Program-made: the position numbers and the translations under genes
Assembly: GCF_001590865.1 (NCBI RefSeq)
Contig: NZ_BBUY01000018.1
Location: forward strand, 62,001 to 126,000
Direction: 5' to 3'
Length of the DNA stretch: 64,000 nt
From: Streptomyces sp. NBRC 110611
Lineage (GTDB): Bacteria; Actinomycetota; Actinomycetes; Streptomycetales; Streptomycetaceae
Part shown: positions 1 through 64,000 of the stretch, in pieces
How the letters are laid out: the number at the start of each line of letters is the position of its first letter
Numbering within the stretch: the stretch's first letter is position 1
Notes under the pieces: generated by a model
Database searches by the model: none
What the model saw: only the letters and a program-made list of their open reading frames with translations
What the model was told of the DNA's origin: nothing

Positions 1-1831
1 CAAGCTTGGGCACCGACTCCACGTCCGGGCAGCGCGCCACCGCGGCGAAGGCGTCGCTCAGCCGCAGGGCGCGGCCGAGCGGCCAGCCGCCGTCCGTCCC
101 CGTGGGGGAGGGCAGCGGGCTGAGGAGGCGGTGCAGCGCCTCCAGCACCTGGTCGTGTACGGCACGTTGGTCCGCGCCGGCCACCGGCTCCACCTCGGCC
201 ACCACGGTCACCCCCTGGTAGGCGGGGCCGCTGACCGCGACCCGGGTACCCAGCGGCCGGGCGGCCTCGACGGCCGTGGCCACCGCGTCGAGCATCGCCG
301 CCGAGGGCGCCAGTTCCTGCGGATCCTGGACGTGGCCCGGTTCGAAGACCCTGGGCACGACCAGGACCCGTACCAGTGGCGGCCCCTCGCCGGAGGTGTC
401 CGCCAGGCATTCGACACGACCCGCCTCGCGGCAGGCGGCCGCCGCGATGGCCTCGTAGTCGCGGACGGTGACCGCCCGTTCCTGGGTGCGCAGCCACTGT
501 GCGGCGCGCTGTTTGACGCTCTCCACCGACTCGGCGTCCACCCCGCCCACCGCGCCCTTGCGGTTCTCCACCCGGGCGATCAGCGCGAGCGGGGTGCGCA
601 GGACGGAGAGCGTGCCGGACACGACGTTGCCGTCGCGACCGCCTCCCTGGTGGTACGCGGCGACGCCGACGCGGGCGCCGATCTCCGGGACGGCGCCTCG
701 CTGGCGCACCGTACGGTCCGCCTCGCGCACACACGGTCCGAACCGCACTTCGCCGCTGACCTCGTCCACCGTCACATGCCGGTCCTGCGGTCCCGAGGCG
801 GCGAAGTCGGTGACCACGGTCCACTCCCGGTGTCCGCCGGTGCCCTCGGTGGTCACGGTACGCAGCGACCCGGCGGCTATGGGGGTGCGCTCCAGTGTGA
901 AGACCTGGCCGGGGGTGCCGTCGGAGGTGCCGAGTTCCTCGTCGGTGACGACCTCGCCGTGGACCGCGGTGGTGGTACCGCCGACGGTGTGGGCCTCGAC
1001 GGCGGTGATCCGTGGTGAGGCGGAGTAGTCGGGCCGGCCGGGGGCGGAACCCAGCACCCGGCAGCGCAGCCATCCGGCGCGGCGCCGTCCGATCAGCGAC
1101 GGGACGTGGCCGTCCGGGATGTGCAGCACGATCTCGCCGGGGCGGTTGAGGCCGCCGGTGGTGTCGCTGTCGACCTCGCACTCCTCCCAGCGCCGGCCGC
1201 ACCAGGCTTCCCACACCAGTGGGGGCCGGCGGGGGTCCACGCCCACGCCCTCCAGAGAGCAGTCGATGCCGAGTGCCACCGCACAGCGGGGGGCGGCCTC
1301 GGTCAGCCCGATCAGCAGGCTGTCGCCGGGGACGGGCGGCTGCGCGAAGCAGGTGACCGGATCGCCCGCGAGGAAACGCTCGGTAACCAGCACCGCGCCG
1401 CCGTCGCTCGCGTCCGCGGTGCCGATATGCGCGAACTCGCTCGGTACGACGTCTACTTCGCGGTCCACGGTGAACACGCAGACCGGGCCGTGTCCGGTAC
1501 GCGGCCGGGCCACCTCGGTGCCGACGGGGACGGACACGACCGCCGCCTGGGGCGCCGACAGCCAGAACGTCAGCTCCGTACGGGCCGCCTGAGGGGCCAT
1601 CTGCCGGACGCCGAGCAGGTCCAGGAAGCCCAGATGCACCTTCTCCGGTACCTGGTTGAGCCGGTAGGAGAGCTGGTCGACCATCTGCGCAAAGGCCTCG
1701 ATGAGGGCGACTCCGGGGTCGGAGACGTTGTGGTCCGTCCACTCCGGGCAGCGGCGCTGGATGAACCTCTTGGCGTCGTCGACCAGGTCCTGGAACCGGC
1801 GGTCGTCGAGGTTCGGGCTAGGCAGGGGCAT
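1..1831 (-). CDS. gpJ-like baseplate assembly protein of contractile injection system (3' end outside window)
   Basis: The minus-strand frame is open from an ATG at 1831 to the left edge, about 610 codons, so only the N-terminal part is present. It begins MPLPSPNLDDRRFQDLVDDA, followed by DPGVALIEAFAQMVDQLSYRLNQVPEK, typical of the putative baseplate assembly (gpJ/Afp11-like) family in phage-tail-like systems. Family members build the baseplate wedge around the spike. The start overlaps the end of the gp25-like gene by 14 bases, suggesting translational coupling. The remaining cluster genes expected after it (gp7/Afp12-like, AAA+ ATPase, terminator cap) would lie left of base 1. The family call is strong from the N-terminal signature and the context; the exact baseplate role is inferred. 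Confidence 0.85.
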   Translation of the reverse strand, partial: MPLPSPNLDDRRFQDLVDDAKRFIQRRCPEWTDHNVSDPGVALIEAFAQMVDQLSYRLNQVPEKVHLGFLDLLGVRQMAPQAARTELTFWLSAPQAAVVSVPVGTEVARPRTGHGPVCVFTVDREVDVVPSEFAHIGTADASDGGAVLVTERFLAGDPVTCFAQPPVPGDSLLIGLTEAAPRCAVALGIDCSLEGVGVDPRRPPLVWEAWCGRRWEECEVDSDTTGGLNRPGEIVLHIPDGHVPSLIGRRRAGWLRCRVLGSAPGRPDYSASPRITAVEAHTVGGTTTAVHGEVVTDEELGTSDGTPGQVFTLERTPIAAGSLRTVTTEGTGGHREWTVVTDFAASGPQDRHVTVDEVSGEVRFGPCVREADRTVRQRGAVPEIGARVGVAAYHQGGGRDGNVVSGTLSVLRTPLALIARVENRKGAVGGVDAESVESVKQRAAQWLRTQERAVTVRDYEAIAAAACREAGRVECLADTSGEGPPLVRVLVVPRVFEPGHVQDPQELAPSAAMLDAVATAVEAARPLGTRVAVSGPAYQGVTVVAEVEPVAGADQRAVHDQVLEALHRLLSPLPSPTGTDGGWPLGRALRLSDAFAAVARCPDVESVPKL

Positions 1832-2396
1832 CGGGGTGGCTCCGGACGGTCGCTCTGGGGGCGGTGGTGCTGGGATCGGTGGTGCCGGGGTCGGCCTGGG
1901 GTGGGCTCGGGCCGGCGTGGACCGGGCCCGGGCCGGCAGGAACGGGGCGCAGCGCGCTGTGGCGGGAGCCGGGTGGGTTCTCCCTGTGCTCGCCGTCCCC
2001 CTCGTGGGAGGGGATCACGTAGAACGGGTGGACCAGGTTGCGGCGGCTGTTGGTGCTCGCCAGGTGGTAGGCCACGTGGATACGCAGCATGTCCTGCTCG
2101 TCCGCGCTCTGGACGACGTCCACGTCGTCGACGACGATGCGCGGCTCCCAGCGCTCCAAGGCCCGGCGCACCTCGTGGGCGATGGCTCCGCTGGTGGCGG
2201 CGTCGAAGGAGCCGAAGATCCGGTCCCGGATCGCGCAGCCGAACTCGGGCCGCATGGGCCGTTCTCCGGGTTCGGTGGCCAGGATAAGCCGGATGGCCTG
2301 CTCCACGTCGGCCGTCCCTTCGGCCATGGCCGTCCCGCCGGACGGGCTCACGCCGATCGGCCAGGACCAGCCCCGTCCGATGAAGACCTCGGACAT
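1818..2396 (-). CDS. gp25-like baseplate wedge protein with proline-rich tail
   Basis: This 192-residue protein starts at ATG 2396 (MSEVFIGRGWSWPIG), one base after the PAAR stop codon. An upstream in-frame ATG would run into the PAAR gene. Residues about 10-115 carry the gp25/lysozyme-like wedge fold pattern: an Ile-Arg-Leu-Ile-Leu stretch, then RPEFGCAIRDRIFG, then the helix ALERWEPRI and a closing beta strand. The last 60 residues are a low-complexity Pro/Gly/His extension not seen in compact gp25 proteins. In T4 and Afp/PVC particles gp25 connects the sheath to the baseplate wedge. The gene lies between PAAR and gpJ, the usual order. Confidence 0.85.
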   Translation of the reverse strand: MSEVFIGRGWSWPIGVSPSGGTAMAEGTADVEQAIRLILATEPGERPMRPEFGCAIRDRIFGSFDAATSGAIAHEVRRALERWEPRIVVDDVDVVQSADEQDMLRIHVAYHLASTNSRRNLVHPFYVIPSHEGDGEHRENPPGSRHSALRPVPAGPGPVHAGPSPPQADPGTTDPSTTAPRATVRSHPDAPA

Positions 2397-2397
2397 C

Positions 2398-2727
2398 TCA
2401 GCCACCGATCCGTACGGTGGGCGCCCCGCCGGTGACCGTCGCACCGCACGGCAGTTTGTCGCCCATCTTCGCGGCGGGCATCCCGCCGATGAGCACGGTC
2501 CTGCCGGGCACCGGAACGGCGATCAGCGGCATGGGCGGAAGCGGCGGTATGTGCGCGGGGAACGCGCAGGTCGCCAGGGACGCGGCCACCGCGGCGGGCT
2601 GACCGCCGATCAGCACCGTGGGGGCCATCGGCGGCCCGGTGATGGCCCCGGTACCCACCGGGACCGGTACCGGAGTGGGGTTGGGGATGTGGGACGTGGC
2701 GTCGCCGATCCGCGCTGCGGGGGGCAT
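2398..2727 (-). CDS. PAAR-repeat spike-tip protein
   Basis: This 109-residue protein starts MPPAARIGDATSHIP and has two PAAR-type repeats, VLIGGQPAAVAASLATC near residues 38-55 and VLIGGMPAAKMGDKLPCG near 78-95. It ends TVRIGG. PAAR proteins form the metal-binding cone that sharpens the VgrG needle of contractile injection systems. The paired His/Cys positions near the N-terminus (H13) and in the repeats (two Cys) are possible metal ligands. The stop is one base before the gp25-like start. The upstream gap to vgrG holds a 14-bp tandem repeat. The family assignment is clear. Confidence 0.9.
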   Translation of the reverse strand: MPPAARIGDATSHIPNPTPVPVPVGTGAITGPPMAPTVLIGGQPAAVAASLATCAFPAHIPPLPPMPLIAVPVPGRTVLIGGMPAAKMGDKLPCGATVTGGAPTVRIGG

Positions 2728-2772
2728 GGGTTCTTCTCCTTGCTCAGCTGTGGTGCTCGCTGTCTTGCTCGG

Positions 2773-2870
2773 CTGGTCCTGCTCAGCTGGTCCTGGTGTG
2801 CTGGTCCTGCTCGGTTGATCTCGCTCGGTTGATCTGGCTCGGGTGATCTGGCTCAGTTGATCTGGTTCAG
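2773..2870. repeat. 14-bp tandem repeat between vgrG-like and PAAR genes
   Basis: Seven consecutive 14-base units run from 2773 to 2870: three of the form CTGGTCCTGCTCAG and four of the form TTGATCTGGCTCGG, with one to four changes per unit. A partial eighth unit runs to 2877 inside the vgrG 3' end, and looser copies extend left to about 2745. The vgrG stop codon lies in the last full copy. The period is not a multiple of three, so copy-number change would alter spacing, not a protein. Confidence 0.85.
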
Positions 2871-4639
2871 TTGATCTTCACTAGCGCGGCGGAGAGCTCG
2901 GCCAGTGCACCGCCCTTGAGCTTCACCGCGCCGGTCCCGGACACCTTCACGTCGGTTCCGGAGACGTCGACCCGGGTACCGGAGAGCTTGATCTGGGTGC
3001 CGTTGAGCTTCAGCGCACCCGATCCCGCATCCAGCGTGATCCCGTCGCCCTTGACGCTCACGGCCCGCTTCGCCTCGATCTCCACTGTGCCGTTGCTCTG
3101 GATGGCGATCCGGGTGCTGCTCTGGTCGAGCTCGATCTGCAGCTTGTCGTCACCGGTGGCCACCAGGACCCCCAGCCGCCCCCGGTCCGCGTCCAGCAGC
3201 TCCAGCCGGTGCCCCTTCTTTGAGGCGAAGGAGCGGCGGTTGGTGGTCCCCTTCGTCTTGTCGTAGAGCGGTACGCGGTGCCGGGGCGGCTTGTCGACGC
3301 CGTTGTAGAGCCCGCCGATGACGTACGGGCGGGCCAGACTTCCTTGTTCGAAGCCGACCAGCACCTCGTCGCCCACCTCCGGGACGACGATGCCGCCGCC
3401 CTTGCAGCCGCCGAGTTGCACCGTGCGGGCCCAGTCGCTGACGTAGTCGTCGGACAGCCACGGGAAGCACAGCTTGACCCGTCCCTCGTCCTTCGGGTCC
3501 TTGATGTCCACGACCTGGGCGGAGACCATCCCCGGGATCCGGCGCAACCCCGCCTCCGCGTCGCCGGTCCGCCCCGCCACCGCGCGGTCGGTGCCCTCCC
3601 GGACCACGAGGTCGGTGAGGTAGCCGGTGTCGGGGTGGTATTCGTGACGTACGGAGGTGACGGTGTAGCGGCCCTCGTAGCGGCTGCCGAGTCCGCCGAG
3701 GGTCACCGCCGAGCGCAGCCGCAGCCGGGGCTCGCCGCGCACCACGGCCTCCAGTTCGCTCAGGCCCGCGGCGACCTCCTGCGCCATGGCGTCGGCGACC
3801 GCCTCGACCTCGTGCTGGCTGGAGCGCGGCGCCGAGGACAGCTGGAGCGGCGCTCCTCGTACGGCCCGCTCCCCCGTCTTCCAGGGCACATCGCGTGACG
3901 GAGTGGTGCCGATGCGCCGGTCGGCCACCAGTTCCTTCTTGCGCTGCGGGTCCCAGCCGCGGACCTGCACCGTGGTCACCTGCTCGCGCAGGGTGGCCCC
4001 GGTCCGTACCCTCACGAGATTCCGTCCGTACTCCAGGACGAAGGGGCTCTGCCGGGCACCGGTTCCCCTGGCCGGTGCCCCCGTGGCCTTGGCACGACCC
4101 CGGAAGTGCAGCGCGCCTCCACGTACGAAGACATCGCAGGCGTTCTCCCGGGCCAGGTGGGTGAGGAACTCCCAGTCAGAAACGCCTGGTTGGGTGATGA
4201 CGTCATAGACCAGGGACGTACGGTCCACGGTGCCGACCTTCAGGCCCGCCTGCCGCGCCAGCTTGGCGGCGATCTCGCCCGCCGACATCTGCTGGTAGCC
4301 GGCCACCCGGCGCCCCCGTTTGAGCCGGTGGGCGCAGTCCTCGGCCAGGACGGCGCTGAAGGTGCCCGACTCCGACGCGCGGACCTCACAACCGGTGATC
4401 TCGCCCTCGAACAACTCGCAGGTGACCTTGCCGTCGTGGGCGGTCACCTCCAGCCGCGCGCCCAGCTTGAGCCCGGTCCTGGCAGGCAGTTCACCGCCGG
4501 GGTCGCGAAATCCGAGTTCCGCCGAGGCCGAGTCCCGGTGGGACTCCTCGACGACCGCCCAGCCCAGGGCGAGGCTCCAGGCCATGGGCAGGGGCTGCCC
4601 ACCGACCCGTACAGTGAGCCCCGTGGTATGACGCGCCAT
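2867..4639 (-). CDS. VgrG-like spike protein (gpD/gp5 fusion)
   Basis: This 590-residue protein is read from ATG 4639 (MARHTTGLTV), which follows GGAGAC at a good ribosome-binding distance. An earlier in-frame ATG at 4726 would only add low-complexity residues. Residues about 1-350 match the phage gpD/VgrG fold. Residues about 368-450 form a gp5 OB domain (FPWLSDDYVSDWARTVQLGG, GDEVLVGFEQG, YVIGGLYNG). Residues about 540-575 are short alternating strands (KLNGTQIKLSGTRVDVSGTD) typical of the triple beta-helix needle. No C-terminal effector extension is seen. It would sit under the tube as the spike hub capped by PAAR. The gap to the upstream LysM gene holds a 7-bp tandem repeat. Confidence 0.9.
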   Translation of the reverse strand: MARHTTGLTVRVGGQPLPMAWSLALGWAVVEESHRDSASAELGFRDPGGELPARTGLKLGARLEVTAHDGKVTCELFEGEITGCEVRASESGTFSAVLAEDCAHRLKRGRRVAGYQQMSAGEIAAKLARQAGLKVGTVDRTSLVYDVITQPGVSDWEFLTHLARENACDVFVRGGALHFRGRAKATGAPARGTGARQSPFVLEYGRNLVRVRTGATLREQVTTVQVRGWDPQRKKELVADRRIGTTPSRDVPWKTGERAVRGAPLQLSSAPRSSQHEVEAVADAMAQEVAAGLSELEAVVRGEPRLRLRSAVTLGGLGSRYEGRYTVTSVRHEYHPDTGYLTDLVVREGTDRAVAGRTGDAEAGLRRIPGMVSAQVVDIKDPKDEGRVKLCFPWLSDDYVSDWARTVQLGGCKGGGIVVPEVGDEVLVGFEQGSLARPYVIGGLYNGVDKPPRHRVPLYDKTKGTTNRRSFASKKGHRLELLDADRGRLGVLVATGDDKLQIELDQSSTRIAIQSNGTVEIEAKRAVSVKGDGITLDAGSGALKLNGTQIKLSGTRVDVSGTDVKVSGTGAVKLKGGALAELSAALVKIN

Positions 4640-4723
4640 CAATTGTCTCCGCTCACTTGCTGATCCACGTGCCTGACCGCCCTCGCCTGCCCGGGCGCCC
4701 CTTGCCGCCCCGCCTCTTCTCGC

Positions 4724-4772
4724 CACTCACCACTCACCACTCACCACTCACCGCTCACCGCTCACCGCTCAG
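4724..4772. repeat. 7-bp tandem repeat between LysM and vgrG-like genes
   Basis: Seven head-to-tail heptamers: four CACTCAC (4724-4751), two CGCTCAC (4752-4765) and one CGCTCAG (4766-4772). On the coding minus strand they read GTGAGTG/GTGAGCG. They sit just after the LysM stop and 84 bases before the vgrG start. Confidence 0.9.
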
Positions 4773-4776
4773 ACCG

Positions 4777-5487
4777 TCACCCGTCCTCGTGACCCGGCAG
4801 CAGGACCTGTGCGCCCGGACGCAGCCGCCAGGGGTCGTGCAGCCCGTTGAGCCGGGCGATATCCCGCCAGGCCGCCGCGCTGCCGAGCTCCTGCTGCGCG
4901 ATCGAAGGAAGCGAGTCACCCGCGACGACGGTGCGCGACCGACGTGACGTCAGCGCACCGGATGTCGGGTTCTGCCCCTTCGTCGCACCGCCGATCTCCT
5001 CCAGCGTGATCTCACAGACCGCCCGCTGCGGACTGCCCTGCGGGGAGAAGCGGGTGTAGGTGGCGTGCACCTTGCGCATGTAGGAGAGGAAGGACACCGA
5101 GGCGAAGTCGCCCCACCGGAACCTGACCCACGGCGGCGAGGGGCGCTCCGCGTCGATGCTGGACTCGGTCGGCGCGCAGCACTCCAGGAGCTTGGAGACC
5201 CGGGCGTCGACCGAGCGCCCCCGCTTGTCGGCCCCGTCCAGCAGCACCGTCATAGCCAGGACACGCGGCCGACTGCCGGTGAATTCGGGGACGGCGGTGC
5301 GGGGCGCGGAGCGTACGGTGTGCCGGGCCCAGGCCGCCCCCTTGGCCAGGACCAGTTCGGCGGGGTTGAACTGCATCCGGACCTCGTCCATGAGCGGTCC
5401 CGGGTCGGTTCCGCCGCCGCTGGGCGGGGCGTACATCTCAAGGGTCGCCCGCACCATCTTGTCCCGGCTCTCCTGCGGCCCGCTCAT
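4777..5487 (-). CDS. LysM-domain tail protein (Afp7/gp53-like)
   Basis: This 236-residue protein starts at ATG 5487 (MSGPQESRDKMVRATLEMY), overlapping the stop of the preceding gene in an ATGA arrangement. The N-terminal 170 residues include MQFNPAELVLAKGAAW and VRFRWGDFASVSFLSYMRKV, typical of eCIS tube-associated adaptor proteins. Residues about 185-231 are a LysM module (VVAGDSLPSIAQQELG, then INGLxDPWRLRPGAQVLLPG-like). In Afp/PVC particles the LysM protein joins the spike hub to the tube or baseplate; cell-wall binding is not implied. Product is cytoplasmic, with no signal peptide. Position upstream of vgrG fits. Confidence 0.87.
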   Translation of the reverse strand: MSGPQESRDKMVRATLEMYAPPSGGGTDPGPLMDEVRMQFNPAELVLAKGAAWARHTVRSAPRTAVPEFTGSRPRVLAMTVLLDGADKRGRSVDARVSKLLECCAPTESSIDAERPSPPWVRFRWGDFASVSFLSYMRKVHATYTRFSPQGSPQRAVCEITLEEIGGATKGQNPTSGALTSRRSRTVVAGDSLPSIAQQELGSAAAWRDIARLNGLHDPWRLRPGAQVLLPGHEDG

Positions 5488-5933
5488 GTCGTACCCGCCC
5501 TGAAGAATCCGTGGTGCACGATCTCCAGCACCTCCATGGCCGCGCCGGGTGACGCGGTGTCGAAGTTCGGACCGCTCCAGGCCACCGGCACCACGTTGAG
5601 CAGATCCCACTTCGCCAGCACCGATCCGGTGGCCGAGAGCGAGGCGATCTGACCGGTGCGCCGCCGGGTGTCGTTCACCGCGTCGAGCACCCACTGGCTG
5701 GTCTTCTCCGCTTCGGCGGTCACCGGGCGCGACAGAACCAGCGGCGGATAGGTGATCCGCCGGGGCAGATACCAGGCCGAGTCGTTGCGGCCGCCCTCGG
5801 TGTACTCCTCCACCTCGACCGTGCAGGCCAGACCGGTGCACCGGGTGAAGACGCCCAGGTCGGTTCCGTCGATGGCGAGCCGGAAGCGGTGCGTCGTCCC
5901 CGGATCGGCCGCCGTTGCCGATTTTCCTGACAT
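5484..5933 (-). CDS. Second tube/tail protein (gp19-like, initiator tube)
   Basis: This 149-residue protein runs from ATG 5933 (MSGKSATAADPGTTHRFRL), preceded by GGAGAGGGG at good spacing. The fold pattern RFRLAIDGTDLGVFTRCTGL, then VEEYTEGG and LPRRITYPPLVLSRPV, matches the T4 gp19/phage tail tube family. It is a different paralogue from the main tube gene at 8554-9003. In eCIS clusters such a second tube protein lies beside the LysM gene and forms the first rings on the spike. The stop overlaps the LysM start by four bases. A Cys pair in the first strand-turn is shared with few paralogues and is only an observation. Confidence 0.88.
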   Translation of the reverse strand: MSGKSATAADPGTTHRFRLAIDGTDLGVFTRCTGLACTVEVEEYTEGGRNDSAWYLPRRITYPPLVLSRPVTAEAEKTSQWVLDAVNDTRRRTGQIASLSATGSVLAKWDLLNVVPVAWSGPNFDTASPGAAMEVLEIVHHGFFRAGTT

Positions 5934-5937
5934 GCTG

Positions 5938-7794
5938 TCACCCCTCTCCGCGCAGTGTCCGGCTGCGCGGCCGACCCGGTGGTGTACGGGACGCGGCCGC
6001 CCCGCCCCTGCCGCTCCCACCGCCACTACCACTGCCTGGAATTCCCCAACTGCCCATACTTGCCTGAGGCTTGTCGCCTACCGGCAGGCCGGCGGTCATT
6101 CGGCTGCGGGCACCGCTCATCGGCACGACGGACTGTGCCGCATCCGCCCCTTCATGCCCTTCCCCCGTCCCCTGGCCTCCCTCCGCCTCCGGGTCGATCG
6201 TGGGAGCGGTCGACGCGACGGCCGTGACAGCCCGCCGCCGGGACGCTGCCGTTCCGGCAGGGGTGGCGGGAGCCGGGTGGGGGTGGGGGCGCGGGGCGGA
6301 GTGGGCGCGCGGTACGGGGAGCGGAGGGTGGACGGGGAACGGAGAGGGGACGGGATGCGGAGGGTGGACCGGGAGCGGAGAGGGGACGGAGCGGAGGTGA
6401 CGGCCAACGCGAGCGGTGACTGCCGCGCGATCCGATATCGCGTTCACGTGTACTGATGTGTGTGCAGCAGCAGATGTAACAGTGCCTACGCCTTTAGCTC
6501 TGCCTACACCTTGAGGTCCGCCTATGCCTTGAGCTGTACCCCTGCCGCTATCTGCGTCCGGCAGGCTCGGAGCGGTCATGGAGCTGTTCCTCCGCGACAC
6601 CGCCTCCTGAACCTGTTGGGCCTGTTGGGTCCGTGCGGCTCCTCCCACTTGTGTGGGCCGTTCGGCGCCTTCGGCTCGTTCGGCTTCTTCAGCTCGTTCG
6701 CGCGATGCGCTGCGCGAGGCCACGACCGGTACGTACCCGTCAGGTGAACGCCCCCGGGCTCCCCTCGGGCCCGGCCGGGCAGTCAGCTGGTCCAGCTCCT
6801 CCCGCCCTTCCGGCCCCTCGTGACGCGCCTTCCTGCGGCGCTTCGGCTTCGATGCCTCACATTCAGTCGCGAGGTCGTCGCCCCGCACAGCCGGAGAAGG
6901 CATGCCCGAACTCGTCATCCCCGCCGGGTGGTTGGACTTCGTCTCCACACGCGCCAGACCAGCCACCACTGCATTCGCCCCAGACCTTCCTCTCTTCGCC
7001 CCCGCCCCCTGGGCGAACTGCACCAGTGGGACGCGGTCCGCGACCCGTTCCTCCGCCTGACCTCCTTCAGCGCCGCCGGTGTCCCTCCCCGGCCCACCAG
7101 GACCGACGGCCTGCCGACCGGCACGCGCCCGTTCACCGCCGTGCCGCCACCAGCGGTCCCGCCACTGCCTCTCGCGGCGGGGACTCCTCCCGGACCGCCC
7201 CGCACCTCGCCCCTCGTCTTCGCCCACGCCCTCCTTCCGCTCCACGACCACCACGCCCTTCGCGCCCTTCACATCCTTCGCGTCCTCGACGCCTTCCATA
7301 CGGGCCACACGGGCCGGCCCGGGCCGGCCGACTGCGTCGACCAGCCCGCCGCCACCGTCACCGTCACTGCCACTGCCACCACTGCCGTCGCTCTCCGGCT
7401 CCGGCTCCCGCTCCCGGTCCACGGCCCACACCAGTGGCGCCGCCCGGCGATGCAGCGGATAACCAGTCGCACTCCACAGACCGATGGCCGTACGGAACAC
7501 CAACGGAGGCTCCGGATCGACCACCAGCGCCTGCTCCCCGCTCAGCCGAGGGTCCCGCCACGCCGTCAACGCAGCGGCCGCGCGCGGCGCGTCCGTGACG
7601 GTCCGTACGCCATCCACGCAGGCGAGGGCGAGGGGGGAGATGATCCGGACCCCCGGACCGGTCCTCGGCTCCGCCACCGGCGCGAGAGCCGCGGAGACCT
7701 CTGCCTCGGCTCTTGTACGAGCCGACCGCCGCGACCGCCACGATCGCCGCGCCACGCCGCGCATCCGCTGCAACATTTCCCTGGTGTCCCTCAC
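5938..7794 (-). CDS. Large low-complexity hypothetical protein of the CIS operon
   Basis: The open frame is 618 codons in the coding direction between the DUF6760-like gene and the second tube gene, ending four bases before the latter's ATG. Residues about 45-125 look folded (RIISPLALACVDGVRTVTDA, then VFRTAIGLWSATGYPLHRRA). The rest is low complexity: charged Glu/Arg/Lys stretches, a Gly/Ser run, and a Pro-His repeat near residue 490-515 (PSPLPVHPPHP). There is no signal peptide or membrane segment. Codon use between 6430 and 6560 is less GC-biased than in the neighbours. I recognise no family; the position suggests a CIS-associated factor, with only the N-terminal domain likely conserved. 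Start is uncertain. Confidence 0.6.
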   Translation of the reverse strand: MRDTREMLQRMRGVARRSWRSRRSARTRAEAEVSAALAPVAEPRTGPGVRIISPLALACVDGVRTVTDAPRAAAALTAWRDPRLSGEQALVVDPEPPLVFRTAIGLWSATGYPLHRRAAPLVWAVDREREPEPESDGSGGSGSDGDGGGGLVDAVGRPGPARVARMEGVEDAKDVKGAKGVVVVERKEGVGEDEGRGAGRSGRSPRRERQWRDRWWRHGGERARAGRQAVGPGGPGRDTGGAEGGQAEERVADRVPLVQFAQGAGAKRGRSGANAVVAGLARVETKSNHPAGMTSSGMPSPAVRGDDLATECEASKPKRRRKARHEGPEGREELDQLTARPGPRGARGRSPDGYVPVVASRSASRERAEEAERAEGAERPTQVGGAARTQQAQQVQEAVSRRNSSMTAPSLPDADSGRGTAQGIGGPQGVGRAKGVGTVTSAAAHTSVHVNAISDRAAVTARVGRHLRSVPSPLPVHPPHPVPSPFPVHPPLPVPRAHSAPRPHPHPAPATPAGTAASRRRAVTAVASTAPTIDPEAEGGQGTGEGHEGADAAQSVVPMSGARSRMTAGLPVGDKPQASMGSWGIPGSGSGGGSGRGGAAASRTPPGRPRSRTLRGEG

Positions 7795-7889
7795 TGTCTC
7801 GGCTGCTGCAACAGCCCTGACTTCCTTGACCGCGTCGGTTGCGGCACCTCAACTGCTACGAATTCCCCGGCCGCGTCACCAAGCCCTCG

Positions 7890-8081
7890 TCAGGCCTGGA
7901 TTCCCTGACGCCCCTGACCGCCGCCCTTGCCCGCCACATGCTGATTGATGGTTCCGATCTGCCGTATGTAGCGTCTGCGTTCGCCGTGTTCCAGGTCGAG
8001 GATTTCGCTCAGCGGCCAGTGGAAGTAGTAGGCGATGTACGCGATTTCCGCATGGAGGTCGTCGATCGCGTACACCGTCAT
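7890..8081 (-). CDS. Small DUF6760-like CIS protein
   Basis: This 63-residue protein starts at ATG 8081 (MTVYAIDDLHAEIAYIAYYF), inside the stop of the preceding gene (ATGA overlap). Its core AYIAYYFHWPLSEILDLEHG followed by ERRRYIRQI is the signature of a short conserved protein found next to tube genes in actinobacterial contractile systems (DUF6760). It is helical, with no Cys, signal or membrane segment. The C-terminal dozen residues are Gly/Gln-rich. Its role is unknown; by size and position it may be a tail-assembly chaperone or tape-measure helper. Longer in-frame starts would overlap the upstream gene heavily and are disfavoured. Confidence 0.8.
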   Translation of the reverse strand: MTVYAIDDLHAEIAYIAYYFHWPLSEILDLEHGERRRYIRQIGTINQHVAGKGGGQGRQGIQA

Positions 8082-8557
8082 TCCCCCAGGCGGCTCCCCA
8101 TGTCCACCTGGAACTCGTGCCGGCAGTTCGGGCACACGGTGGACGCGAGCGCGGAGCCATCGGTATTGATCTTCTCGTAGAACCTCTGCAGGAATGCCAG
8201 GTCCGCGGCGAACATCTCCTCCACGACCCCGGCGTGAATGTCCGTCAGGGTGCCCAGCCGTGTGATGAGCCGTCCGAGCAGGACGACGGACAGATAGGCG
8301 GGGTTCTCCTGCACCCTCTGGTCCTTGAGCGGAATCAGCTCGTCACGGGCCGTCGCAAGGCGCATCACGCCCTCCCGATGGACATTCCCCTTGCCGTCCA
8401 CGTAGCCGCGCGGCAGGGTGAAGGGGAATTCTGTCGGGAGGGCTGCGGGCCCGTTGGACGGGCCCGCAGCCGAAGGCAGCGTGGTGGGCGTATGCGGCGC
8501 GGCCGGCTCGGACGGCACTGCCGGGGACGGGCCTTCCGTGATACGCCCACGCCTCAC
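8078..8557 (-). CDS. Tail-assembly/T4-baseplate-like protein with CxxC motif
   Basis: This 159-residue protein starts at GTG 8557, overlapping the tube stop (GTGA). Residues 1-40 are a Pro/Ala-rich linker. Residues about 43-130 are the conserved part (EFPFTLPRGYVDGKGNVHRE, then VMRLATARDELIPL and LLGRLITRLGTL), resembling phage tail-assembly or T4-baseplate-type proteins that accompany tube genes. The C-terminus has CPNCRHEFQVD, half of a zinc ribbon with only one CxxC pair. It probably acts in the cytoplasm during tube or baseplate assembly. It is coupled to genes on both sides, and the family name is uncertain. Confidence 0.75.
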   Translation of the reverse strand: MRRGRITEGPSPAVPSEPAAPHTPTTLPSAAGPSNGPAALPTEFPFTLPRGYVDGKGNVHREGVMRLATARDELIPLKDQRVQENPAYLSVVLLGRLITRLGTLTDIHAGVVEEMFAADLAFLQRFYEKINTDGSALASTVCPNCRHEFQVDMGSRLGE

Positions 8558-9003
8558 GAGTCCTCGACCTTCATCTCTTCGAATTCGATGGTGACGGACT
8601 CATCGACCGCGTTCGTCTGACCCGCGATCAGGTCGCCGCTCTGCCACGAGCTGGCCCAGGCCCGCATCAGCGTGATGCGCCGGACCGTCTTTCCGGTGTT
8701 GTCCTTCATCTCGATGGTGACGTTCTTACGCCCCTTGGTCACATCACCCTTTTCGTACGTCTCCTTGATCCAGTCGCCCAGGGCCTTGCTCTTGTCCATG
8801 CCACGGGTGATGGTGACGCTGCCGGGGGTCTTGGCACCCGGCTGCTTACGCGTGTAGACAACGCCCTTGTCCGTCACATGCTGGCTGGTGATGACGTCCT
8901 GCTGCATGCCCAGTCCGCTGATGCTCTTCAGCTGCTCCAGCTGAACACCGTCGATCTGGATACCAAAGGTGTGGACGACAAAGTTGTCCTGCATATCCGC
9001 CAC
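8554..9003 (-). CDS. Major inner tube protein
   Basis: This 149-residue protein starts at GTG 9003 with GAGG seven bases upstream and reads MADMQDNFVVHTFGIQIDGV after initiation. The order VHTFGIQIDGVQLEQLKSIS, DVITSQHVTDKGV, MRAWASSWQSGDL and ESVTIEFEEM matches the Hcp/gp19-like tail tube family of contractile injection systems. Tube monomers stack as hexameric rings inside the sheath. It lies directly downstream of the sheath gene, the standard sheath-tube pair, and is about the usual 150 residues. Codon use is the best conserved in the cluster, as expected for a highly expressed structural protein. Confidence 0.95.
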   Translation of the reverse strand: MADMQDNFVVHTFGIQIDGVQLEQLKSISGLGMQQDVITSQHVTDKGVVYTRKQPGAKTPGSVTITRGMDKSKALGDWIKETYEKGDVTKGRKNVTIEMKDNTGKTVRRITLMRAWASSWQSGDLIAGQTNAVDESVTIEFEEMKVEDS

Positions 9004-9110
9004 TATCGAACCTCACGTTTCATTGCTGTACTCAGTGCTTGGGTAGGGGAGTTGGATCTGCCGAGCTTTGCACCGGTCCCACCCCACCCGATGGCAGGTC
9101 CGGTTTCCGG

Positions 9111-10868
9111 TTACGTACCCGAACCGCCCAGCGATTCCTGCGAAATGCGGAAGACCACGAACTCGGCCGGCTTGACCGGCGCCACGCCGATCTCACACAC
9201 GACCTGGCCGGACTCGATGACTTCCGGCGGGTTGGTCTCGGAGTCGCATTTGACGTAGAAAGCCTCGTCGGGGGTGGCGCCGAAGAGGGCACCCTGCCGC
9301 CACTCGCCTACCAAGAAGGCGGCCACATTGCGGCGCATGGTGGCCCACAACCGCTCGTCGTTGGGCTCGAAGACCACCCACTGGGAGCCCTGGAAGATGG
9401 ACTCCTCCAGGTAGTTGAAGAGCCGGCGGACGTTCAGGTAGCGCCACGCCGGGTCGCTGGAGAGCGTACGGGCACCCCAGATACGGATGCCGCGCCCGGG
9501 AAAGCTGCGGATGCAGTTGACGCCCGCGGGATTGAGCTGTTCCTGCTCACCCTTGGTGATCTGGATGCCCAGGTCCAACGCACCGCGCAGAACCTCGTTC
9601 GCGGGCGCCTTGTGCACCCCGCGAGCTTCGTCGTTACGCGCCCACAGCCCCGCTACGTGACCGGACGGAGGCATCAGGAAGCTCTTGCCGGTGGACGGGT
9701 CGGCCACCTTGATCCAGGGGTAGTACAGGGCGGCGAATTTGGAGTCGAACCCGGCGTCGTTCTGCCGCCACTCGTAGACCTCGGACGGTCCCATGTCCGG
9801 CAGCGGGTCGATGATCGCCATGCGGTTGGCCATGCCCTCGCAGTGGTTGATCATCGCCATCTGGACGGCCTTCACCTGCTCGCCGTCGAGGGCACCGCGT
9901 TCGTACGCCGCCATCAGGTCAGGTGCGGCGACCATGGTCACATCGTCGATCGCCTCCAGGCCGGAGAGGCCGGAGCGCCTGCTCACATCGCCGACATAGC
10001 GGCCGACCGCGCTGCCCGTCACCCCCACGGCTCCGGCTCCGGCCAGCTGGGCACCGCTCTCCGCCGCCGAGGCGGCGGGCAGCATCAGGGACGTCTTCTC
10101 GGGAAGTGCCAGGGCCGCACCGGCGGTGGCGCCCGCCTCCTCGATGAGGATGAGCTTCGACCGCTCCCGGACCTGAGTGACCACGTACTGGGCCGAGGCC
10201 CTGTCGGTGGAGACGTCAAAGGTCTCCGTCGGCGAACCACCGAGATGCACCGTCAGCCGGTAGGAACCCTGTCCGCCCTTCACGCCATCCTTGTCGCCAC
10301 CCTTGTCGGCCCCCTTGTCGCCTTCCTTGTCACTGTCCTTGTCGCTGTTCGCGGCGGCCGCCTCGCCGCCGTCCTTCCCGGTCCTGCTTCTCGCGCTCTC
10401 GGCCGCGGACCTGCGGGTCCTGGTGCCCGTGCCGCCCTCCGGCTCCGTACACCGCACGTCGACGGAGATGTCCTGCCCGGCCGCCGACGGGAGGGCCGTG
10501 ATCCGGAAGCCCCCGAGCATCCGCGACGCGGCCACCATCTCCACGTCACCAGCACCGGCACCGGCACCGGCACCCACCGTGGCCTGTCCTTCCGCGGCCG
10601 CACTGTCTCCGGCGACGCGCACCACGTAACACGTGCCGCCGCCATTGGCGAAGTATCCATAGACGGAGTGCCCGAGGTACGAACCCTCCATGAAGTCGCC
10701 GAATGTTTGCGCGAACTGGCTCCAATTGGTGACGCGCACGGGCCGGTCCAGCGGCCCCTTTTCTGCGAATCCGACAAAGGCCGCTACTGCGGTGCCAACC
10801 CCTTCGACCGGACGCGATCCGCCCTCCATCTCCTCTACGAACACACCCGGGGACAGATAGTTAGGCAC
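9111..10868 (-). CDS. Contractile sheath protein with charged insert
   Basis: This 585-residue protein is best started at GTG 10868 (V/MPNYLSPGVFVEEMEGGSRP), six bases after AAGGAG; a TTG at 10874 abuts the ribosome-binding site. The N-terminal YLSPGVFVEE and the C-terminal block (RRLFNYLEESIFQGSQWVVF, ATMRRNVAAFLVGEWRQGAL, VVCEIGVAPVKPAEFVVFRI) are diagnostic of gp18/FI sheath proteins. The C-terminal strands form the handshake mesh that drives contraction. Residues about 150-205 carry an Arg/Ser/Thr-rich stretch and a (Asp-Lys-Glu/Gly)-type charged repeat, probably in an outer domain. It is the first gene of the operon in the window. Confidence 0.95.
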   Translation of the reverse strand: MPNYLSPGVFVEEMEGGSRPVEGVGTAVAAFVGFAEKGPLDRPVRVTNWSQFAQTFGDFMEGSYLGHSVYGYFANGGGTCYVVRVAGDSAAAEGQATVGAGAGAGAGDVEMVAASRMLGGFRITALPSAAGQDISVDVRCTEPEGGTGTRTRRSAAESARSRTGKDGGEAAAANSDKDSDKEGDKGADKGGDKDGVKGGQGSYRLTVHLGGSPTETFDVSTDRASAQYVVTQVRERSKLILIEEAGATAGAALALPEKTSLMLPAASAAESGAQLAGAGAVGVTGSAVGRYVGDVSRRSGLSGLEAIDDVTMVAAPDLMAAYERGALDGEQVKAVQMAMINHCEGMANRMAIIDPLPDMGPSEVYEWRQNDAGFDSKFAALYYPWIKVADPSTGKSFLMPPSGHVAGLWARNDEARGVHKAPANEVLRGALDLGIQITKGEQEQLNPAGVNCIRSFPGRGIRIWGARTLSSDPAWRYLNVRRLFNYLEESIFQGSQWVVFEPNDERLWATMRRNVAAFLVGEWRQGALFGATPDEAFYVKCDSETNPPEVIESGQVVCEIGVAPVKPAEFVVFRISQESLGGSGT

Positions 10869-11358
10869 CCGCAACTCCTTATCTCACGTTTACTGACTGC
10901 CTTGCCAGGACTCAGCGGCAACAGCTCAGCGCTTTCAAAAGTCGGAAATGATAAAAGACGACACCATCGCACACGCGAAATGCGAACGACGGAGAAGAGC
11001 GCCAGGGGCACAGACAATGCCGAAGGAATTCTTCGACCGGCCACCCACCCGTCACAAGAATCCTTGCAGCACTTGATCATTTATCCGTAGGGACCAAAGT
11101 CCCTACAGTCAGGGCCGTACGTAACCAAACTGCACCTACGCCTACTTGACTGGGCCTCAGCAGGCAGTGAGCCGGAAGTGGACCTCAAGGGGAGGAAGTT
11201 GAAACGCAAACCGGACCACGTCGAGTGCGATGCCCCGCCATCAGCCGCTACGCTCCCCCGTGCGTGTGCGGGCGAGCCGCCGAGGCAATCCGAACCTGGT
11301 GCACGGAGAGGGCGGCTGACGGCGGGAGGCTGTCCAGGCCTACGTGCGCGGTACCCTG
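10869..11358. other. Intergenic leader and promoter region of the CIS operon
   Basis: These 490 bases between the sheath start and the M60-like gene end hold no convincing gene. The region is less GC-rich than its surroundings near 10900-11100. It contains the GGGAC-CAAA-GTCCC palindrome at 11087-11106 and, reading toward the sheath, an AT-rich TAAATGAT stretch at about 11075-11082 that could be a -10 element. The leader to the sheath start would then be about 200 bases. Confidence 0.6.
11087..11106. promoter_or_regulatory. DosR/DevR-like palindromic box upstream of CIS operon
   Basis: GTAGGGAC and GTCCCTAC form perfect 8-base arms around CAAA. The core GGGACCAAAGTCCC differs from the DosR/DevR consensus core (GGGACTWWAGTCCC) at one position. 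Such boxes bind NarL-family regulators of the DosR/OsdR type. The site is about 220 bases upstream of the sheath start and just upstream of a possible -10. A short stem-loop terminator for an upstream transcript is less likely, since no T-run follows. Confidence 0.6.
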
Positions 11359-12777
11359 CTACTGGCCGAAGGGTACTATCGACACCTTGCGTTCTCCTCC
11401 GAGGGTGAACGGGTCGACCCGGGGCTTCGGGAACTTCATCGCGTCGAAGAGCTTGCCGAGCTCCTCGCCCGGGAACACTCCCCACTTCGCGAAGAATTCC
11501 CGCAGGTCCTCACCCGCGATCGCACTGGTCTTCATAATCAGGGCATCCTGAGCCCTCTGCGGCTTCGGGAACTCCTCCTCAAGGATCAGTCTGTTGACCG
11601 AGCGCCAGAAGTCCTTGCTGCCATAGGCGAGGGCAAGCTGGTCGAGCATGACGGCTCCCCGCACACTCTCCAGCGTCGGCTTCGCCTCGCGGAGCTTGGC
11701 CAGCGTCCTGGTGTGCCACCCCCGCGGGCCGGACAACGGCAGTCCGGAGATGTCCCGCTCAACCTGAACGGCATAGATGCCCGCCATCGCCTCCCCCAGT
11801 CCGTCGCCGCTGACCGGCTTGAGCTGACGCGGGCGGCTCAGCTCCCGCCAGATGTCCCAAGCGGTCTCGCCCCGGGACAACTTGCCCGAGGAGAGGAGAA
11901 CCCCGGCGTGGGCGGGGCCGAAGGCTGTGTAGCCGTTCGCGGTCCGGGCCGTGCCCTTCCTCTTCTGGCCGTCCAGGACGATGTGCTGACGCAGCGGACT
12001 GGGAGCCAGGCTGCCGCCCTCCTCCCCGACATCGTTGACGCGGTCCTGTATGCGAACGATCGCGTCATAGGTCCGCATCAGCTTGACCGGGTCCTGGTCG
12101 CGGTACTTCAGTGCCGTGGCCCGGTCCACGGTGACGATGACCCGCTCGCTGACGTACTCGACCCACGGGGCATCGGAATTGTCCAGCATGGTGCGGAAGT
12201 TCTCGCCGCTCGTCTCGCCGAGCACGAAGCGCGGGACCTTCGCAAAATGTCCCGCGAACTCCACAGAGGTGGTGGCGGACGAGTTCCCCTCGACGGTGAG
12301 GTACAGCATGCCGCCGGTCTCGTCGCCAATGCGGTTGGTACCCGGCTTGAGGGTGATGACGCGCTGCTTGCCCCCGTCATGCTTGGCGCCTGGAACACCG
12401 ATCCGCAGCTTGACCCTGCCGGCCCGGCTGTCAGGGGTGTCGGCGACTTCGGCGAACCCCGACCTCCCACTCGGCGGCACGTGCAGGCCGGTGCTCTGCG
12501 CACCGCTCAGCCGGAACGAGGACTTCAGACGCTGTTGCTCCTTGGCCGGCGACGGCTTCGCGGACAGCTGGAACGTCTCGGCACACAATTCGGTGGTGTA
12601 GTGCCTGGTGTCCACGGAACTGATGTTCCGGTCGGGCCTCGGATTGACTGCTGCCGCATCCGCGGCCACGACAGTGGCGCCCATGACCGCCGCCACGGCC
12701 GCTGCGGCCATGACCACGGTGCGCCTGCTGGTGGCCGGCCGACCGGCCCGGGACCTCGGCGAAGTATCAGACGTCAC
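11359..12777 (-). CDS. Secreted M60/enhancin-like protein lacking the zinc histidines
   Basis: The start is set at GTG 12777 because AAAGGAAA lies about seven bases upstream, giving 472 residues. The frame stays open further upstream, but that stretch reads as leader. Residues about 16-42 form a signal peptide (TSRRTVVMAAAAVAAVMG, then ADAAAV). The middle and C-terminal parts follow the M60-like (enhancin/mucin-peptidase) pattern: APWVEYVSERVIVTVDR, a bundle with FGPAHAGVL, then AWDIWRELSR and GLGEAMAGIYAVQVER. In active M60 enzymes the corresponding site is HExxH with a downstream Glu. Here it reads R311-E-L-S-R315, so both zinc histidines are Arg while Glu312 and the downstream Glu (about 329) remain. 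It is likely a secreted binding protein, not a protease. Confidence 0.75.
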   Translation of the reverse strand: MTSDTSPRSRAGRPATSRRTVVMAAAAVAAVMGATVVAADAAAVNPRPDRNISSVDTRHYTTELCAETFQLSAKPSPAKEQQRLKSSFRLSGAQSTGLHVPPSGRSGFAEVADTPDSRAGRVKLRIGVPGAKHDGGKQRVITLKPGTNRIGDETGGMLYLTVEGNSSATTSVEFAGHFAKVPRFVLGETSGENFRTMLDNSDAPWVEYVSERVIVTVDRATALKYRDQDPVKLMRTYDAIVRIQDRVNDVGEEGGSLAPSPLRQHIVLDGQKRKGTARTANGYTAFGPAHAGVLLSSGKLSRGETAWDIWRELSRPRQLKPVSGDGLGEAMAGIYAVQVERDISGLPLSGPRGWHTRTLAKLREAKPTLESVRGAVMLDQLALAYGSKDFWRSVNRLILEEEFPKPQRAQDALIMKTSAIAGEDLREFFAKWGVFPGEELGKLFDAMKFPKPRVDPFTLGGERKVSIVPFGQ

Positions 12778-12982
12778 TGGGGATTTTCCTTTCCCGTCCT
12801 CACCGTGTGGCGAGGTATGCGAACTTCTTTTCGCGACAGTGTTCTCCAGCGGCCCTGGGGAGCCCAGCGCTCCGTCATCTCCGGTGAAAACCGCCTGCAT
12901 TGATTCCATCACGGGCCCGGGCGTCAGATTGTGGACCAGAGTGCCGATTAGGTAGGCCTTAGTGCATCTTCGCGGCCCGGCG

Positions 12983-13018
12983 ATTCGCACCGGAAGAGCA
13001 ATTCACACCGGAAGAGTC
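12983..13018. repeat. 18-bp direct repeat upstream of M60-like gene
   Basis: ATTCGCACCGGAAGAGCA (12983-13000) is followed directly by a second copy at 13001-13018 with two or three changes. It lies in the 267-base gap upstream of the M60-like start, between that gene and the terminator, so it could be a regulator binding site. Nothing else is recognised in that gap. Confidence 0.6.
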
Positions 13019-13044
13019 AAAGAGCGGCCCCGGAGCGGAAAGGA

Positions 13045-13090
13045 AACGCCGGCCTTCACCACCTGTCAGTGGGTGGTGAAGGCCGGCGTT
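13045..13090. terminator. Strong hairpin terminator after the NarL-type regulator
   Basis: Perfect 19-base arms (13045-13063 and 13072-13090, beginning AACGCCGGCC) enclose an 8-base loop. The element lies 67 bases downstream of the response-regulator stop and upstream of the M60-like gene on the same strand, so it should insulate the two. It has no clear U-tract, as is common for Streptomyces hairpin terminators. Confidence 0.85.
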
Positions 13091-13156
13091 CGTATCGTGC
13101 CGGCGAAGGTTCCGGCTCGGCCCGTCACGCCGTCCGCTCGCCGGTGATACCTGCCG

Positions 13157-13819
13157 CTACGCTCCGGTGGCAGGGAGTAAATCGAGTTCGAACGCCACGA
13201 GCGCGGCCTGGGTGCGGTTCTCCACTTCGAGTTTGACCAGTATCCGCGAGACATGCGTCTTGACGGTCGAGGTGGTCAGGTGCAGCTGCTCGGAGATCTC
13301 GGCATTGCCCAGCCCCTGCCCCAGGAGCCCGAAGACCTCCCGCTCGCGTTCGCTGAGCTTGGCGGCCATGGCGCGGATGCGGGCCTTGCGCTGCGAGCCG
13401 GGCCGGGCGACGTGGGTGAGGAGCTGTTGGGTGACGGCGGGGGACAGTACGGTGCCCCCGGCCACGACGGTGGAGACCGCGTGGATGAGCTGTTGCGGGG
13501 TGAGCTGCTTCATCAGAAACCCCGAGGCTCCGGCGTGCAGGGCCGCGGTGATGTTCTCGTCCATGCCGAAGGTGGTCAGCACGAGCACCTTCGGCGGGTC
13601 CGGCTCGGTGAGCAGGCGCCGGGTGGCACAGAGTCCGTCGCAACGTGGCATGTCGAGGTCCATCAGGACCACATCCGGACGCCATTTCCGCGCCTGGGCG
13701 ATCGCCTCGCCGCCGTTGCCGGCCTCCGCGACGACCGTGATCTCGGGGGAGGTCTCCACGATGGCACGGATACCCGCGCGCACCAGGTCGTCATCGTCCG
13801 CGATCACAACGTTGATCAT
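13157..13819 (-). CDS. NarL/LuxR-family response regulator
   Basis: This 220-residue protein starts at ATG 13819 after GAGGAGAACGAC. The receiver domain (about 1-118) has the acidic pocket VVIADDDDLVRAG, the phospho-acceptor VVLMDLDMPRCDG (Asp near 53), the Thr in LVLTTFG and the conserved Lys in FLMKQ. The C-terminal LuxR helix-turn-helix (about 152-210) reads LSEREREVFGLLGQGLGNAE, then TTSTVKTHVSRILVKLEVEN. It lies 117 bases downstream of the sensor kinase on the same strand and ends before a strong terminator, so the pair is probably one transcript. The target is unknown; nearby candidates are the CIS operon and the M60-like gene. Confidence 0.93.
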   Translation of the reverse strand: MINVVIADDDDLVRAGIRAIVETSPEITVVAEAGNGGEAIAQARKWRPDVVLMDLDMPRCDGLCATRRLLTEPDPPKVLVLTTFGMDENITAALHAGASGFLMKQLTPQQLIHAVSTVVAGGTVLSPAVTQQLLTHVARPGSQRKARIRAMAAKLSEREREVFGLLGQGLGNAEISEQLHLTTSTVKTHVSRILVKLEVENRTQAALVAFELDLLPATGA

Positions 13820-13936
13820 GTCGTTCTCCTCACTGCGGGGCGGAGCCCGGGAACGGGCACCTGAGAGGGAAGGGAAGGGTGAGGTGGGTGCTGCCGCTGA
13901 CCGTGCCCACGTCCCCGGTCCCGGGAAGAGGCGGAG

Positions 13937-15190
13937 TCATGGTTGGTGACCGGCAAACCGTGCTTCCAGGAGGAAGCCCCCTGCGGGGTCGGCGTCGGCA
14001 CGCAGCGTGCCCCCCGCGGCCTGGATCTCCTGCCGGAGCCAGGACAGACCGTGGCCGGTGCCGGGCAGCGGAGCGGTGCCGGAGGGCGGTGGGCCGTTGT
14101 GCACGGCGACGATCAACGAGGCGTCGGCCGCCTGGGCGATCCGGACATCGATCGCCCCGCCGGCGGCATGACGCACGGCGTTGCTCAGCCCTTCGGCGAT
14201 GACCTTGTACGCGAGGTCCTGCGCGACCGGGCCAGGTGGTTCGGCAGTGATGCGGGCGCCGACGGTGATCTTGTGACCGCTGCTGCGATAGCGCGTGAAC
14301 AAAGGGGCCAGATCGGATAGTTGCCGCTCGTCCTCCGTAGGGGATTCGCCGGGCCCGGGGGTCTTCGCGACGATCTCTCGCAGGGCGTTCACGGCGTCGC
14401 GCCCGGCGTCGGAGATGAGCGAGCACCGCTCCTTGATGGGCGCCGAGGCATCCGCGCGGACCGCGATGGCGCCGGCCTGGAGCACCATGAGGGTGACCTG
14501 TTGCCCCACCCCGTTGTGAATGTCCCGCACCAGCCGCTCGCGCTGCCGTAGCGCCGCTTCCCGGAGGCGGCCTTCCTGGAGGAGGGCTTCTTGCGCCTGC
14601 TGCTCGGCAGCGAGCACGGCCATCTGCCGGTGCGCTTGGGCCACATAGCCCAGGAGGACCGGGAGCAGAATGATCACTACGCTGTCGGCCAGGATGGCCT
14701 CCGCGTTCGGAGCCCGCGCGACCAGCGCTTCGGGGGTCGCCAGGACGAAGGCCAGGGAACCGACCACCAGCATCGAAGCCAGTACGTAGCGGCCCTGGCG
14801 GACCGCCGTGTAACAGGCGCCGGTGGCGCTCAGCAGATGGCCGGTGATCACGACGCCGACGGCCGACACCAGGGAGTACGGGACGAGCAGGCGTTCGCGC
14901 CACACCGTGGCCACGGAGATGACGACGGACACCGTCACCCCCGCGGTCCTGCTGGCGACAAGGCCCGAGTACGGCAGGGCCACCGCGATCCCCACGAGCG
15001 GCACCCCGTAGAGCACCGCCTGGATCGTGTTCTTCCACCGGCTGTCGCACAACCTCCGGTACCCACTCATGACCATGCCGCGCGGCTCGGCGGCCGCCTG
15101 CTGCCCGTGGCGGACGTCCGCCCCTGGCGGGGCCGTCACGCCCCCCTGGTACTGCTGCTCGGACATGGATTTCCCATTCGCCATTCTCAT
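13937..15190 (-). CDS. Sensor histidine kinase (HisKA_3 type)
   Basis: This 417-residue protein starts at ATG 15190 or a nearby in-frame ATG (15184, 15166; the last follows GGGAAA). Residues about 50-185 contain several membrane segments (YGVPLVGIAVALPYSGLVAS, VVISVATV, VVIILLPVLLGYVA). A coiled linker leads to the dimerisation helix RERLVRDIHNGVGQQVTLMV with the phospho-His. The ATPase domain has LSNAVRHA (N box) and GTGHGLSWLR (G box). The DIHNGVG motif differs from the common DLHDGLG by Asn in place of the second Asp. No large extracellular sensor is present, so it likely senses a membrane or intracellular cue. Confidence 0.9.
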   Translation of the reverse strand: MRMANGKSMSEQQYQGGVTAPPGADVRHGQQAAAEPRGMVMSGYRRLCDSRWKNTIQAVLYGVPLVGIAVALPYSGLVASRTAGVTVSVVISVATVWRERLLVPYSLVSAVGVVITGHLLSATGACYTAVRQGRYVLASMLVVGSLAFVLATPEALVARAPNAEAILADSVVIILLPVLLGYVAQAHRQMAVLAAEQQAQEALLQEGRLREAALRQRERLVRDIHNGVGQQVTLMVLQAGAIAVRADASAPIKERCSLISDAGRDAVNALREIVAKTPGPGESPTEDERQLSDLAPLFTRYRSSGHKITVGARITAEPPGPVAQDLAYKVIAEGLSNAVRHAAGGAIDVRIAQAADASLIVAVHNGPPPSGTAPLPGTGHGLSWLRQEIQAAGGTLRADADPAGGFLLEARFAGHQP

Positions 15191-15300
15191 TTCTCACGTT
15201 TCGCCGGACCGGCCGGGGCCTGGACCGGCGCGCGCCACGCCGACGGCGTCGACTCTTCGCTGCATCGTATGTGCGGGGATGTCGTCGGACCGGGACAGCC

Positions 15301-15373
15301 GTGTAGTCCTTGGTACCGAAAGTCGTGTAGCCCTTGGTGCCGAAGTTCGTGTAGCCCTTGGTACCCAAAAGAG
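15301..15373. repeat. 24-bp tandem repeat upstream of kinase gene
   Basis: Three consecutive 24-25-base units start at 15301, 15325 and 15349, each beginning GTGTAG(T/C)CCTTGGT. A shortened copy (TTGTAGCCCGAAG) follows to about 15388. They lie 110-200 bases upstream of the kinase start in the divergent gap (15191-15549). On the minus strand one frame reads a repeating Gly-Thr-Lys-Gly-Tyr-Thr pattern. The surrounding 15380-15490 is unusually AT-rich for the window. No gene is called here. Confidence 0.8.
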
Positions 15374-15549
15374 GTTGTAGCCCGAAGTTGATGAATTCGT
15401 CATCCTTCGTTGGGTAACAGCGGTCAATAAGTCCACCGGATAAGGGCTTTGGTAGGCAGAAATTCCGCCGCGTCTGAATTTCAATCTCCGTCAAGGATCC
15501 CGCCGTCACGACGCAACGCGACGGCTCGGACACCACGACTCGGAGAACC

Positions 15550-17337
15550 ATGACATCCGCGATACCCCCACTCCCCCGGCTGCCCCGGCTCGTCGGCGGA
15601 ACTCTCGCCGCCACCGCGCTCCTCTCCCTGACCACCCCCCCGTCGCGGCAGCGGCCGACGAGCCCTCCGCCGGGTCCTCCGGCTCCGCCGGGTCCGTCAG
15701 CTACGGCGGCTGGCAGGTGCCCGTCCCGGACGGCTGGCAGGTCGTCGACCTGGAGCGTTCCCCTGAGGCGTGCCTCCGCCTGGACCAGCCCGCGCTGCAT
15801 CTCGGCCGCGCTGGTGAACAGGCGCGCTGCACGGGCGGCGCCGTCGGCGAACGGGCCGAGACGGTCCACCTGGAGCCGCTGGAGGGCGCATCGCAGCGCG
15901 CCGACATCCCGACGGTGACGGTGTCCTCGGGCACCGAGGGCTTCGATGCCTGCACAGCCCCGAGCGGGTCCCAGATGAAGGCGTGGCGCAAGGCGTCGCC
16001 CTACCGGGCGGTGGGGGTCTACATCGGCGGCAGCACACGGGCCTGCGCGCAGCCCCAGCTCACCGCGGAGTGGATCCGCCGGCAGGCGGCGGACGGCTGG
16101 CACCTCATGCCGATCTGGGTCGGCCCCCAGCCCTGGAACGATAAGAAGGCGCCCGCCACCCGCCTGATCAAGAACGAGGCCGGCGCCGCACACCAGGGCC
16201 GGCAGGCGGCGGACGGTGCGGTGCAGGCCGCGAAGGGCCTCGGCCTGGGGCCGGGCGCCGCACTCTACAACGACGTCGAACACTACAACGACCGCAAGGG
16301 CTTCGACGGCCCCGTGCGCGCGTATCTGTCGGCCTGGACCAAGCGCCTCCACGAGCTGGGCTACCGCTCGGGCGCGTACGTCCACGCCTCTTCCGGCGTC
16401 CAGGCCCTGAAGGCCCCACGGCGGCGTCACCCTCAACATCGACCGCAACCACCTCGACGTACGCGCCCCGCAGAAGGCCCCCACCAAGCCGAAGCCCACG
16501 CCGGGCCCAGGGCCGAAGCCCCAGCCGAAGCCTCGCCCCTTCGAGGATGTCACCGATCTTGTGGCCTCGGCGGACTTCAACGGTGACGGCCGTACCGACA
16601 TCGCGGCGGTGCGCAAGGACGGTTCCCTGCATGCGTTCTACGCCAAGCCGGACGGCACGCTGGAGTACGGCCGGGCACTGTGGCACGACAGGACGTGGGG
16701 AGGGATGCGGCGGATCGTCGGCGGGGACTTCAACGGCGACGGCATCGGCGATCTGATCGCGCTGTGGGCCAATGGCGAGCTGCGCCAGTACACCGGTACC
16801 CGCGAGGGGCACGTGCGGGCGCGTGGCCGCATCTGGCCCGACAACACCTGGAAGAACGTACGGACCTTCGCCGCCATGCGCGATGACCGCAGCGGCCGCG
16901 ACGGGCTGGTGGCCATCGCCAGGGACGGCTTGCCTGTACTTCTACCCGACGCGGGCCGACGGCACCCTGGCCGCGTTCTCCGGGCGCCGCACGCTGTGGC
17001 ACGACACTTCCTGGAAGCGGATGAAGCACCTGGTCGCCGGGGACTTCCGCGAACGGCCGGCACGGGACATGTCGCTCGGCGGGCGGTACACGGATCTCGC
17101 CGGGTCCACCAGGGCGGGAGCTTCCGCCTGTATACCGGCTCGGCCCCGGGCAAGCTGTCCCGGGCGTACACGCCGTTGTGGAAGGACACCTCCTGGGGCA
17201 GCCGCAAGGCGCTGTTGGGCGGGGACTTCAACGGTGACGGCAAGTCCGATGTGGTGGGTATCCGCAGTGATGGCGTCCCACAGTTGTACGTCGGTGACGG
17301 CGCCGGCCGCCTCTCCGACGGCAAGCGCATGAACTGA
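15550..17337 (+). pseudogene. Broken secreted DUF1906-like/FG-GAP repeat protein
   Basis: The reading starts at ATG 15550 with a signal peptide (LVGGTLAATALLSL). It shifts frame at a C7 run (15635-15641) to a DUF1906 (Rv2525c-like glycoside-hydrolase-like) domain with YRAVGVYIGGSTRACAQPQL, GWHLMPIWVGPQPW and IYNDVEHY-like text. Around 16405-16425 the frame changes again, joining YVHASSGVQAL to HGGVTLNIDRNHLDV. Relatives have about 50 residues between these, so an internal deletion occurred. A Pro-Lys linker leads to FG-GAP/VCBS repeats (SADFNGDGRTDIAAV, GGDFNGDGIGDLIAL, GGDFNGDGKSDVVGI). Two more frame changes occur near 16930 and 17080-17110. With at least four disruptions and a deletion, this is a decayed gene for a wall-active or wall-binding secreted protein. 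Confidence 0.85.
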
Positions 17338-17362
17338 GTTGAACGGGCGGTTCCAGTAGGGA

Positions 17363-17406
17363 GGTCCTCTCGGCCGAGAATGCTTGCCGGCTCGGCCGAG
17401 AGGACC
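17363..17406. terminator. Hairpin terminator after FG-GAP pseudogene
   Basis: Perfect 16-base arms (GGTCCTCTCGGCCGAG at 17363-17378 and its complement at 17391-17406) enclose a 12-base loop, 26 bases after the pseudogene stop. The rest of the 17338-17523 gap shows nothing further. Confidence 0.85.
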
Positions 17407-17523
17407 CGTTCTCTTCGCACGAACCAATCTCCCTGCAAGGTGAGTTGACCCGCCCTCATCCGCGCCAGGCCCTGTCGTCCCTGCACCGAGGCGGGGTGGT
17501 CATGAACCCTGATCCGCGACACC

Positions 17524-19109
17524 ATGTCCCACCAGGCCACCCCTGACAGGACACCCCGGCAGTCAGCGCTGTCCGACAGTGAACAACTCCTGTTCAGCGG
17601 TGCACTACGGCACGACAAAGCATGGGCGCACTACGAGAACCCACTGCTGAGGATCTCGTTCTGGTCGATGGCCAAGCAGTTCCCGGCGATGATGGCCAGT
17701 GTCGCCAGAGCCGGGTGGCGGGAAGACCCGCGAGCCCTGCTGGTACCGACCGTCTCCTGGACGCGGCTCCCGCCCTCGGCGCGGCCGCCGCGGTGTCAGC
17801 GGCATCCTCGATGCTGTCGGCGCTGAGCGTGGCGGCATCCGGCCCGGTTGGAGCCGAAGATCGAACGGGCCTGCACCGCCCGCTACTACCGGGGCCTGGC
17901 CCGGGCGGCCGGAGGCGGGACCGGAAGTCAAGGCCCACCGCGCCGGCGAACTGCTCGCCGGCGCGTACGAGGACATGGCGGCCACCGCGGCGCTGGAGAA
18001 GCAGCGCCTGGCCTACGCCGAGGCCGGAACCGACCTGGTGGCCTCGGCCCTGTCCGGGGTCGTCGCGCTCGCCTCCTATGGAGCTTTGTGGGCGCTGCTG
18101 TGGTACGGCGGCATCCCGCTGGCGGCGGCCGGCACCGCAGTCGTCGCGATGCGTAACTCCAGCCAGAATCTTGGCAGTCTGGTGATGTCCATGAACCGGC
18201 TCTATGAGGAGTCGATGTACCTGGCCGATCTGGAGGCGGCGTACGAGCTGGCCGAACGCGAAGCGATCCCCACCGGGGGTCTCCCGATCCCCCGGGGGCC
18301 GGTCGAAGTGCGATGCGAGAACGTGTCCTTCTCCTACCCCGGAGCCGAGCAACCCGCCCTGGAATACGTGTCGTTGACGATTTCCGCAGGGAAGGTGGTG
18401 GCTCTGGTCAGGGAGAACGGGTCCGGCAAGACGACGCTGTCCAAGCTCCTGGCCGGGCTCTACCTGCCGTCCAAGGGCCAGGTCTTCGTCAACGGCGTCG
18501 ACCTGCGCACAGCCGATCGGGACGCCGTCTTCGACCAGGTGGCTCTGCTCTGCCAGGACTTCCCTCACTGGTCGATGACCGCCCGGGCCAACATCCACAT
18601 CGGCCGGCCCGAGCTGGACCTCGACCAGGCCCGGATCGAGCAAGCCGCCCGGGAGGCCGACGCCTCGTGTGTGGTGGACTCACTGCCGGACGGCTGGGAC
18701 AGCATCATCGTCAGCGGGTTCGAGCGCAGCACCCAGCTCTCCGGCGGGCAATGGCAGCGCATCGGCAGCGCCAGAGCCCGATTCCGGCGAGCCCCGCTGG
18801 TGATCGTCGACGAGCCCACCTCCGCCCTGGACCCGAAGGCGGAGATCGAGGCGTTCCATGCCCTGCGGTCGATGACGGACGACGGCACGACGGTCCTGCT
18901 CATCACGCACCGGCTGGCGGCCACCGCAACCGCCCGACCTGATCTACGTGCTCGACCACGGCCGCGTGGCCGAGCACGGCAGCCACGCCGAACTCATGGC
19001 GTTGCCCCAGGGCCACTACCGAACGCTCTACGAGATGCAAGCCGCACAGTACGTACAGGCACCGCCTGATGGTCAGGCAGCGGAGGCGCCGCTCTACCGC
19101 CTCCTGTAG
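17524..19109 (+). pseudogene. Decayed ABC exporter (fused membrane-ATPase type)
   Basis: The N-terminus at ATG 17524 (MSHQATPDRTPRQSALSDSE, then WSMAKQFPAMMASVARAGWR) is normal for an actinobacterial one-chain ABC exporter. After about 17730 the frame changes and most of the transmembrane part is missing. Pieces seen are LGAAAAVSAASSMLSALSVA, LEPKIERACTARYYRGLARA and HRAGELLAGAYEDMAATAAL, in different frames. From about 17940 the frame is continuous through the nucleotide-binding domain: VALVRENGSGKTTL (Walker A with Arg for the first Gly), TQLSGGQWQR and IVDEPTSALDP. A last shift near 18930 separates LLITHRLAATAT from DLIYVLDHGRVAEHG. The gene ends near 19109 and cannot encode an exporter as sequenced. 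Confidence 0.85.
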
Positions 19110-19390
19110 CGGAAGAGGAGGTTCTCAGCCTCGTCGGCAGTGATGCCGAGGGCTGTACCGAGTTCTTCCGTCTCCATCGTCCGGTATGCGCCGCCCGCGG
19201 CGTGGTATCCGATGCTCTGCGCCAGAATCTCCAGGCGGCGGGCGGCTTTGAGGGCGGCTGCGGGGGCACGGCTCGCGAGCGCGTCGAGCGCGGCATCTGC
19301 CTTCTTCAACAGCTCGTCGACGTCCTCGGGGATGGTGACGGTCGACGCCCGGGTACGACACACCAACCACCACCATCCCGCAATCGGCAC
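19094..19390 (-). CDS. Small hypothetical helical protein
   Basis: The frame gives 98 residues from GTG 19390; a second GTG at 19363 would trim nine residues. After a short N-terminus with three consecutive Trp, it is mostly helical and charged (VDELLKKADAALDALASRAP, ALKAARRLEILAQSIGYHAA, ELGTALGITADEAENLLFRY). There is no signal peptide, and the Trp-rich start may not be translated. It converges on and overlaps the end of the ABC pseudogene by 16 bases. I do not recognise the family; the ending resembles small regulatory or antitoxin-like proteins, which is only an impression. Confidence 0.55.
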   Translation of the reverse strand: MPIAGWWWLVCRTRASTVTIPEDVDELLKKADAALDALASRAPAAALKAARRLEILAQSIGYHAAGGAYRTMETEELGTALGITADEAENLLFRYRRR

Positions 19391-19467
19391 CGCGCCGACG
19401 GCGGAATCCGGACAGTCGGTGCCCCACAGCGGGATCGTCGGCGATCGTCATCGGGGCGTACAACGGG

Positions 19468-19908
19468 TCAACGGGTCGTACAACGGGGATGCCGCCCCCG
19501 CATGGCTCGCAGCAAGGGCGTCGAGGACACGACGACGAACAGGCCGAAGAGCGTGATGGGCAGCAGTCCGACCGGTTGCAGCAGTCGCGTCGGATCCGCC
19601 CGCAGCCAGGGCCAGTTACCGATCCAGTTCGCGGAGACGTCCAACGCCATCACGCAGACGGCCAGCCGGACGCCCACCGGCCGCATGAGTGCCACCAGCA
19701 CGACGACCAGCGGATCGAGGACCACCAGACTGATGAAGAACGCCTGGAACGAAACCTGCGGGAACGACGCATAGGCGTGGATCCCGCCGCGGACCAGGTC
19801 GAGGACGTGAACGCAGGCACCTTGGAGGAAGCCGATCAAGTACACCGCGAGAACCCATCGTGCCCACAGTGGCCGACCACTCCATCGTTCTCGCACTCGC
19901 GTCCGCAT
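19468..19908 (-). CDS. Small four-helix membrane protein
   Basis: This 146-residue protein starts at 19908 with a basic N-terminus. It has four predicted membrane segments: near 18-36 (WVLAVYLIGFLQGACVHVL), 52-74 (SFQAFFISLVVLDPLVVVLV), 80-98 (VRLAVCVMALDVSANWIG) and 110-128 (LLPITLFGLFVVVSST). The positive charges at both ends suggest cytoplasmic termini. No catalytic motif is visible. It lies between the small helical protein and a kinase/regulator pair on the same strand, with a 77-base gap holding short GTACAACGGG direct repeats. The function is unknown. Confidence 0.75.
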   Translation of the reverse strand: MRTRVRERWSGRPLWARWVLAVYLIGFLQGACVHVLDLVRGGIHAYASFPQVSFQAFFISLVVLDPLVVVLVALMRPVGVRLAVCVMALDVSANWIGNWPWLRADPTRLLQPVGLLPITLFGLFVVVSSTPLLRAMRGRHPRCTTR

Positions 19909-20049
19909 CGGACCAGCCTATGCAAGCCCCGAGACAACGAGGGACTGCCGGGCGGCGTCCGGCCCTCCCGCTCGAACTGCGACGGATCACGACGTTCCGC
20001 TCCGGCGGCATCCTGCTGACCGGTTCAGGACAGCAGTCGCTGTTCCTTT

Positions 20050-20757
20050 TCAGGGCAGCAGTCGTTGCTCCTTGGCCACCGCGACCGCGCCGGCACGGGT
20101 GTCGACGTCGAGCTTGTCGTAGATGCGGCCCAGGTGTGTCTTGACGGTGGCCTCACTGATGAACAGCGCCCGGGCGATCTCGCGGTTGCTCAGGCCCCGC
20201 GCCAGCTGGCCGAGGATGTCGCGTTCCCGGTCGGTGAGCGTGGGGCGGGGGCTGCGCATCCGGGCCAGTACGCGATGGGCGACGGGCGCGGAGAGGGTGC
20301 TGTGGCCCTGGGCGGCGGCGTGGATGGCGGTGAAGAGTTCGTCGGGGCGTTCGGCTTTGAGGAGGTAGCCGGTGGCGCCGGCCTCGATGGCGCGGGTGAT
20401 GTCGGCGTCGGTGTCGTAGGTGGTCAGGACCAGGACGTGGGGGGTGGGAGCAAGGTGGGTGATGCGGCGGGTTGCTTCGATGCCGTCGATTCCCGGGCCG
20501 AGTTGCAGATCCATCAGGACGACATCTGGCCGGAGCTTGGCGGCCGCCGCCACGGCTTCCTCGCCGCTGCCGGCCTCGCCGGCGACCTCGATGCCGGGCG
20601 CGCTGCTCAGCAGAGCCAGCAGCCCGGCGCGTACGACGGCGTGGTCGTCACAGAGCAGGACGCGTACGGGCGCGGCTCCGGACTCTCGGACGGCCGCGTC
20701 TCCGGGCCCTCGGACGGGATCGGTTCCGGGCTCTCGGGCGGGCTCGGGGGTGGTCAT
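20050..20757 (-). CDS. NarL-family response regulator (SenR-like)
   Basis: This 235-residue protein starts at 20757, overlapping the kinase stop by four bases. After about 30 Pro/Gly/Ala-rich residues the receiver begins VRVLLCDDHAVVRAGLLALL, with phospho-Asp in VVLMDLQLGPGIDG, Thr in LVLTTYD and Lys in YLLKAERP. The LuxR domain has LTDRERDILGQLARGLSNRE and SEATVKTHLGRIYDKLDVDT. Together with the upstream kinase and the divergent haem-binding-protein gene it matches the SenR role of the SenS/SenR-HbpS redox system. The functional name rests on context and family, not a unique motif. Confidence 0.92.
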   Translation of the reverse strand: MTTPEPAREPGTDPVRGPGDAAVRESGAAPVRVLLCDDHAVVRAGLLALLSSAPGIEVAGEAGSGEEAVAAAAKLRPDVVLMDLQLGPGIDGIEATRRITHLAPTPHVLVLTTYDTDADITRAIEAGATGYLLKAERPDELFTAIHAAAQGHSTLSAPVAHRVLARMRSPRPTLTDRERDILGQLARGLSNREIARALFISEATVKTHLGRIYDKLDVDTRAGAVAVAKEQRLLP

Positions 20758-22103
20758 GGGGTGGGCTCCAGGGGGATGGCGGCGGACAGGACGGTGCCCT
20801 CGCCCGGTGCGGACTCGACGGTGAGGGTGCCGCCGAGCTGCCGCACCCGGGCCCGCATGGCGGGCAGGCCGTGGCCGCGCTCGCGCCCGGGGGCGGCCGG
20901 TGCGACTGGGCCGGCGGAGGTGCCCGGACCGGCGGGCGTGCCCGGAACAGCGAAGGTGCCCGGACCGGCGGGGGTGAAGCCGCGGCCGTCGTCGGCGATG
21001 TCCAGCACGATCTGGTCGCCGAGGTAGGTGAGGGTCAGGGCGACGGTGGTCGCGGCGGCGTGCTCGCGGACGTTGGCGAGGGCGCCCTGGGCGATGCGCA
21101 GCAGCGCGGACTGCACCCGGTCGGGCAGCGGTGCCGGCGTGCCGTCCACGTGCAGCCGCACGGAGAGCACCCCGGGGGCGGCCGCCGGAGCGGACGCGGG
21201 GGCCGGCTCCAGGGCCGACTCGTTGGCGCGGGCGGCGAGTTGGCGCAGCGCCTGAGGGAGCGAGGCGCCGTCGGCGAGGTCCGCCGGGGCGAGGTCGTGC
21301 ACGAAGCGACGGGCCTCGGCGAGGTTGCGGGCGGTGATCTCGGTGGCCGTACGGATATGACCGCGGGCGGTGTCCGGAGCCGCGTCCCAGGTGCGTTCGG
21401 CGGCCTGGAGCAGCATCTGCTGGCTCGACAGCCCCTGGGCGAGGGTGTCGTGGATCTCCATCGACAGCCGCTGCCGCTCGGCGAGCGTGCCCTCGCGCCG
21501 CTCGGTGGCGGCCAGTTCACGCCGGGTGCGCAGGAGATCGTCGACCAGTGCCCGCTGCCGCGCGGTCTGGCGTTCCATATGGACGAACACGGCGGTGGCC
21601 AGGGCGGCGATGGCCGGCGGTGCGAGCAGCAGATTCGGGTCGAAGCCGGTGGACAGCCGCATCTGGGCGACCATGACGAACGCGGTGAGCAGACCGACGA
21701 GCACCGACGCCGCGCCGGTCGGCAGCGTCCGCAGTCCCGTGTAGAACAGCGGCACCGCGCACCACGCGAAGCTCGGTGCGAGCACGACGAGGACGGCCCA
21801 GATCGACACGACGGCCCCCAGCCACAGGAGCCGGCGGGCGGTGGGGCGCCGCTCGTCGTCCGTACGGGGGCCGAGCACCGGGCCGAGGACGTACAGGAGG
21901 GCCAGGGCCACGCCGAGTGCGACGATCCACGGGGTGCGGGGCTGACCGGGGTGGCGGAGCAGGAAGCGGGCGAGGGAGGCGGCCAGCAGCAGGAAGAACG
22001 CCAGGTGCATGACGGGGCCCAGCCAGCGGGCGTCGGGGTTCGCGTCCGGCGCCGGGGGCTGCTGTGGGGCGGGTTGCGCGCGGCAGGGGGCGGCGTCAGG
22101 CAC
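20754..22103 (-). CDS. Sensor histidine kinase (SenS-like, HisKA_3)
   Basis: This 449-residue protein starts at GTG 22103 after GGAGAAAG. Five or six membrane segments occupy about 28-175 (LAFFLLLAASLARFLL, WIVALGVALALLYVLG, LLWLGAVVSIWAVLVVL and others). The dimerisation helix reads ERQRLSMEIHDTLAQGLSSQ with the phospho-His. The ATPase domain has ANVREHA and IADDGRGF, but a Pro-Gly-Ala repeat of about 28 residues is inserted before the final G-box (RGHGLPAMRAR). It is coupled to the regulator and divergent from an HbpS-like gene. In the Streptomyces system, HbpS modulates SenS autophosphorylation in response to haem or redox stress; that role is inferred here. Confidence 0.92.
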   Translation of the reverse strand: MPDAAPCRAQPAPQQPPAPDANPDARWLGPVMHLAFFLLLAASLARFLLRHPGQPRTPWIVALGVALALLYVLGPVLGPRTDDERRPTARRLLWLGAVVSIWAVLVVLAPSFAWCAVPLFYTGLRTLPTGAASVLVGLLTAFVMVAQMRLSTGFDPNLLLAPPAIAALATAVFVHMERQTARQRALVDDLLRTRRELAATERREGTLAERQRLSMEIHDTLAQGLSSQQMLLQAAERTWDAAPDTARGHIRTATEITARNLAEARRFVHDLAPADLADGASLPQALRQLAARANESALEPAPASAPAAAPGVLSVRLHVDGTPAPLPDRVQSALLRIAQGALANVREHAAATTVALTLTYLGDQIVLDIADDGRGFTPAGPGTFAVPGTPAGPGTSAGPVAPAAPGRERGHGLPAMRARVRQLGGTLTVESAPGEGTVLSAAIPLEPTP

Positions 22104-22383
22104 GTGGATCTTTCTCCTTGCGGGCTCTCCCGTAGTGGTCCTCCCAGTCGTAACCCGGGTGGCGAGCGGCCCGTATCAACCGATCGGATGACACCGGCCT
22201 CCCCCATCATGCACGCCGGCCCCAGCCGGAACGCCGACCCGCGTGCTCCCGCCCCGCCCCGAGGATGAAGACGCACCACCTCTTCCACTCATCCCAGACC
22301 GTCCACGGCTGTCCCAGACCATGCCTGCCATAGCGGGCCGTAGCAGCCATGACGGCCACGACGGCCATCCAAGGAGCCAGAAC
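22104..22383. promoter_or_regulatory. Divergent promoter region between kinase and HbpS-like gene
   Basis: This 280-base gap separates two divergent genes and must hold both promoters. A CCGATCGG palindrome lies near 22180. I see no clear -35/-10 pair and no other gene. AAGGAG lies six to eight bases before the HbpS-like start. Confidence 0.5.
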
Positions 22384-22980
22384 ATGCCGAACCCGACCCT
22401 CACCCCGCAGCGGACCGCCAAGAAGCTGTCCGGCCGTGCCCGTGTCGTCACCGGTGCCGCCGCCCTCGCCCTCCTCAGCGCGGGCACTGTCGGCGCCTTC
22501 TCCGCGACCGCCGCTTCCTCTCCCGGCACCGCGCAGTCCGTCAGCAAGAAGACCACCGTCGCTGCCGCCGAAGACACCCACACCACCAGCCACCTCACCC
22601 TCGCTGCCGCCACCAAGGCAGCGCAGGCCGCCGTGGACGCGGCGCGCAAGGCGGGCCAGAAGATCTCGGTCGCCGTCGTGGACCGCAATGGCAACACGCT
22701 CGTCCACCTGCGGGGCGACGGCGCAGGCCCGCAGTCCTACGAGTCGGCCGCGCAGAAGGCGTTCACCGCAGTCTCCTGGAACGCGCCCACCTCCGAACTG
22801 GTCAAGCGGCTCGACCAGGCGCCCACCCTCAAGGACATTCCCGGCACGCTCTTCCTTCCCGGCGGCACCCCGGTGCGCTCCCAGGGCGCGCCGATCGCCG
22901 GGATCGGTGTGGCCGGCGCCCCGAGCGGTGCCACCGACGAGGAGTTCGCCCAGGCCGGCGCGCTCGCGCTCGGAAAGTAG
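22384..22980 (+). CDS. Secreted HbpS/GlcG-like (DUF336) haem-binding protein
   Basis: This 198-residue protein starts at ATG 22384 after AAGGAGCC. A signal peptide covers about 1-43 (KKLSGRARVVTGAAALALLS, then AFSATA). The mature part is a GlcG/HbpS fold: HLTLAAATKAAQAAVDAARK, ISVAVVDRNGNTLVHLRGDG, SYESAAQKAFTAVSWNAPTS, then GTLFLPGGTPV, AGIGVAGAPSG and EEFAQAGALAL. Length and secretion match the Streptomyces HbpS accessory sensor. It is divergent from a kinase/regulator pair of the SenS/SenR type. Haem ligands cannot be assigned by eye, though a His lies just before the first strand (TSHLT). Regulation is probably by the adjacent pair. Confidence 0.88.
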   Translation: MPNPTLTPQRTAKKLSGRARVVTGAAALALLSAGTVGAFSATAASSPGTAQSVSKKTTVAAAEDTHTTSHLTLAAATKAAQAAVDAARKAGQKISVAVVDRNGNTLVHLRGDGAGPQSYESAAQKAFTAVSWNAPTSELVKRLDQAPTLKDIPGTLFLPGGTPVRSQGAPIAGIGVAGAPSGATDEEFAQAGALALGK

Positions 22981-23067
22981 CCGCTCCCTACGGCATCAGG
23001 AGGTAGCCCCCCGGTGGACGGAGCACCTCCCCGGCGGACAGGCAGGCCGGCCCGATGTCGTGGGTGT

Positions 23068-24294
23068 TCACTCGTCGCCCTTGGGGTCGGGGAAGGCGAC
23101 CCGGACGGTCAGGCCGCCGTCCGGGTTCGCCTCGGCGGTGGCGCGGGCGTCGTGGGCGCGGGCGATCGAGGCCACGATGGACAGGCCCAGGCCGGCGCCC
23201 TCGCCGGGGCCGTGCCGGCGTTCTTCCAGGCGCCGGAAGGGCTCGAAGAGGTACGGGACGGTCTCCGGCGGCACCAGGGGGCCGCTGTTGGCGACCTCCA
23301 GGACGCGGCCGTGCACGGTGACGGTGATGTGGCCGCCGTCCTGGTTGTAACGGAGGGCGTTGCCGAGGAGGTTGCGGACGAGGTGGACCAGCAGGACCGG
23401 GTCGCCCTGCACCGTCACCGGTGAGGTCTCGGTCCGTACGGTGATGCCGTGGTCGCGGGCCCGTTGCGAGGCGGTGTGTTCGGCGGCCACGGAGCCGGTC
23501 AGTTCGTCGAGGGCGACCGGTTCGCGGTGCTCCAGTCCCTGGTCGGAGACGGAGAGCAGCAACAGGCCCTCGATGAGCCGCTCGCTGCTGTCCGCGACCT
23601 CGATCAGCTTGCTGCGGATGCGGGCGACGGCCTGTGGGTCGGAGGTGGCCAGACCGATCTCCGCCGCGGCCCGCTGCACCGCCAGCGAGGTGCGCAGCTC
23701 GTGCGCGGCGTTGGCGGCGAAACGCTTCTGGGCGCCGACGAGGTGCTCGATACGGTCGAGCATCTCGTCGAAGGTGTCGGCGAGCTGTTTGAGTTCGCCC
23801 GCGGGGGCGTCGAGGGCGATGCGCTCGTGGAGGTTCTCCCCGGACAGCCGCCGGGCGGTACGGGTGATCACCCCCACCGGGCGCAGCACCCGGCCGGCCA
23901 TCCACCAGGCCAGCGCGACCGAGAGGACGGCGAAGGCGGCCAGGGCGATCAGGGAGATGGTCAGCAGGCGGTGCTGGGCGGCCTGTTCAGCGGCCTGTGT
24001 GAACGCCTTGAGAGGGTCGGGAGCCGACTGGTCGCGGGGCACGCGGGTGGGGACGGCGGATCCGGCGATGGCGGGCGAGGGTTCGGGGGCGTCGCCGGGC
24101 CGGCTGGTCGCGGGAGCCACCGCCGTGCTGATCGTCATGTACAGGCCCTGGCCCACGAGGACGTTGACCAGGCCGATGAGCATGGCGCCGGCGAGGACGA
24201 GCAGCCCCCCGTAGAGCAGGGTCAGCCGCGTGCGTTCCCCGCCGGGCAGCCGGACGCGGTCACGGAGCGCGCGGGGTACCGGGAGCCGCCTCAT
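23068..24294 (-). CDS. Sensor histidine kinase (HAMP-HisKA-HATPase)
   Basis: This 408-residue protein starts at ATG 24294, overlapping the regulator stop (ATGA); an ATG at 24303 is possible. Two membrane segments (LLYGGLLVLAGAMLIGLVNV near 27-47; LLTISLIALAAFAVLSVALA near 112-135) flank an extracytoplasmic loop of about 65 residues. A HAMP linker (AGRVLRPVGVITRTARRLSG) follows, then the HisKA box RFAANAAHELRTSLAVQRAA with the phospho-His, and HATPase boxes NLLGNALRYNQ, VANSGP and EGAGLGLSIV. It is downstream of and coupled to an OmpR-type regulator. Both are divergent from the lipoprotein-MacAB operon, which is the likely target. Confidence 0.94.
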   Translation of the reverse strand: MRRLPVPRALRDRVRLPGGERTRLTLLYGGLLVLAGAMLIGLVNVLVGQGLYMTISTAVAPATSRPGDAPEPSPAIAGSAVPTRVPRDQSAPDPLKAFTQAAEQAAQHRLLTISLIALAAFAVLSVALAWWMAGRVLRPVGVITRTARRLSGENLHERIALDAPAGELKQLADTFDEMLDRIEHLVGAQKRFAANAAHELRTSLAVQRAAAEIGLATSDPQAVARIRSKLIEVADSSERLIEGLLLLSVSDQGLEHREPVALDELTGSVAAEHTASQRARDHGITVRTETSPVTVQGDPVLLVHLVRNLLGNALRYNQDGGHITVTVHGRVLEVANSGPLVPPETVPYLFEPFRRLEERRHGPGEGAGLGLSIVASIARAHDARATAEANPDGGLTVRVAFPDPKGDE

Positions 24295-24965
24295 CCGGGG
24301 CATCCGGAGCCGCCGATGCGGTAGCCGTGGCCGGGCAGGGTTTCGACGACCGGGGGCTCGCCCAGTTTGGTGCGGAGTTTGCTGAGGGTGACGCGGACGG
24401 CGTTGGTGCGGTAGCTGGTGTGCTCCTCCCATACCTGCTCGATGAGGTCGTCGCCGCTGACGACGGCGCCCTCGGCGCGCATCAGCACCTCCAGTACGCC
24501 GAACTCCTTGCGGGAGAGCGCGAGATGGCGCCCGTCCCGGGACGCCTGGCGGCGGGCGGTGTCCAGGGTGATGCCCGCGCGTTCGATGACCGGGGGCAGG
24601 GCGGGGTGGGCGCGACGGCCCAGCGCCAGCACGCGGGCCAGGAGTTCCTCGTAGGCGAACGGCTTGGCCAGGTAGTCGTCCGCGCCCAGGCCCAGTCCCT
24701 CGACGCGCTCGCGCACGGAACCGGCGGCGGTGAGCATCAGCACCCGGGTCAGCAGGCGCGTCCCGACGACCTGGCGGCACACCTCGTCACCGTGGATGCC
24801 GGGCAGATCGCGGTCCAGGACGAGCACGTCGTAGTCGCCCAGGCGCAGCCGCTCCAGCGCCTGTCTGCCGTCGTGCGCGATGTCGACGGCCAGGGCGTCA
24901 CGGCGCAGCCCTTCGGCGATCATGTCCGCCAGGAATTCCTCGTCCTCCACGACCAGCACACGCAT
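24291..24965 (-). CDS. OmpR-family response regulator
   Basis: This 224-residue protein starts at ATG 24965 after GGAGT. The receiver has VLVVEDEEFLADMIAEGL, phospho-Asp in VLVLDRDLPGIHGDE, Thr in LMLTAAG and Lys in YLAKPFAYEEL. The winged-helix output domain (about 125-220) reads LALSRKEFGVLEVLMRAEGA, VVSGDDLIEQVWEEHTSYRT, then VRVTLSKLRTKLGEPP and TLPGHGYRI. It is coupled to the HAMP kinase and divergent from the lipoprotein gene, with 141 bases between their starts. That gap probably holds its own binding site and both promoters. Confidence 0.94.
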   Translation of the reverse strand: MRVLVVEDEEFLADMIAEGLRRDALAVDIAHDGRQALERLRLGDYDVLVLDRDLPGIHGDEVCRQVVGTRLLTRVLMLTAAGSVRERVEGLGLGADDYLAKPFAYEELLARVLALGRRAHPALPPVIERAGITLDTARRQASRDGRHLALSRKEFGVLEVLMRAEGAVVSGDDLIEQVWEEHTSYRTNAVRVTLSKLRTKLGEPPVVETLPGHGYRIGGSGCPG

Positions 24966-25106
24966 GACTCCATGTATACCCGAGAGCGACCTTTCGCCGG
25001 TGTAAACGTCTTCGTTGAGAGAAACGAAATGCGGGTCCGTGTCAGCCTCCGTTCCGTCGGCCCGTCGGCTCGTCGGCCAAATCGGCCCCGGATACGGAGG
25101 AATTCC

Positions 25107-25592
25107 ATGGGAAATATCAAGTACGGCATGGTGGCTGCGTTCATGACGGGAATAGCGTTGTTCGCCGTCGGCTGCACCGGGGGTGAGGTGGATTCCGGCA
25201 AGGAGAACAGTGGGCAGGGCTCCGGCGCGTCCGGCAGCGGCAAGGACGCGGACGAGGCCTATAAGTACCGTCAGTGCCTGCGTGAACACGGTGCGAAGGT
25301 GGAGGAGCCCAAGGAGGGTGAGGCCGTCGGCATCCAGGGGGACGACAAGAAGGTCAAGAAGGCCATGGAGGCCTGTAAGGACCTGCCGGGTGCGGGCGGC
25401 GGCAAGGAAATGACGCAGGCCGACAAGGATCGGGCCCTGAAATTCGCCCGGTGCATGCGCGAACACGGCGTCAATGTGCCGGATCCGAAGTTCGAGGGCG
25501 GCGGGATGCGATCGGAGCGCCTGGACTCCGACGTGGACAAGGGGAAGTTCGAGAAGGCGCAGAAGGCGTGCGGTGAACAGAATGGGCGGTGA
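25107..25592 (+). CDS. Secreted lipoprotein with duplicated CxREHG motif
   Basis: This 161-residue protein starts at ATG 25107, six bases after GGAGG. The lipobox is ALFAVGC, with Cys about residue 24, followed by a Gly/Ser/Lys linker. The body has two similar units, YKYRQCLREHGAKVEEPKEG and LKFARCMREHGVNVPDPKFE, each followed by a second Cys (MEACKDLPG and QKACGEQNG), so two Cys pairs may form disulphides. It is first in an operon with the MacA/MacB-like exporter, and its end overlaps the adaptor start. It probably acts outside the membrane as an exporter accessory or sensor of the same stimulus. I do not know the ligand. Confidence 0.85.
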   Translation: MGNIKYGMVAAFMTGIALFAVGCTGGEVDSGKENSGQGSGASGSGKDADEAYKYRQCLREHGAKVEEPKEGEAVGIQGDDKKVKKAMEACKDLPGAGGGKEMTQADKDRALKFARCMREHGVNVPDPKFEGGGMRSERLDSDVDKGKFEKAQKACGEQNGR

Positions 25593-26679
25593 GCGCAGAC
25601 GTTTCCCCGGGAAATACCTGGTCGCCTCGCTGGCCGTGGTGAGCGCGCTGGTGGGCGGTGCGGCCGCCGTCTCGGTGAGCGGTGACAGTGACGACGGCCG
25701 GAGCCATGAGCGGCGCACCGACGGCCTGCCGCAGAAGACCGATACGGTCACGCGGCAGGACCTGAGCAGCCGCACCCAGGTGGACGGAACCCTGGGCTAC
25801 TCCAAGGAACGCAAGCTCAACGGTGGCGCGCAGGGCACGCTCACCTGGCTCCCGGACACCGGTTCGGTGATCAAGCTCGACGATCCGCTCTACGAGGCCG
25901 ACGGTCACAAGGTCCGGCTCATGTACGGCAAGCGGCCCATGTACCGGAAGCTCAAGGCCGGCGACGAGGGGCCCGATGTCCGGCAGCTGAAGCAGAACCT
26001 CCGCGACCTCGGTTACAGCCGGGGACTGACCGTGGACGAATCCTTCACCTCCGGCACCGCCGAGGCGGTCAAGCGCTGGCAGAAGGCGCACGGCCTGAAG
26101 CAGACCGGCGAGACGGGGCCGGACCAGATCGCGTTCGCGCCCGGTTCCGTGCGGGTGCAGAAGAAGGACGCGGCCCTGGGCGACCAGACCGGTCCCGGCC
26201 GTCCGGTGCTGACCACCACCGGCTCCGACCGGGAGGTGCAGATCAAGCTCGACGCCTCCGACGCCGGTCTCGCCGGGCCCGGTACCCGCGTCGAGATCAC
26301 CCTCCCCGACGGGAAACGGGTCAAGGGCAAGGTCGCCTCGGTCGACCACGGCTCCGGTGGGGACGGCAAGGGCCAGGGCGGAGGGGAGGAGTCCAAGAAA
26401 GTCACCGCACGGGTGACCTTCTCCGACCCGTCGGAGGCCAAGGGCCCCGACCAGGCACCGGTCACCGTCGACCTCCAGGGTGAGAAGCGCGAGAACGTGC
26501 TGACCGTTCCCGTCAACGCCCTGCTCGCGCTGCCCGCCGGCGGTTTCGGCGTGCAGGTCGTCGAGGGCGGAAAGGCCCGGGAAGTCCCGGTGAAGCCAGG
26601 CCTGTTCGGGCAAGGGAGGGTCGAGGTCAGCGGATCCGGCCTCAAGGAGGGAATGAAGGTCGGGGTGCCCACGTCATGA
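25582..26679 (+). CDS. MacA-like adaptor with peptidoglycan-binding domain
   Basis: This 365-residue protein starts at ATG 25582, or GTG 25573, overlapping the lipoprotein end. An N-terminal membrane anchor (KYLVASLAVVSALVGGAAAV) is followed by a barrel-sandwich region. Residues about 125-180 form a PG_binding_1 domain (AGDEGPDVRQLKQNLRDLGY, then GTAEAVKRWQKAHGLKQTGE). Later strands (VQIKLDASDAGLAGPGTRVE, VLTVPVNALLALPAGGFGVQ) match the efflux adaptor C-terminal domains. It would link the MacB-type ABC transporter to the cell wall in a Gram-positive. The stop overlaps the ATPase start (ATGA). Confidence 0.9.
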   Translation: MGGERRRFPGKYLVASLAVVSALVGGAAAVSVSGDSDDGRSHERRTDGLPQKTDTVTRQDLSSRTQVDGTLGYSKERKLNGGAQGTLTWLPDTGSVIKLDDPLYEADGHKVRLMYGKRPMYRKLKAGDEGPDVRQLKQNLRDLGYSRGLTVDESFTSGTAEAVKRWQKAHGLKQTGETGPDQIAFAPGSVRVQKKDAALGDQTGPGRPVLTTTGSDREVQIKLDASDAGLAGPGTRVEITLPDGKRVKGKVASVDHGSGGDGKGQGGGEESKKVTARVTFSDPSEAKGPDQAPVTVDLQGEKRENVLTVPVNALLALPAGGFGVQVVEGGKAREVPVKPGLFGQGRVEVSGSGLKEGMKVGVPTS

Positions 26680-27419
26680 GCGCCGTCGTCGAGTTGAACC
26701 AGGTCACCAAGGAGTACCCGGGCGGTGTCGCGGCACTCCGCGGAGTGGACCTGCGCATCGAGCGCGGAGAGCTGCTCGGCATCGTCGGCCCGTCCGGGTC
26801 GGGCAAGTCCACGCTGCTGCACATCGTCGGAACCCTGGACCGGCCCACCGCGGGGACGCTCACCATCACGGGGCACGATGTCGCGGCCCTCTCCGACCGC
26901 CGGCTGTCCGCGCTGCGCGCCCGGCATATCGGCTTCGTCTTCCAGTCCTTCCACCTCATGGCCGGAGCCGGCGCCCAGGACAATGTCGCGGAGGGCCTGC
27001 TCTACAGCGGCCTGCCCCGTGCCGAGCGCCGGGCCCGCGCCGCCGCGGCCCTGGAACGGGTCGGGCTCGCCGACCGGATGCACCACCGCCCGCACGAACT
27101 GTCGGGCGGGCAGCGCCAGCGGGTGGCCATCGCGCGGGCCGTGGTCGGCGAACCGGACCTCCTGCTGGCGGACGAGCCGACCGGCGCGCTCGACTCCGCC
27201 TCCGGCGAGACCGTCCTGGAGCTGCTCCACGACCTCAACGCCGAAGGCGCCACCATCGCGGTGATCACCCATGACCACGAGATCGCCGGTGCGCTGCCGC
27301 GCCAGGTCCGCATCCGTGACGGCGAAGTCGTCGCCGACCGGCGGACCGGCGCTGTCCGGCGGACCGGCGTCGAGCGTGGGGAGACCTCGTGCGAGCGGAG
27401 CGCCGGACATGCGACGTGA
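26676..27419 (+). CDS. MacB-type ABC transporter ATPase
   Basis: This 247-residue protein starts at ATG 26676, overlapping the adaptor stop. It has Walker A (GIVGPSGSGKSTLLHIVG), the Q-loop VFQSFHLMAG, the signature ELSGGQRQRVAIARAVVGEP, Walker B LLLADEPTGALD and the switch His in VITHDHEIA. The GALDS and D-loop residues follow the lipoprotein/macrolide export (LolD/MacB) family. The last 25 residues are a Gly/Arg-rich tail. It overlaps the permease start by 11 bases and would power it. Confidence 0.95.
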   Translation: MSAVVELNQVTKEYPGGVAALRGVDLRIERGELLGIVGPSGSGKSTLLHIVGTLDRPTAGTLTITGHDVAALSDRRLSALRARHIGFVFQSFHLMAGAGAQDNVAEGLLYSGLPRAERRARAAAALERVGLADRMHHRPHELSGGQRQRVAIARAVVGEPDLLLADEPTGALDSASGETVLELLHDLNAEGATIAVITHDHEIAGALPRQVRIRDGEVVADRRTGAVRRTGVERGETSCERSAGHAT

Positions 27420-28608
27420 CCGCCTGACCCCGGCCCGGCTCGGCCCGCGTGACGTGCTCCACGTCGGTTCGGCAGGACTGCGTACCCGGCCGATACGGGT
27501 CGTCCTCTCCGCACTGGGCATCGCCCTCGGCATCGCCACCATGATCGCGGTGGTCGGCATCTCGGCGTCCAGCAAGGCCCAGCTGCTCCAGCAGCTCGAC
27601 CGGCTGGGCACCAACATGCTGACGATCACCCCTGGTCAGGACCTTCTCAGCGGCAAGACGGCGAAACTGCCCAAGGAAGCCCCGGGCATGATCGGCCGCA
27701 TCCCCGGGGTGGAGCACGTCGGCGCGACCGGCGACCTGCAACCCACGGTCCGGCGCAGCGAGAAGATCCCCGAGAGCGACACCAGCGGCATCACCGTGAA
27801 GGCCGCCGACGAGGACCTGCTCAAGGTCCTGCGCGGCACGGTCGACGCGGGCACCTGGCTCAACGCCGCCAACGGGCGCTACCCGGCCGTGGTGCTCGGG
27901 CACATCGCCGCCGAACGCCTCGGCATCACCACGCCCGGTCAGCAAGTCCTCATCGGCAGCAGGTACTTCACGGTCATCGGCGTCCTCGACCCGCTGCCGC
28001 TGGCGCCGGAGATCGAACGGTCGGCACTGGTGGGCTGGCAGGCCGCGAGCGCGTTGCTGGGCTTCGACGGTCACCCCACCCAGATCTACGAGCGCTCCAC
28101 GGACGCCTCGGTGGACACGGTGCGGGGCCTGATCCCGCGCACCGCCGATCCGCAGGCTCCGAACAACGTACGGGTCACCGACCCGTCGTCGGCGCTCCAG
28201 GCCAAGGCCGCCACCGAAGGGGCCTTCACCAACCTCCTGCTGGGGCTGGGCGGAGTGGCGCTGCTGGTCGGTGGGGTCGGCGTGGCCAACACCATGATCA
28301 TCTCGGTGCTGGAGCGGCGGCACGAGATCGGCCTGCGCCGCTCGCTGGGCGCCACGCGAGGCCAGGTCCGTATCCAGTTCGTCACCGAATCACTGCTGCT
28401 GTCCGGGCTCGGCGGGCTGGCCGGAGTGGTGCTGGGCGCGGCGGCCACCTATGTGTTCGCCGCCTCGGGCGGCATGCCGTGGGTGGTACCCCTGTGGGCG
28501 GTCGGCGGCGGCTTCGCCGCCACCCTGCTCATCGGGTCGGTGGCAGGCCTGTACCCGGCGGTCCGCGCCGCCCGCCTCTCACCGACGCTCGCCCTGCACG
28601 CGGGCTAG
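27409..28608 (+). CDS. MacB-type ABC transporter permease
   Basis: This 399-residue protein starts at ATG 27409 (MRRDRLTPARLGPRDVLHVG), overlapping the ATPase end. It has the MacB/FtsX layout: a first membrane helix (LSALGIALGIATMIAVVGIS), a large extracytoplasmic domain (about 50-270), then three C-terminal helices including LLGLGGVALLVGGVGVANTM and LGGLAGVVLGAAATYVFAAS. The coupling stretch is LERRHEIGLRRSLGATRG. The TAG stop lies within the CTAG at the left end of a MITE-like element. With the lipoprotein, adaptor and ATPase it forms one export operon under the divergent OmpR-type pair. Confidence 0.94.
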   Translation: MRRDRLTPARLGPRDVLHVGSAGLRTRPIRVVLSALGIALGIATMIAVVGISASSKAQLLQQLDRLGTNMLTITPGQDLLSGKTAKLPKEAPGMIGRIPGVEHVGATGDLQPTVRRSEKIPESDTSGITVKAADEDLLKVLRGTVDAGTWLNAANGRYPAVVLGHIAAERLGITTPGQQVLIGSRYFTVIGVLDPLPLAPEIERSALVGWQAASALLGFDGHPTQIYERSTDASVDTVRGLIPRTADPQAPNNVRVTDPSSALQAKAATEGAFTNLLLGLGGVALLVGGVGVANTMIISVLERRHEIGLRRSLGATRGQVRIQFVTESLLLSGLGGLAGVVLGAAATYVFAASGGMPWVVPLWAVGGGFAATLLIGSVAGLYPAVRAARLSPTLALHAG

Positions 28609-28772
28609 GGCCTGTCTCTCCGATCTCCGTGGATCAGCCTGCGGCGCCTGGTGCCGTGCATCGCAAGGCGGAGCATTGCCCGCGGACTGGGTGTCCGTGG
28701 GTGATGTGACAACGCGGCGAGGTGCGGTGCCAGGCGCCGCAGGCCCGCGGAGATCGGAGAGACAGGCCCTAG
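28605..28772. mobile_element. MITE-like element with perfect 24-bp terminal inverted repeats
   Basis: The ends 28606-28629 (TAGGGCCTGTCTCTCCGATC, then TCCG) and 28748-28771 are exact reverse complements over 24 bases. Both are flanked by CTAG. Inside, GCCTGCGGCGCCTGG (28637-28651) pairs with a complementary stretch near 28726-28745. The element is about 166 bases and has no gene. IS5/IS427-group elements commonly have GGGCCTGT-type ends and target CTAG or TA, so it fits a non-autonomous derivative. It also could act as a hairpin terminator for the permease operon. Confidence 0.75.
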
Positions 28773-28850
28773 GTACGGGACAGGTACACATGCCGGACTC
28801 CCCCGAGCGCGCCCAGGCCACCACTCAACCGGGCGCGCCCGGGCCGCCGT

Positions 28851-29603
28851 TCACCCGGCCGGGGTGTCACCGGCGGGCAGTCGTACGCCGATTGTGAGAC
28901 CGCCGTCCGGGTTGGCGGTCGCGGTGGTGGTGGCGCCATGTGCGCGGGCCACGGCGGCGACGATGGACAGGCCGAGTCCCTCTCCCCGGCCGGCGCGCCG
29001 GTCGAGGTCACGGCCGCGGCGGAACGGCTCGAAGAGGCTCGCCACCTCCTCCGCCGGCACCCGGGGCCCGGTGTTGCGGACGGTCAGGGCATCGGCGGTG
29101 CAGCGCACCTCGACCGTGCCGCCGGGCCGGTTGTACAGGACGGCGTTGCGCAACAGGTTCCCGACCAGCGTGGCCATCAGGGCGGGGCCGCCCCGCAGCG
29201 GGCGGGGCACGGTGACCTCCAGCGTGACGGCGTGCTCCTCGGCGAGCGCCTCCGCAGCTGTGGCCTCCTGGCGGGTGACCTGGCCCAGGTCGAAGGGCTC
29301 GAAACGTTCGACCCCCCGCTCCCCCTTGGCGAGGGTGAGCAGGCTGTCGAGCAGGCGCTCGCTGCGGCGGTTGGAGTCCAGCAGGGCCTGGCGCACCTCG
29401 GCCAGCTCCTCGGGGCTCGGGTCCTCCAGCCCGATCTGGAGGGCGGCGCGCTGCCCGGCGAGGGGCGTGCGCAGTTCATGCGAGGCGTTGGCGATGAAGC
29501 GCCGCTGGCTGTCGAAGGCGGCCTCCGGCCTGGCGAGCAGGGAGTCGAAGGTGTCGGACAGGTCCTTGAGTTCGTCGTCGGGGCCGTCCAGGCCGAACGG
29601 ATA
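28851..29603 (-). pseudogene. Histidine kinase remnant (C-terminal two thirds)
   Basis: The frame is open from about 29603 to a stop at 28851 and encodes GLDGPDDELKDLSDTFDSLL, the HisKA box RRFIANASHELRTPLAGQRA with its His, NLLRNAVLYNRPGG, and EGLGLSIVAAVARAHG. The N-terminal membrane and sensor part is absent. Directly upstream (29604 and above) the sequence changes to a MacB permease in a different frame, so a deletion joined the two genes. No start codon or ribosome-binding site is apparent at the junction. The catalytic core is otherwise intact and could be expressed only by read-through or from GTG 29396, which lies after the phospho-His. Confidence 0.85.
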
Positions 29604-30484
29604 TCACCATGGTGTTGGCCACGCCGATGCCGCCGACCAGGAGCGCCACCGCGCCCAGGCCCACGAGGAGGCCGGTGAAGGCCTTCTCCCCCGCCTGCTG
29701 GGCGGCGAGCGCGTCGGAGGGACGGGAGACCGGCCACCCTCGACGGGTCCGCGGGGTCGGCGGTCGCCGCGAGCAGCGCGCGTACCTCTTCGACCTTCTT
29801 CTTCTCCGCGCGAATGTAGACGGTGGTGGGATGGCCGTCGAAGCCGAGCCGCTCGCGGGCGGTGTCCCAGTCCACGAGTACCGCGGTGTCCAGTTCGGGT
29901 GCGAGCGGGGCGGCGGCCAGGATGCCGGTGACGGTGAACCACTGTCCGCCCAGCCGGATCTGCGTGCCGGGTGTCGTCACCCCCAGCCGCCGGGCCGTCT
30001 CGGCGCCGAGTACGGCGGTGGGGTACCGGCCGGTGGCCGCGTCGAACCAGCGGCCCTCGGCCATCCGCGCCCCGACCGCCGCGGGCAGGTCGCGGCGGGC
30101 GGCGTAGGTGCCGATCGCGCCGGACTGCTCCTCGGGGATCTTGTCGGTACGGTAGGCCCTGATGCCGTCCACCCGGCCGGTCGCGGAGGCGCGCTCGACG
30201 CCCGCGATCCTGCCGATCATGTCCGTGGCCGGCTCGGGGAGTTTCGCGTCGCTGCCGTCCAGGGCCTTGCCGGGGTGGACGGTCAGCAGGTTGGTGCCCA
30301 GCCGGTCCAGGGTCCGGTCGAGTTCGGCGCGGCTGGAGGTGGAGATGCCGACGGTGGCGACCATCGCGGCGATCCCGATGGCGATACCGAGGGCGGACAG
30401 GAAGACCCGCAGGGGCCTGGTGCGCAGTCCGAAGGCCCCGACGCGCAGCAGGTCCGCCGGCGAGAGCCGGGCCGGGGTCAGCAT
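29604..30484 (-). pseudogene. Truncated, frameshifted MacB permease
   Basis: The start at 30484 (MLTPARLSPADLLRVGAFGL) and the first 240 residues match the intact permease at 27409-28608, including LSALGIAIGIAAMVATVGIS. Near 29735 the frame shifts: the text changes from PADPSRVA to an Arg-rich out-of-frame stretch, while the true continuation (GLGAVALLVGGIGVANTMVI) is in another frame. At about 29604 the gene stops abruptly in the second membrane helix, after MVISV, and kinase sequence begins. The last two membrane helices are lost. It overlaps the intact ATPase gene by seven bases, showing the former operon. Confidence 0.88.
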
Positions 30485-31191
30485 GCCGTCGCCTCCTCGC
30501 GCCCGCCGGGCCGCGCCGCGGAGTCGTACCGGACCCGGCCGTCGAGCATGGCGACCTGGCGCGGCAGGCTCGCCGCGATGTCCTGATCGTGGGTGATGAC
30601 GACGATCGTGGTCCCTCCGGCGTGCAGCTCGTGCAGCAGCTCCATGACGGCCGCGCCGGACGCGGAGTCCAGCGCGCCGGTGGGCTCGTCCGCCAGCAGC
30701 AGACCGGGCTCGCCGACCACCGCGCGGGCGATCGCGACCCGCTGCTTCTGGCCTGCGGACAGCTCGTGCGGCCGGTGGTGCAGGCGCTCCCCCAGGCCCA
30801 CGCGGGCCAGCACGGCCGCGCCCCGCTCCCTGCGCTCGGTGCGTGAACGGCCGCTGTAGAGCAGGCCGTCGGCCACGTTGTCCAGCGCGGTGGCGCTCTC
30901 GGCGAGGTGGAAGTGCTGGAAGACGAAGCCGATGGACCGGGCGCGCAGCGCGGCCAGTCCGCGGTCGCTGAGCGCCGCCACGTCGTGTCCGTCCACGCGC
31001 ACCAGACCCGACGTGGGCCGGTCCAGGATCCCCATGATGTTGAGCAGCGTCGACTTGCCCGATCCGGACGGACCGACGATGGCCAGCAGCTCGCCCCGCC
31101 CCACGGTGAGGTCGACACCGGCCAGCGCGGCGACGCCGGGGTAGGCGCGGGTGACGTCCCGCAGTTCGACGACCGGTTCCCGCGCCGTCAT
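30478..31191 (-). CDS. MacB-type ABC ATPase (orphaned)
   Basis: This 237-residue protein is complete: Walker A (GPSGSGKSTLLNIMG), Q-loop VFQHFHLAES, signature ELSAGQKQRVAIARAVVGEP (Ala replaces the first Gly of LSGGQ), Walker B LLLADEPTGALD and switch VITHDQDIA. It overlaps the remains of the adaptor (start) and of the permease (end). It is a paralogue of 26676-27419. Because both partners are truncated, it has no cognate permease in this locus; it might work with the intact neighbour or be on its way to decay. Confidence 0.9.
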   Translation of the reverse strand: MTAREPVVELRDVTRAYPGVAALAGVDLTVGRGELLAIVGPSGSGKSTLLNIMGILDRPTSGLVRVDGHDVAALSDRGLAALRARSIGFVFQHFHLAESATALDNVADGLLYSGRSRTERRERGAAVLARVGLGERLHHRPHELSAGQKQRVAIARAVVGEPGLLLADEPTGALDSASGAAVMELLHELHAGGTTIVVITHDQDIAASLPRQVAMLDGRVRYDSAARPGGREEATAC

Positions 31192-31677
31192 CGCGGCACC
31201 GTCACCTTCAGGCCGGCCCGCAGGCCCTCGCCGGCCACCTCGACCTCTCCGTTGCTGAACATCCCGAGTTTCACGGGAACCAGACGGGTACGACCCCCGC
31301 CTTCCGGGACCTCCACGCCGTACCCACCGCCCGTCCGGGCCACGAGCGCCGTGACGGGCACGTGGAACACGTCCTTGCGGACCTCGCTGGTGAACTCGGC
31401 GTCGACCGTGACGTTCTCCAGCTCCCCCAGCGCCTTCTGGTCGCGGACCGCGATCCGCACCTCCACCTCGGTCTTCGGCTTCGTATCGGCCGCGCCGCCG
31501 GCCTTGTCACCGGCCTTGTCACCGGTGACAGTGCGGACGTCCGCGATGCGCCCCTGTACCGCTTCGCCGCCCGGCAGGACGACCCGCACGGCGCTGCCCT
31601 TCTTCGCCAGCTGCTGGTCGGCGAGGGGAAGCCGGGCGGTGACCGCCCGGTCGCCATGGCTGTAGGTGAACACATGA
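31188..31677 (-). pseudogene. MacA-like adaptor remnant (C-terminal part)
   Basis: From about 31677 to the stop at 31188 the text reads FTYSHGDRAVTARLPLADQQ, AVRVVLPGGEAVQGRIADVR, a Lys/Asp/Ala linker, ELENVTVDAEFTSEVRKDVF and VPVTALVARTGGGYGVEVPE. This is the C-terminal half of an efflux adaptor. The N-terminal anchor, barrel and any peptidoglycan-binding domain are missing. The frame continues upstream to 31862, but that text is unrelated. Four bases overlap the ATPase start. It is the third damaged member of this locus. Confidence 0.8.
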
Positions 31678-31898
31678 ACGCACCGGGACGTCCGAAGGAC
31701 GAAGTCGTCCGACGCATGGCATTCCTCCTGGTCAACCCTTGGCTCCGCGGCACGTTCCGCATCGCCCTGCTTCAGGTGTACGGGAGGACTGCTTTCGTCA
31801 ACCTTTCGCCCGGCCGCAGTGAGGAAGTGGCGGTAGAGCAGGGTCCGGGAGACGCATGTCAACTAAGGTTCCGCCGAGACGGATGGGGAGGCGACGCT

Positions 31899-32336
31899 AT
31901 GGCAAAGGCTCTGCGGGCACTCACACAGCTGATGGGCTGGGCCTGCGTCCTGATCGGGGTATTTCATGTGCTGCTCGGCAACGCAGCGATCCCCGGCGCA
32001 GGTTCGGCCGGCACGACGGTCGACAGCTGGGGCCGGTTCATGGGGGCCAGCTTCGCCGGCTACGGGCTGGCCTGGCTCTGGGCCGCTCGGCAGCGCCCCA
32101 TCCCGGCCCGGGCGGTGCGGTGGCTGGCCGGCGTCTTTCTCCTGGGCGGCGCGGGGCGGCTGCTCTCGCTCGTCCTTCACGGCTGGCCGCAGTGGTTCCA
32201 GATCCCCCTGGCGGCGATCGAACTCGGCCTGCCGCCGGTCTTCTTCTGGCTTGCCGACGCAGAGGAACGAGCGGCGGAAAGAGCAGCGGAACGCGCGCTG
32301 CGCGACAGCGCGGAGACCACGCCCACTGGGCAGTAA
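31899..32336 (+). CDS. DUF4345-like membrane protein
   Basis: This 145-residue protein starts at ATG 31899 after GGGGAGG with seven bases spacing. It has four membrane helices: LTQLMGWACVLIGVFHVLLG, FMGASFAGYGLAWLWAARQR (conserved Gly-Tyr-Gly), VRWLAGVFLLGGAGRLLSLV and WFQIPLAAIELGLPPVFFWL. The order and the GAGRLLS motif match the DUF4345 family. The C-terminal tail has repeated Ala-Glu-Arg units (ERAAERAAERALR). It appears monocistronic, next to the adaptor remnant on the opposite strand. Function unknown. Confidence 0.83.
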   Translation: MAKALRALTQLMGWACVLIGVFHVLLGNAAIPGAGSAGTTVDSWGRFMGASFAGYGLAWLWAARQRPIPARAVRWLAGVFLLGGAGRLLSLVLHGWPQWFQIPLAAIELGLPPVFFWLADAEERAAERAAERALRDSAETTPTGQ

Positions 32337-32366
32337 ATGCCCTACGGCCGAGGGGAGTCCGACACC

Positions 32367-32432
32367 TTCCGGACGGCAATTCCGGACGGCACTTCCGGAA
32401 CGGCGCTTCCGGACGGCACTTCTGGACGACGC
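32367..32432. repeat. 13-bp tandem repeat downstream of DUF4345 gene
   Basis: Five units of 13 bases (one of 14) begin TTCCGGACGGCA(A/C); the third is TTCCGGAACGGCGC and the last has TTCTGGACGACGC. They fill most of the 165-base convergent gap between the DUF4345 gene and the alpha/beta hydrolase. No other element is seen there. Confidence 0.85.
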
Positions 32433-32501
32433 CCTCAAGCGCTGCGCCCAGTCACAGTGTCAGCATGCCGCCCGTCGCGGTGCGCCGCTCACCGGCAGCT
32501 G

Positions 32502-33413
32502 TCAGTCGACGGAGTCCATGAAGCTCAGCATCCGGCGGTTGACCTCCTCCGCGTGGTCGAACTGCGGTCCGTGGCCGGTGTTTGACACGATTTCGGCTCG
32601 GGCGCCAGGGATCAGGCGCGGAACCCGCTCCGCTTGCCGACGCGGATGCACGAGGAGGCTTCGCTTGCCGAGCACCAGGTAGAGCGGGGTGCGGATGGTG
32701 GACAGTTCGTCCTCGGACAGCGGCAGGGGGGACGGGCGGCGTATGCGGTAGGCACGGACACCGAGCCTGATCATGGTGCGCAGCTGCGGCACGATGAGGA
32801 CCGGCTGCTCCAGCCAGGCCGCCAGGCGCGGACGCAGCGCCTTGGGTGCGAAGGTCGCGAAGAGGCTGACGAAGATCCAGACGAAGAAGCGCAGCCCCAC
32901 CTTCTCCAGGCCGCCGGGGTCGAGGAGGGTGACCGAGGCGAGGCGGCCGGGCCCGCGGTGCGCCTGGTTCAGAGCGAGCCATCCGCCGTACGAGCTGCCG
33001 ACGAGGTGTACGCGGTCGAGCCCGAGCCCGGCGAGCGCCTCGTCCAGCCACTGTGCGGCGCGTTCGGGCTGGTGGATGGGTTCGCGCTGCACGCTGCGTC
33101 CGGGGTCGCCCGGGGTGTCGAGGGCGTAGACGGGGCGGTCGGCGCTGAGGGCGGGGGTGTTGGGGTACCACATGGCGGCGCAGGAGCCCGCCCCGTGCAC
33201 GAGGACGACGGGGGTGCGGGACCGGGCGGCCTGGTCCGCGGGGTCGTAACGGTAGACGTGTGTGGTGCCGAAGGAGGTCTCCACGTCCTGTTCCGCGGCT
33301 GCGGATGCGCCGAGGGCGTAGACCGCGTCGCAGGCTGCGAAGTAGCGGTCCCGCCAGGCATCGCTCACGTAGCGGCCGACATCGGCCTGGGTGCGGGCAA
33401 CGGTCTCGGACAC
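32502..33413 (-). CDS. Alpha/beta hydrolase
   Basis: This 303-residue protein starts at GTG 33413 because GGAGG lies six bases upstream; upstream frame sequence overlaps the operator. It has the oxyanion motif VVLVHGAGSCAAMWY, the nucleophile elbow VHLVGSSYGGWLAL (Ser), an acid in the region after LGKRS, and the catalytic His in IVSNTGHGPQFDHAEEV. The cap includes hydrophobic helices (FFVWIFVSLFATFA). No signal peptide, so cytoplasmic. It is divergent from a TetR regulator with palindromes between, a common arrangement for substrate-induced hydrolases. The substrate is unknown. Confidence 0.9.
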   Translation of the reverse strand: MSETVARTQADVGRYVSDAWRDRYFAACDAVYALGASAAAEQDVETSFGTTHVYRYDPADQAARSRTPVVLVHGAGSCAAMWYPNTPALSADRPVYALDTPGDPGRSVQREPIHQPERAAQWLDEALAGLGLDRVHLVGSSYGGWLALNQAHRGPGRLASVTLLDPGGLEKVGLRFFVWIFVSLFATFAPKALRPRLAAWLEQPVLIVPQLRTMIRLGVRAYRIRRPSPLPLSEDELSTIRTPLYLVLGKRSLLVHPRRQAERVPRLIPGARAEIVSNTGHGPQFDHAEEVNRRMLSFMDSVD

Positions 33414-33440
33414 GGCTACCTCCGGGGTTTCGAGCCTTCG

Positions 33441-33478
33441 TGATACGACCGTACCACGGTACTGATACAGCTGTATCA
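33441..33478. promoter_or_regulatory. TetR operator candidates in divergent promoter
   Basis: TGATACAGCTGTATCA (33463-33478) is a perfect 16-base palindrome. A related TGATAC half (33441-33446) and the GTACCACGGTAC palindrome (33451-33462) lie beside it. The cluster sits between the divergent hydrolase (start 33413) and TetR gene (start 33547), so one regulator could control both. Confidence 0.75.
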
Positions 33479-33546
33479 TCAAGGGTGCCCACACGGGACG
33501 GCCCAGCAGGGCACACAAGGAGAAGCGGCGAAGGGAGAAGCGACCC

Positions 33547-34156
33547 ATGCCCAAGCGCGTGAATCACGCGGAACGGCGCACCGAGATCGCCGAGGCGCTC
33601 GTCCGGGTCGCCGGGCGGCGCGGACTGCATGCCGCGGGGATGCGCGAGGTGGCAGCCGAGGCAGGCGTGTCACTGCGGCTGGTGCAGTACTACTTCGAGA
33701 CCAAGGAGAAGTTGCTGCTCTTCGGGCTGCAGCACCTGACGGAGAGATTCGGGCAGCGGGTCGCCGCCCGCGTCCAGGCCGCCGGGGACACCCCGGGACC
33801 GCGCGCGACGATCGAGGCGCTGCTGATGGCGGCGCTGCCGACGGACGAGGAGAGCCGCACCTTCCACCACCTCTACACCTCCTACACGGTCCTGGCCGTG
33901 AACGACCCGACGCTCGCCGCCCAGCCCTTCCTCAAGAACCCCGACGCCGCCGAGGGCGCCGTCACCGAACTCCTCCGGCAGGCGGAGGAAGCGGAGCTCA
34001 CACGGCCCGGCATGGACGCGCAGCTGGAGGCGGCCGGCCTCCTCGCCATGTCCGCGGGACTCGGCACCAGCGTCCTCGCCGGCCAGCGCAGCCCGGAGTC
34101 GGCCACCGCGGTCCTGCGCCATCACCTCGACCGGATCTTCCGAGGCGACGGGCGCC

Positions 34157-34164
<8 letters not shown>
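33547..34164 (+). CDS. TetR-family regulator
   Basis: This 205-residue protein starts at ATG 33547; GAGAAG-type purine stretches lie upstream. The N-terminal helix-turn-helix is clear (RRTEIAEALVRVAGRRGLHA, then MREVAAEAGVSLRLVQYYFE and TKEKLLLFGLQHL). The ligand-binding domain (about 75-200) has short helices and no cysteines. It likely represses itself and the divergent hydrolase through the palindromes at 33441-33478. The argG promoter starts within its 3' end. Confidence 0.92.
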
Positions 34165-35634
<1,470 letters not shown>

Positions 35635-35854
35635 CCGGCAGCGTCCGGGGCTCGCGTGGCGACGCCGGGCATGTGTGGGGCCGGGCATGTGTGTCCACTG
35701 TGGGGACGGACGGACGTATACCCACTGGGGGACGTACACCCCTTTTGGAGCGGGTAAGCTTGTCTGTCGCTTGTGCGCCCTTCGGCGTGAACAGACCCTT
35801 GTGCCCCGGTGCCTCCCCTGGCCCGGGGCTTACCGCTGCCCACGAGAGAACGCT

Positions 35855-36865
35855 GTGCCCCCGACCCCCCTGACAGAACCCGGCCGCGGCCGGCACCCGT
35901 TCTTGCTGCGACGGTGGGGGCAGCGGGCACTGAGGCCCCTGCTGCCGGTGCGTGGCCTTCTCGTCCGGCGCGTGGTGCGGCCGCTCACCACGGACCGTGC
36001 GGCACCGCTGCGTTTCGCGGGCGTGCTCGACGGCCACACCCTCAATCTGCACGGCACGCTGCCGATGTCGTTCCGCAGTGCGCACTCGGCGACGGTGGTC
36101 CTGCGGCGGGGCCGGGTCGAGCACTGCACTCCCGTCCGGCTGCGGCCGCGTCCGGGCGGGCCGCCCGCCTTCGACGCCGCGGTGTTGCTGGGGGCCGAGA
36201 TGGACGGCGTTCCGGTCGGCCACGGCCCTTGGCGCATGGCCCTGGCGGTGCACAGCAGGCGCGGCGTCCACCTGCTCCGGCTGCTGCCCGCCGAGGGGCC
36301 CGCCGCTGACTACAACGGCCCGACGGGGCCGGTGAACGCCTGCCAGCGCACCGGTCGCCGCTACCGCGTGGGCAGCTCGCTCCTGGGGTATGCCCGCCTG
36401 GTGGTCGCCCGGCCGCTCCCCAGAGCCGAGGTGGATCGGGTGGAGGTGCGCCACCACGGCATCGCGGTGTGCTTCCACGGCGTGGGCGACACCGGTGGGG
36501 CCCCCGACGAGATCCCCGCGGCTCTGCTGGTCCGCGGCGAGGCCGCCATCGCCTGTCCCGCACCGGAGTTCACGGGTCAGGACGGTGTGCTGCGCTTCGA
36601 GGTACCGCTGGGCTCGATCCGCCCTGCGGGCCGGCGCACCGAGGCCTGGGACTTCTACGTCCGCTGGGGCGGTGAGAGCGGTCGGCCGCTGCGCCTGGGC
36701 CGGCGACTGCACGACGTCAGCGACCCCCGCGGGGTCTTCGCCATCCGGCCGACGGTGGTCTCCGACCGCCGGGGAGGCCTGGTGCGCGTGCACCTCTACT
36801 ACACCGACCGCGGCAGTCTCCGTATGGCCTGCACACGACTGGCCGACGACGCCGACACCGCCTGA
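35855..36865 (+). CDS. Hypothetical beta-rich protein paired with Stealth transferase
   Basis: This 336-residue protein is read from GTG 35855; the frame is open further upstream but that part looks non-coding. After a basic stretch (about 10-50), the sequence is rich in short strands: RFAGVLDGHTLNLHGTLPMS, FRSAHSATVVLRRGR, AEMDGVPVGHGPWRMALAVH, LEVPLGSIRP-like and ETWDFYVRWGG-like. No signal peptide is clear. It ends overlapping the next gene by one base, and this pairing with a GT4-Stealth gene suggests a role in making a phosphate-linked polysaccharide (teichoic-acid-like or capsular). I do not recognise a catalytic motif. Two GGACGTA(T/C)ACCC repeats lie in the 220-base gap after argG. 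Confidence 0.7.
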   Translation: MPPTPLTEPGRGRHPFLLRRWGQRALRPLLPVRGLLVRRVVRPLTTDRAAPLRFAGVLDGHTLNLHGTLPMSFRSAHSATVVLRRGRVEHCTPVRLRPRPGGPPAFDAAVLLGAEMDGVPVGHGPWRMALAVHSRRGVHLLRLLPAEGPAADYNGPTGPVNACQRTGRRYRVGSSLLGYARLVVARPLPRAEVDRVEVRHHGIAVCFHGVGDTGGAPDEIPAALLVRGEAAIACPAPEFTGQDGVLRFEVPLGSIRPAGRRTEAWDFYVRWGGESGRPLRLGRRLHDVSDPRGVFAIRPTVVSDRRGGLVRVHLYYTDRGSLRMACTRLADDADTA

Positions 36866-36894
36866 TGACGCCGACACAGCCGCCGGGACGCCCC

Positions 36895-39789
36895 ATGAAG
36901 ATCACTTACCTGCTCACCACCGCGGACGAGATGGGCGGTACCGAGCGCACCGTCTTCACCCAGGCCAACCAGCTCGCCGGGCGCCACGACGTCCGCGTCA
37001 TCAGCATCTTCCGCACCCGTGCGAAGCTGTTCTTCGACCTCGACCCCCGGGTGCGGGTGAGCTACCTCGTGGACCGGACCGGCACCGTGGAGCGGCCGGT
37101 GCGTGACAGCGGGCTCGGCACGGCGGACTGTGCGCGGCTGGCGGCCCTGCCGAGCCGGCTGGTCGATCCCGCCTGGGAGCCCGCGTTCGACCGGCTCACC
37201 GACCTCGAGGCCGAGCACGCCCTGCGCGAGACGGACACCGACATCCTGGTCTCCACCACCCCCGCGCTCATGGCCGTCGTGGCGCAGACGGCACCGGCCC
37301 GTACGGTGACCGTGCATCAGGAACACCGAGTGGCCGAGCGGCGCGGCGCCAGCGGCGACCCGCTGCTGCAGTTCGCGCCCCGGTTCGACGCCATGGTCCT
37401 GCTCACGCGCCGCACCCAGGCGTGGCTCGCGGAGTCGCTCGGCCCGCGCGCACCCCGCCTCGAAGTGATCCCCAACGGGCTGCCGGACAGCTTCCGTCCG
37501 CGCTCGTCCCTGGAGTCGCGCTCGGTTGTGCTCGCGGGGCGGCTGGTATCCGAAAAACAGGTCGACCACGCGATCCGGGCTTTCGCCACAGTCGTCCCGG
37601 ACCACCCCGATTGGACCTTGAAGATCTTCGGCGAGGGGCCGTTGCGGCCTCGTCTGCGTCGTCAGATCGAGGACTTGGAGCTGCACGACACCGTGCGCCT
37701 GCTCGGCAGCTCGGCGCACCTTGCCGAGGAGTGGGCCAAAGCCAGCATCGCCCTGTGCACGTCGCGGGTCGAGGCCTTCGGGCTGGTGCTCGTCGAGGCT
37801 CAGGCCGCGGGAGTACCCGTCGTCTCCTACGACTGCCCCAACGGCCCCTCGGAGATCGTCACCGAAGGTGTGGACGGCTTCCTCGTCCCGCCGGGCGACA
37901 CCGTCGGCCTGGGGCATGCACTGGGCCGGCTGATGAGCGACCGGGCCCTGCGCCACTCCTTCGGGCACGCCGCGCTCAAGGCCTCCGAGCGTTTCGGGGT
38001 CTCCCTCGTCGCCGAGCGCTGGGAGGACCTGTTCGGTGCGCTGCTGACGGAACGGGACGGCACCGGGCGTGCGGACCTCAAGGCGCGGCGACTGGCCCAC
38101 CACGCGCTGCTCACCGCCTCCGGTGACCTGGGCCGGGCCGCCCTCGCCCCACCCGGCTCCGGCGTCGGCGTCCGCACCCGCCGCGCACTGGAGGACCGTA
38201 TCGAGGCGAGCCGGCCCGACCTGACGCGGACGGGCGGGCAGGTGTGCCGGATCTTCGACTCCGAGACGCCCTTCGACATCGTCAAGGCCAACCTGGACCT
38301 GGCCGTGGCGGTCCTGGAGGCCGCCGGCGTCCCGTACATCGTGGTCAAGGACGGGGCGATCCCCTACACCGTGGGCGTGCACGAGCAGTTCCGCCCGGCC
38401 GTCCTGGCCACGCTGGCCCGGCAGTACGCGCGGGAGGCGGTCTATGTGACGCTGGTGAACGAGCGCAACGCCGCGACCGCCACCACCCTCGCGGCGCTGG
38501 CCGAGGCCGTCGCCGGCGACTATGAGTGCGCCGGTCTGCGCGTCTACCAGCCGACGGTGACGCCTTCGGGGACCCTGCGGCTGGGCGGCGTCTACGCCTG
38601 CACGATCGACTTCTGGAGCGAACCCGAGGACGACCCGGACTCCTTCCGGCTGCTCAGGCGCAGCCGGATCGGCCACACCGTGCCCAAGTCCGCGCTTCTG
38701 CGGGGACGGCTGCGGATCGGCGACCGCGACTACCCGACGATCAAGCCGTTCGAGCGCACCTTCGTGCAGGAGCTCTCCTTCCCCATCGACGCCGTCTACA
38801 CCTGGGTCGACGGCACCGGCCCCGACTGGCTCGCACGCAAGAACGCGGAGCTGACCGTCCTGGGCCTGCCCCCGGTGGGCAGCGCCGCCGGAAACGCGCG
38901 CTTCCGCGACCGGGACGAACTGCGCTATTCACTGCGGTCGGTGGACATGTACGCCCCCTGGATCAGGAACATCTACATCGTCACGGACCGGCAGGTCCCC
39001 TCCTGGCTGGACACCTCGCACCCCCGGGTACGCATAGTGGACCACCGGGACATCTTCCAGAACCGCGGCAGGCTCCCCACCTACAACTCGCACGCCATCG
39101 AGAGCCGCCTGCACCACATCGACGGCCTCAGCGAGCACTTCCTCTACCTCAACGACGACGTGTTCTTCGGCCGCCCGGTCCTGCCGGAGGTCTTCTTCCT
39201 GCCCAACGGTCAGGCGAAGTTCTTCCAGTCCCCCACACCCGTACCGCCCACGCCGGTATCGGACGAGGACGAGTTCAACATCAGCGCGGCGAAGAACAAC
39301 CGGGCACTCATCGAGGACCTCTTCGGGCACACCCCCGCCCAGACCTTCCTGCACGCCCCGCACCCGCTGCGGCGCAGCGTGCTGAACGACATCGAACAGC
39401 GCTTCCCCGAGGCCGTGGAGCAGACCGCCGCCGCACAGCTGCGCAGCCGCACGGACCTGTCCATCGCCTCGTCGCTTCACCACACGTACGGCTACTTCAC
39501 CAGCCGCAGTGTGCCCGGGGCGGTCAACTGCGGCTTTGTGAATGTCGGCCTCCGCGAGCACCACACACGGCTGACCCGCATCCTCAGCAGCCGCCCGCAC
39601 GACGTCTTCTGCCTCAACGACTACCACGACGGCGACGTGCCGGAAGAGGAGCAGAGCGCGACCCTGCACGCCTTCCTGACCAGCTACTTCCCCATAGCGT
39701 CCGCGTACGAGACCGGCAGCGAGCGCAACCGCCGCCTGCACCGGGGACGGCTGCCGGACACCCGGCCCTCCGGTCCTGGAACAGGGTGA
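36895..39789 (+). CDS. GT4 glycosyltransferase-Stealth phosphotransferase fusion
   Basis: The start is MKITYLLTTADEMGGTERTV at 36895; an in-frame ATG at 36865 overlapping the previous stop would add ten residues. Residues about 1-390 are a GT-B transferase with EVIPNGLPDSF, VVLAGRLVSEKQVDHAIRAF and the donor motif EAFGLVLVEAQAAGVPVVSY. Residues about 440-610 are a linker domain. From about 618 the four Stealth regions appear: FPIDAVYTWVDGTGPDW, RDRDELRYSLRSVDMYAPWI, YLNDDVFFGRP and VNCGFVNVGLREHHTR. Stealth proteins transfer hexose-1-phosphate units to make phosphodiester-linked polysaccharides. Fusion of both activities in 964 residues is typical of actinobacterial members. Confidence 0.9.
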   Translation: MKITYLLTTADEMGGTERTVFTQANQLAGRHDVRVISIFRTRAKLFFDLDPRVRVSYLVDRTGTVERPVRDSGLGTADCARLAALPSRLVDPAWEPAFDRLTDLEAEHALRETDTDILVSTTPALMAVVAQTAPARTVTVHQEHRVAERRGASGDPLLQFAPRFDAMVLLTRRTQAWLAESLGPRAPRLEVIPNGLPDSFRPRSSLESRSVVLAGRLVSEKQVDHAIRAFATVVPDHPDWTLKIFGEGPLRPRLRRQIEDLELHDTVRLLGSSAHLAEEWAKASIALCTSRVEAFGLVLVEAQAAGVPVVSYDCPNGPSEIVTEGVDGFLVPPGDTVGLGHALGRLMSDRALRHSFGHAALKASERFGVSLVAERWEDLFGALLTERDGTGRADLKARRLAHHALLTASGDLGRAALAPPGSGVGVRTRRALEDRIEASRPDLTRTGGQVCRIFDSETPFDIVKANLDLAVAVLEAAGVPYIVVKDGAIPYTVGVHEQFRPAVLATLARQYAREAVYVTLVNERNAATATTLAALAEAVAGDYECAGLRVYQPTVTPSGTLRLGGVYACTIDFWSEPEDDPDSFRLLRRSRIGHTVPKSALLRGRLRIGDRDYPTIKPFERTFVQELSFPIDAVYTWVDGTGPDWLARKNAELTVLGLPPVGSAAGNARFRDRDELRYSLRSVDMYAPWIRNIYIVTDRQVPSWLDTSHPRVRIVDHRDIFQNRGRLPTYNSHAIESRLHHIDGLSEHFLYLNDDVFFGRPVLPEVFFLPNGQAKFFQSPTPVPPTPVSDEDEFNISAAKNNRALIEDLFGHTPAQTFLHAPHPLRRSVLNDIEQRFPEAVEQTAAAQLRSRTDLSIASSLHHTYGYFTSRSVPGAVNCGFVNVGLREHHTRLTRILSSRPHDVFCLNDYHDGDVPEEEQSATLHAFLTSYFPIASAYETGSERNRRLHRGRLPDTRPSGPGTG

Positions 39790-39845
39790 GGACGGCCGGT
39801 TCAAGCGGCCGGTGCGGCGGAGCCGAGGGCGAGCAGGGCAGCGGC

Positions 39846-41042
39846 CTACTGCTGTGCGCGCCAGAGATCGGGGCCGAACACCTCGTAGTGGATCCTCTGT
39901 GCGGGTATGCCGCGGCGCAGCAGATCGCCGCGGACGGCACGCATGAAGGGCAGCGGGCCGCAGAGGCAGGCGGTGAGGGTGGGGGGAAGCTCCAGGCTGC
40001 CGAGGTCGGCCCGGCCGGCCGATGCCCCGGGTGCGGAGTCGTCGGGCTGGTCGTACCAGAGGTGAAGGCGGGCGTCGGGCAGCGCCTGTACGAGGGTGCG
40101 CAGCTCGTCGCGGTGTGCGTGGTCGGCGGGTGAGCGGTCGGCGTGGACCACGGTCACCGGTCGGCCGGAGTCGGTGGCGGCGAGGTGGCCCAGCATGGCC
40201 AGTGCGGGCGTGACGCCGATGCCGGCGGTCGCCAGCAGCAGCGGACCGTCGCCGTCCGGCAGTATCAGGTCGCCGAACGGGGCGGACACGGTGACGGCAT
40301 CTCCCACCCGGGCGTGTGCGTGGAGCCAGGAGGAGACCTCGCCGTCGGGCTGCCCGTCGCCCCGGATCCGCTTGACGGTGATGCGCCAGGTGTCGTTGCC
40401 CGGGGCGGCGGACAGGCTGTACTGGCGGATCTGCCGCGCACCGTCGGGCAGCTCGACCTGGACGCTCACGTACTGGCCCGGACGGAACGGCTCGGCGGGC
40501 CGGCCGTCGGCGGGCCGGAGCAGGAAGGAGACGGCCTGAGGGGTCTCCTGGCGCCGTTCGACGATCTCCATACGGTGCCAGACGTCGCCCTCCGCGACGC
40601 CGGCCTCCTCGTAGAGGCGGGCCTCGTTGGCCATCAGCGCGTTGGCCATCAGCCAGTAGACCTCGTCCCAGGCGGCGGCGACGTCGGGGGTGACGGCGTC
40701 GCCGAGCACTTCGGCGATCGCCGCGAAGAGGTGGCGGTGGACGATCTTGTACTGGTCGGAGGTGATGCCCAAGGACGCGTGCTTGTGCGCGATCCGGGAC
40801 AGCATCACGTCGGGGCGTGCGCCGGGGTTGTCCAGGAGCATGCCGGCGAACGCCGCGATGGATCCCGCCAGTGCGCGCTGCTGTTGTCCGCCGGCCTGAT
40901 TGCCCCGGTTGAACAGGTTCCGCAACAGCTCGGGGTGGGCGTCGAACAGCCTGCGGTAGAAGGCCTCGGCGATGTCCCCGATGGCGGCGCCGACCACGGG
41001 GAGGGTGGCTCGGACTACTGGGGTGGACCGTTCGGACAGCAC
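39846..41042 (-). CDS. hmp: Flavohaemoglobin (nitric oxide dioxygenase)
   Basis: This 398-residue protein starts at GTG 41042 after AGGAGGC. The globin domain (1-140) has the proximal His in IAHKHASLGITSDQYKIVHR and FYRRLFDAHPEL; the ferredoxin-reductase part has the FAD motif RQYSLSAAP and the NAD motif LLLATAGIGVTPALAML and CLCGPLPFMRAV. It oxidises NO to nitrate using oxygen and NAD(P)H. The nsrR gene lies upstream on the same strand and an NsrR-like box lies just before the ribosome-binding site, so NO-induced derepression is expected. Confidence 0.95.
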   Translation of the reverse strand: MLSERSTPVVRATLPVVGAAIGDIAEAFYRRLFDAHPELLRNLFNRGNQAGGQQQRALAGSIAAFAGMLLDNPGARPDVMLSRIAHKHASLGITSDQYKIVHRHLFAAIAEVLGDAVTPDVAAAWDEVYWLMANALMANEARLYEEAGVAEGDVWHRMEIVERRQETPQAVSFLLRPADGRPAEPFRPGQYVSVQVELPDGARQIRQYSLSAAPGNDTWRITVKRIRGDGQPDGEVSSWLHAHARVGDAVTVSAPFGDLILPDGDGPLLLATAGIGVTPALAMLGHLAATDSGRPVTVVHADRSPADHAHRDELRTLVQALPDARLHLWYDQPDDSAPGASAGRADLGSLELPPTLTACLCGPLPFMRAVRGDLLRRGIPAQRIHYEVFGPDLWRAQQ

Positions 41043-41053
41043 AGCGCCTCCTG

Positions 41054-41078
41054 AAATTGGTTAATGATCTTCGCATTT
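41054..41078 (-). promoter_or_regulatory. NsrR-like operator of hmp
   Basis: The 25-base AT-rich imperfect palindrome between hmp and nsrR reads, on the hmp strand, AAATGCGAAGATCATTAACC followed by AATTT. Its 11-1-11 half-site layout is typical of NsrR operators. It ends about six bases before the AGGAGGC ribosome-binding site, so it would block the promoter or start point. Confidence 0.65.
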
Positions 41079-41124
41079 AAGGGGAGGGAATCAGACCCCG
41101 CCGCCGCGACCCGATCCACTCCGA

Positions 41125-41571
41125 CTACGGGGCCGCGCGGCCGGTCAGGGAGACCAGGACGGGGCCGGTGGGCGAGGTCACCAGGTCGGCCACGGTCAGC
41201 GGATCGAGCGTGGCGTAGAACGCGTTCTGGGCCTCGCGCAGCGCCCCCCGCAGCCGGCAGGCCGCGCGCAGCGGACACGGCGGGTCGCCCTCACAGGCGA
41301 CGACCTCACCGTCGCCTTCGAGCTCCCGCACCAGCCAGCCCACGGAGGCACGACGCCCGAGATCGGTCAGTACCAGCCCGCCGCCGCGGCCCCGCCGGGC
41401 CTCCACCACGCCCAGGTGCTGCAAGCGCGTGATCGCCTTCGCCGCGTGGGTGTACGGCACCCCCATGGCATCCGCCACCATCCGGGTGGTCAGCGCCTCA
41501 TCGGTGTCCCGGGAGACCGCCAGGCGCATCACGGAACGCAGCGCCAGGTCGGTGAACTTTGTCAGCCGCAC
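41125..41571 (-). CDS. nsrR: NsrR, Rrf2-family nitric-oxide-sensing repressor
   Basis: This 148-residue protein is started at GTG 41571 (VRLTKFTDLALRSVMRLAVS); an ATG at 41607 would add 12 residues. With this start Asp8 and Cys93, Cys99 and Cys105 (VACEGDPPC, then PLRAAC) fall at exactly the [4Fe-4S] ligand positions known for Streptomyces NsrR, which supports the choice. The winged helix has VPYTHAAKAITRLQHLGVVE and GGGLVLTDLG. NO destroys the cluster and lifts repression. It is upstream of hmp, its usual target. Confidence 0.93.
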   Translation of the reverse strand: MRLTKFTDLALRSVMRLAVSRDTDEALTTRMVADAMGVPYTHAAKAITRLQHLGVVEARRGRGGGLVLTDLGRRASVGWLVRELEGDGEVVACEGDPPCPLRAACRLRGALREAQNAFYATLDPLTVADLVTSPTGPVLVSLTGRAAP

Positions 41572-41587
41572 AGTCCGGACCCTATCA

Positions 41588-41611
41588 AAGACGCATTCCA
41601 GATTCATATTT
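41588..41611 (-). promoter_or_regulatory. Possible NsrR autoregulatory site
   Basis: On the plus strand AAGACGCATTC (41588-41598), close to the AAGATGCATTT-type NsrR half-site, is followed by an AT-rich ATTCATATTT. The element lies 17 bases upstream of the nsrR GTG start and could mediate autoregulation. The second half is weak. Confidence 0.4.
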
Positions 41612-41627
41612 CCGGAGGCGCCGGGGC

Positions 41628-42890
41628 TCAGGCGGCCTGCCGGGTGGTACGCAGCGCGCAGGCGGTGAGGACCGCGGCCGGGAGCCACCACGTGACGAGG
41701 TAGCTGCCGCTGCCGTCGTGCAGCAGCCCGAGGAGCGGCGGGGCGGCGACGATCGCTGCCTGGTTGGCGGCCATCGCCGCGCCCGTCGCCCGGCCCACGC
41801 CGCCACCCGTGGCCGCGTCGGCGATATGCGCGACCCAGGGGCCGTACCAGCCGATGACGAAGAAGCCGAGCGCGACGGTGGCGACGGCCAGCACGCCGAA
41901 CGGCGTCCGGGCGGGCAGCACGGGCAGCAGCGCCAGGAACAGCGCCGAGCACAGCATGCTGACGCGCACGACCGGCAGTCGCGAACCACGGGCGCGGGCG
42001 CGGTCGCGGTCGCTGATGGAGGCCAGCACGACCCGGCCCGTCACTCCACCGACCTGCAGCAGTGCCAGCAGGACCGCGCCCTGGGACAGGGGACGGTCAA
42101 AGTGGTCGCGGGTGAAGAGCATCAGGTGGGCGGTGAGGCAGAACTGGGCGCCGACCAGCGGTACTCCGGACCACAGGACCGGACGCAGCCACGGCTGCCG
42201 GAGCGTACGGGCCAGGCCGGGCAGTAGCCGGGCGTCGTCCGGCTGCTCGCGCATCGTTCGCCGGGCGCCGGGGGACTGCTCGCCCCTCGTCCGTCGGGCG
42301 TCGGGTGGCGGGCGGTAGGCCAGGGTGAACGCCACTCCCCCGGCCAGCGCGACAGCGGCGGCCACGGCGAACGCCGCCTGCCAGGCGAACGCGTGCGCAA
42401 CCCCCGGGAGGGCAGCCGCGGCCGCGGCTCCGCCGATGGGCAGGCCCGCCTGGCGCACCCCCATCGCCACACCGCGCCGGCCGGCAGGGAACCAGGAGGA
42501 GACCGACTTGCTGCCACCGGGCTGCACGGTGCTGTACCCGATGCCCGCGAAGAACAACGAGACCAGCACCACCGCGTAGCCCGGCGCGATGGAGGCGGCG
42601 GCCAGTCCCGCCGTCATCACGAGCGATCCGACGGCCACCACCCATCGCTCCCCATGGCGGTCCACCAGATGCCCCACCACGAACAGGGAGAAGACCGGAG
42701 CCAGGCCGACCGCGGTGACCATCAGGCCGACTTCGGCGCCGGAGAGTGTGAACGCGTCATGCACCGCACCCGAGAGCGCGCCGAGTCCTTGGGTGGCGAA
42801 GGACGCGGTGACCTGCACCAGCGTCACCACCGCGAGCATCCACCACCTCATCCGCGGCGGCGCCGCGCAACTCACCCGGGCCACGGCCAT
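41628..42890 (-). CDS. MFS transporter (CynX/NimT-like)
   Basis: This 420-residue protein starts at ATG 42890, with GGAGGGC about thirteen bases upstream. It has twelve membrane segments, beginning MLAVVTLVQVTASFATQGLG, with the cytoplasmic loop motif VVGHLVDRHGERWVVAVGSL after helix 2 and a second-half helix start FVIGWYGPWVAHI. A long basic loop in the middle (about 205-235, RRTRGEQSPGARRTMREQ) separates the two halves. Oxyanion or cyanate exporters of this group are the nearest recognised type. It lies downstream of the redox enzyme and shares its strand with hmp/nsrR; a link to NO stress is possible but unproven. Confidence 0.85.
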   Translation of the reverse strand: MAVARVSCAAPPRMRWWMLAVVTLVQVTASFATQGLGALSGAVHDAFTLSGAEVGLMVTAVGLAPVFSLFVVGHLVDRHGERWVVAVGSLVMTAGLAAASIAPGYAVVLVSLFFAGIGYSTVQPGGSKSVSSWFPAGRRGVAMGVRQAGLPIGGAAAAAALPGVAHAFAWQAAFAVAAAVALAGGVAFTLAYRPPPDARRTRGEQSPGARRTMREQPDDARLLPGLARTLRQPWLRPVLWSGVPLVGAQFCLTAHLMLFTRDHFDRPLSQGAVLLALLQVGGVTGRVVLASISDRDRARARGSRLPVVRVSMLCSALFLALLPVLPARTPFGVLAVATVALGFFVIGWYGPWVAHIADAATGGGVGRATGAAMAANQAAIVAAPPLLGLLHDGSGSYLVTWWLPAAVLTACALRTTRQAA

Positions 42891-42918
42891 GTCCGGACCA
42901 TGCCCTCCAGGGCCGCCG

Positions 42919-43503
42919 TCACGCCCAGGCGGAGGCGCGGCCCCTGGCCTCGGTCACCGCGGCGTAGACGTCATCCCAGAAGGTGACGTGCTCCCGGATC
43001 TCCTGCCGGGCGGCGTCGATCAGGGTGCTCTCGTCCGCCTGATAGCCCTTCACCAGGGCTCCCCACAGCGACGCGAAGTGTTCGACTTCCAGCTCTTCGT
43101 GCAGCCCGAAGAACTCCAGGCCCTCGTCGATGCCGTAGTGCTCGGGTAGGGCCTCGATGGTCAGGCGGTTCCGTTCCGGCGCGACGATCTCCCGGCCGGC
43201 GAGGGCCGCCAGCGTCTCCTCCCCGGTCCGCTGGGGACCGAGGTACCGGCGCAGGAAGGAGTCGGAGTACGCCGAGGTCACCGGCAGGGGCGTGAGCGAC
43301 TGCGGTTCCGCGACGCCCAGTGCGTGCAGGAACCGGACCGCCATGCCGTGGTGGTCACCGTTGATCTCCTCGTCGATGTGCTCGGTCAGCTCGGACAGGA
43401 CGAAGGAGGTGTCGAAGGAGGTACCGAACGCGGGGCTTTTGACAATGCACACGCCGAACCAGCGGTGGAACTGATTGCGCCACAGGTAGTACTGGCCGAA
43501 CAC
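42919..43503 (-). CDS. Iron-containing redox enzyme (haem-oxygenase-like fold), N-terminus possibly truncated
   Basis: This 194-residue protein is read from GTG 43503 (MFGQYYLWRNQFHRWFGVCI). It has the haem-oxygenase-like/TenA-type di-iron pattern: ELTEHIDEEINGDHHGMAVR, RNRLTIEALPEHYGIDEGLE, FFGLHEELEVEHFASLW and REIREHVTFWDDVYAAV, rich in Glu and His ligands. The same frame continues upstream 23 codons (GIAAQLNSAFRRGEAGIDVV) to a TAG at 43573-43575 without ATG, GTG or TTG. Relatives normally have about 25-40 residues there, so the gene may have lost its true start or use 43503. Its substrate is unknown. Confidence 0.75.
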   Translation of the reverse strand: MFGQYYLWRNQFHRWFGVCIVKSPAFGTSFDTSFVLSELTEHIDEEINGDHHGMAVRFLHALGVAEPQSLTPLPVTSAYSDSFLRRYLGPQRTGEETLAALAGREIVAPERNRLTIEALPEHYGIDEGLEFFGLHEELEVEHFASLWGALVKGYQADESTLIDAARQEIREHVTFWDDVYAAVTEARGRASAWA

Positions 43504-43814
43504 CTCACGGACGACGTCGATGCCGGCCTCGCCCCTGCGGAAGGCCGAGTTGAGCTGCGCAGCAATGCCAAGCTAGGCGGTCGAACGCATATCCGTAAAG
43601 CCTATGCCTCGCCCGAAATTCGGCGCTCCGTCATATCCGGCCCTCCATCATGTTCACGCTCCGTCGCGTTCGCCGCTCCGTCGCGCTCGCCGATCTCGCC
43701 GCTCGACGAGCAGGGGCCGGCGGGCCCGGGCGCGGGCGCGGGCGCGGGCCCGGCGCACCTCACCTGGCTTCGCCGCGCGCCGGTCCGCCCTGCTCGTACG
43801 GGAGAGAGGGGGTC
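43504..43814. other. Intergenic gap upstream of redox enzyme
   Basis: These 311 bases contain no supported gene. They hold the orphan in-frame N-terminal extension of the redox enzyme (43504-43575), scattered CGCTCCGTC repeats at about 43620-43690, and a CGGGCG-rich stretch near 43725-43760. A terminator for terD could lie in the latter part but no clean hairpin stands out. Confidence 0.5.
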
Positions 43815-44399
43815 CTACTTGCTGATGGCGAAGCGCATCAGGGCGTGTTCGTCACCCTGCTTGATCTTCCCGGTCTCGTTGATCACCTGCAGCTTCCAGC
43901 CCGCGCCCACCCGGATCGCCTTGGCCACGGCACAGCCGTTGTCGTTGGTGAGCAGGGACGGCCAGATGTCGGCGACCTGCTGGCTGCTGCCGCCCGTCGC
44001 GTCGTAGACCTTGAAGCTGATGTTGCGCGCGTCCTGGAAGGAACTGCCCTTCTTGTAGGCGGCGGCGACGAAGACGAGGGAGGTGATGTTCGGCGGGATC
44101 TTGGCGAACTCGACGGTCACCGTCTCGTCGTCGCCGTCGCCGTGCCCCGTCTGGTTGTCGCCGCTGTGCAGCAGTGCGCCGTTGCCCATCGGGTCCAGGG
44201 AGTCGAGGCCCGCGAGGCGGACCGGGTCCTCCCCCTGCAGCGCGATCGCGATCAGATCCAGGTCGGTGCCGGTCTTCCGCTTGAGCTTGCCTATCAGGCC
44301 GCCCTTGCTGCCCGCGGTGGGATCCCAGGAGACCCCGATGGACATATGGGTCACCCCGTCCAGGTCCGCCGGGCCGTCTTCCTTGGTGAGCGTAATCAT
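43815..44399 (-). CDS. TerD-family calcium-binding stress protein
   Basis: This 194-residue protein starts at ATG 44399, six to seven bases after GAGGG. It has the TerD pattern: MITLTKEDGPADLDGVTHMS, VGVSWDP-type strand, DLDLIAIALQ, SLDPMGNGALLHSGDNQTGH with the acidic GDGDDETVTVEFAKIPPNIT, and LVFVAAAYKKGSSFQDARNI. The DLDLIA and GDGDDE acidic residues are the calcium-binding type. Streptomyces carry many TerD paralogues with roles in stress, ions and development. It stands alone, with a 166-base gap to the divergent BCCT gene. Confidence 0.92.
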   Translation of the reverse strand: MITLTKEDGPADLDGVTHMSIGVSWDPTAGSKGGLIGKLKRKTGTDLDLIAIALQGEDPVRLAGLDSLDPMGNGALLHSGDNQTGHGDGDDETVTVEFAKIPPNITSLVFVAAAYKKGSSFQDARNISFKVYDATGGSSQQVADIWPSLLTNDNGCAVAKAIRVGAGWKLQVINETGKIKQGDEHALMRFAISK

Positions 44400-44565
44400 G
44401 TACAACCCTCGTGAATGGTGGAATACCTGCAGATGAAGTGTGCCTGAGGCCGGATCATCCCGGCGCGCCGGGGGCGAGGTGGGCGCCGGTGCCCGGCCCG
44501 CCGATGATCATCCCGTCGGCGCGCCAGCCCCAGAATCCCGTGATTTCGCACCATAGTGGGGCGCC

Positions 44566-46278
44566 ATGAGCACGGAGCCCACGTACCCGGCCGCCCCCGG
44601 CCGGCAGCCGCATGAGGATCCCCCGGACCCGACGATCGTGACCATCGGCGTGGTGGTGGTACTGCTGGTCGTGGGGTGGGCGTCCATCGGGAAGGACAAC
44701 TTCGCCAACGTCTCGGACACCGCTCTGAACTGGGTGCTGAGCAATTTCAGCTGGCTTTTCGTCGTGGCTGCCGATTTCTTCCTCGTGCTGTGCGTGGTCA
44801 TCGCGTTCAGCCGTTTCGGAATGATCCGTCTCGGCCGGGACGACGCGGAACCGGAATTCACCAATATCGCGTGGATCGCCATGATGTTCAGCGCCGGAAT
44901 GGGCATCGGCCTCATGTTCTACGGCGTGGGCGAACCGCTGCAGCACTATGTGTCGCCGCCGCCCGGCTCGGGTGCACGGCCGCAGACCACGGACGCGGCC
45001 CGTACGGCCCTGGAGTACTCCTTCTTCCACTGGACCCTCACGCCCTGGGCCATCTACGGCATCGCCGGACTCGCCCTGGCGTACGCGGGCTTCCGCAAGG
45101 CCCGCGGCAACCGGCTGAGCTCGGCCTTCGTACCGCTCATCGGTGAGCGGTGGGCCAACGGCGGGCCGGGCAAGGCGATCGATCTGCTGGCGGTCTTCGC
45201 GACCGTCTTCGGCACGGCCACCAGCCTCGGCCTCGGCACGCTCCAGGTGGCCCAGGGCCTCGATCTCACGGCGGGCACGCCGCAGTCGCGGACGCTGGAG
45301 ATGATCATCATCACCTCGCTGTCGGCGGCCTTCGTGGCCTCGGCCTTCTCCGGGCTGCACCGGGGCGTGAAGTGGCTGAGCACGGTCAACATCCTGCTGG
45401 CAGCGCTGCTGATGCTGTTCGTCTTCGTGGCCGGCCCGACCGTGTACCTGCTGGAGACGATCCCGGCCGGCCTGGGCCGCTACCTCAACCAGCTGCTGCC
45501 GATGGCCTCACAGACCGGTGCCTTCACCGACCCCGGGTGGCTGGGCAAGTGGACGATCTTCTACTGGGCATGGTGGCTGTCGTGGGCCCCGTTCGTCGGC
45601 ACGTTCCTCGCCCGCATCTCGCACGGCCGGACCATCCGCGAGTTCCTCATCGGCGTGCTCCTGGTCCCCAGCGGCGCGACCATGGTCTGGTTCGCCGTCA
45701 TGGGCGGCAGCGCGATCCGCAGGGACGCGACCGGGCAGGCGAACCTCGCGGAGACGGTCGACAAGGGCCCGGAGGCGTCGCTCTTCGGGCTGCTGGACAG
45801 CCTGCCGCTGGGCACGCTCACCTCATGGGTGGCGATGGCGCTGGTGATGACGTACTTCGTGACGAGTGCCGACTCGGCCTCCCTCGTCATGGGCTCGCTG
45901 ACCAGCCGCGGCGCACTGCACCCGCGTACCTGGCTGGTCGTCGTGTGGGGTGTGCTGATGGCCGCGGTCGCGGCCGTACTGCTGATCGCGGGCGGGCTCA
46001 CCTCGCTGCAGACGGCGACGATCCTGGTGGCGCTGCCGTTCGCGCTGGTGATGCTGGCGCTGTGCTGGTCGCTGCTGTCCGAGCTGCGCGAGGACCCGGG
46101 CGCCGGCCCCCCGCGGCACGCCCTCCACGGGCTGCGGGACGCCGTGACGGCCATGGTCGGCGAAGCGGTCACCGAACACCGCAGGCCCCGGCACCCCCGC
46201 CTGCTGCGGCTCCGCCGCGCGGCCGGCACCCGTCGCGGGGAAGGCGACCGCGGCGACGGCGGCACGCCCGGGCAGTGA
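44566..46278 (+). CDS. BCCT-family betaine/choline transporter
   Basis: This 570-residue protein starts at ATG 44566 after GTGGGGCG. Twelve membrane segments are visible. The glycine-rich fifth helix (SAGMGIGLMFYGVGEP), the EYSFFHWTLTPWAIYG segment and the aromatic box with the signature WTIFYWAWWLSWAPFVGTFL, then ARISHGRTIREF, define the BCCT family. The C-terminal tail (about 505-570) is long and basic. It would import quaternary ammonium osmoprotectants with Na+ or H+. The tail may sense osmotic strength, as in BetP. It appears monocistronic and converges on the DUF3574 gene. Confidence 0.94.
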   Translation: MSTEPTYPAAPGRQPHEDPPDPTIVTIGVVVVLLVVGWASIGKDNFANVSDTALNWVLSNFSWLFVVAADFFLVLCVVIAFSRFGMIRLGRDDAEPEFTNIAWIAMMFSAGMGIGLMFYGVGEPLQHYVSPPPGSGARPQTTDAARTALEYSFFHWTLTPWAIYGIAGLALAYAGFRKARGNRLSSAFVPLIGERWANGGPGKAIDLLAVFATVFGTATSLGLGTLQVAQGLDLTAGTPQSRTLEMIIITSLSAAFVASAFSGLHRGVKWLSTVNILLAALLMLFVFVAGPTVYLLETIPAGLGRYLNQLLPMASQTGAFTDPGWLGKWTIFYWAWWLSWAPFVGTFLARISHGRTIREFLIGVLLVPSGATMVWFAVMGGSAIRRDATGQANLAETVDKGPEASLFGLLDSLPLGTLTSWVAMALVMTYFVTSADSASLVMGSLTSRGALHPRTWLVVVWGVLMAAVAAVLLIAGGLTSLQTATILVALPFALVMLALCWSLLSELREDPGAGPPRHALHGLRDAVTAMVGEAVTEHRRPRHPRLLRLRRAAGTRRGEGDRGDGGTPGQ

Positions 46279-46294
46279 ACCTTCCCACGGGAGG

Positions 46295-46849
46295 TCAGAA
46301 GTCGACGCTGATGGGGTGGTCGGCGCGGGCCACGGACTCCTGGCCGAAGCGCTGGGTGTAAGCGGAGCGGATCTCCTCGATCTTGCGGCCGCTGGGCCCC
46401 TTGCGGCTGAGGGGGTACCACAGGATCAGCTCGTAGGAGCGCTCACGCTCGATGGCCCCGTGCGCGTCCCGGTACTGGCCTTGCCCCTGCTGGACGGTCA
46501 GTCCCTCCGGAAACCGGGGCGTGACGAATTCATCCACGAATCGCCGGAACTGCCGGTCGGTGACGGGAGGGGAGCCGTCGGCATGGGCGGTGCCGAAGAG
46601 GAGGCTGGTCTCCACGTACGGATCGCCGAGTACGGCCTGCGGCGGCTGGGCGACGGGGACGGATGCGGGGGCGGCGGCGGGGGCGGATGCTCGGGCCGGC
46701 GTGGGGGTGACGGCGGGTGCCGAGGCGGTCGCGGCGGCGCCGAGCAGGGCGGTGGACACCGCCAGGACCGCGAGACGCACACGGGCATGGCGCAGACGGG
46801 AACAGCGCAGTCGGTGCTGGGGCATCGGTGCCAACGGGCTTCCTCTCAC
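46295..46849 (-). CDS. Secreted DUF3574-family protein
   Basis: This 184-residue protein has an Arg-rich N-terminus and a signal peptide (VRLAVLAVSTALLGAAATAS), then an Ala-Pro linker to about residue 70. The core PYVETSLLFGTAHADGSPPV, RRFVDEFVTPRFPEGLTVQQ, GQGQYRDAHG and YELILWYPLS matches DUF3574. It is the last gene after the NRPS thiolation-condensation gene on the same strand, 72 bases downstream, and could share the transcript, though the family is not known from biosynthesis. Function unknown; probably exported. Confidence 0.85.
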   Translation of the reverse strand: MRGSPLAPMPQHRLRCSRLRHARVRLAVLAVSTALLGAAATASAPAVTPTPARASAPAAAPASVPVAQPPQAVLGDPYVETSLLFGTAHADGSPPVTDRQFRRFVDEFVTPRFPEGLTVQQGQGQYRDAHGAIERERSYELILWYPLSRKGPSGRKIEEIRSAYTQRFGQESVARADHPISVDF

Positions 46850-46921
46850 GGGGATTCGGCGGCGGGCGTAACGCGGATGCGGCGGCGGGCGTAGAGGTCT
46901 TCCGTGCGTCTTCCGTGCGTG

Positions 46922-48565
46922 CTACCCGGAGCGTGGTGCCACGGCAGCCGCCTCGGGGTGGGTGACGAGTCCGGCCACGGCGTGCAGTACATGTTCCAGC
47001 AGGCGGGCCGGCAGGTGCGGGCCGAAGCGGCTGGTGTCCGCCGTGACGACCAGGGTCAGTCCGTCGCCCGGGAGGCCGTTGAGCGCATCGACGCTCACCG
47101 GCAGGCTCGTATGGTCACGCATGTCCTCCTCGGCCGTCACCAGCCCCGCCGCCACGAGCTCCGCGCGGGGGTGGAAGTGCACATAGTTGAAGTTCACGAG
47201 GAACGGGTCGGGGCCCAGCAGCCGGCGCAGCTCCGCGTACGGGAACCGGCGGTAGGGCAGCAGACCGTTCTCCTCGGCGAGCGCCCGGCGGGCTGCCGCC
47301 TGCCAGGTCGCACCGGACAGGCCGAGGCGGAACGGCAGCCGGTTCAGGAACAGGCCCAGGGTCAGGGCCGCACCCGGGACCTCCGGACGGCCGTTCGTCA
47401 CCAGGCCGACGGTGGGGGTGTCGGTGCCCCACACGGCACCGGCCGCCGCGCAACAGGCCGTCAGCAGCAGGCTCTTGACGGGCACCCTCCACTGGGCGGA
47501 GAGCTGGGTCAGGCGCTGGGTATGGGCCTGCGGCAGGGCGGCGGTGGCGGTGGTCCGGGCAGCCGTCGACGGTCCCGGCGGAGCCTCCGCCTCCGAGGAG
47601 GCCGTCGACGGTCCCGGAAGCGCGGCCTCCGACCGGGCTGCCGGCACTCCCTGAGGGGCACCCCCCGGTGCGGTCCACAGACGGGTGAGGTAGCGCAGGG
47701 CGGCGGCGTCCTGCAGGGCTTCGCGTTCCAGGCGTACGAACGTGGCGTAGGGGGCCGGCTCCGGGAGGTCGGGGCGGGAGCCTGACCACAGTGCCGCGTA
47801 GGTGCGGGCGAGTTCACTGAAGAAGACCGCCTCGCTCCAGCCGTCCAGGATCGCGTGGTGGAAGGAGTAGGAGAACCGGAAGGTCCGCGGGCCCGTCGCC
47901 GCGGCGTGGGCACGCAGCAGAGGAGCGCGCTCCGGGTCGTAGGGTTCGGCGAGGCGCCGCATCAGCTCCTCATGCCGCTCGGCGGCCGTGGCCTGGTCGT
48001 CGGCCTGGTCGTCGGAGATCTCCAGGGGGATCGGCGCGGCCGGCTCCACCAGTTGCAGGGGTTCGCTGAACGTCGCCAGGTCGAAACGGGTACGCAGGAC
48101 GGGGTGGCGCTGCGCGAGCAGGTCCAGGGTGCGGCGTAACACGTCGGGGCGCAGGGGCCGGTTGAGGGTGCGGGAGATCACGTCGATATAGCACCGGCCC
48201 TCGCTCATCAGGCTTTCGTAGATCAGGCCGAGTTGGAGGTGCGCCGCCGGACAGGCGGCTTCGACGTCATCGGGGACGCGTGCCCGGTCCAGGGGGCTGA
48301 CGAGTGCGGAGGCGGCCGCGCCCGGGCCGCCGGAGGTGGTCAGCGCGGTGCACGCGCCGCGGGGGGTGGGGTTCTTGAACAGGTCCAGCAAGGTCAGGGA
48401 CAGTCCCTGCTCCTCCGCCGCGCCGATGATCTCGAGGGCGAGGAGGGAGTCGCCTCCCAGAGCGAAGAAGTCGTCGTCCGGCCCGACGCGGGGGACGTCG
48501 AGGATCTCCTGCCAGATCCGCGCGAGCGTCGCGACGGCGTCCGGCATGGCAGGGTCAGCGGGCAT
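46922..48565 (-). CDS. NRPS thiolation-condensation didomain protein
   Basis: This 547-residue protein starts at ATG 48565 after AGAGG. Residues about 8-78 are a thiolation domain (DDFFALGGDSLLALEIIG), with the pantetheine Ser at 40. Residues about 95-545 are a condensation domain with SFHHAILDGWSEAVFF (HHxxxDG, His 236-237) and the later LGLFLNRLPFRLGL and LVNFNYVH stretches. A Ser/Pro/Ala linker repeat (about 300-345) interrupts the two lobes. Codon 143 is TTA. The free T-C arrangement means donor and acceptor carriers are on other proteins, here the two A-T proteins. It is the seventh gene of the minus-strand operon. Confidence 0.9.
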   Translation of the reverse strand: MPADPAMPDAVATLARIWQEILDVPRVGPDDDFFALGGDSLLALEIIGAAEEQGLSLTLLDLFKNPTPRGACTALTTSGGPGAAASALVSPLDRARVPDDVEAACPAAHLQLGLIYESLMSEGRCYIDVISRTLNRPLRPDVLRRTLDLLAQRHPVLRTRFDLATFSEPLQLVEPAAPIPLEISDDQADDQATAAERHEELMRRLAEPYDPERAPLLRAHAAATGPRTFRFSYSFHHAILDGWSEAVFFSELARTYAALWSGSRPDLPEPAPYATFVRLEREALQDAAALRYLTRLWTAPGGAPQGVPAARSEAALPGPSTASSEAEAPPGPSTAARTTATAALPQAHTQRLTQLSAQWRVPVKSLLLTACCAAAGAVWGTDTPTVGLVTNGRPEVPGAALTLGLFLNRLPFRLGLSGATWQAAARRALAEENGLLPYRRFPYAELRRLLGPDPFLVNFNYVHFHPRAELVAAGLVTAEEDMRDHTSLPVSVDALNGLPGDGLTLVVTADTSRFGPHLPARLLEHVLHAVAGLVTHPEAAAVAPRSG

Positions 48566-48608
48566 GGAACCTCTTTCGTGTTCGGGGCCGGGCAACCGGC
48601 CGCCCTGG

Positions 48609-49922
48609 TCATAGGGTTCCCAACTCTGCGCCGGTGACGGCGCATTCGGTGCCGGAGAAGTCGAAGCGGTAGCGCAGGGTGGCGTCCACCTTCGCCGCGG
48701 TGGCGGCGAGTCCGGCCATATCGTCCGCCTCCCCCGTCACCACATCCAGCTCCCGCATCTGCACCCCGCCCGGCAGCGGCGCACCCAGACGCGCGTAGGG
48801 GCGGTAGAGCGTGACCCCCGGTATGCGGTTGACCTCCTCGATCCCGTCGACGGCCAGCAGCCGGCACGGGGTGCGCGGGGCGGGGTGGATGAGCTGGAAG
48901 TACACCCGTCCCCGGTAGAAGGGGGGCGGCGCCACCGCTTCGCCGAGCGCGACGCGGGCCGCCACCTCGACCAGACTGCACCCCTGAGCCCGCCCGGCCA
49001 GCTCGTTGATCCATCCCCCCAGCCGCCCGTTGACCTCGATGATCCGCGGCCCCCGTGGCGTGAGCTTCACCTCTGTGTGCGTCAGCCCCTCGCGTACCCC
49101 GAGCGCCTCGACGGCGCGCCGGGCCAGATCCCGCACCCCGGCCTCCTCGGCGGCGGACAGCGGCGAGGGCCAGAACCGCCCGGTCTCCCGGAACGGCGGC
49201 ACCATGGGAAACTTGCCGGTCACCGCCAGGTCGGTGACCTCACCGCCCCGTACGAGACTCTCGACGGACACGTAGTCACCGAACGGACCGCAGTCCCGGC
49301 CGATCAGGTACTCCTCCAGGACGAGCCCCCCGCCCGCCACCAGGCCGGGACGTTCCAGGGCCAGGGTCCGGCGCACCAGCTCCAGCCCGCTCGCCGCGTC
49401 GTCGACGGGAAAGGTGTTGCGGCTGCCGCCACCGTGTGCCGGTTTGAGAACCGCGGGCAAGCCGGTCGCGGCCAGCGCCGGCTCCCAGTCGCCCGCCGAC
49501 TCGATACGGTGACAGCGCACCGCGTCGACTCCCGCCACCCGCAGTGCCTCACGCTGCCGCCACTTGTCCGTCAGCAGGCCGTGCACATGCCGGTCGTGGA
49601 ACGGCAGCCCCAGCGCCGCGGCCAGTTCGGTGGCCAGGCCGAGAGCCGCCTCGCTGTAGGTGACCAGGGCGTCGGGGCGGTGGGCGCGCAGCTCCGCGGC
49701 GGCCCGGCCGGGCGCCTCGGCCATGACGACGGGGCCGAAACGGGCGAGCAGCGGCTGCATCGCCCGGGTGTGCTCATTGGGCGCGGCCACGAACACGCAC
49801 CGGGCCCAGTCCGCGAGACCGACGGCGAGGTCACCGGGGCGGGCCGCTCCCTCGTCGTACACGACGGCCAGCGTCTTGCGCGGGCCGCCGTCGGCGGGGG
49901 CGGGCGGTACGGGGGCAGGCAT
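48609..49922 (-). CDS. ATP-grasp ligase
   Basis: This 437-residue protein starts at ATG 49922. The ATP-grasp core spans about 110-330: DKWRQREALRVAGVDAVRCH, PAVLKPAHGGGSRNTFPVDD (Lys and Gly-rich loop), GLVLEEYLIGRDCGPFGDYV, and the Mg-binding HTEVKLTPRGPRIIEVNGRL. The enzyme joins a carboxylate to an amine through an acyl-phosphate, in the class used for small peptide and amide products. It lies between the M28 peptidase and T-C NRPS genes (gaps 35 and 43 bases), so it belongs to the cluster. The substrates are unknown. Confidence 0.92.
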   Translation of the reverse strand: MPAPVPPAPADGGPRKTLAVVYDEGAARPGDLAVGLADWARCVFVAAPNEHTRAMQPLLARFGPVVMAEAPGRAAAELRAHRPDALVTYSEAALGLATELAAALGLPFHDRHVHGLLTDKWRQREALRVAGVDAVRCHRIESAGDWEPALAATGLPAVLKPAHGGGSRNTFPVDDAASGLELVRRTLALERPGLVAGGGLVLEEYLIGRDCGPFGDYVSVESLVRGGEVTDLAVTGKFPMVPPFRETGRFWPSPLSAAEEAGVRDLARRAVEALGVREGLTHTEVKLTPRGPRIIEVNGRLGGWINELAGRAQGCSLVEVAARVALGEAVAPPPFYRGRVYFQLIHPAPRTPCRLLAVDGIEEVNRIPGVTLYRPYARLGAPLPGGVQMRELDVVTGEADDMAGLAATAAKVDATLRYRFDFSGTECAVTGAELGTL

Positions 49923-49957
49923 CGCGAGGGCTCCTTCGCTTCAGCGGTGGACGGGGC

Positions 49958-51478
49958 TCATCGACGGCCGTTGACCTCGGAGGTGTCGACGGCGTACCGG
50001 CCCAGGGCCCACGCCATCGACCTGCCGAACTGACCGAATATCGTCCGGTTCACGTTGGCCGGCGTATCGCAGCGCTGGTGGTAGCACGGGTCGAGCATCT
50101 GGCCCGCCGTCCCCCCGAAGAGTTCCGCCCACTCAGGCGTCTTGACGGTGTCCGCACCCGCGTTCACGCCCCCCGCCGGGATACCGGCGGCGATGAACGG
50201 GTCGTGGTCGGAGCGGTGATCCAGCGCCAGGCCCACGGTAGGCAGGCCGCGTGTGGCGAAGTAGCCGTTCAGGGCCCGGGAAATCTGCTCGGAGCCGTCC
50301 GGCGCGGGGCCGTCGAGGGTACGGCCGTTGTACACCTGGCGTGCGAAGTTGGGCGAGCCGATCATCTCCAGGTTGAGATAGAGCGCGGTCTCGTCACGCT
50401 GCTGCCCGGTCAGTTCGTCCACGTAATACCGTGACCCGGAGAGCCCCTTCTCCTCTGCCGCCCACCAGGCGAACCGCACCCGGTTCTCCACCCGGTCCCG
50501 GCGCGGGGCCAGCTGCACCGCGGTTTCCAGGAGCATCGCCGCGGCCGCCGCGTTGTCATTGGCGCCGGGGGTGGTGTCCACGCTGTCGAGGTGCGCCCCC
50601 ATCACCACCGTGTTGCCGGCCCGCCCGGTCGGGGTGTCGGCCAGCACGTTGTACGCCCGGTTGGTGGTCGCCCGGCCACGCAGGTCGAGAGTGAGCGTGA
50701 CAGGGCCGGCCGCCGGCATGTCCGCGAGCAGCTGCTCGGCCTCCGCACGCGTCACCGTGGCGGTCGGGATGCGGGCCGCGGACGGCGGATTCATCCGGTG
50801 GCGCAGGTTCAGCCCGGTCTGCGGGAGGTCCACGTTCATCAAGAGCGCCGCCGCTCCGGCGTCCGCCGCCAGTCGCTGCTTGTCCGTCAGGAAGCACTTC
50901 CCCTTCCGGACCAGAACGATCTTTCCGGTGACGTCGGCGCCGGCGTAGTCGGCGGCCGCACAGCCGGTGTCCTCACCGGACGGCACCACCAGCTGGGCCG
51001 TCACTCCGCCCTCGGGGGTGGAGCGGGAGAAGTTCGCCATGACGGGATGGAGCGTCCTGACTTCCGGGGCCTTCAACACGCCTGATTCGGCGGTCACTTC
51101 GAAGTCGGGAAAGGTGAAACGCTGCCGTTCGACCTGGTATCCGGCCGCGGTGAGCACCTTGGTGAGGTAGTCCGCCGAGGCGTCGTAACCCGCCGAACCG
51201 GTGACCCGGTGCCCGCCGTTCGCCGTCGTCGCCGCCTCGATGGCCGCCAGATGCCGCCAGGCGCCCCTGCCGGTCACGGCATGCGCCAGCTCGTCGGCCA
51301 GCGAACGGGCGGCGGGCGCGGGTACGGGCGCGGGCGCGCCGGGGGCCCGGGCCGGCGGCGGGGCCGGCGCACCGAGGGTGAGGACAGCGGCGCCCACCGC
51401 CGCGGCCACACACACCTTGCGCCGGAACCGACGCAGCCGACCCGGCCGGCCACGACGAGCAGAAGCATGAAGATTCAT
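49958..51478 (-). CDS. Secreted M28-family aminopeptidase
   Basis: This 506-residue protein starts at ATG 51478, about eight bases after GAGGAG. It has a basic signal peptide (RRFRRKVCVAAAVGAAVLTL), an Ala-Pro linker, a PA-domain insertion (VVPSGEDTGCAAADYAGADV), and the M28 zinc motifs GAHLDSVDTTPGANDNAAAA, WWAAEEKGLSGSRYYVD, LNLEMIGSPNFARQV and HRSDHDPFIAAGIPAGG. Cys pairs near the end (DPCYHQRCDTP) suit a secreted form. In a biosynthetic operon it could mature a peptide precursor or give resistance by cleaving a product. It is 13 bases from the MFS stop. Confidence 0.92.
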   Translation of the reverse strand: MNLHASARRGRPGRLRRFRRKVCVAAAVGAAVLTLGAPAPPPARAPGAPAPVPAPAARSLADELAHAVTGRGAWRHLAAIEAATTANGGHRVTGSAGYDASADYLTKVLTAAGYQVERQRFTFPDFEVTAESGVLKAPEVRTLHPVMANFSRSTPEGGVTAQLVVPSGEDTGCAAADYAGADVTGKIVLVRKGKCFLTDKQRLAADAGAAALLMNVDLPQTGLNLRHRMNPPSAARIPTATVTRAEAEQLLADMPAAGPVTLTLDLRGRATTNRAYNVLADTPTGRAGNTVVMGAHLDSVDTTPGANDNAAAAAMLLETAVQLAPRRDRVENRVRFAWWAAEEKGLSGSRYYVDELTGQQRDETALYLNLEMIGSPNFARQVYNGRTLDGPAPDGSEQISRALNGYFATRGLPTVGLALDHRSDHDPFIAAGIPAGGVNAGADTVKTPEWAELFGGTAGQMLDPCYHQRCDTPANVNRTIFGQFGRSMAWALGRYAVDTSEVNGRR

Positions 51479-51491
51479 ACCGTGGGGCTCC

Positions 51492-52749
51492 TCATGTCGG
51501 AGATTGCACCGCCGTATCCGAAGGACGGGGGACCGAGAACGCGCGGACATCGCGCAGCGCGACGACCGCCAGGTTGACCGCCACCACCAGGACCGCGGCG
51601 ACCACGAGCGGCACCGCCTCCCCCATGAGCGCCGCGGCCGGCGCGGCGACCGCGAGGCCGAGCGGCCGCGCCGACAGGGACAGCAGCCCGTCGTACGAAT
51701 CGGCGCGGGCCAGCAGATCGGGAGCGAAGCGCAGTTGGCGGGTCGTCAGCCAGAGCGCGTTGAGCACGCCGACCCCCAGCATGGCGACGCTGTAGGCCGC
51801 CACGTCCGCCCATGTAGCCACCGCCGCACCGCCCCAGGGCCACCGGTACGGCGAACGTGACCAGCGGCAGCGCGTAGAGCGCCGCGCAGGCCGAGCCGGC
51901 CACCAGCGGACGGCGGACCGGCAGCCTGGGCGCGACGAACGCACCGAGCACCATGCCCGCCATACCCGCCTGATAGATCACCACCCACACGCCTTCACCA
52001 CCCAGCCCGTGAACAGCGATCAACGGGCCGAGAGCCGTCAGCACACCGGCCGCGAAGTTGGTCACGCCGTGGCCGCACAGACTCATCCAGAACCACGGAC
52101 GGCGGCGGACCTCCTGCCAGCCCTCGGCGAGATCCCGTACGAACGGCACAGCGGTACGCGGCCGCTCCCGCCGGCCGACCCGGACCCCGGCCAGTGTGCC
52201 CGCGGCGACCGCGAACAGCACGGCCGTCAGCAGGAACGCCCAGGCGGCACCGGCCGTGACCACCACGATCCCCGCCACCCCGGGACCGGCCACCAGCGCC
52301 AGCCCCCGCGCGACACCGAAGTGGCTGTTGGCCGGCAACCGCCGCTCGGGCGGGACCACGGCCGTCAGCAGCGGCGACATCGTCGGGACGCCGAAGGACA
52401 CCGCGGCCCCCGTGATCCCCGACAGCACGGCCAGATCCGTGATCCGGACCGCGCCGGACAGCAGCTCGATCCCGATGACCAGCTGGGCCGCCCCGCGCAC
52501 CAGGTCAGCGGCCACGGCCACCCGCTGGGCGGGGACGCGGTCGGCCAGCGCTCCGCCGAGGGGGAGCAGCAGCAGCTGCGGCACGAATTCGGCCGCCAGC
52601 ACGATCCCCAGGTCCCCCGCGTCCCCGGTCGCCTTCACCACGGCCAGCGTCAGCGCGGTGGGGATCAGGGCCGTACCGAGGAACGAGAGCGTGCGCCCGG
52701 CCAGCAGCCGCCGGTATCCGGGCAGGGCGAAGACCGTGGCGCGGCTCAC
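51492..52749 (-). pseudogene. MFS exporter with internal frameshift
   Basis: The start at 52749 (MSRATVFALPGYRRLLAGRT) overlaps the thioesterase stop by four bases. Ten or so membrane segments follow normally through LYALPLVTFAVPVALG. Near 51835, in a C/G-rich stretch, the frame changes. The true continuation AVATWADVAAYSVAMLGVGV to the end (RAFSVPRPSDTAVQSPT, stop at 51492) lies in another frame. As sequenced, the product would lack the last helices. If the frameshift is a sequencing error, the gene encodes a normal 12-helix exporter; if real, it weakens self-resistance or export. The original frame continues to 51475. Confidence 0.8.
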
Positions 52750-53480
52750 GCCACAGCCTCGGACAACGCCTCGAGCAGGGTGGCCGGAGCGGACAGGAAG
52801 GAGTAGTGGCCGCCGTCGAGTACCGCGAACCGCACCTCGTCCCCGTAGTGTTCCCAGCCCTTGAGCTGGGCCTGGGTCACCTCGGGATCATCGGCCCAGT
52901 GCAGTACGGTCACACCGAACGGCACCCGCACCGGTTCCGCCAGCCGGTAGCCGCGGTTGGCGCCGAGGTCCTCGCGCAGGACGGCCAGTCCCAGATCGAG
53001 CAGCGCCGGATGCGGCCGCCCCCCGCGCAGCACCGCCAGGTGGGCCAGCTCCGCCCGGAGCTGGTCGTCGGTCATGTCCAGGAACCGGTCGTGCGGGCAG
53101 TGGTGCGGAGCGACCTGCGCCGAGACGAACAGCCGGCGGGGCACGGGCAGCCGGCGCCCGGCCAGCAGGCGCGCCGTCTCGAACGCGGGGAGTGCGCCCG
53201 CGCAGTGGCCGAAGAAGGCGAAGGGACGGTCCAGCCACGGCGCCAGCCCACCGGCCAGTGCCTCGGCCAGCGCCTCGTACGTGCCGTAGTGCGGCTCACG
53301 GATACGGTTCTCGCGGCCGGGCAGCTGCAACGGGCAGATCTCCGCCCCGCCGGCCCACCGGGGCCAGGCATTGAACATCGACGCCCCCACACCGGAGTAG
53401 GGGAAGCAGAAGATCCGCGCCCTCGCCTCCGCCGACGGCTCCCTCAGCAGCCAGCGCGCCGGTTCGGCAGCTGTGGTCAT
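52746..53480 (-). CDS. Type II thioesterase with cysteine nucleophile
   Basis: This 244-residue protein starts at ATG 53480. It has the type II thioesterase layout: ARIFCFPYSGVGASMFNAWP, QLPGRENRIREPHYG, the nucleophile elbow FFGHCAGALPAF, the acid near TVLHWADDPEVT (Asp197 or 198) and LDGGHYSFLS (His225). The elbow is GHCAG, with Cys93 in place of the usual Ser. Cys-type thioesterases are known from beta-lactone-forming NRPSs, so it could do more than hydrolytic editing. It lies between P450 and MFS in the operon. Direct repeats occupy the 128-base gap before it. Confidence 0.9.
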   Translation of the reverse strand: MTTAAEPARWLLREPSAEARARIFCFPYSGVGASMFNAWPRWAGGAEICPLQLPGRENRIREPHYGTYEALAEALAGGLAPWLDRPFAFFGHCAGALPAFETARLLAGRRLPVPRRLFVSAQVAPHHCPHDRFLDMTDDQLRAELAHLAVLRGGRPHPALLDLGLAVLREDLGANRGYRLAEPVRVPFGVTVLHWADDPEVTQAQLKGWEHYGDEVRFAVLDGGHYSFLSAPATLLEALSEAVA

Positions 53481-53504
53481 GCTCGGACACCTCGCATTCG
53501 TAGC

Positions 53505-53542
53505 GTCGCGTGCGTGAGGTCGCGTGCGTGAGGTCGCGTCAG
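53505..53542. repeat. 14-bp direct repeats upstream of thioesterase
   Basis: GTCGCGTGCGTGAG occurs at 53505-53518 and 53519-53532, with a third partial copy (GTCGCGT) following. They lie in the only large gap between the P450 stop (53609) and thioesterase start (53480). Confidence 0.8.
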
Positions 53543-53608
53543 CTCGGGTGCGCAGGAAGGACCCGCCGTTCCGGAGCCGGTGCCCGGACTCCGGGCGTGC
53601 CCCGCGGT

Positions 53609-54862
53609 TCACGTCCGGGCCGGGCGCGCCGGGGTCCGTACGGGCAGCCGCGTCATGCCGGAGACGAAGACGGACCGCAGGCGGCGTACCGGCCCGGCCA
53701 CCTCCACCGCGGCGAAACGCCGGAAGAACTCGTCGAACAGGACCCGGAAGGTGAGCCGGGCGAGCCCGGCCCCCAGGCAGTAGTGCGGTCCGTACCCGAA
53801 CGCGATATGGCGGTTGTCCTCGCGCCCCACGTCGAAGGTGTGCGGATCGGCGAACACCGACTCGTCACGGTTGGCCGAACCGATCCACACCGCCACCGCG
53901 TCCCCGGCCCGCACCCGGCCACCGCTCAGCTCGGTGTCGGCGGTCGCGTAGCGCAGGAAACTGCTGGCCGGCGACGTCCAGCGCAGCCCCTCCTCGACCA
54001 GCGACGGAATCAGGGCGCGGTCCGCGTCCACCCGCGCGAACTGGTCGGGGTGCGCACTCAGCGCCAGCAGCGTGCCGGCGACCGTGTGCGGGGTGGTGGC
54101 ATTGGCCCCCAGCAGCAGGCTGTAACAGGTGTAGAGGGCCTCTTCCTCGGTCAGCGGCACGCCGTCCGGCGCCGCTGTCAGCAGATGGGGGAGCAGCCCC
54201 TCGGCGAGGTCGTCGCGGCGCTGTTCCCGCAGGCGCCGGGAGAAGTACGCGAACAGCTGGTGGTGCGCCACGGCGAGGGTCGCGCCCTGGCCGCCCGTGC
54301 GGAACGCGGGATCGGCCGGGGCGGCCGCCATGGCGGTCCACCGCACCAGGTCGTCCCAGTCCCGCTCCGGCAGCCCCAGCAACGCGCCCGCCACCGCCAT
54401 CGGCAGCCGCAGCGCCCGCTGCGCCACATCCCACACACCACCGTCCGGCCCCGGGCTCAGGAAGGCCACCACGGCTTCCCTGACCCTGGCCTCCCAGGCC
54501 TCCACCGCCCGGACCGACAGCGGCGCGACGAGCGGCCGCCGCAGCCGCCCGTGCCGGGGCGGATCGGTGGACACCAGCATCTTCCCCGCCGACACATCCC
54601 CCTGTCCCAGCTGCGGCAGCAGGCTCCCGCGCTCCGAGGTGAAGGACCGGTGGTCGCCCAGGACCCGGCAGGCGTCCGCGTACCGGGTCACCGACCAGAA
54701 CGCCCGGCCGTCGGGGAGGACCTGGCGGTGCAGCGGGGCCCGCGCCCGCATCGCCGCCCACACGGCGTGCGGGGCGTCGGTGGCGTGGAACTCCGGGTCG
54801 AACAAGTCGATGTGTTCCAGGTCCGGCTCCGGCAGCTGCCGCGGCTTCGCGGTCGGGGTCAC
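53609..54862 (-). CDS. Cytochrome P450, likely acting on a carrier-bound amino acid
   Basis: This 417-residue protein starts at GTG 54862, overlapping the A-T stop (GTGA). The haem-binding loop is [16 protein letters not shown], with Cys about 362. The K-helix is SLVEEGLRW (ExxR) and the C-helix region has [17 protein letters not shown]. The I-helix reads [13 protein letters not shown], so the usual acidic residue before the Thr pair is Ala. Coupling to an adenylation-thiolation gene is the arrangement of P450s that hydroxylate the beta-carbon of carrier-bound amino acids. The substrate is inferred. Confidence 0.93.
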
Positions 54863-56691
54863 GATGCGTCGTCCTCCCGCCTGCCGGCCGGCCCGTCCGT
54901 CCGCCCGTCCGCCCATCCGTCCGCCCGCCCGTCGTCCACCGCGGCGGCCAGCGCGGCCGGTGTGGGACCGAGGTAGAAGGTCAGCGGGGAGATGTCGACG
55001 CCATACTCCCGCCGCAGTTCGTCCAGGATGCCGACCCCGAGGAGCGAATGACCGCCCAGTTCGAAGAAGTCGTCGTCGGCGCCGATCCCCGCGATGCCGA
55101 GCCGGTCCGCCCACAACGCGGTCACGGCGCGTTCCGTGGGGGTGCCCGGTTCCCGGTGGGCGGCCCGCAGTTCGGGGCGTGCGGTGGTGGTGTCCGCCGC
55201 CAGCGCGCCGCGGTCGACCTTGCCGTTGCGGGTCAGCGGCAGCGCGTCGAGCAGGCGGATCAGGGACGGGACGGCGTAGGCGGGCAGGACAGCGGCGAGC
55301 GCGGCGCGGATCCGCAGCGTCGAGGGCGTGGTGCCCTGCCGGGCGACGGCGAAGGCGACCAGCCGTTTGCCGCCCGCCGGTTCGCTCTGGGCGACCGCGG
55401 CCGCTTCGGCGACCTCGGGGAGCGCGGCGAGGGCCGCCTCCACCTCGCCGGGTTCCACCCGGAAACCGTGGATCTTGACTTGCCGGTCGGTGCGCCCTTC
55501 GTAGCGGAAGGTACCGTCCGCGAGCCGGCGTACGAGGTCCCCGGTCCGGTACATGCGGCTCCCCGGCTGCCCGGAGAAAGGATCCGCCACGAACCTCTCC
55601 GCGGTGAGCCGGGGCCTGCCGAGGTAGCCGTGCGCGAGCCCGGCCCCGGTCACACAGAGTTCACCGATCTCCCCGTCGGGAACGGGCCGCAGCGCGGCGT
55701 CCAGGACATAGACACCGGTGCCCTGGACCGGTCGGCCGATCGGCACCGGGCCGTCCACCGGTGCGGTGAGGGGGTGGCAGCAGGTGAACGTGGTGTTCTC
55801 GGTCGGTCCGTAGCCGTTGATCACGGTGGTGCCGGGGAGCGCCGCCAGGGCGCGGTTGACATGGGACGGGGAGAGGACGTCGCCACCGGCCAACAGGCAG
55901 CGCAGTCCGCGCAGTTCCGCCAGTGCGACCTCGGTCACCCGCTGGAAGAGGCCGGCCGTCAGCCAGAGCATGGTGACGCCTTCGTAGCGGACGACCTTGG
56001 CCAGTTCCTCGGTCGTCAGCTCTCCGGACGGGGCGAGGACGAGGCGGGCTCCGTTGAGCAAGGGGCCCCAGATCTCCCAGGTGGAGGCGTCGAAAGCGAA
56101 CGGAGCGAACTGCAGGAACACATCGTCGTCCCGGATCGCCGGCGTGGCATCGCCGAGCACCAGCCGGGATACGGCGCGGTGCGGGATGACCGCGGCTTTG
56201 GGGGCACCCGTCGACCCCGAGGTATAGGCGAGGTAGGCGGTGTGCGCGGGGGTGACGCCGCTGTCGTGGGGCGGGAGGTCGGGCCAGTCCGTGTCGAGCG
56301 GTAGGGCGGTGCATCCGGGGGGCAGCGGGGGCGCGGCCCGGTCCTGGTGCGTGAGCGTGTACCTGGCTCCGGAGTCGCGCAGCACCAGTCGCCGGCGCTC
56401 CGGCGGATAGCGGTGGTCGAGGGCGAGATAGGCGGCACCGGCCTTGAGTATTCCCAGCAGGGCGACGATAGCGGGGGTCTGCCGGATCGCGTCCACCGCG
56501 ACGACTTCTCCCGGACGTACACCGATATCCTGGAGGTACCGCGCGAGGCGACCGGAACGGGAGTCCAGCTCGCCGTAGGTCAATTCTCCGTCTTCCCCGC
56601 GCACCGCCAACCGGCGCGGATGGGCCCGGGCTTGCCGCGCGAATGCCACGGTGATCGGTGTCCAGTCCCCGTACGTCGGTAAGTCGCCCAT
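54859..56691 (-). CDS. NRPS adenylation-thiolation protein, predicted valine-type
   Basis: This 610-residue protein starts at ATG 56691 ([20 protein letters not shown]); codon 4 is TTA. The core motifs are [57 protein letters not shown] and NGKVD. The thiolation domain has [10 protein letters not shown] with Ser549. Pocket residues read by hand are D-A-W-W-L-G-G-T-F-K, close to the valine code DAFWIGGTFK, so Val or a similar branched residue is likely. The C-terminus is an Asp/Gly/Arg repeat. It leads the minus operon, followed by P450. Confidence 0.9.
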
Positions 56692-56865
56692 CGGCCCCCC
56701 AAGCCTGAACGTGCCGGAACTCCCGCGTCCGTTACCGGAACCGGTGGGATAGGTGATCAATAGGTGATCAACAAGAGTTTTCGGTGAACGGGGGCACAGC
56801 CCGCGCATGAGCCCCCCGTTCTCCTAGTAGCCCACGAAGGCCTGTGAGTGTCAAGGTACGTGAGT

Positions 56866-56895
56866 TTCCGTATGTGATGACGTGTAATTACGGAA
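56866..56895. promoter_or_regulatory. Inverted-repeat operator candidate in NRPS promoter
   Basis: TTCCGTA (56866-56872) and TACGGAA (56889-56895) are perfect 7-base arms 16 bases apart. They lie in the AT-rich centre of the divergent gap, a layout typical of a dimeric regulator site. No terminator-like U-tract is present. Confidence 0.55.
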
Positions 56896-56952
56896 GACAG
56901 GGGTGGTCAGGTCGTCATCCGGTGTCCTAGAGTGCGAAATCCCGCCCCCCGC

Positions 56953-56988
56953 GCGGTACCAAGTGCGGTACCGAGCGCTGTACCGAGA
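56953..56988. repeat. 12-bp tandem repeat in NRPS promoter region
   Basis: Three head-to-tail 12-base units (GCGGTACCAAGT, GCGGTACCGAGC, GCTGTACCGAGA) run from 56953 to 56988, each containing GTACC. The period of 12 bases is just over one helical turn. They are 112-148 bases upstream of the plus-strand NRPS start. Confidence 0.8.
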
Positions 56989-57100
56989 AACGTCGCCGGT
57001 ACCGGCCCCGCGGACAACGTCGCTCGTCACGCGCGTGCGCCACAAGCGCACGCCGGATCCGCAGATCCAAATCCCTCTACAGACAGTGAGGATGGTAGCG

Positions 57101-59086
57101 ATGGGTGAAGGCGTCGAGAATGTCTCGCATACGGACGGTGCGTTAACGCCCTACCGATCTGCCGCCTGGGTCTTTCAGGAAGTGGCCGCGGAAGCGGCCG
57201 CGCGCCCGGCTGTCCGGCACCACGAAACCCTTCTCACCTATCGCGATCTCGCCGGTGCCGCGGGCGGCGTCGCCCAGTGGCTCCAGCGGCACACCGCAGG
57301 ACGCGGGGCGACGGTCGCCACCCTGCTCAGCCGGTCCCCTCGGTGCGCGGTCGCCGCGCTGGGCGCCTGGGGAGCCGGTGCGGCCTACGTCCACCTCGAC
57401 CCCGAGGACCCGGACGAGCGCCTCCACGCCCTGCTGGCCGTCACCCGCCCCGACGCGATTCTCGTGGACGAGCACCATCTGGCGCGGCTGCCGGAATCCT
57501 CGGTACCGGTCTGCGTGCCGGACGCATCCCTGCCCACGGCGCCCTTCCGGGCCCCGGCGGACGCCGACCCCGAGGACATCGCCTATCTGGTGCACACGTC
57601 GGGGTCGACCGGAACCCCCAAAACCGTGGAAGTGCCACACCGCGCCGTCCTCAACCACCGCCGCGCATTCTGGCGTTATATCCACCCCGTACCGGCCGCG
57701 AGTTTCGGCCTGATGACGACATTCGCCGCGGATCTCGGTCTGCACTCGGTCTTCGGAGCCCTGCTCAGCGGTGCGCGACTGGATATCTACGACCGGCATA
57801 CGACCCTCGATCCGACGGCCCTGGCAGCCGAATTGCGCGCCCACCCGGTGGACAGCCTCAAATCCACCCCCTCCCTGCTGGGGGCATTGGCCAACCAGCA
57901 TGACATCGCGGCTTTCCTACCCCGCCGTATGCTTTTCGTCGGAGGGGAGAATTTCCCGCCTCGGCTGGCCGCCGCTCTTCTCGGAGCCGCCCCGGAATTA
58001 CCGGTCGTCAACTCCTACGGCCCTTCCGAGACCACCATGGCCATGATGTTCCACCGGATCACCGAAGCCGATGTCCGCCGCCCGCGGATACCCGTGGGTT
58101 CACCGATCGACGGGACACGGGTGCGGCTGCTCGACGACGCCGGAAGAGAGGTTCCCGACGGCAGCCCGGGAATCCTGTACATCGGCGGGCAGTGCCTCGC
58201 TCACGGATACCGGGGCGACCGGGAACTCACCGAGCGGAAATTCACCACCGACGATCACGGCGAACGCTTCTACCGCAGCGACGACCTGATGCTCCGCAAC
58301 TCCGACGGCCACTACGAATTCCTCGGCCGGGCCGACCGGCAGGTGAAGATCCGGGGATACCGCGTCGAACCCGGCGAGATCGAAGCCGCCCTGCTCGCTC
58401 TGTCGGACGTCCGGCAGGCTTTCGTCACGGGGGAGAGACCGGGGCCGGACCCCGAGGCCCCACTGGAACTCGTCGCCTATGTCGCCCAGGAGCCACCGGT
58501 CCCGGCCACCGAGCCATCAGACCCGGCCGCCGCACCACCGGCCCCGGCCGCCCAACCATCGGTCCCGGCCACCGAACAACCGGCCCCGGCCACCGAGCTC
58601 CCGGTCCCCGCCGCCGACCTCCGCGAACGGCTCCGCAGAACCCTCCCGCCGGCGCTGATCCCGCACCGGCTGCACCGCGTGACCGCCCTTCCCGTCACAC
58701 CGAACGGCAAGGTGGACGTGGCCGCACTGCCCTCCGCGGTGCTGCCGGACCCGCACGACGGGCCGCCCACGGCTCCGCCGCGTACCGAAACGGAGCGCTT
58801 GGTGGCCGGCATCTGGAGTGCGGTGCTCGGCCGCACGGAGATCGGCCGCGACGACCGCTTCATGGAAGTCGGCGGCGACTCCCTCAAAGCGCTGCGGGTC
58901 TTCGCCATGCTGCGCCGCCATCACCCCGGCCTGACCATCGGCCGGCTCTTCGAACACCCCACCGTCGCCGACCTGGCGGCCGCCCTGGACTCCGGGGGAC
59001 ACAGCGGGCCCTCCGCGCCACCTCACCCCTCCGCGCCACCACAGCCCTCCGCGCCAGCTCAGTCCTCCGAGGTCGTCGAGCTGTGA
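57101..59086 (+). CDS. NRPS adenylation-thiolation protein with TTA codons
   Basis: This 661-residue protein is read from ATG 57101, with GAGG about ten bases upstream; ATG 57092 is an alternative. Motifs are LVHTSGSTGTPKT, NSYGPSETTMA, YRSDDLMLRNSDG, GRADRQVKIRGYRVEPGEIE and NGKVDVAALPS. The thiolation domain has RFMEVGGDSLKALRVF with Ser594. Pocket residues by eye are D-L-H-K-F-G-S-M-A-K; the D-L-x-K pattern resembles Asp/Asn-type codes but is not a clear match. A Pro-Ala-Thr repeat (about 465-500) is inserted in the C-terminal subdomain. Codons 15 and 300 are TTA. It overlaps the next start (GTGA). Confidence 0.9.
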   Translation: MGEGVENVSHTDGALTPYRSAAWVFQEVAAEAAARPAVRHHETLLTYRDLAGAAGGVAQWLQRHTAGRGATVATLLSRSPRCAVAALGAWGAGAAYVHLDPEDPDERLHALLAVTRPDAILVDEHHLARLPESSVPVCVPDASLPTAPFRAPADADPEDIAYLVHTSGSTGTPKTVEVPHRAVLNHRRAFWRYIHPVPAASFGLMTTFAADLGLHSVFGALLSGARLDIYDRHTTLDPTALAAELRAHPVDSLKSTPSLLGALANQHDIAAFLPRRMLFVGGENFPPRLAAALLGAAPELPVVNSYGPSETTMAMMFHRITEADVRRPRIPVGSPIDGTRVRLLDDAGREVPDGSPGILYIGGQCLAHGYRGDRELTERKFTTDDHGERFYRSDDLMLRNSDGHYEFLGRADRQVKIRGYRVEPGEIEAALLALSDVRQAFVTGERPGPDPEAPLELVAYVAQEPPVPATEPSDPAAAPPAPAAQPSVPATEQPAPATELPVPAADLRERLRRTLPPALIPHRLHRVTALPVTPNGKVDVAALPSAVLPDPHDGPPTAPPRTETERLVAGIWSAVLGRTEIGRDDRFMEVGGDSLKALRVFAMLRRHHPGLTIGRLFEHPTVADLAAALDSGGHSGPSAPPHPSAPPQPSAPAQSSEVVEL

Positions 59087-61587
59087 GCCGTACCGAGCGC
59101 ACACCGCCGGACGAGCGGGCGGTGGCGGTCATCGGCCTCGCCTTCGAACTCCCCGGCTGCTCGGACTGGGCCGCGCTCCTCGACCTCCTGCGCACCGGCC
59201 GCACCGCCGTACGGCCGTTCCCGCCACGGCGAGCGGCGCGGACCGGTGCCACACCGTCCCCCGACCACCAGGAAGGCGGCTGGATCGACGACATCACCGG
59301 CTTCGACCACCGCCACTTCGGCCTGTCCCCCGCCGAAGCCCGCCGCATCGACCCGCGCCACCGCAGGCTGCTCCAGCTCGCCGTCCACACCATCGAGCAC
59401 GCCGGCTACTCCCCCGGCGAGCTGCGCGGCCGCAACGCGGCGGTACTCGTCGCGGCGAGCGGCGGGCCGGACCCCGTGCTCGGCCCGCCGCCCGGCCCGG
59501 ACGGCCGCCCGCTCATCGGGCCGGAGCTCGCCGGCAGCTCCCCGGCCTTCGCCCCGGGCCGTATCGCCTACCTCCTCGACCTTCGTGGTGGCGCGCTGGT
59601 CATCGACGCGGCCTGTGCGTCCTTCCTCGTCGCCGTACATGAGGCCCGCCGGAAACTCGCCTGCGAAGAACACGAGTTGGTGCTGGTCGGCGGCTACCAG
59701 ATGCTGTGCGGCCCGCCTCCCCGACGGGCGGCGGATGCCGGGGACCTGGGGCTCCTCTCCCCCACGGGCCGCTGCCGCCCATTCGACGAGCGCGCGGACG
59801 GGACGACTTTCGGCGAGGGCGGCGGGTTCGTCCTGCTGAAGCGGTACGCCGACGCCATACGGGACGGCGACGTGGTGCACGCCGTCATCACGGGCAGCGC
59901 CGTCCGTCACGATGGCGGCCGCCGCAGCGGGCTGACCACTCCGAGCCCGGCCGGCCAGGCCCAGGTCATCTCGGCCGCCCTCGCCGACTCCGGAGCCGAC
60001 CCGGCGAGCATCGGCTACGTCGAGGCGCACGGCACCGGCACCCGCATCGGCGACCCCATCGAAGTTCAGGGCCTGACCTCCGTCTTCGCGGACGCGGCCC
60101 GGCAGACCGGCTGCCCGCTCACCGTGTCGTCGGTGAAGGGGCACCTCGGGTACCTGGAAGGCATGGCGGGCTTCGCCGGACTCGTCCGCGTCATCGCCCA
60201 GTTCCGTACCCACGAGATCTTTCCGACCGCGCAGTTCCGCGCCCCGAACCCGCTGCTCGGCCTGGACCCGGCCACACTGCGGATCGCCGACCGCCGCCGG
60301 CCGTGGCCGGACCGCTCCGGGCAGTCGCGCCGGGCGGGCATCAGCGCCTTCGGCATCAGCGGCACCAACGCCCACCTCATCGTCGAGGAACCCCTCACCG
60401 CGGAACCTCTCACTGCGGAGCGCCTCACCGCGGAACGCCTCATCGTCGAGGAAGCCGTCACCGCGGAACGCCACACCGCCGAACGCCACACCGACGAGGG
60501 ACCCTTGGCGGCCGCGGGGTCTCCGCTCACCGGCGAACCTCGCCTCGCCCACGAACCTCGCCGCACCAGGACAGGCGAAGACGGCCGCGGTCCGGCCCGG
60601 ACCGACCCGGGAGACCACCTCGTCCCGCTCTCGGCCGCGAGCAGCGACACCCTGCGCACCCTCGCGGCCCGGCTGCGCGCCGTCATCGCCGCCGACCCGG
60701 CCGGCTTCCCCCTGGCCGACGCCGCGGACGTACTCGCCCTGGGCCGCGACCACCAAGCCTTCCGGATGGCCTGGGTCGTCGACGACACCACCCAACTCCT
60801 CGCCGAACTCACCACGTTGGCCCTCCCCGACCACACCGGTCGTCTCCCGGCGCCACCGACCGCCACCGGCGCACTCCCTCCTCCCCTCGTGCTCACCATG
60901 GGCGACACCGCTGAACCGGAACCCGGCCTGCCGCTCTCGCCCGCCCTGGCGCGGCTGCGTACCGATGCCGCGAGATATCCCGGCTGCGCGCGGGTGCTGG
61001 CCGAGGCGGAACGCCTGCTGCCGGCCACCCGCTGGTCGCCGGCCCAGCACCATGTCGTCCGGCTGGTCGCCCACCATGCCGTACTCGCCGGCTTCGGGGC
61101 CGTGCCGGAGCTGGTACTGGCGCATGGCGCAGGCGCCCGCGCCGCCCGCGTCGTCCGTGGACAGACCGACCTCGCCACGGCTCTGACGGCCACGGACTCC
61201 CCCTCCCACCGGCCCGCGGAACCTCCGAACGCCACCGCCCTGCGGAAGGTCGTGGCCCGGCTCCACCCGCGTACGACGGTCATCGACCTCACCCCGGGCA
61301 CCGCACTGTCGAACGCGCTCAACACCCACCTCCCCGCCGACCGGGCCGCCCGGCCCTGCGCCTCCCTTCCCCTCGCCCTCTGTCTCCTCTACCGGCGCGG
61401 CTTCGACCTCAAGTGGCGCTCAGGACTGGGACGCGCTCCCCACCGGCGCATCGAGCTCCCTGTCACACCCTTCGACGAAACACACTGCCGGCCGGCGCCG
61501 CAGGCGCATCGCGGCGGTCAACCCGGCCCACCCTGCCAACCCGGTCAGCCCGGTCAGCCCGGTCAAGGCGGGCTTCCCATCCGGTGA
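59083..61587 (+). CDS. PKS-like ketosynthase with substituted active site and degenerate AT region
   Basis: This 834-residue protein starts at GTG 59083, overlapping the A-T stop. Residues about 10-435 are a ketosynthase: AVAVIGLAFELPG, nucleophile VIDAACASF (Cys178), EAHGTGTRIGDP (His316), and SVKGHLGYLEGMAG. The last replaces the KxNIGH motif and has Tyr357 where the second catalytic His should be. A TAER-type repeat linker (about 437-475) follows. Residues about 600-700 resemble an acyltransferase, but the nucleophile elbow reads LAHGAGA rather than GHSxG. The post-AT stretch RRIELPVTPFDETHCRP is recognisable. There is no carrier domain. It may condense without decarboxylating, or be inactive. 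Confidence 0.82.
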   Translation: MSRTERTPPDERAVAVIGLAFELPGCSDWAALLDLLRTGRTAVRPFPPRRAARTGATPSPDHQEGGWIDDITGFDHRHFGLSPAEARRIDPRHRRLLQLAVHTIEHAGYSPGELRGRNAAVLVAASGGPDPVLGPPPGPDGRPLIGPELAGSSPAFAPGRIAYLLDLRGGALVIDAACASFLVAVHEARRKLACEEHELVLVGGYQMLCGPPPRRAADAGDLGLLSPTGRCRPFDERADGTTFGEGGGFVLLKRYADAIRDGDVVHAVITGSAVRHDGGRRSGLTTPSPAGQAQVISAALADSGADPASIGYVEAHGTGTRIGDPIEVQGLTSVFADAARQTGCPLTVSSVKGHLGYLEGMAGFAGLVRVIAQFRTHEIFPTAQFRAPNPLLGLDPATLRIADRRRPWPDRSGQSRRAGISAFGISGTNAHLIVEEPLTAEPLTAERLTAERLIVEEAVTAERHTAERHTDEGPLAAAGSPLTGEPRLAHEPRRTRTGEDGRGPARTDPGDHLVPLSAASSDTLRTLAARLRAVIAADPAGFPLADAADVLALGRDHQAFRMAWVVDDTTQLLAELTTLALPDHTGRLPAPPTATGALPPPLVLTMGDTAEPEPGLPLSPALARLRTDAARYPGCARVLAEAERLLPATRWSPAQHHVVRLVAHHAVLAGFGAVPELVLAHGAGARAARVVRGQTDLATALTATDSPSHRPAEPPNATALRKVVARLHPRTTVIDLTPGTALSNALNTHLPADRAARPCASLPLALCLLYRRGFDLKWRSGLGRAPHRRIELPVTPFDETHCRPAPQAHRGGQPGPPCQPGQPGQPGQGGLPIR

Positions 61588-61818
61588 ATCGGGTGCGCCC
61601 ACCCCGACTTGCGACCTCTCGGTGGTGCGGTGGAGCCGAAGGCATCCGACTCCGCGAGGAGCAACCGGCTCCGCTTGTCCGTACTATCTCTACGCCAAGG
61701 CCTGAGCAGGTGCGGCGAGCTGCCATGTCGCAGCATCCGCCCAGGGTGCGGTGGCACCGCGTTCCGCAGCCGCCGCCAGCCCCACGCCACGGCCACGAAC
61801 CGAGGAAAGGTCAATGTC

Positions 61819-62466
61819 ATGCCCGATACCACAGTCCCCGCCACCGAACTGACATCGCAGTACCTCACCCAGGTGACCGGCGACCTCGAACGCAACGTCA
61901 ACGAACAGGAGCGCATCAGCGCAGAAATCACCACGCTGCAGGAGCGGCTGGCCATGCTGCGACACGATCACACCGTGCTGGTCAACATGCAGCAAGCACT
62001 GGAAGCCGCGGCCCCCACCACTGAGCCCGCGGACTCCGGCCTCAGCCCCACCGTGCCCGCTCCCCGCAAGAGGCCCGCCGCCGAGTCCGGTACCCGGACG
62101 AAGAAGACCACGGCAGCGCAGGGCCGCGCGACGGCGAAGAAGCAGTCCGCGAAGAAGCCGCCAACGGCCACCGCAGACGCCAAGACGGCCCAGCCCACCC
62201 TGATCGAACTGATCCGCCGTGACCTGACCGAACACAGCGACCCGCGCTCCGCGGCAGACATCTCCGTCGCCCTCGGCGAGGCGCACCCCGACCGCCGCAT
62301 CAAGACCACCGTCGTACGCACCACCCTCGAAAACCTCGTCGCCAGGAACCAGGCACAACGCACCAAGCAGGGCGCCTCGGTCTTCTACACAGCCCCCACC
62401 CCGCCCGAGCCCGCTGCGGCCTCCCTGCCGTCGGCTACCGACCCTGGTGACGAGACGGTCCGTTGA
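61819..62466 (+). CDS. Coiled-coil/winged-helix-like hypothetical protein
   Basis: This 215-residue protein starts at ATG 61819 after AGGAAAGG. Residues about 10-62 form a coiled coil (LTQVTGDLERNVNEQERISA, EITTLQERLAMLRHDHTVLV). A Lys/Ala/Pro linker (about 75-125) resembles histone-like tails. Residues about 130-190 look like a winged helix (LIELIRRDLTEHSDPRSAAD, IKTTVVRTTLENLVARNQAQ, GASVFYTAP). A DNA-binding architectural or regulatory role is plausible. It is downstream of the KS gene by 231 bases with its own promoter region and converges by 32 bases on the next gene. The family is not recognised with certainty. Confidence 0.75.
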   Translation: MPDTTVPATELTSQYLTQVTGDLERNVNEQERISAEITTLQERLAMLRHDHTVLVNMQQALEAAAPTTEPADSGLSPTVPAPRKRPAAESGTRTKKTTAAQGRATAKKQSAKKPPTATADAKTAQPTLIELIRRDLTEHSDPRSAADISVALGEAHPDRRIKTTVVRTTLENLVARNQAQRTKQGASVFYTAPTPPEPAAASLPSATDPGDETVR

Positions 62467-64000
62467 GTCGTGCCAGTGTCTTCTGGAGGGATTCGAGGGC
62501 GCCTCGTTGACGGCCGGGGACACGGTGACGGAGGGCCATGAGGCGGGTGGCGAGCGCGCGGGCGGCGGTCGCGTCGCGCAGGTGCATCCACTGGTGGTGG
62601 GCGCCGTCCACAGCGGTTTCGACGTCGCGGGCGTCGGGAGCCTGCTGCAGCGTGTCGAGGCGGGCCTCGGCGGCCTGGAGCCACAACTGGCAGGCCTCGG
62701 AATGGTCCTGGGCGACCGAGGTGATGAAGGCGCGGACCTCGATCCAGTGGACGGCCGCGTACGTGTCGGCTCCGTAGGTCCGAACGGCCCGCTGCTCGGC
62801 GGCGGCCGCCAGCTCGGCGGCTTCGCGATGGCGGCCGGCCTTCGACAGGGCGGCGATCTGCTCATGCGGCTCGGCCGCGGCCGGTATCACGGTCTCGCCG
62901 GGCACGTGGACGGGTGGGACGGCCCGCTGGTCGGGCAGGGGCGGGGACGCCTGGGCCTCGGGCCGGGGCGGTGTCGCCGGGGCGGGGGCCAGGGCCGGAT
63001 TCCCGGGCGGCTCAGGAACGTTCGCGACGATGGCGGGCAGCACGGCAGGGGTGGGCATGGTCTGCGCGGGAGCGGGCTGCTCGGGGCCCAGGACGATGGC
63101 GCCCTCGGTGTCCACGCGGTGGAGTGCGGCGTGGTGCAGCTGGTCGGGGGCGCCGCGCCGGCCGGTGCGCAGGATCTGTGCCAGGGCGTGCATGTACCGG
63201 GGCTGGGCGATCCGCCGGCGCCCCGGCGGTGGGGAGATGACGCCGTACACCGTGCTGTTGCCGAAGGGGAGCGGCTCGTCGAGCAGCTGCTCCCACACCT
63301 CCGCGTCGGCGACCAGGTCCGCGTAGAGGGTGGTGCCGGGGCGGCGCTGGCGCAGTTCGCGGATGAGCCAGGACCACGGCAGGGCGGTGTAGCGGGTCGT
63401 CGCGGGCGTGGTACGGGCGAGTGCCAGGTGGACGGCGTGCTGGCGGCGGTCGAGCTGCAGTTGGCCGACGAGCACGATGGTGAGCGGACCGCTCGTGGCG
63501 GCCGCGGCACGGATGCGCGTCAGCACGGCCTGCGGCTCGGTGGGGTCGGTCAGCTCGATGAGCGTGGCGGCGGCCCACGCGGATGGTGGAATGGCGGCGA
63601 GCGCGGGCACCACGCTGTTCGCGTCCAGCAGCCGTCCCTTGCCCGCGGGAGCGGCTGCCAGCAGCAGCGCGGTCCCGGGTTGCGCCTCCGCCCAGTTGAT
63701 CTGCACATATGCACCGTAGCCGCTGGCCCCGACATCTGGCCGAGTTCCCACACGAAGTAGCCGTTGAACGGGTGCCGCCGCCCGCCCGGGCGCGGCCTTG
63801 GGCGGGGTCGCGACGGCCTCCGACCCGGCTTGTGCCCGGGCGAGTTGGCGTACGCTGAAATGGCAGGTCGTGGCAGGGCCGGGAGGGGGCAGGACGGGGT
63901 GGACGGGTATCTCCTTGTCGGTGATCTCATGGCAGCCACCGTGGTCGCCGTCCCGGTGCGGCGCGGCGGGCCGCGTGGCGTGCGGCGCCGGGTCGCGCAC
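62435..64000 (-). CDS. Hypothetical protein with C-terminal TPR-like helices (may start outside window)
   Basis: The frame is open from the right edge (a GTG lies at 64000) to a stop at 62435, up to 521 residues. The true start may be within the first 90 codons, which are low in recognisable structure. Residues about 95-290 look like an alpha/beta domain (GYGAYVQINWAEAQPGTALL, VLVGQLQLDRRQHAVHLALA, WSWLIRELRQRRPGTTLYAD, GVISPPPGRRRI). A long Pro/Ala linker (about 320-395) leads to TPR-like helices (IAALSKAGRHREAAELAAAA, DTYAAVHWIEVRAFITSVAQ, WLQAAEARLDTLQQ). I do not recognise the family. Confidence 0.65.
   Translation of the reverse strand: MRDPAPHATRPAAPHRDGDHGGCHEITDKEIPVHPVLPPPGPATTCHFSVRQLARAQAGSEAVATPPKAAPGRAAAPVQRLLRVGTRPDVGASGYGAYVQINWAEAQPGTALLLAAAPAGKGRLLDANSVVPALAAIPPSAWAAATLIELTDPTEPQAVLTRIRAAAATSGPLTIVLVGQLQLDRRQHAVHLALARTTPATTRYTALPWSWLIRELRQRRPGTTLYADLVADAEVWEQLLDEPLPFGNSTVYGVISPPPGRRRIAQPRYMHALAQILRTGRRGAPDQLHHAALHRVDTEGAIVLGPEQPAPAQTMPTPAVLPAIVANVPEPPGNPALAPAPATPPRPEAQASPPLPDQRAVPPVHVPGETVIPAAAEPHEQIAALSKAGRHREAAELAAAAEQRAVRTYGADTYAAVHWIEVRAFITSVAQDHSEACQLWLQAAEARLDTLQQAPDARDVETAVDGAHHQWMHLRDATAARALATRLMALRHRVPGRQRGALESLQKTLARLNGPSRHQGR

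Follow-up and report, generated by a model that had tools for sequence, protein, structure and literature searches.

A reduced, uncharacterised hybrid NRPS-PKS locus in Streptomyces sp. NBRC 110611: shortened pathway or early decay

Does the divergent NRPS/PKS-like locus at positions 46922–61587 of a 64,000-nt stretch of Streptomyces sp. NBRC 110611 (contig NZ_BBUY01000018.1; the whole stretch is called the window here) encode an undescribed pathway, and is that pathway still whole? The genes named by an initial annotation are all present, each with a Pfam match, and it was right that neither a regulator nor a type I thioesterase (TE) domain is among the genes identified in this interval by Pfam; its list omitted an MFS exporter gene and a degenerate AT behind the KS. 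Adenylation (A), carrier (T), condensation (C) and KS domains occur together in this one divergent gene set (Pfam), which makes it a hybrid NRPS-PKS locus. Several of the listed open reading frames begin too far upstream, and the coordinates given below use likely starts. Starts and stops of neighbouring genes overlap, suggesting that the operons are intact; about 400 bases (56692–57091, from the gene starts) separate the two divergent operons, and no match to the sigma-70 consensus is present within 46200–62500. Our verdict is that the hybrid NRPS-PKS cluster is real, uncharacterised and reduced, and that it represents either a shortened pathway or one in early decay; it has the appearance of a truncated relative of larger actinomycete assembly lines.

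The cluster of Actinomadura sp. 6K520 (NZ_SMLC01000043; loci L009 and L025) has the same divergent order (A-T2 then KS on one arm; A-T1, P450, TE, MFS, ATP-grasp and T-C on the other) at 56–70% identity, but its KS is intact and followed by T-C, and it carries two A-T-C proteins, a second T-C, SHMT, and a second A-T/P450 pair with a Cys thioesterase nearby; no M28 peptidase was found there, and we know of no product for this cluster. The best relative, a cluster in another genome of the same genus (G282), shares A-T1, P450, Cys thioesterase, MFS, KS-AT(inactive), A-T2, ATP-grasp, T-C and M28, and differs in that its KS is intact and followed by T-C-T-C and that FkbH, KAS III and a Ser type II thioesterase are also present. 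The S. clavuligerus pSCL4/pCLA1 locus (L036) shares A-T2, KS-AT(inactive)-T-C, ATP-grasp and T-C; it differs in having two OCD/PLP-enzyme pairs, an acyl-CoA dehydrogenase, ABC transporters and C-A-T-TE, and the A-T1/P450/Cys thioesterase set was not found in the 37.5 kb examined. T-C and further domains follow KS-AT in these three closest KS relatives and are absent here, so the "compact" of the initial annotation is better taken as "reduced". When the Actinomadura tail genes were searched by tblastn, the contig end had no match and the part of the window to the left of the locus only short, chance-like ones (best E 0.011); the one Actinomadura A-T-C protein searched against the NBRC 110611 genome gave matches of at most 41% identity. 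The relatives thus share most of the genes, and the set is not unique; the proposal of an undescribed pathway for a small modified peptide stands, in that the literature searched on the set, its single enzymes and its relatives, for the most part open-access papers rather than MIBiG or antiSMASH entries, names no cluster with the same genes. The accessible text of PMC5702194 and PMC6856088 does not describe the S. clavuligerus locus. Bactobolin and actinobolin were weighed as products, and nothing found supports either.

The left operon, on the reverse strand, begins with A-T1 (54859–56691), one of two adenylation-plus-carrier proteins (A-T1 and A-T2, Pfam 5.1e-83 and 7.6e-66). Read against a PheA reference, the A-T1 code is DAWWLGGTFK, and the corresponding code in Actinomadura, G014, G025 and G282 is DALWLGGTFK. 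All five are of the valine type (DALWMGGTFK is the code quoted for valine in PMC3943440). The second Actinomadura A-T protein has the code DPFWLGGCFK, so valine is not a fixed feature of the A-T/P450/TE cassette. The cytochrome P450 (53609–54862; Pfam 2.9e-23, heme Cys motif intact) is a predicted hydroxylase of a carrier-bound aminoacyl group; the top two rows of its PDB matches are labelled CYP125MRCA, and two entries that we take to be aminoacyl-carrier hydroxylases, the 4l0e set and 3mgx, rank third and sixth. The type II thioesterase (52746–53480; Pfam 6.9e-27) has the Cys nucleophile that had been noted (GHCAG). Thioesterases close to an A-T/P450 pair read GHC(A/G)G in 6/6 cases (window, two in Actinomadura, G014, G025 and G282); the eight other thioesterases that our profile found have Ser in seven cases (two in G014 and one each in G025, S. 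clavuligerus, G282, G555 and G393) and Cys in the eighth (G054, GWCLG). We prefer to see the enzyme as one that shuttles or releases the aminoacyl group and belongs with A-T1 and the P450, and not as a substitute for a terminal thioesterase.

At the far end of the same operon lies the T-C protein (46922–48565, reverse strand, the frame being open to 48595), which has a carrier and a condensation domain (PP-binding 4.8e-15, Condensation 3.8e-45) without an A domain. Its HHAILDG motif is intact and the carrier motif GGDSL is visible in the translation; it is 58% (best segment), 63% and 42% identical to its counterparts in Actinomadura L009, G282 and S. clavuligerus, respectively. Next to it, the ATP-grasp ligase (48609–49922, reverse strand; Pfam ATP-grasp_4 2.5e-6) is 63%, 72% and 52% identical to those of the same three relatives. 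It is related to solved L-amino-acid ligases (BacD, the best solved structure, E 9.1e-18; BL00235, 2.2e-12), and it scores below the curated NCBIfam cut-offs for BacD and DdaF.

The A-T1 set has the layout of a shuttle cassette: a stand-alone A-T, a tailoring enzyme, and a separate carrier without its own A domain. Experimentally known shuttles of this kind are CmaE, SyrC, CysB and LgnA, in which a dedicated alpha/beta-hydrolase-like enzyme moves an aminoacyl group between carriers, in some cases after modification on the first carrier (PMC8748450, PMC7966384). We liken the window set to these, with the difference that LgnA has Ser, whereas the window enzyme, for which transfer is predicted, has Cys in a RifR-like sequence. 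The probable task of A-T1, the P450 and the thioesterase is to form beta-hydroxyvaline on a carrier and to hand it over to the A-less T-C module. The window thioesterase is nevertheless nearest in sequence to RifR-type hydrolases and may simply release the amino acid, in which case the BacD-like ligase would couple the free hydroxylated acid in a nikkomycin-type route. Novobiocin, nikkomycin and vancomycin are named as cases in which a thioesterase releases the amino acid and an A domain reactivates it or a ligase takes over (PMC7966384), and the polyoxypeptin beta-hydroxyleucine set (PlyC, PlyR, PlyS) likewise has a free A plus carrier, a P450 and a thioesterase, with the amino acid proposed to be released and then re-activated; the accessible parts of that paper mention no ATP-grasp or T-C protein (PMC3943440). 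Two features make this route rather unlikely in our judgement: a T-C carrier without its own A domain needs loading in trans, and the nucleophile is Cys, not Ser, in all six cassette thioesterases. In S. clavuligerus, G157, G055, G142 and G555, such loading could come from an A domain next to which no carrier was detected.

Where would a unit shuttled to T-C go? A T-C protein is found in 8/15 ATP-grasp loci (window, Actinomadura, S. clavuligerus, G014, G025, G157, G282 and G393); in three more (G055, G142 and G555) a carrier gene immediately precedes that of a C-domain protein, T and C being separate proteins in G055, and no T-C was seen in the remaining four (G054, G083, G098 and G119). C-A-T-KS is encoded in one open frame in G142 and G555, with the carrier just upstream in a different frame, so the probable route is from T-C to A-T2 and on to the KS. 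The NRPS of G014 and G025 begins with A-T, no C being found before it, and T-C would supply the missing C.

The right operon, on the forward strand, consists of A-T2 (57092–59086; code DLHKFGSMAK, which gives no substrate prediction) and the KS protein (59083–61587; KS Pfam 7.8e-55). About 290 residues behind the KS match PKS KS-AT linker and AT sequences in a profile search, used because the AT structure model (mean pLDDT 48.6) was too poor for a fold search. In this degenerate AT (60613–61494) the GHSxG position reads AHGAG, as in S. clavuligerus (AHGTG in Actinomadura); it thus lacks the mark of an AT active in cis, and we call the protein KS-AT(inactive). The altered KS active site is confirmed: KGHLGY replaces K-x-N-x-G-H and DAACAS replaces DTACSS. 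The second catalytic His is Tyr in the window copy only, being kept in 6/6 relatives among the seven aligned, so that the Cys-His-His set of a condensation-competent KS is incomplete. In a four-way comparison, counting positions at which the remaining three sequences agree, the window KS has 41/218 private changes, about twice those of Actinomadura (18/195) and G282 (22/199), and S. clavuligerus deviates equally (40/217). The excess over Actinomadura and G282 is a modest one (uncorrected Fisher p 0.007 and 0.03; Tajima chi2 4.81, the largest of eight tests). The polyketide-building step appears broken or repurposed.

Repurposing would mean a new job for the KS (transacylation, release or ring closure of the A-T2 dipeptide) in a shortened but fully working pathway. 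The domain retains Cys and HGTGT and is still 66% identical to that of Actinomadura, and precedents exist: in azaserine biosynthesis the KS-like AzsD transfers acyl groups from one carrier to another (PMC10445470), and SalC is a KS acting as an aldolase/beta-lactone synthase (PMC9582728). On non-elongating KSs, PMC6855096 and PMC5764310 offer no more than general remarks. The protein has no carrier partner, however, and its 41 private changes are scattered along the domain, and we regard such a role as unlikely.

The alternative of outright decay, a relic making no product, draws on the loss of T-C and later modules, the divergent KS without its catalytic His, the low-complexity tail in which the KS protein ends, and the MFS gene (51492–52749, reverse strand). 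The latter is apparently frameshifted: the frame changes between about 51844 and 51815, and the final ~100 residues, up to the stop at 51492, lie in another frame. This tail is still 64% identical to the Actinomadura protein, so an error in the draft assembly may account for the frameshift. Against expectation for a relic, the remaining genes have evolved at much the same pace as their relatives: ATP-grasp, T-C, A-T1, A-T2, thioesterase and degenerate AT have no excess of private changes over Actinomadura and G282, and the P450 has a slight one (18/204 vs 15/201 and 9/195). The motifs checked in T-C, A-T1, A-T2, P450 and thioesterase are intact, as the operons seem to be. Decay is therefore a possible but somewhat doubtful explanation.

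The secreted M28 metallopeptidase (49958–51478, reverse strand; Pfam 9.8e-42) has a PA domain, a signal peptide judged by eye, and metal-site motifs likewise discerned by eye in the alignment; the site reads NLEMI in both the window and G282 copies, with Glu where we take Asp to be usual. By tblastn it was found in the window and G282 and not in 13 further loci of seven clusters. We do not consider it a bystander, because its relative (64% identical) lies inside the G282 cluster and its paralogues in its own genome are only 43% and 39% identical over part of the length.

The reading that we favour, with moderate confidence, is that of a reduced member of an actinomycete hybrid NRPS-PKS family, with a curtailed KS arm. 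Judging from gene content, motifs, conservation, the C-A-T-KS order in two relatives and the divergence of the KS, A-T1 would load valine or a close analogue, the P450 would hydroxylate the carrier-bound residue (the beta carbon being the likeliest site), and the Cys thioesterase would transfer it to T-C, whose C domain would couple it to the A-T2-bound residue. The closest relatives would next pass the chain on to KS-AT(inactive)-T-C and extend it as a polyketide. In the window this arm is without its carrier and condensation part, and its KS without the second His, so we expect a short beta-hydroxyvalyl-X peptide lacking polyketide extension, or no product at all should the locus be in decay. 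Addition of an N-terminal residue is the probable role of the ATP-grasp ligase; export would fall to the MFS protein, if that is intact, and the M28 peptidase may trim or activate the product outside the cell. An elaboration that we find improbable is that the KS was recruited as a non-elongating transfer, release or cyclising domain for the Cys-thioesterase-shuttled beta-hydroxyvalyl dipeptide, with an ATP-grasp-added cap removed outside by M28.

The locus suggests that actinomycetes have an uncharacterised family of clusters that pair an ATP-grasp ligase with a carrier plus C lacking an A domain and loaded in trans. It also offers a natural series of assembly lines, from full (Actinomadura, G282) to shortened (window), and, should the shuttle prove real, genome mining could use a Cys thioesterase next to an A-T/P450 pair as a marker for trans-loaded modules.

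Every domain that the initial annotation had named at window positions 46922–61587 was found by domain search and in the translations. The minus-strand genes encode a T-C protein (carrier plus condensation domain, with no adenylation domain), an ATP-grasp ligase, an M28 peptidase, an MFS exporter, a Cys-type thioesterase, a P450 and A-T1 (adenylation domain plus carrier); those on the plus strand encode a second adenylation-carrier protein, A-T2, and a KS. To the annotated set we add the MFS gene, whose final ~100 residues are in a different frame, and a degenerate AT behind the KS. The starts and ends of neighboring genes overlap in the pairs A-T1/P450, thioesterase/MFS and A-T2/KS, so the locus appears to be two divergent operons that flank a 400-base gap. 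The source genome (7.9 Mb) is in 98 contigs, and the present contig ends 2.3 kb past the window; base composition and relatives point to an actinomycete. Near the locus, positions 41628–44405 carry genes for an MFS transporter, a small haem-oxygenase-like diiron protein (weakly related to CADD) and a TerD protein. Farther away lie genes for argininosuccinate synthase, a 396-aa protein and a 974-aa GT4/Stealth fusion (34177–39789), and a group of contractile phage-tail-like genes, including those for a baseplate V/GPD protein and a tail sheath (2867–10874), which may belong to an extracellular contractile injection system.

A scan of genome contigs with the T-C protein as query found eight loci, only one of which is close, that of Actinomadura sp. 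6K520 (58%). Its gene order matches that in the window, and its KS protein runs on into T-C. Plasmid records of S. clavuligerus contain A-T2, KS-AT-T-C, ATP-grasp and T-C. With the ATP-grasp ligase as query, matches were present in 10 of 150 same-genus genomes (1e-60) and in 4 of 394 genomes sampled from the class (1e-70), the source genome being counted in both cases; the degenerate AT matched 2 of 295 genus genomes at 1e-15, namely the source genome and G282, another genome with a related locus. The cluster in which this KS sits is thus rare among the genomes sampled.

A-T1, the P450, the Cys thioesterase, the MFS protein, T-C and the ATP-grasp ligase form a cassette that is common to the window, Actinomadura, G282 and two further genomes, G014 and G025 (in G282 the ATP-grasp and T-C genes are at the opposite end of the cluster from the rest), and A-T1 has a valine-type specificity code in all five. 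Actinomadura has in addition a second free T-C protein and a second A-T/P450 pair, with code DPFWLGGCFK and a Cys thioesterase nearby on the opposite strand. G014 and G025 have an A-T-C-A-T-TE arrangement in which no C domain was detected ahead of the first A domain. A Cys nucleophile also occurs outside the cassette, in a thioesterase (GWCLG) behind an A-T in the G054 locus (L066, 16425–17078).

We examined 15 loci that have this ATP-grasp ligase. T and C are in one frame in eight of them (window, Actinomadura, S. clavuligerus, G014, G025, G157, G282 and G393), and the carrier immediately precedes the C-domain protein in G055, G142 and G555, where it is encoded in a frame or protein of its own; no T-C or carrier-C arrangement was seen in the stretches read of G054, G083, G098 and G119, the last of which is on a short contig. 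A domains with no carrier detected beside them are present in S. clavuligerus, G157, G055, G142 and G555. We infer from these arrangements, G393 left out, that the carrier preceding this C domain usually acquires its amino acid in trans, either from a shuttle or from a free A domain. In G142 and G555, whose KSs are more distant, C-A-T-KS is a single open frame with the carrier just upstream in another frame. This supports an order in which, among the window's separate proteins, T precedes C, A-T2 follows and the KS comes last. The A-T2 codes are unlike across loci (DLHKFGSMAK, DLHNFGAIEK, DIATVIGIAK and DLVTVAGILK), so the second residue probably varies among them.

Alignment of the window KS with six relatives shows the active-site Cys and HGTGT kept in all seven sequences and the second catalytic His in six, with Tyr (KGHLGY) in the window. 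In a comparison of the window with its three close relatives, each KS was scored at the positions where the remaining three agree, and it deviates at 41 of 218 (window), 18 of 195 (Actinomadura), 22 of 199 (G282) and 40 of 217 (S. clavuligerus); the window's deviations in the other proteins compared are within the Actinomadura/G282 range, the P450 being slightly higher (Fisher p for the KS excess 0.007 and 0.03, uncorrected). In each of the three close relatives the KS is followed by carrier and condensation domains; these are absent in the window, where a search for a remnant of them found none. The His to Tyr change, the excess divergence and the missing domains together make it unlikely, on sequence grounds, that the window KS elongates. 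Two relatives carry other genes of interest: the cluster of G282, the best relative, includes FkbH and KAS III genes (L064, 11519–14471), which suggest a glyceryl-derived unit or tetronate-type release, and the S. clavuligerus locus has two PLP-enzyme/ornithine-cyclodeaminase-like pairs, as in diaminopropionate synthesis, and an acyl-CoA dehydrogenase (L036, 19564–29592).

The ATP-grasp ligase is BacD-like, at low similarity; a ligase that adds an N-terminal residue to a carrier-bound amino acid would be akin to BtrJ of butirosin. The M28 peptidase is present in the window and G282, and none was found in 13 further loci from seven clusters. Given this restriction, it is for these two clusters alone that we hypothesize that M28 strips a cap outside the cell.

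The locus singled out by the initial annotation is thus real, and our literature searches brought up no cluster already described as having this gene set. It is a variant on known NRPS-PKS logic, one that has probably been shortened and is possibly decaying.
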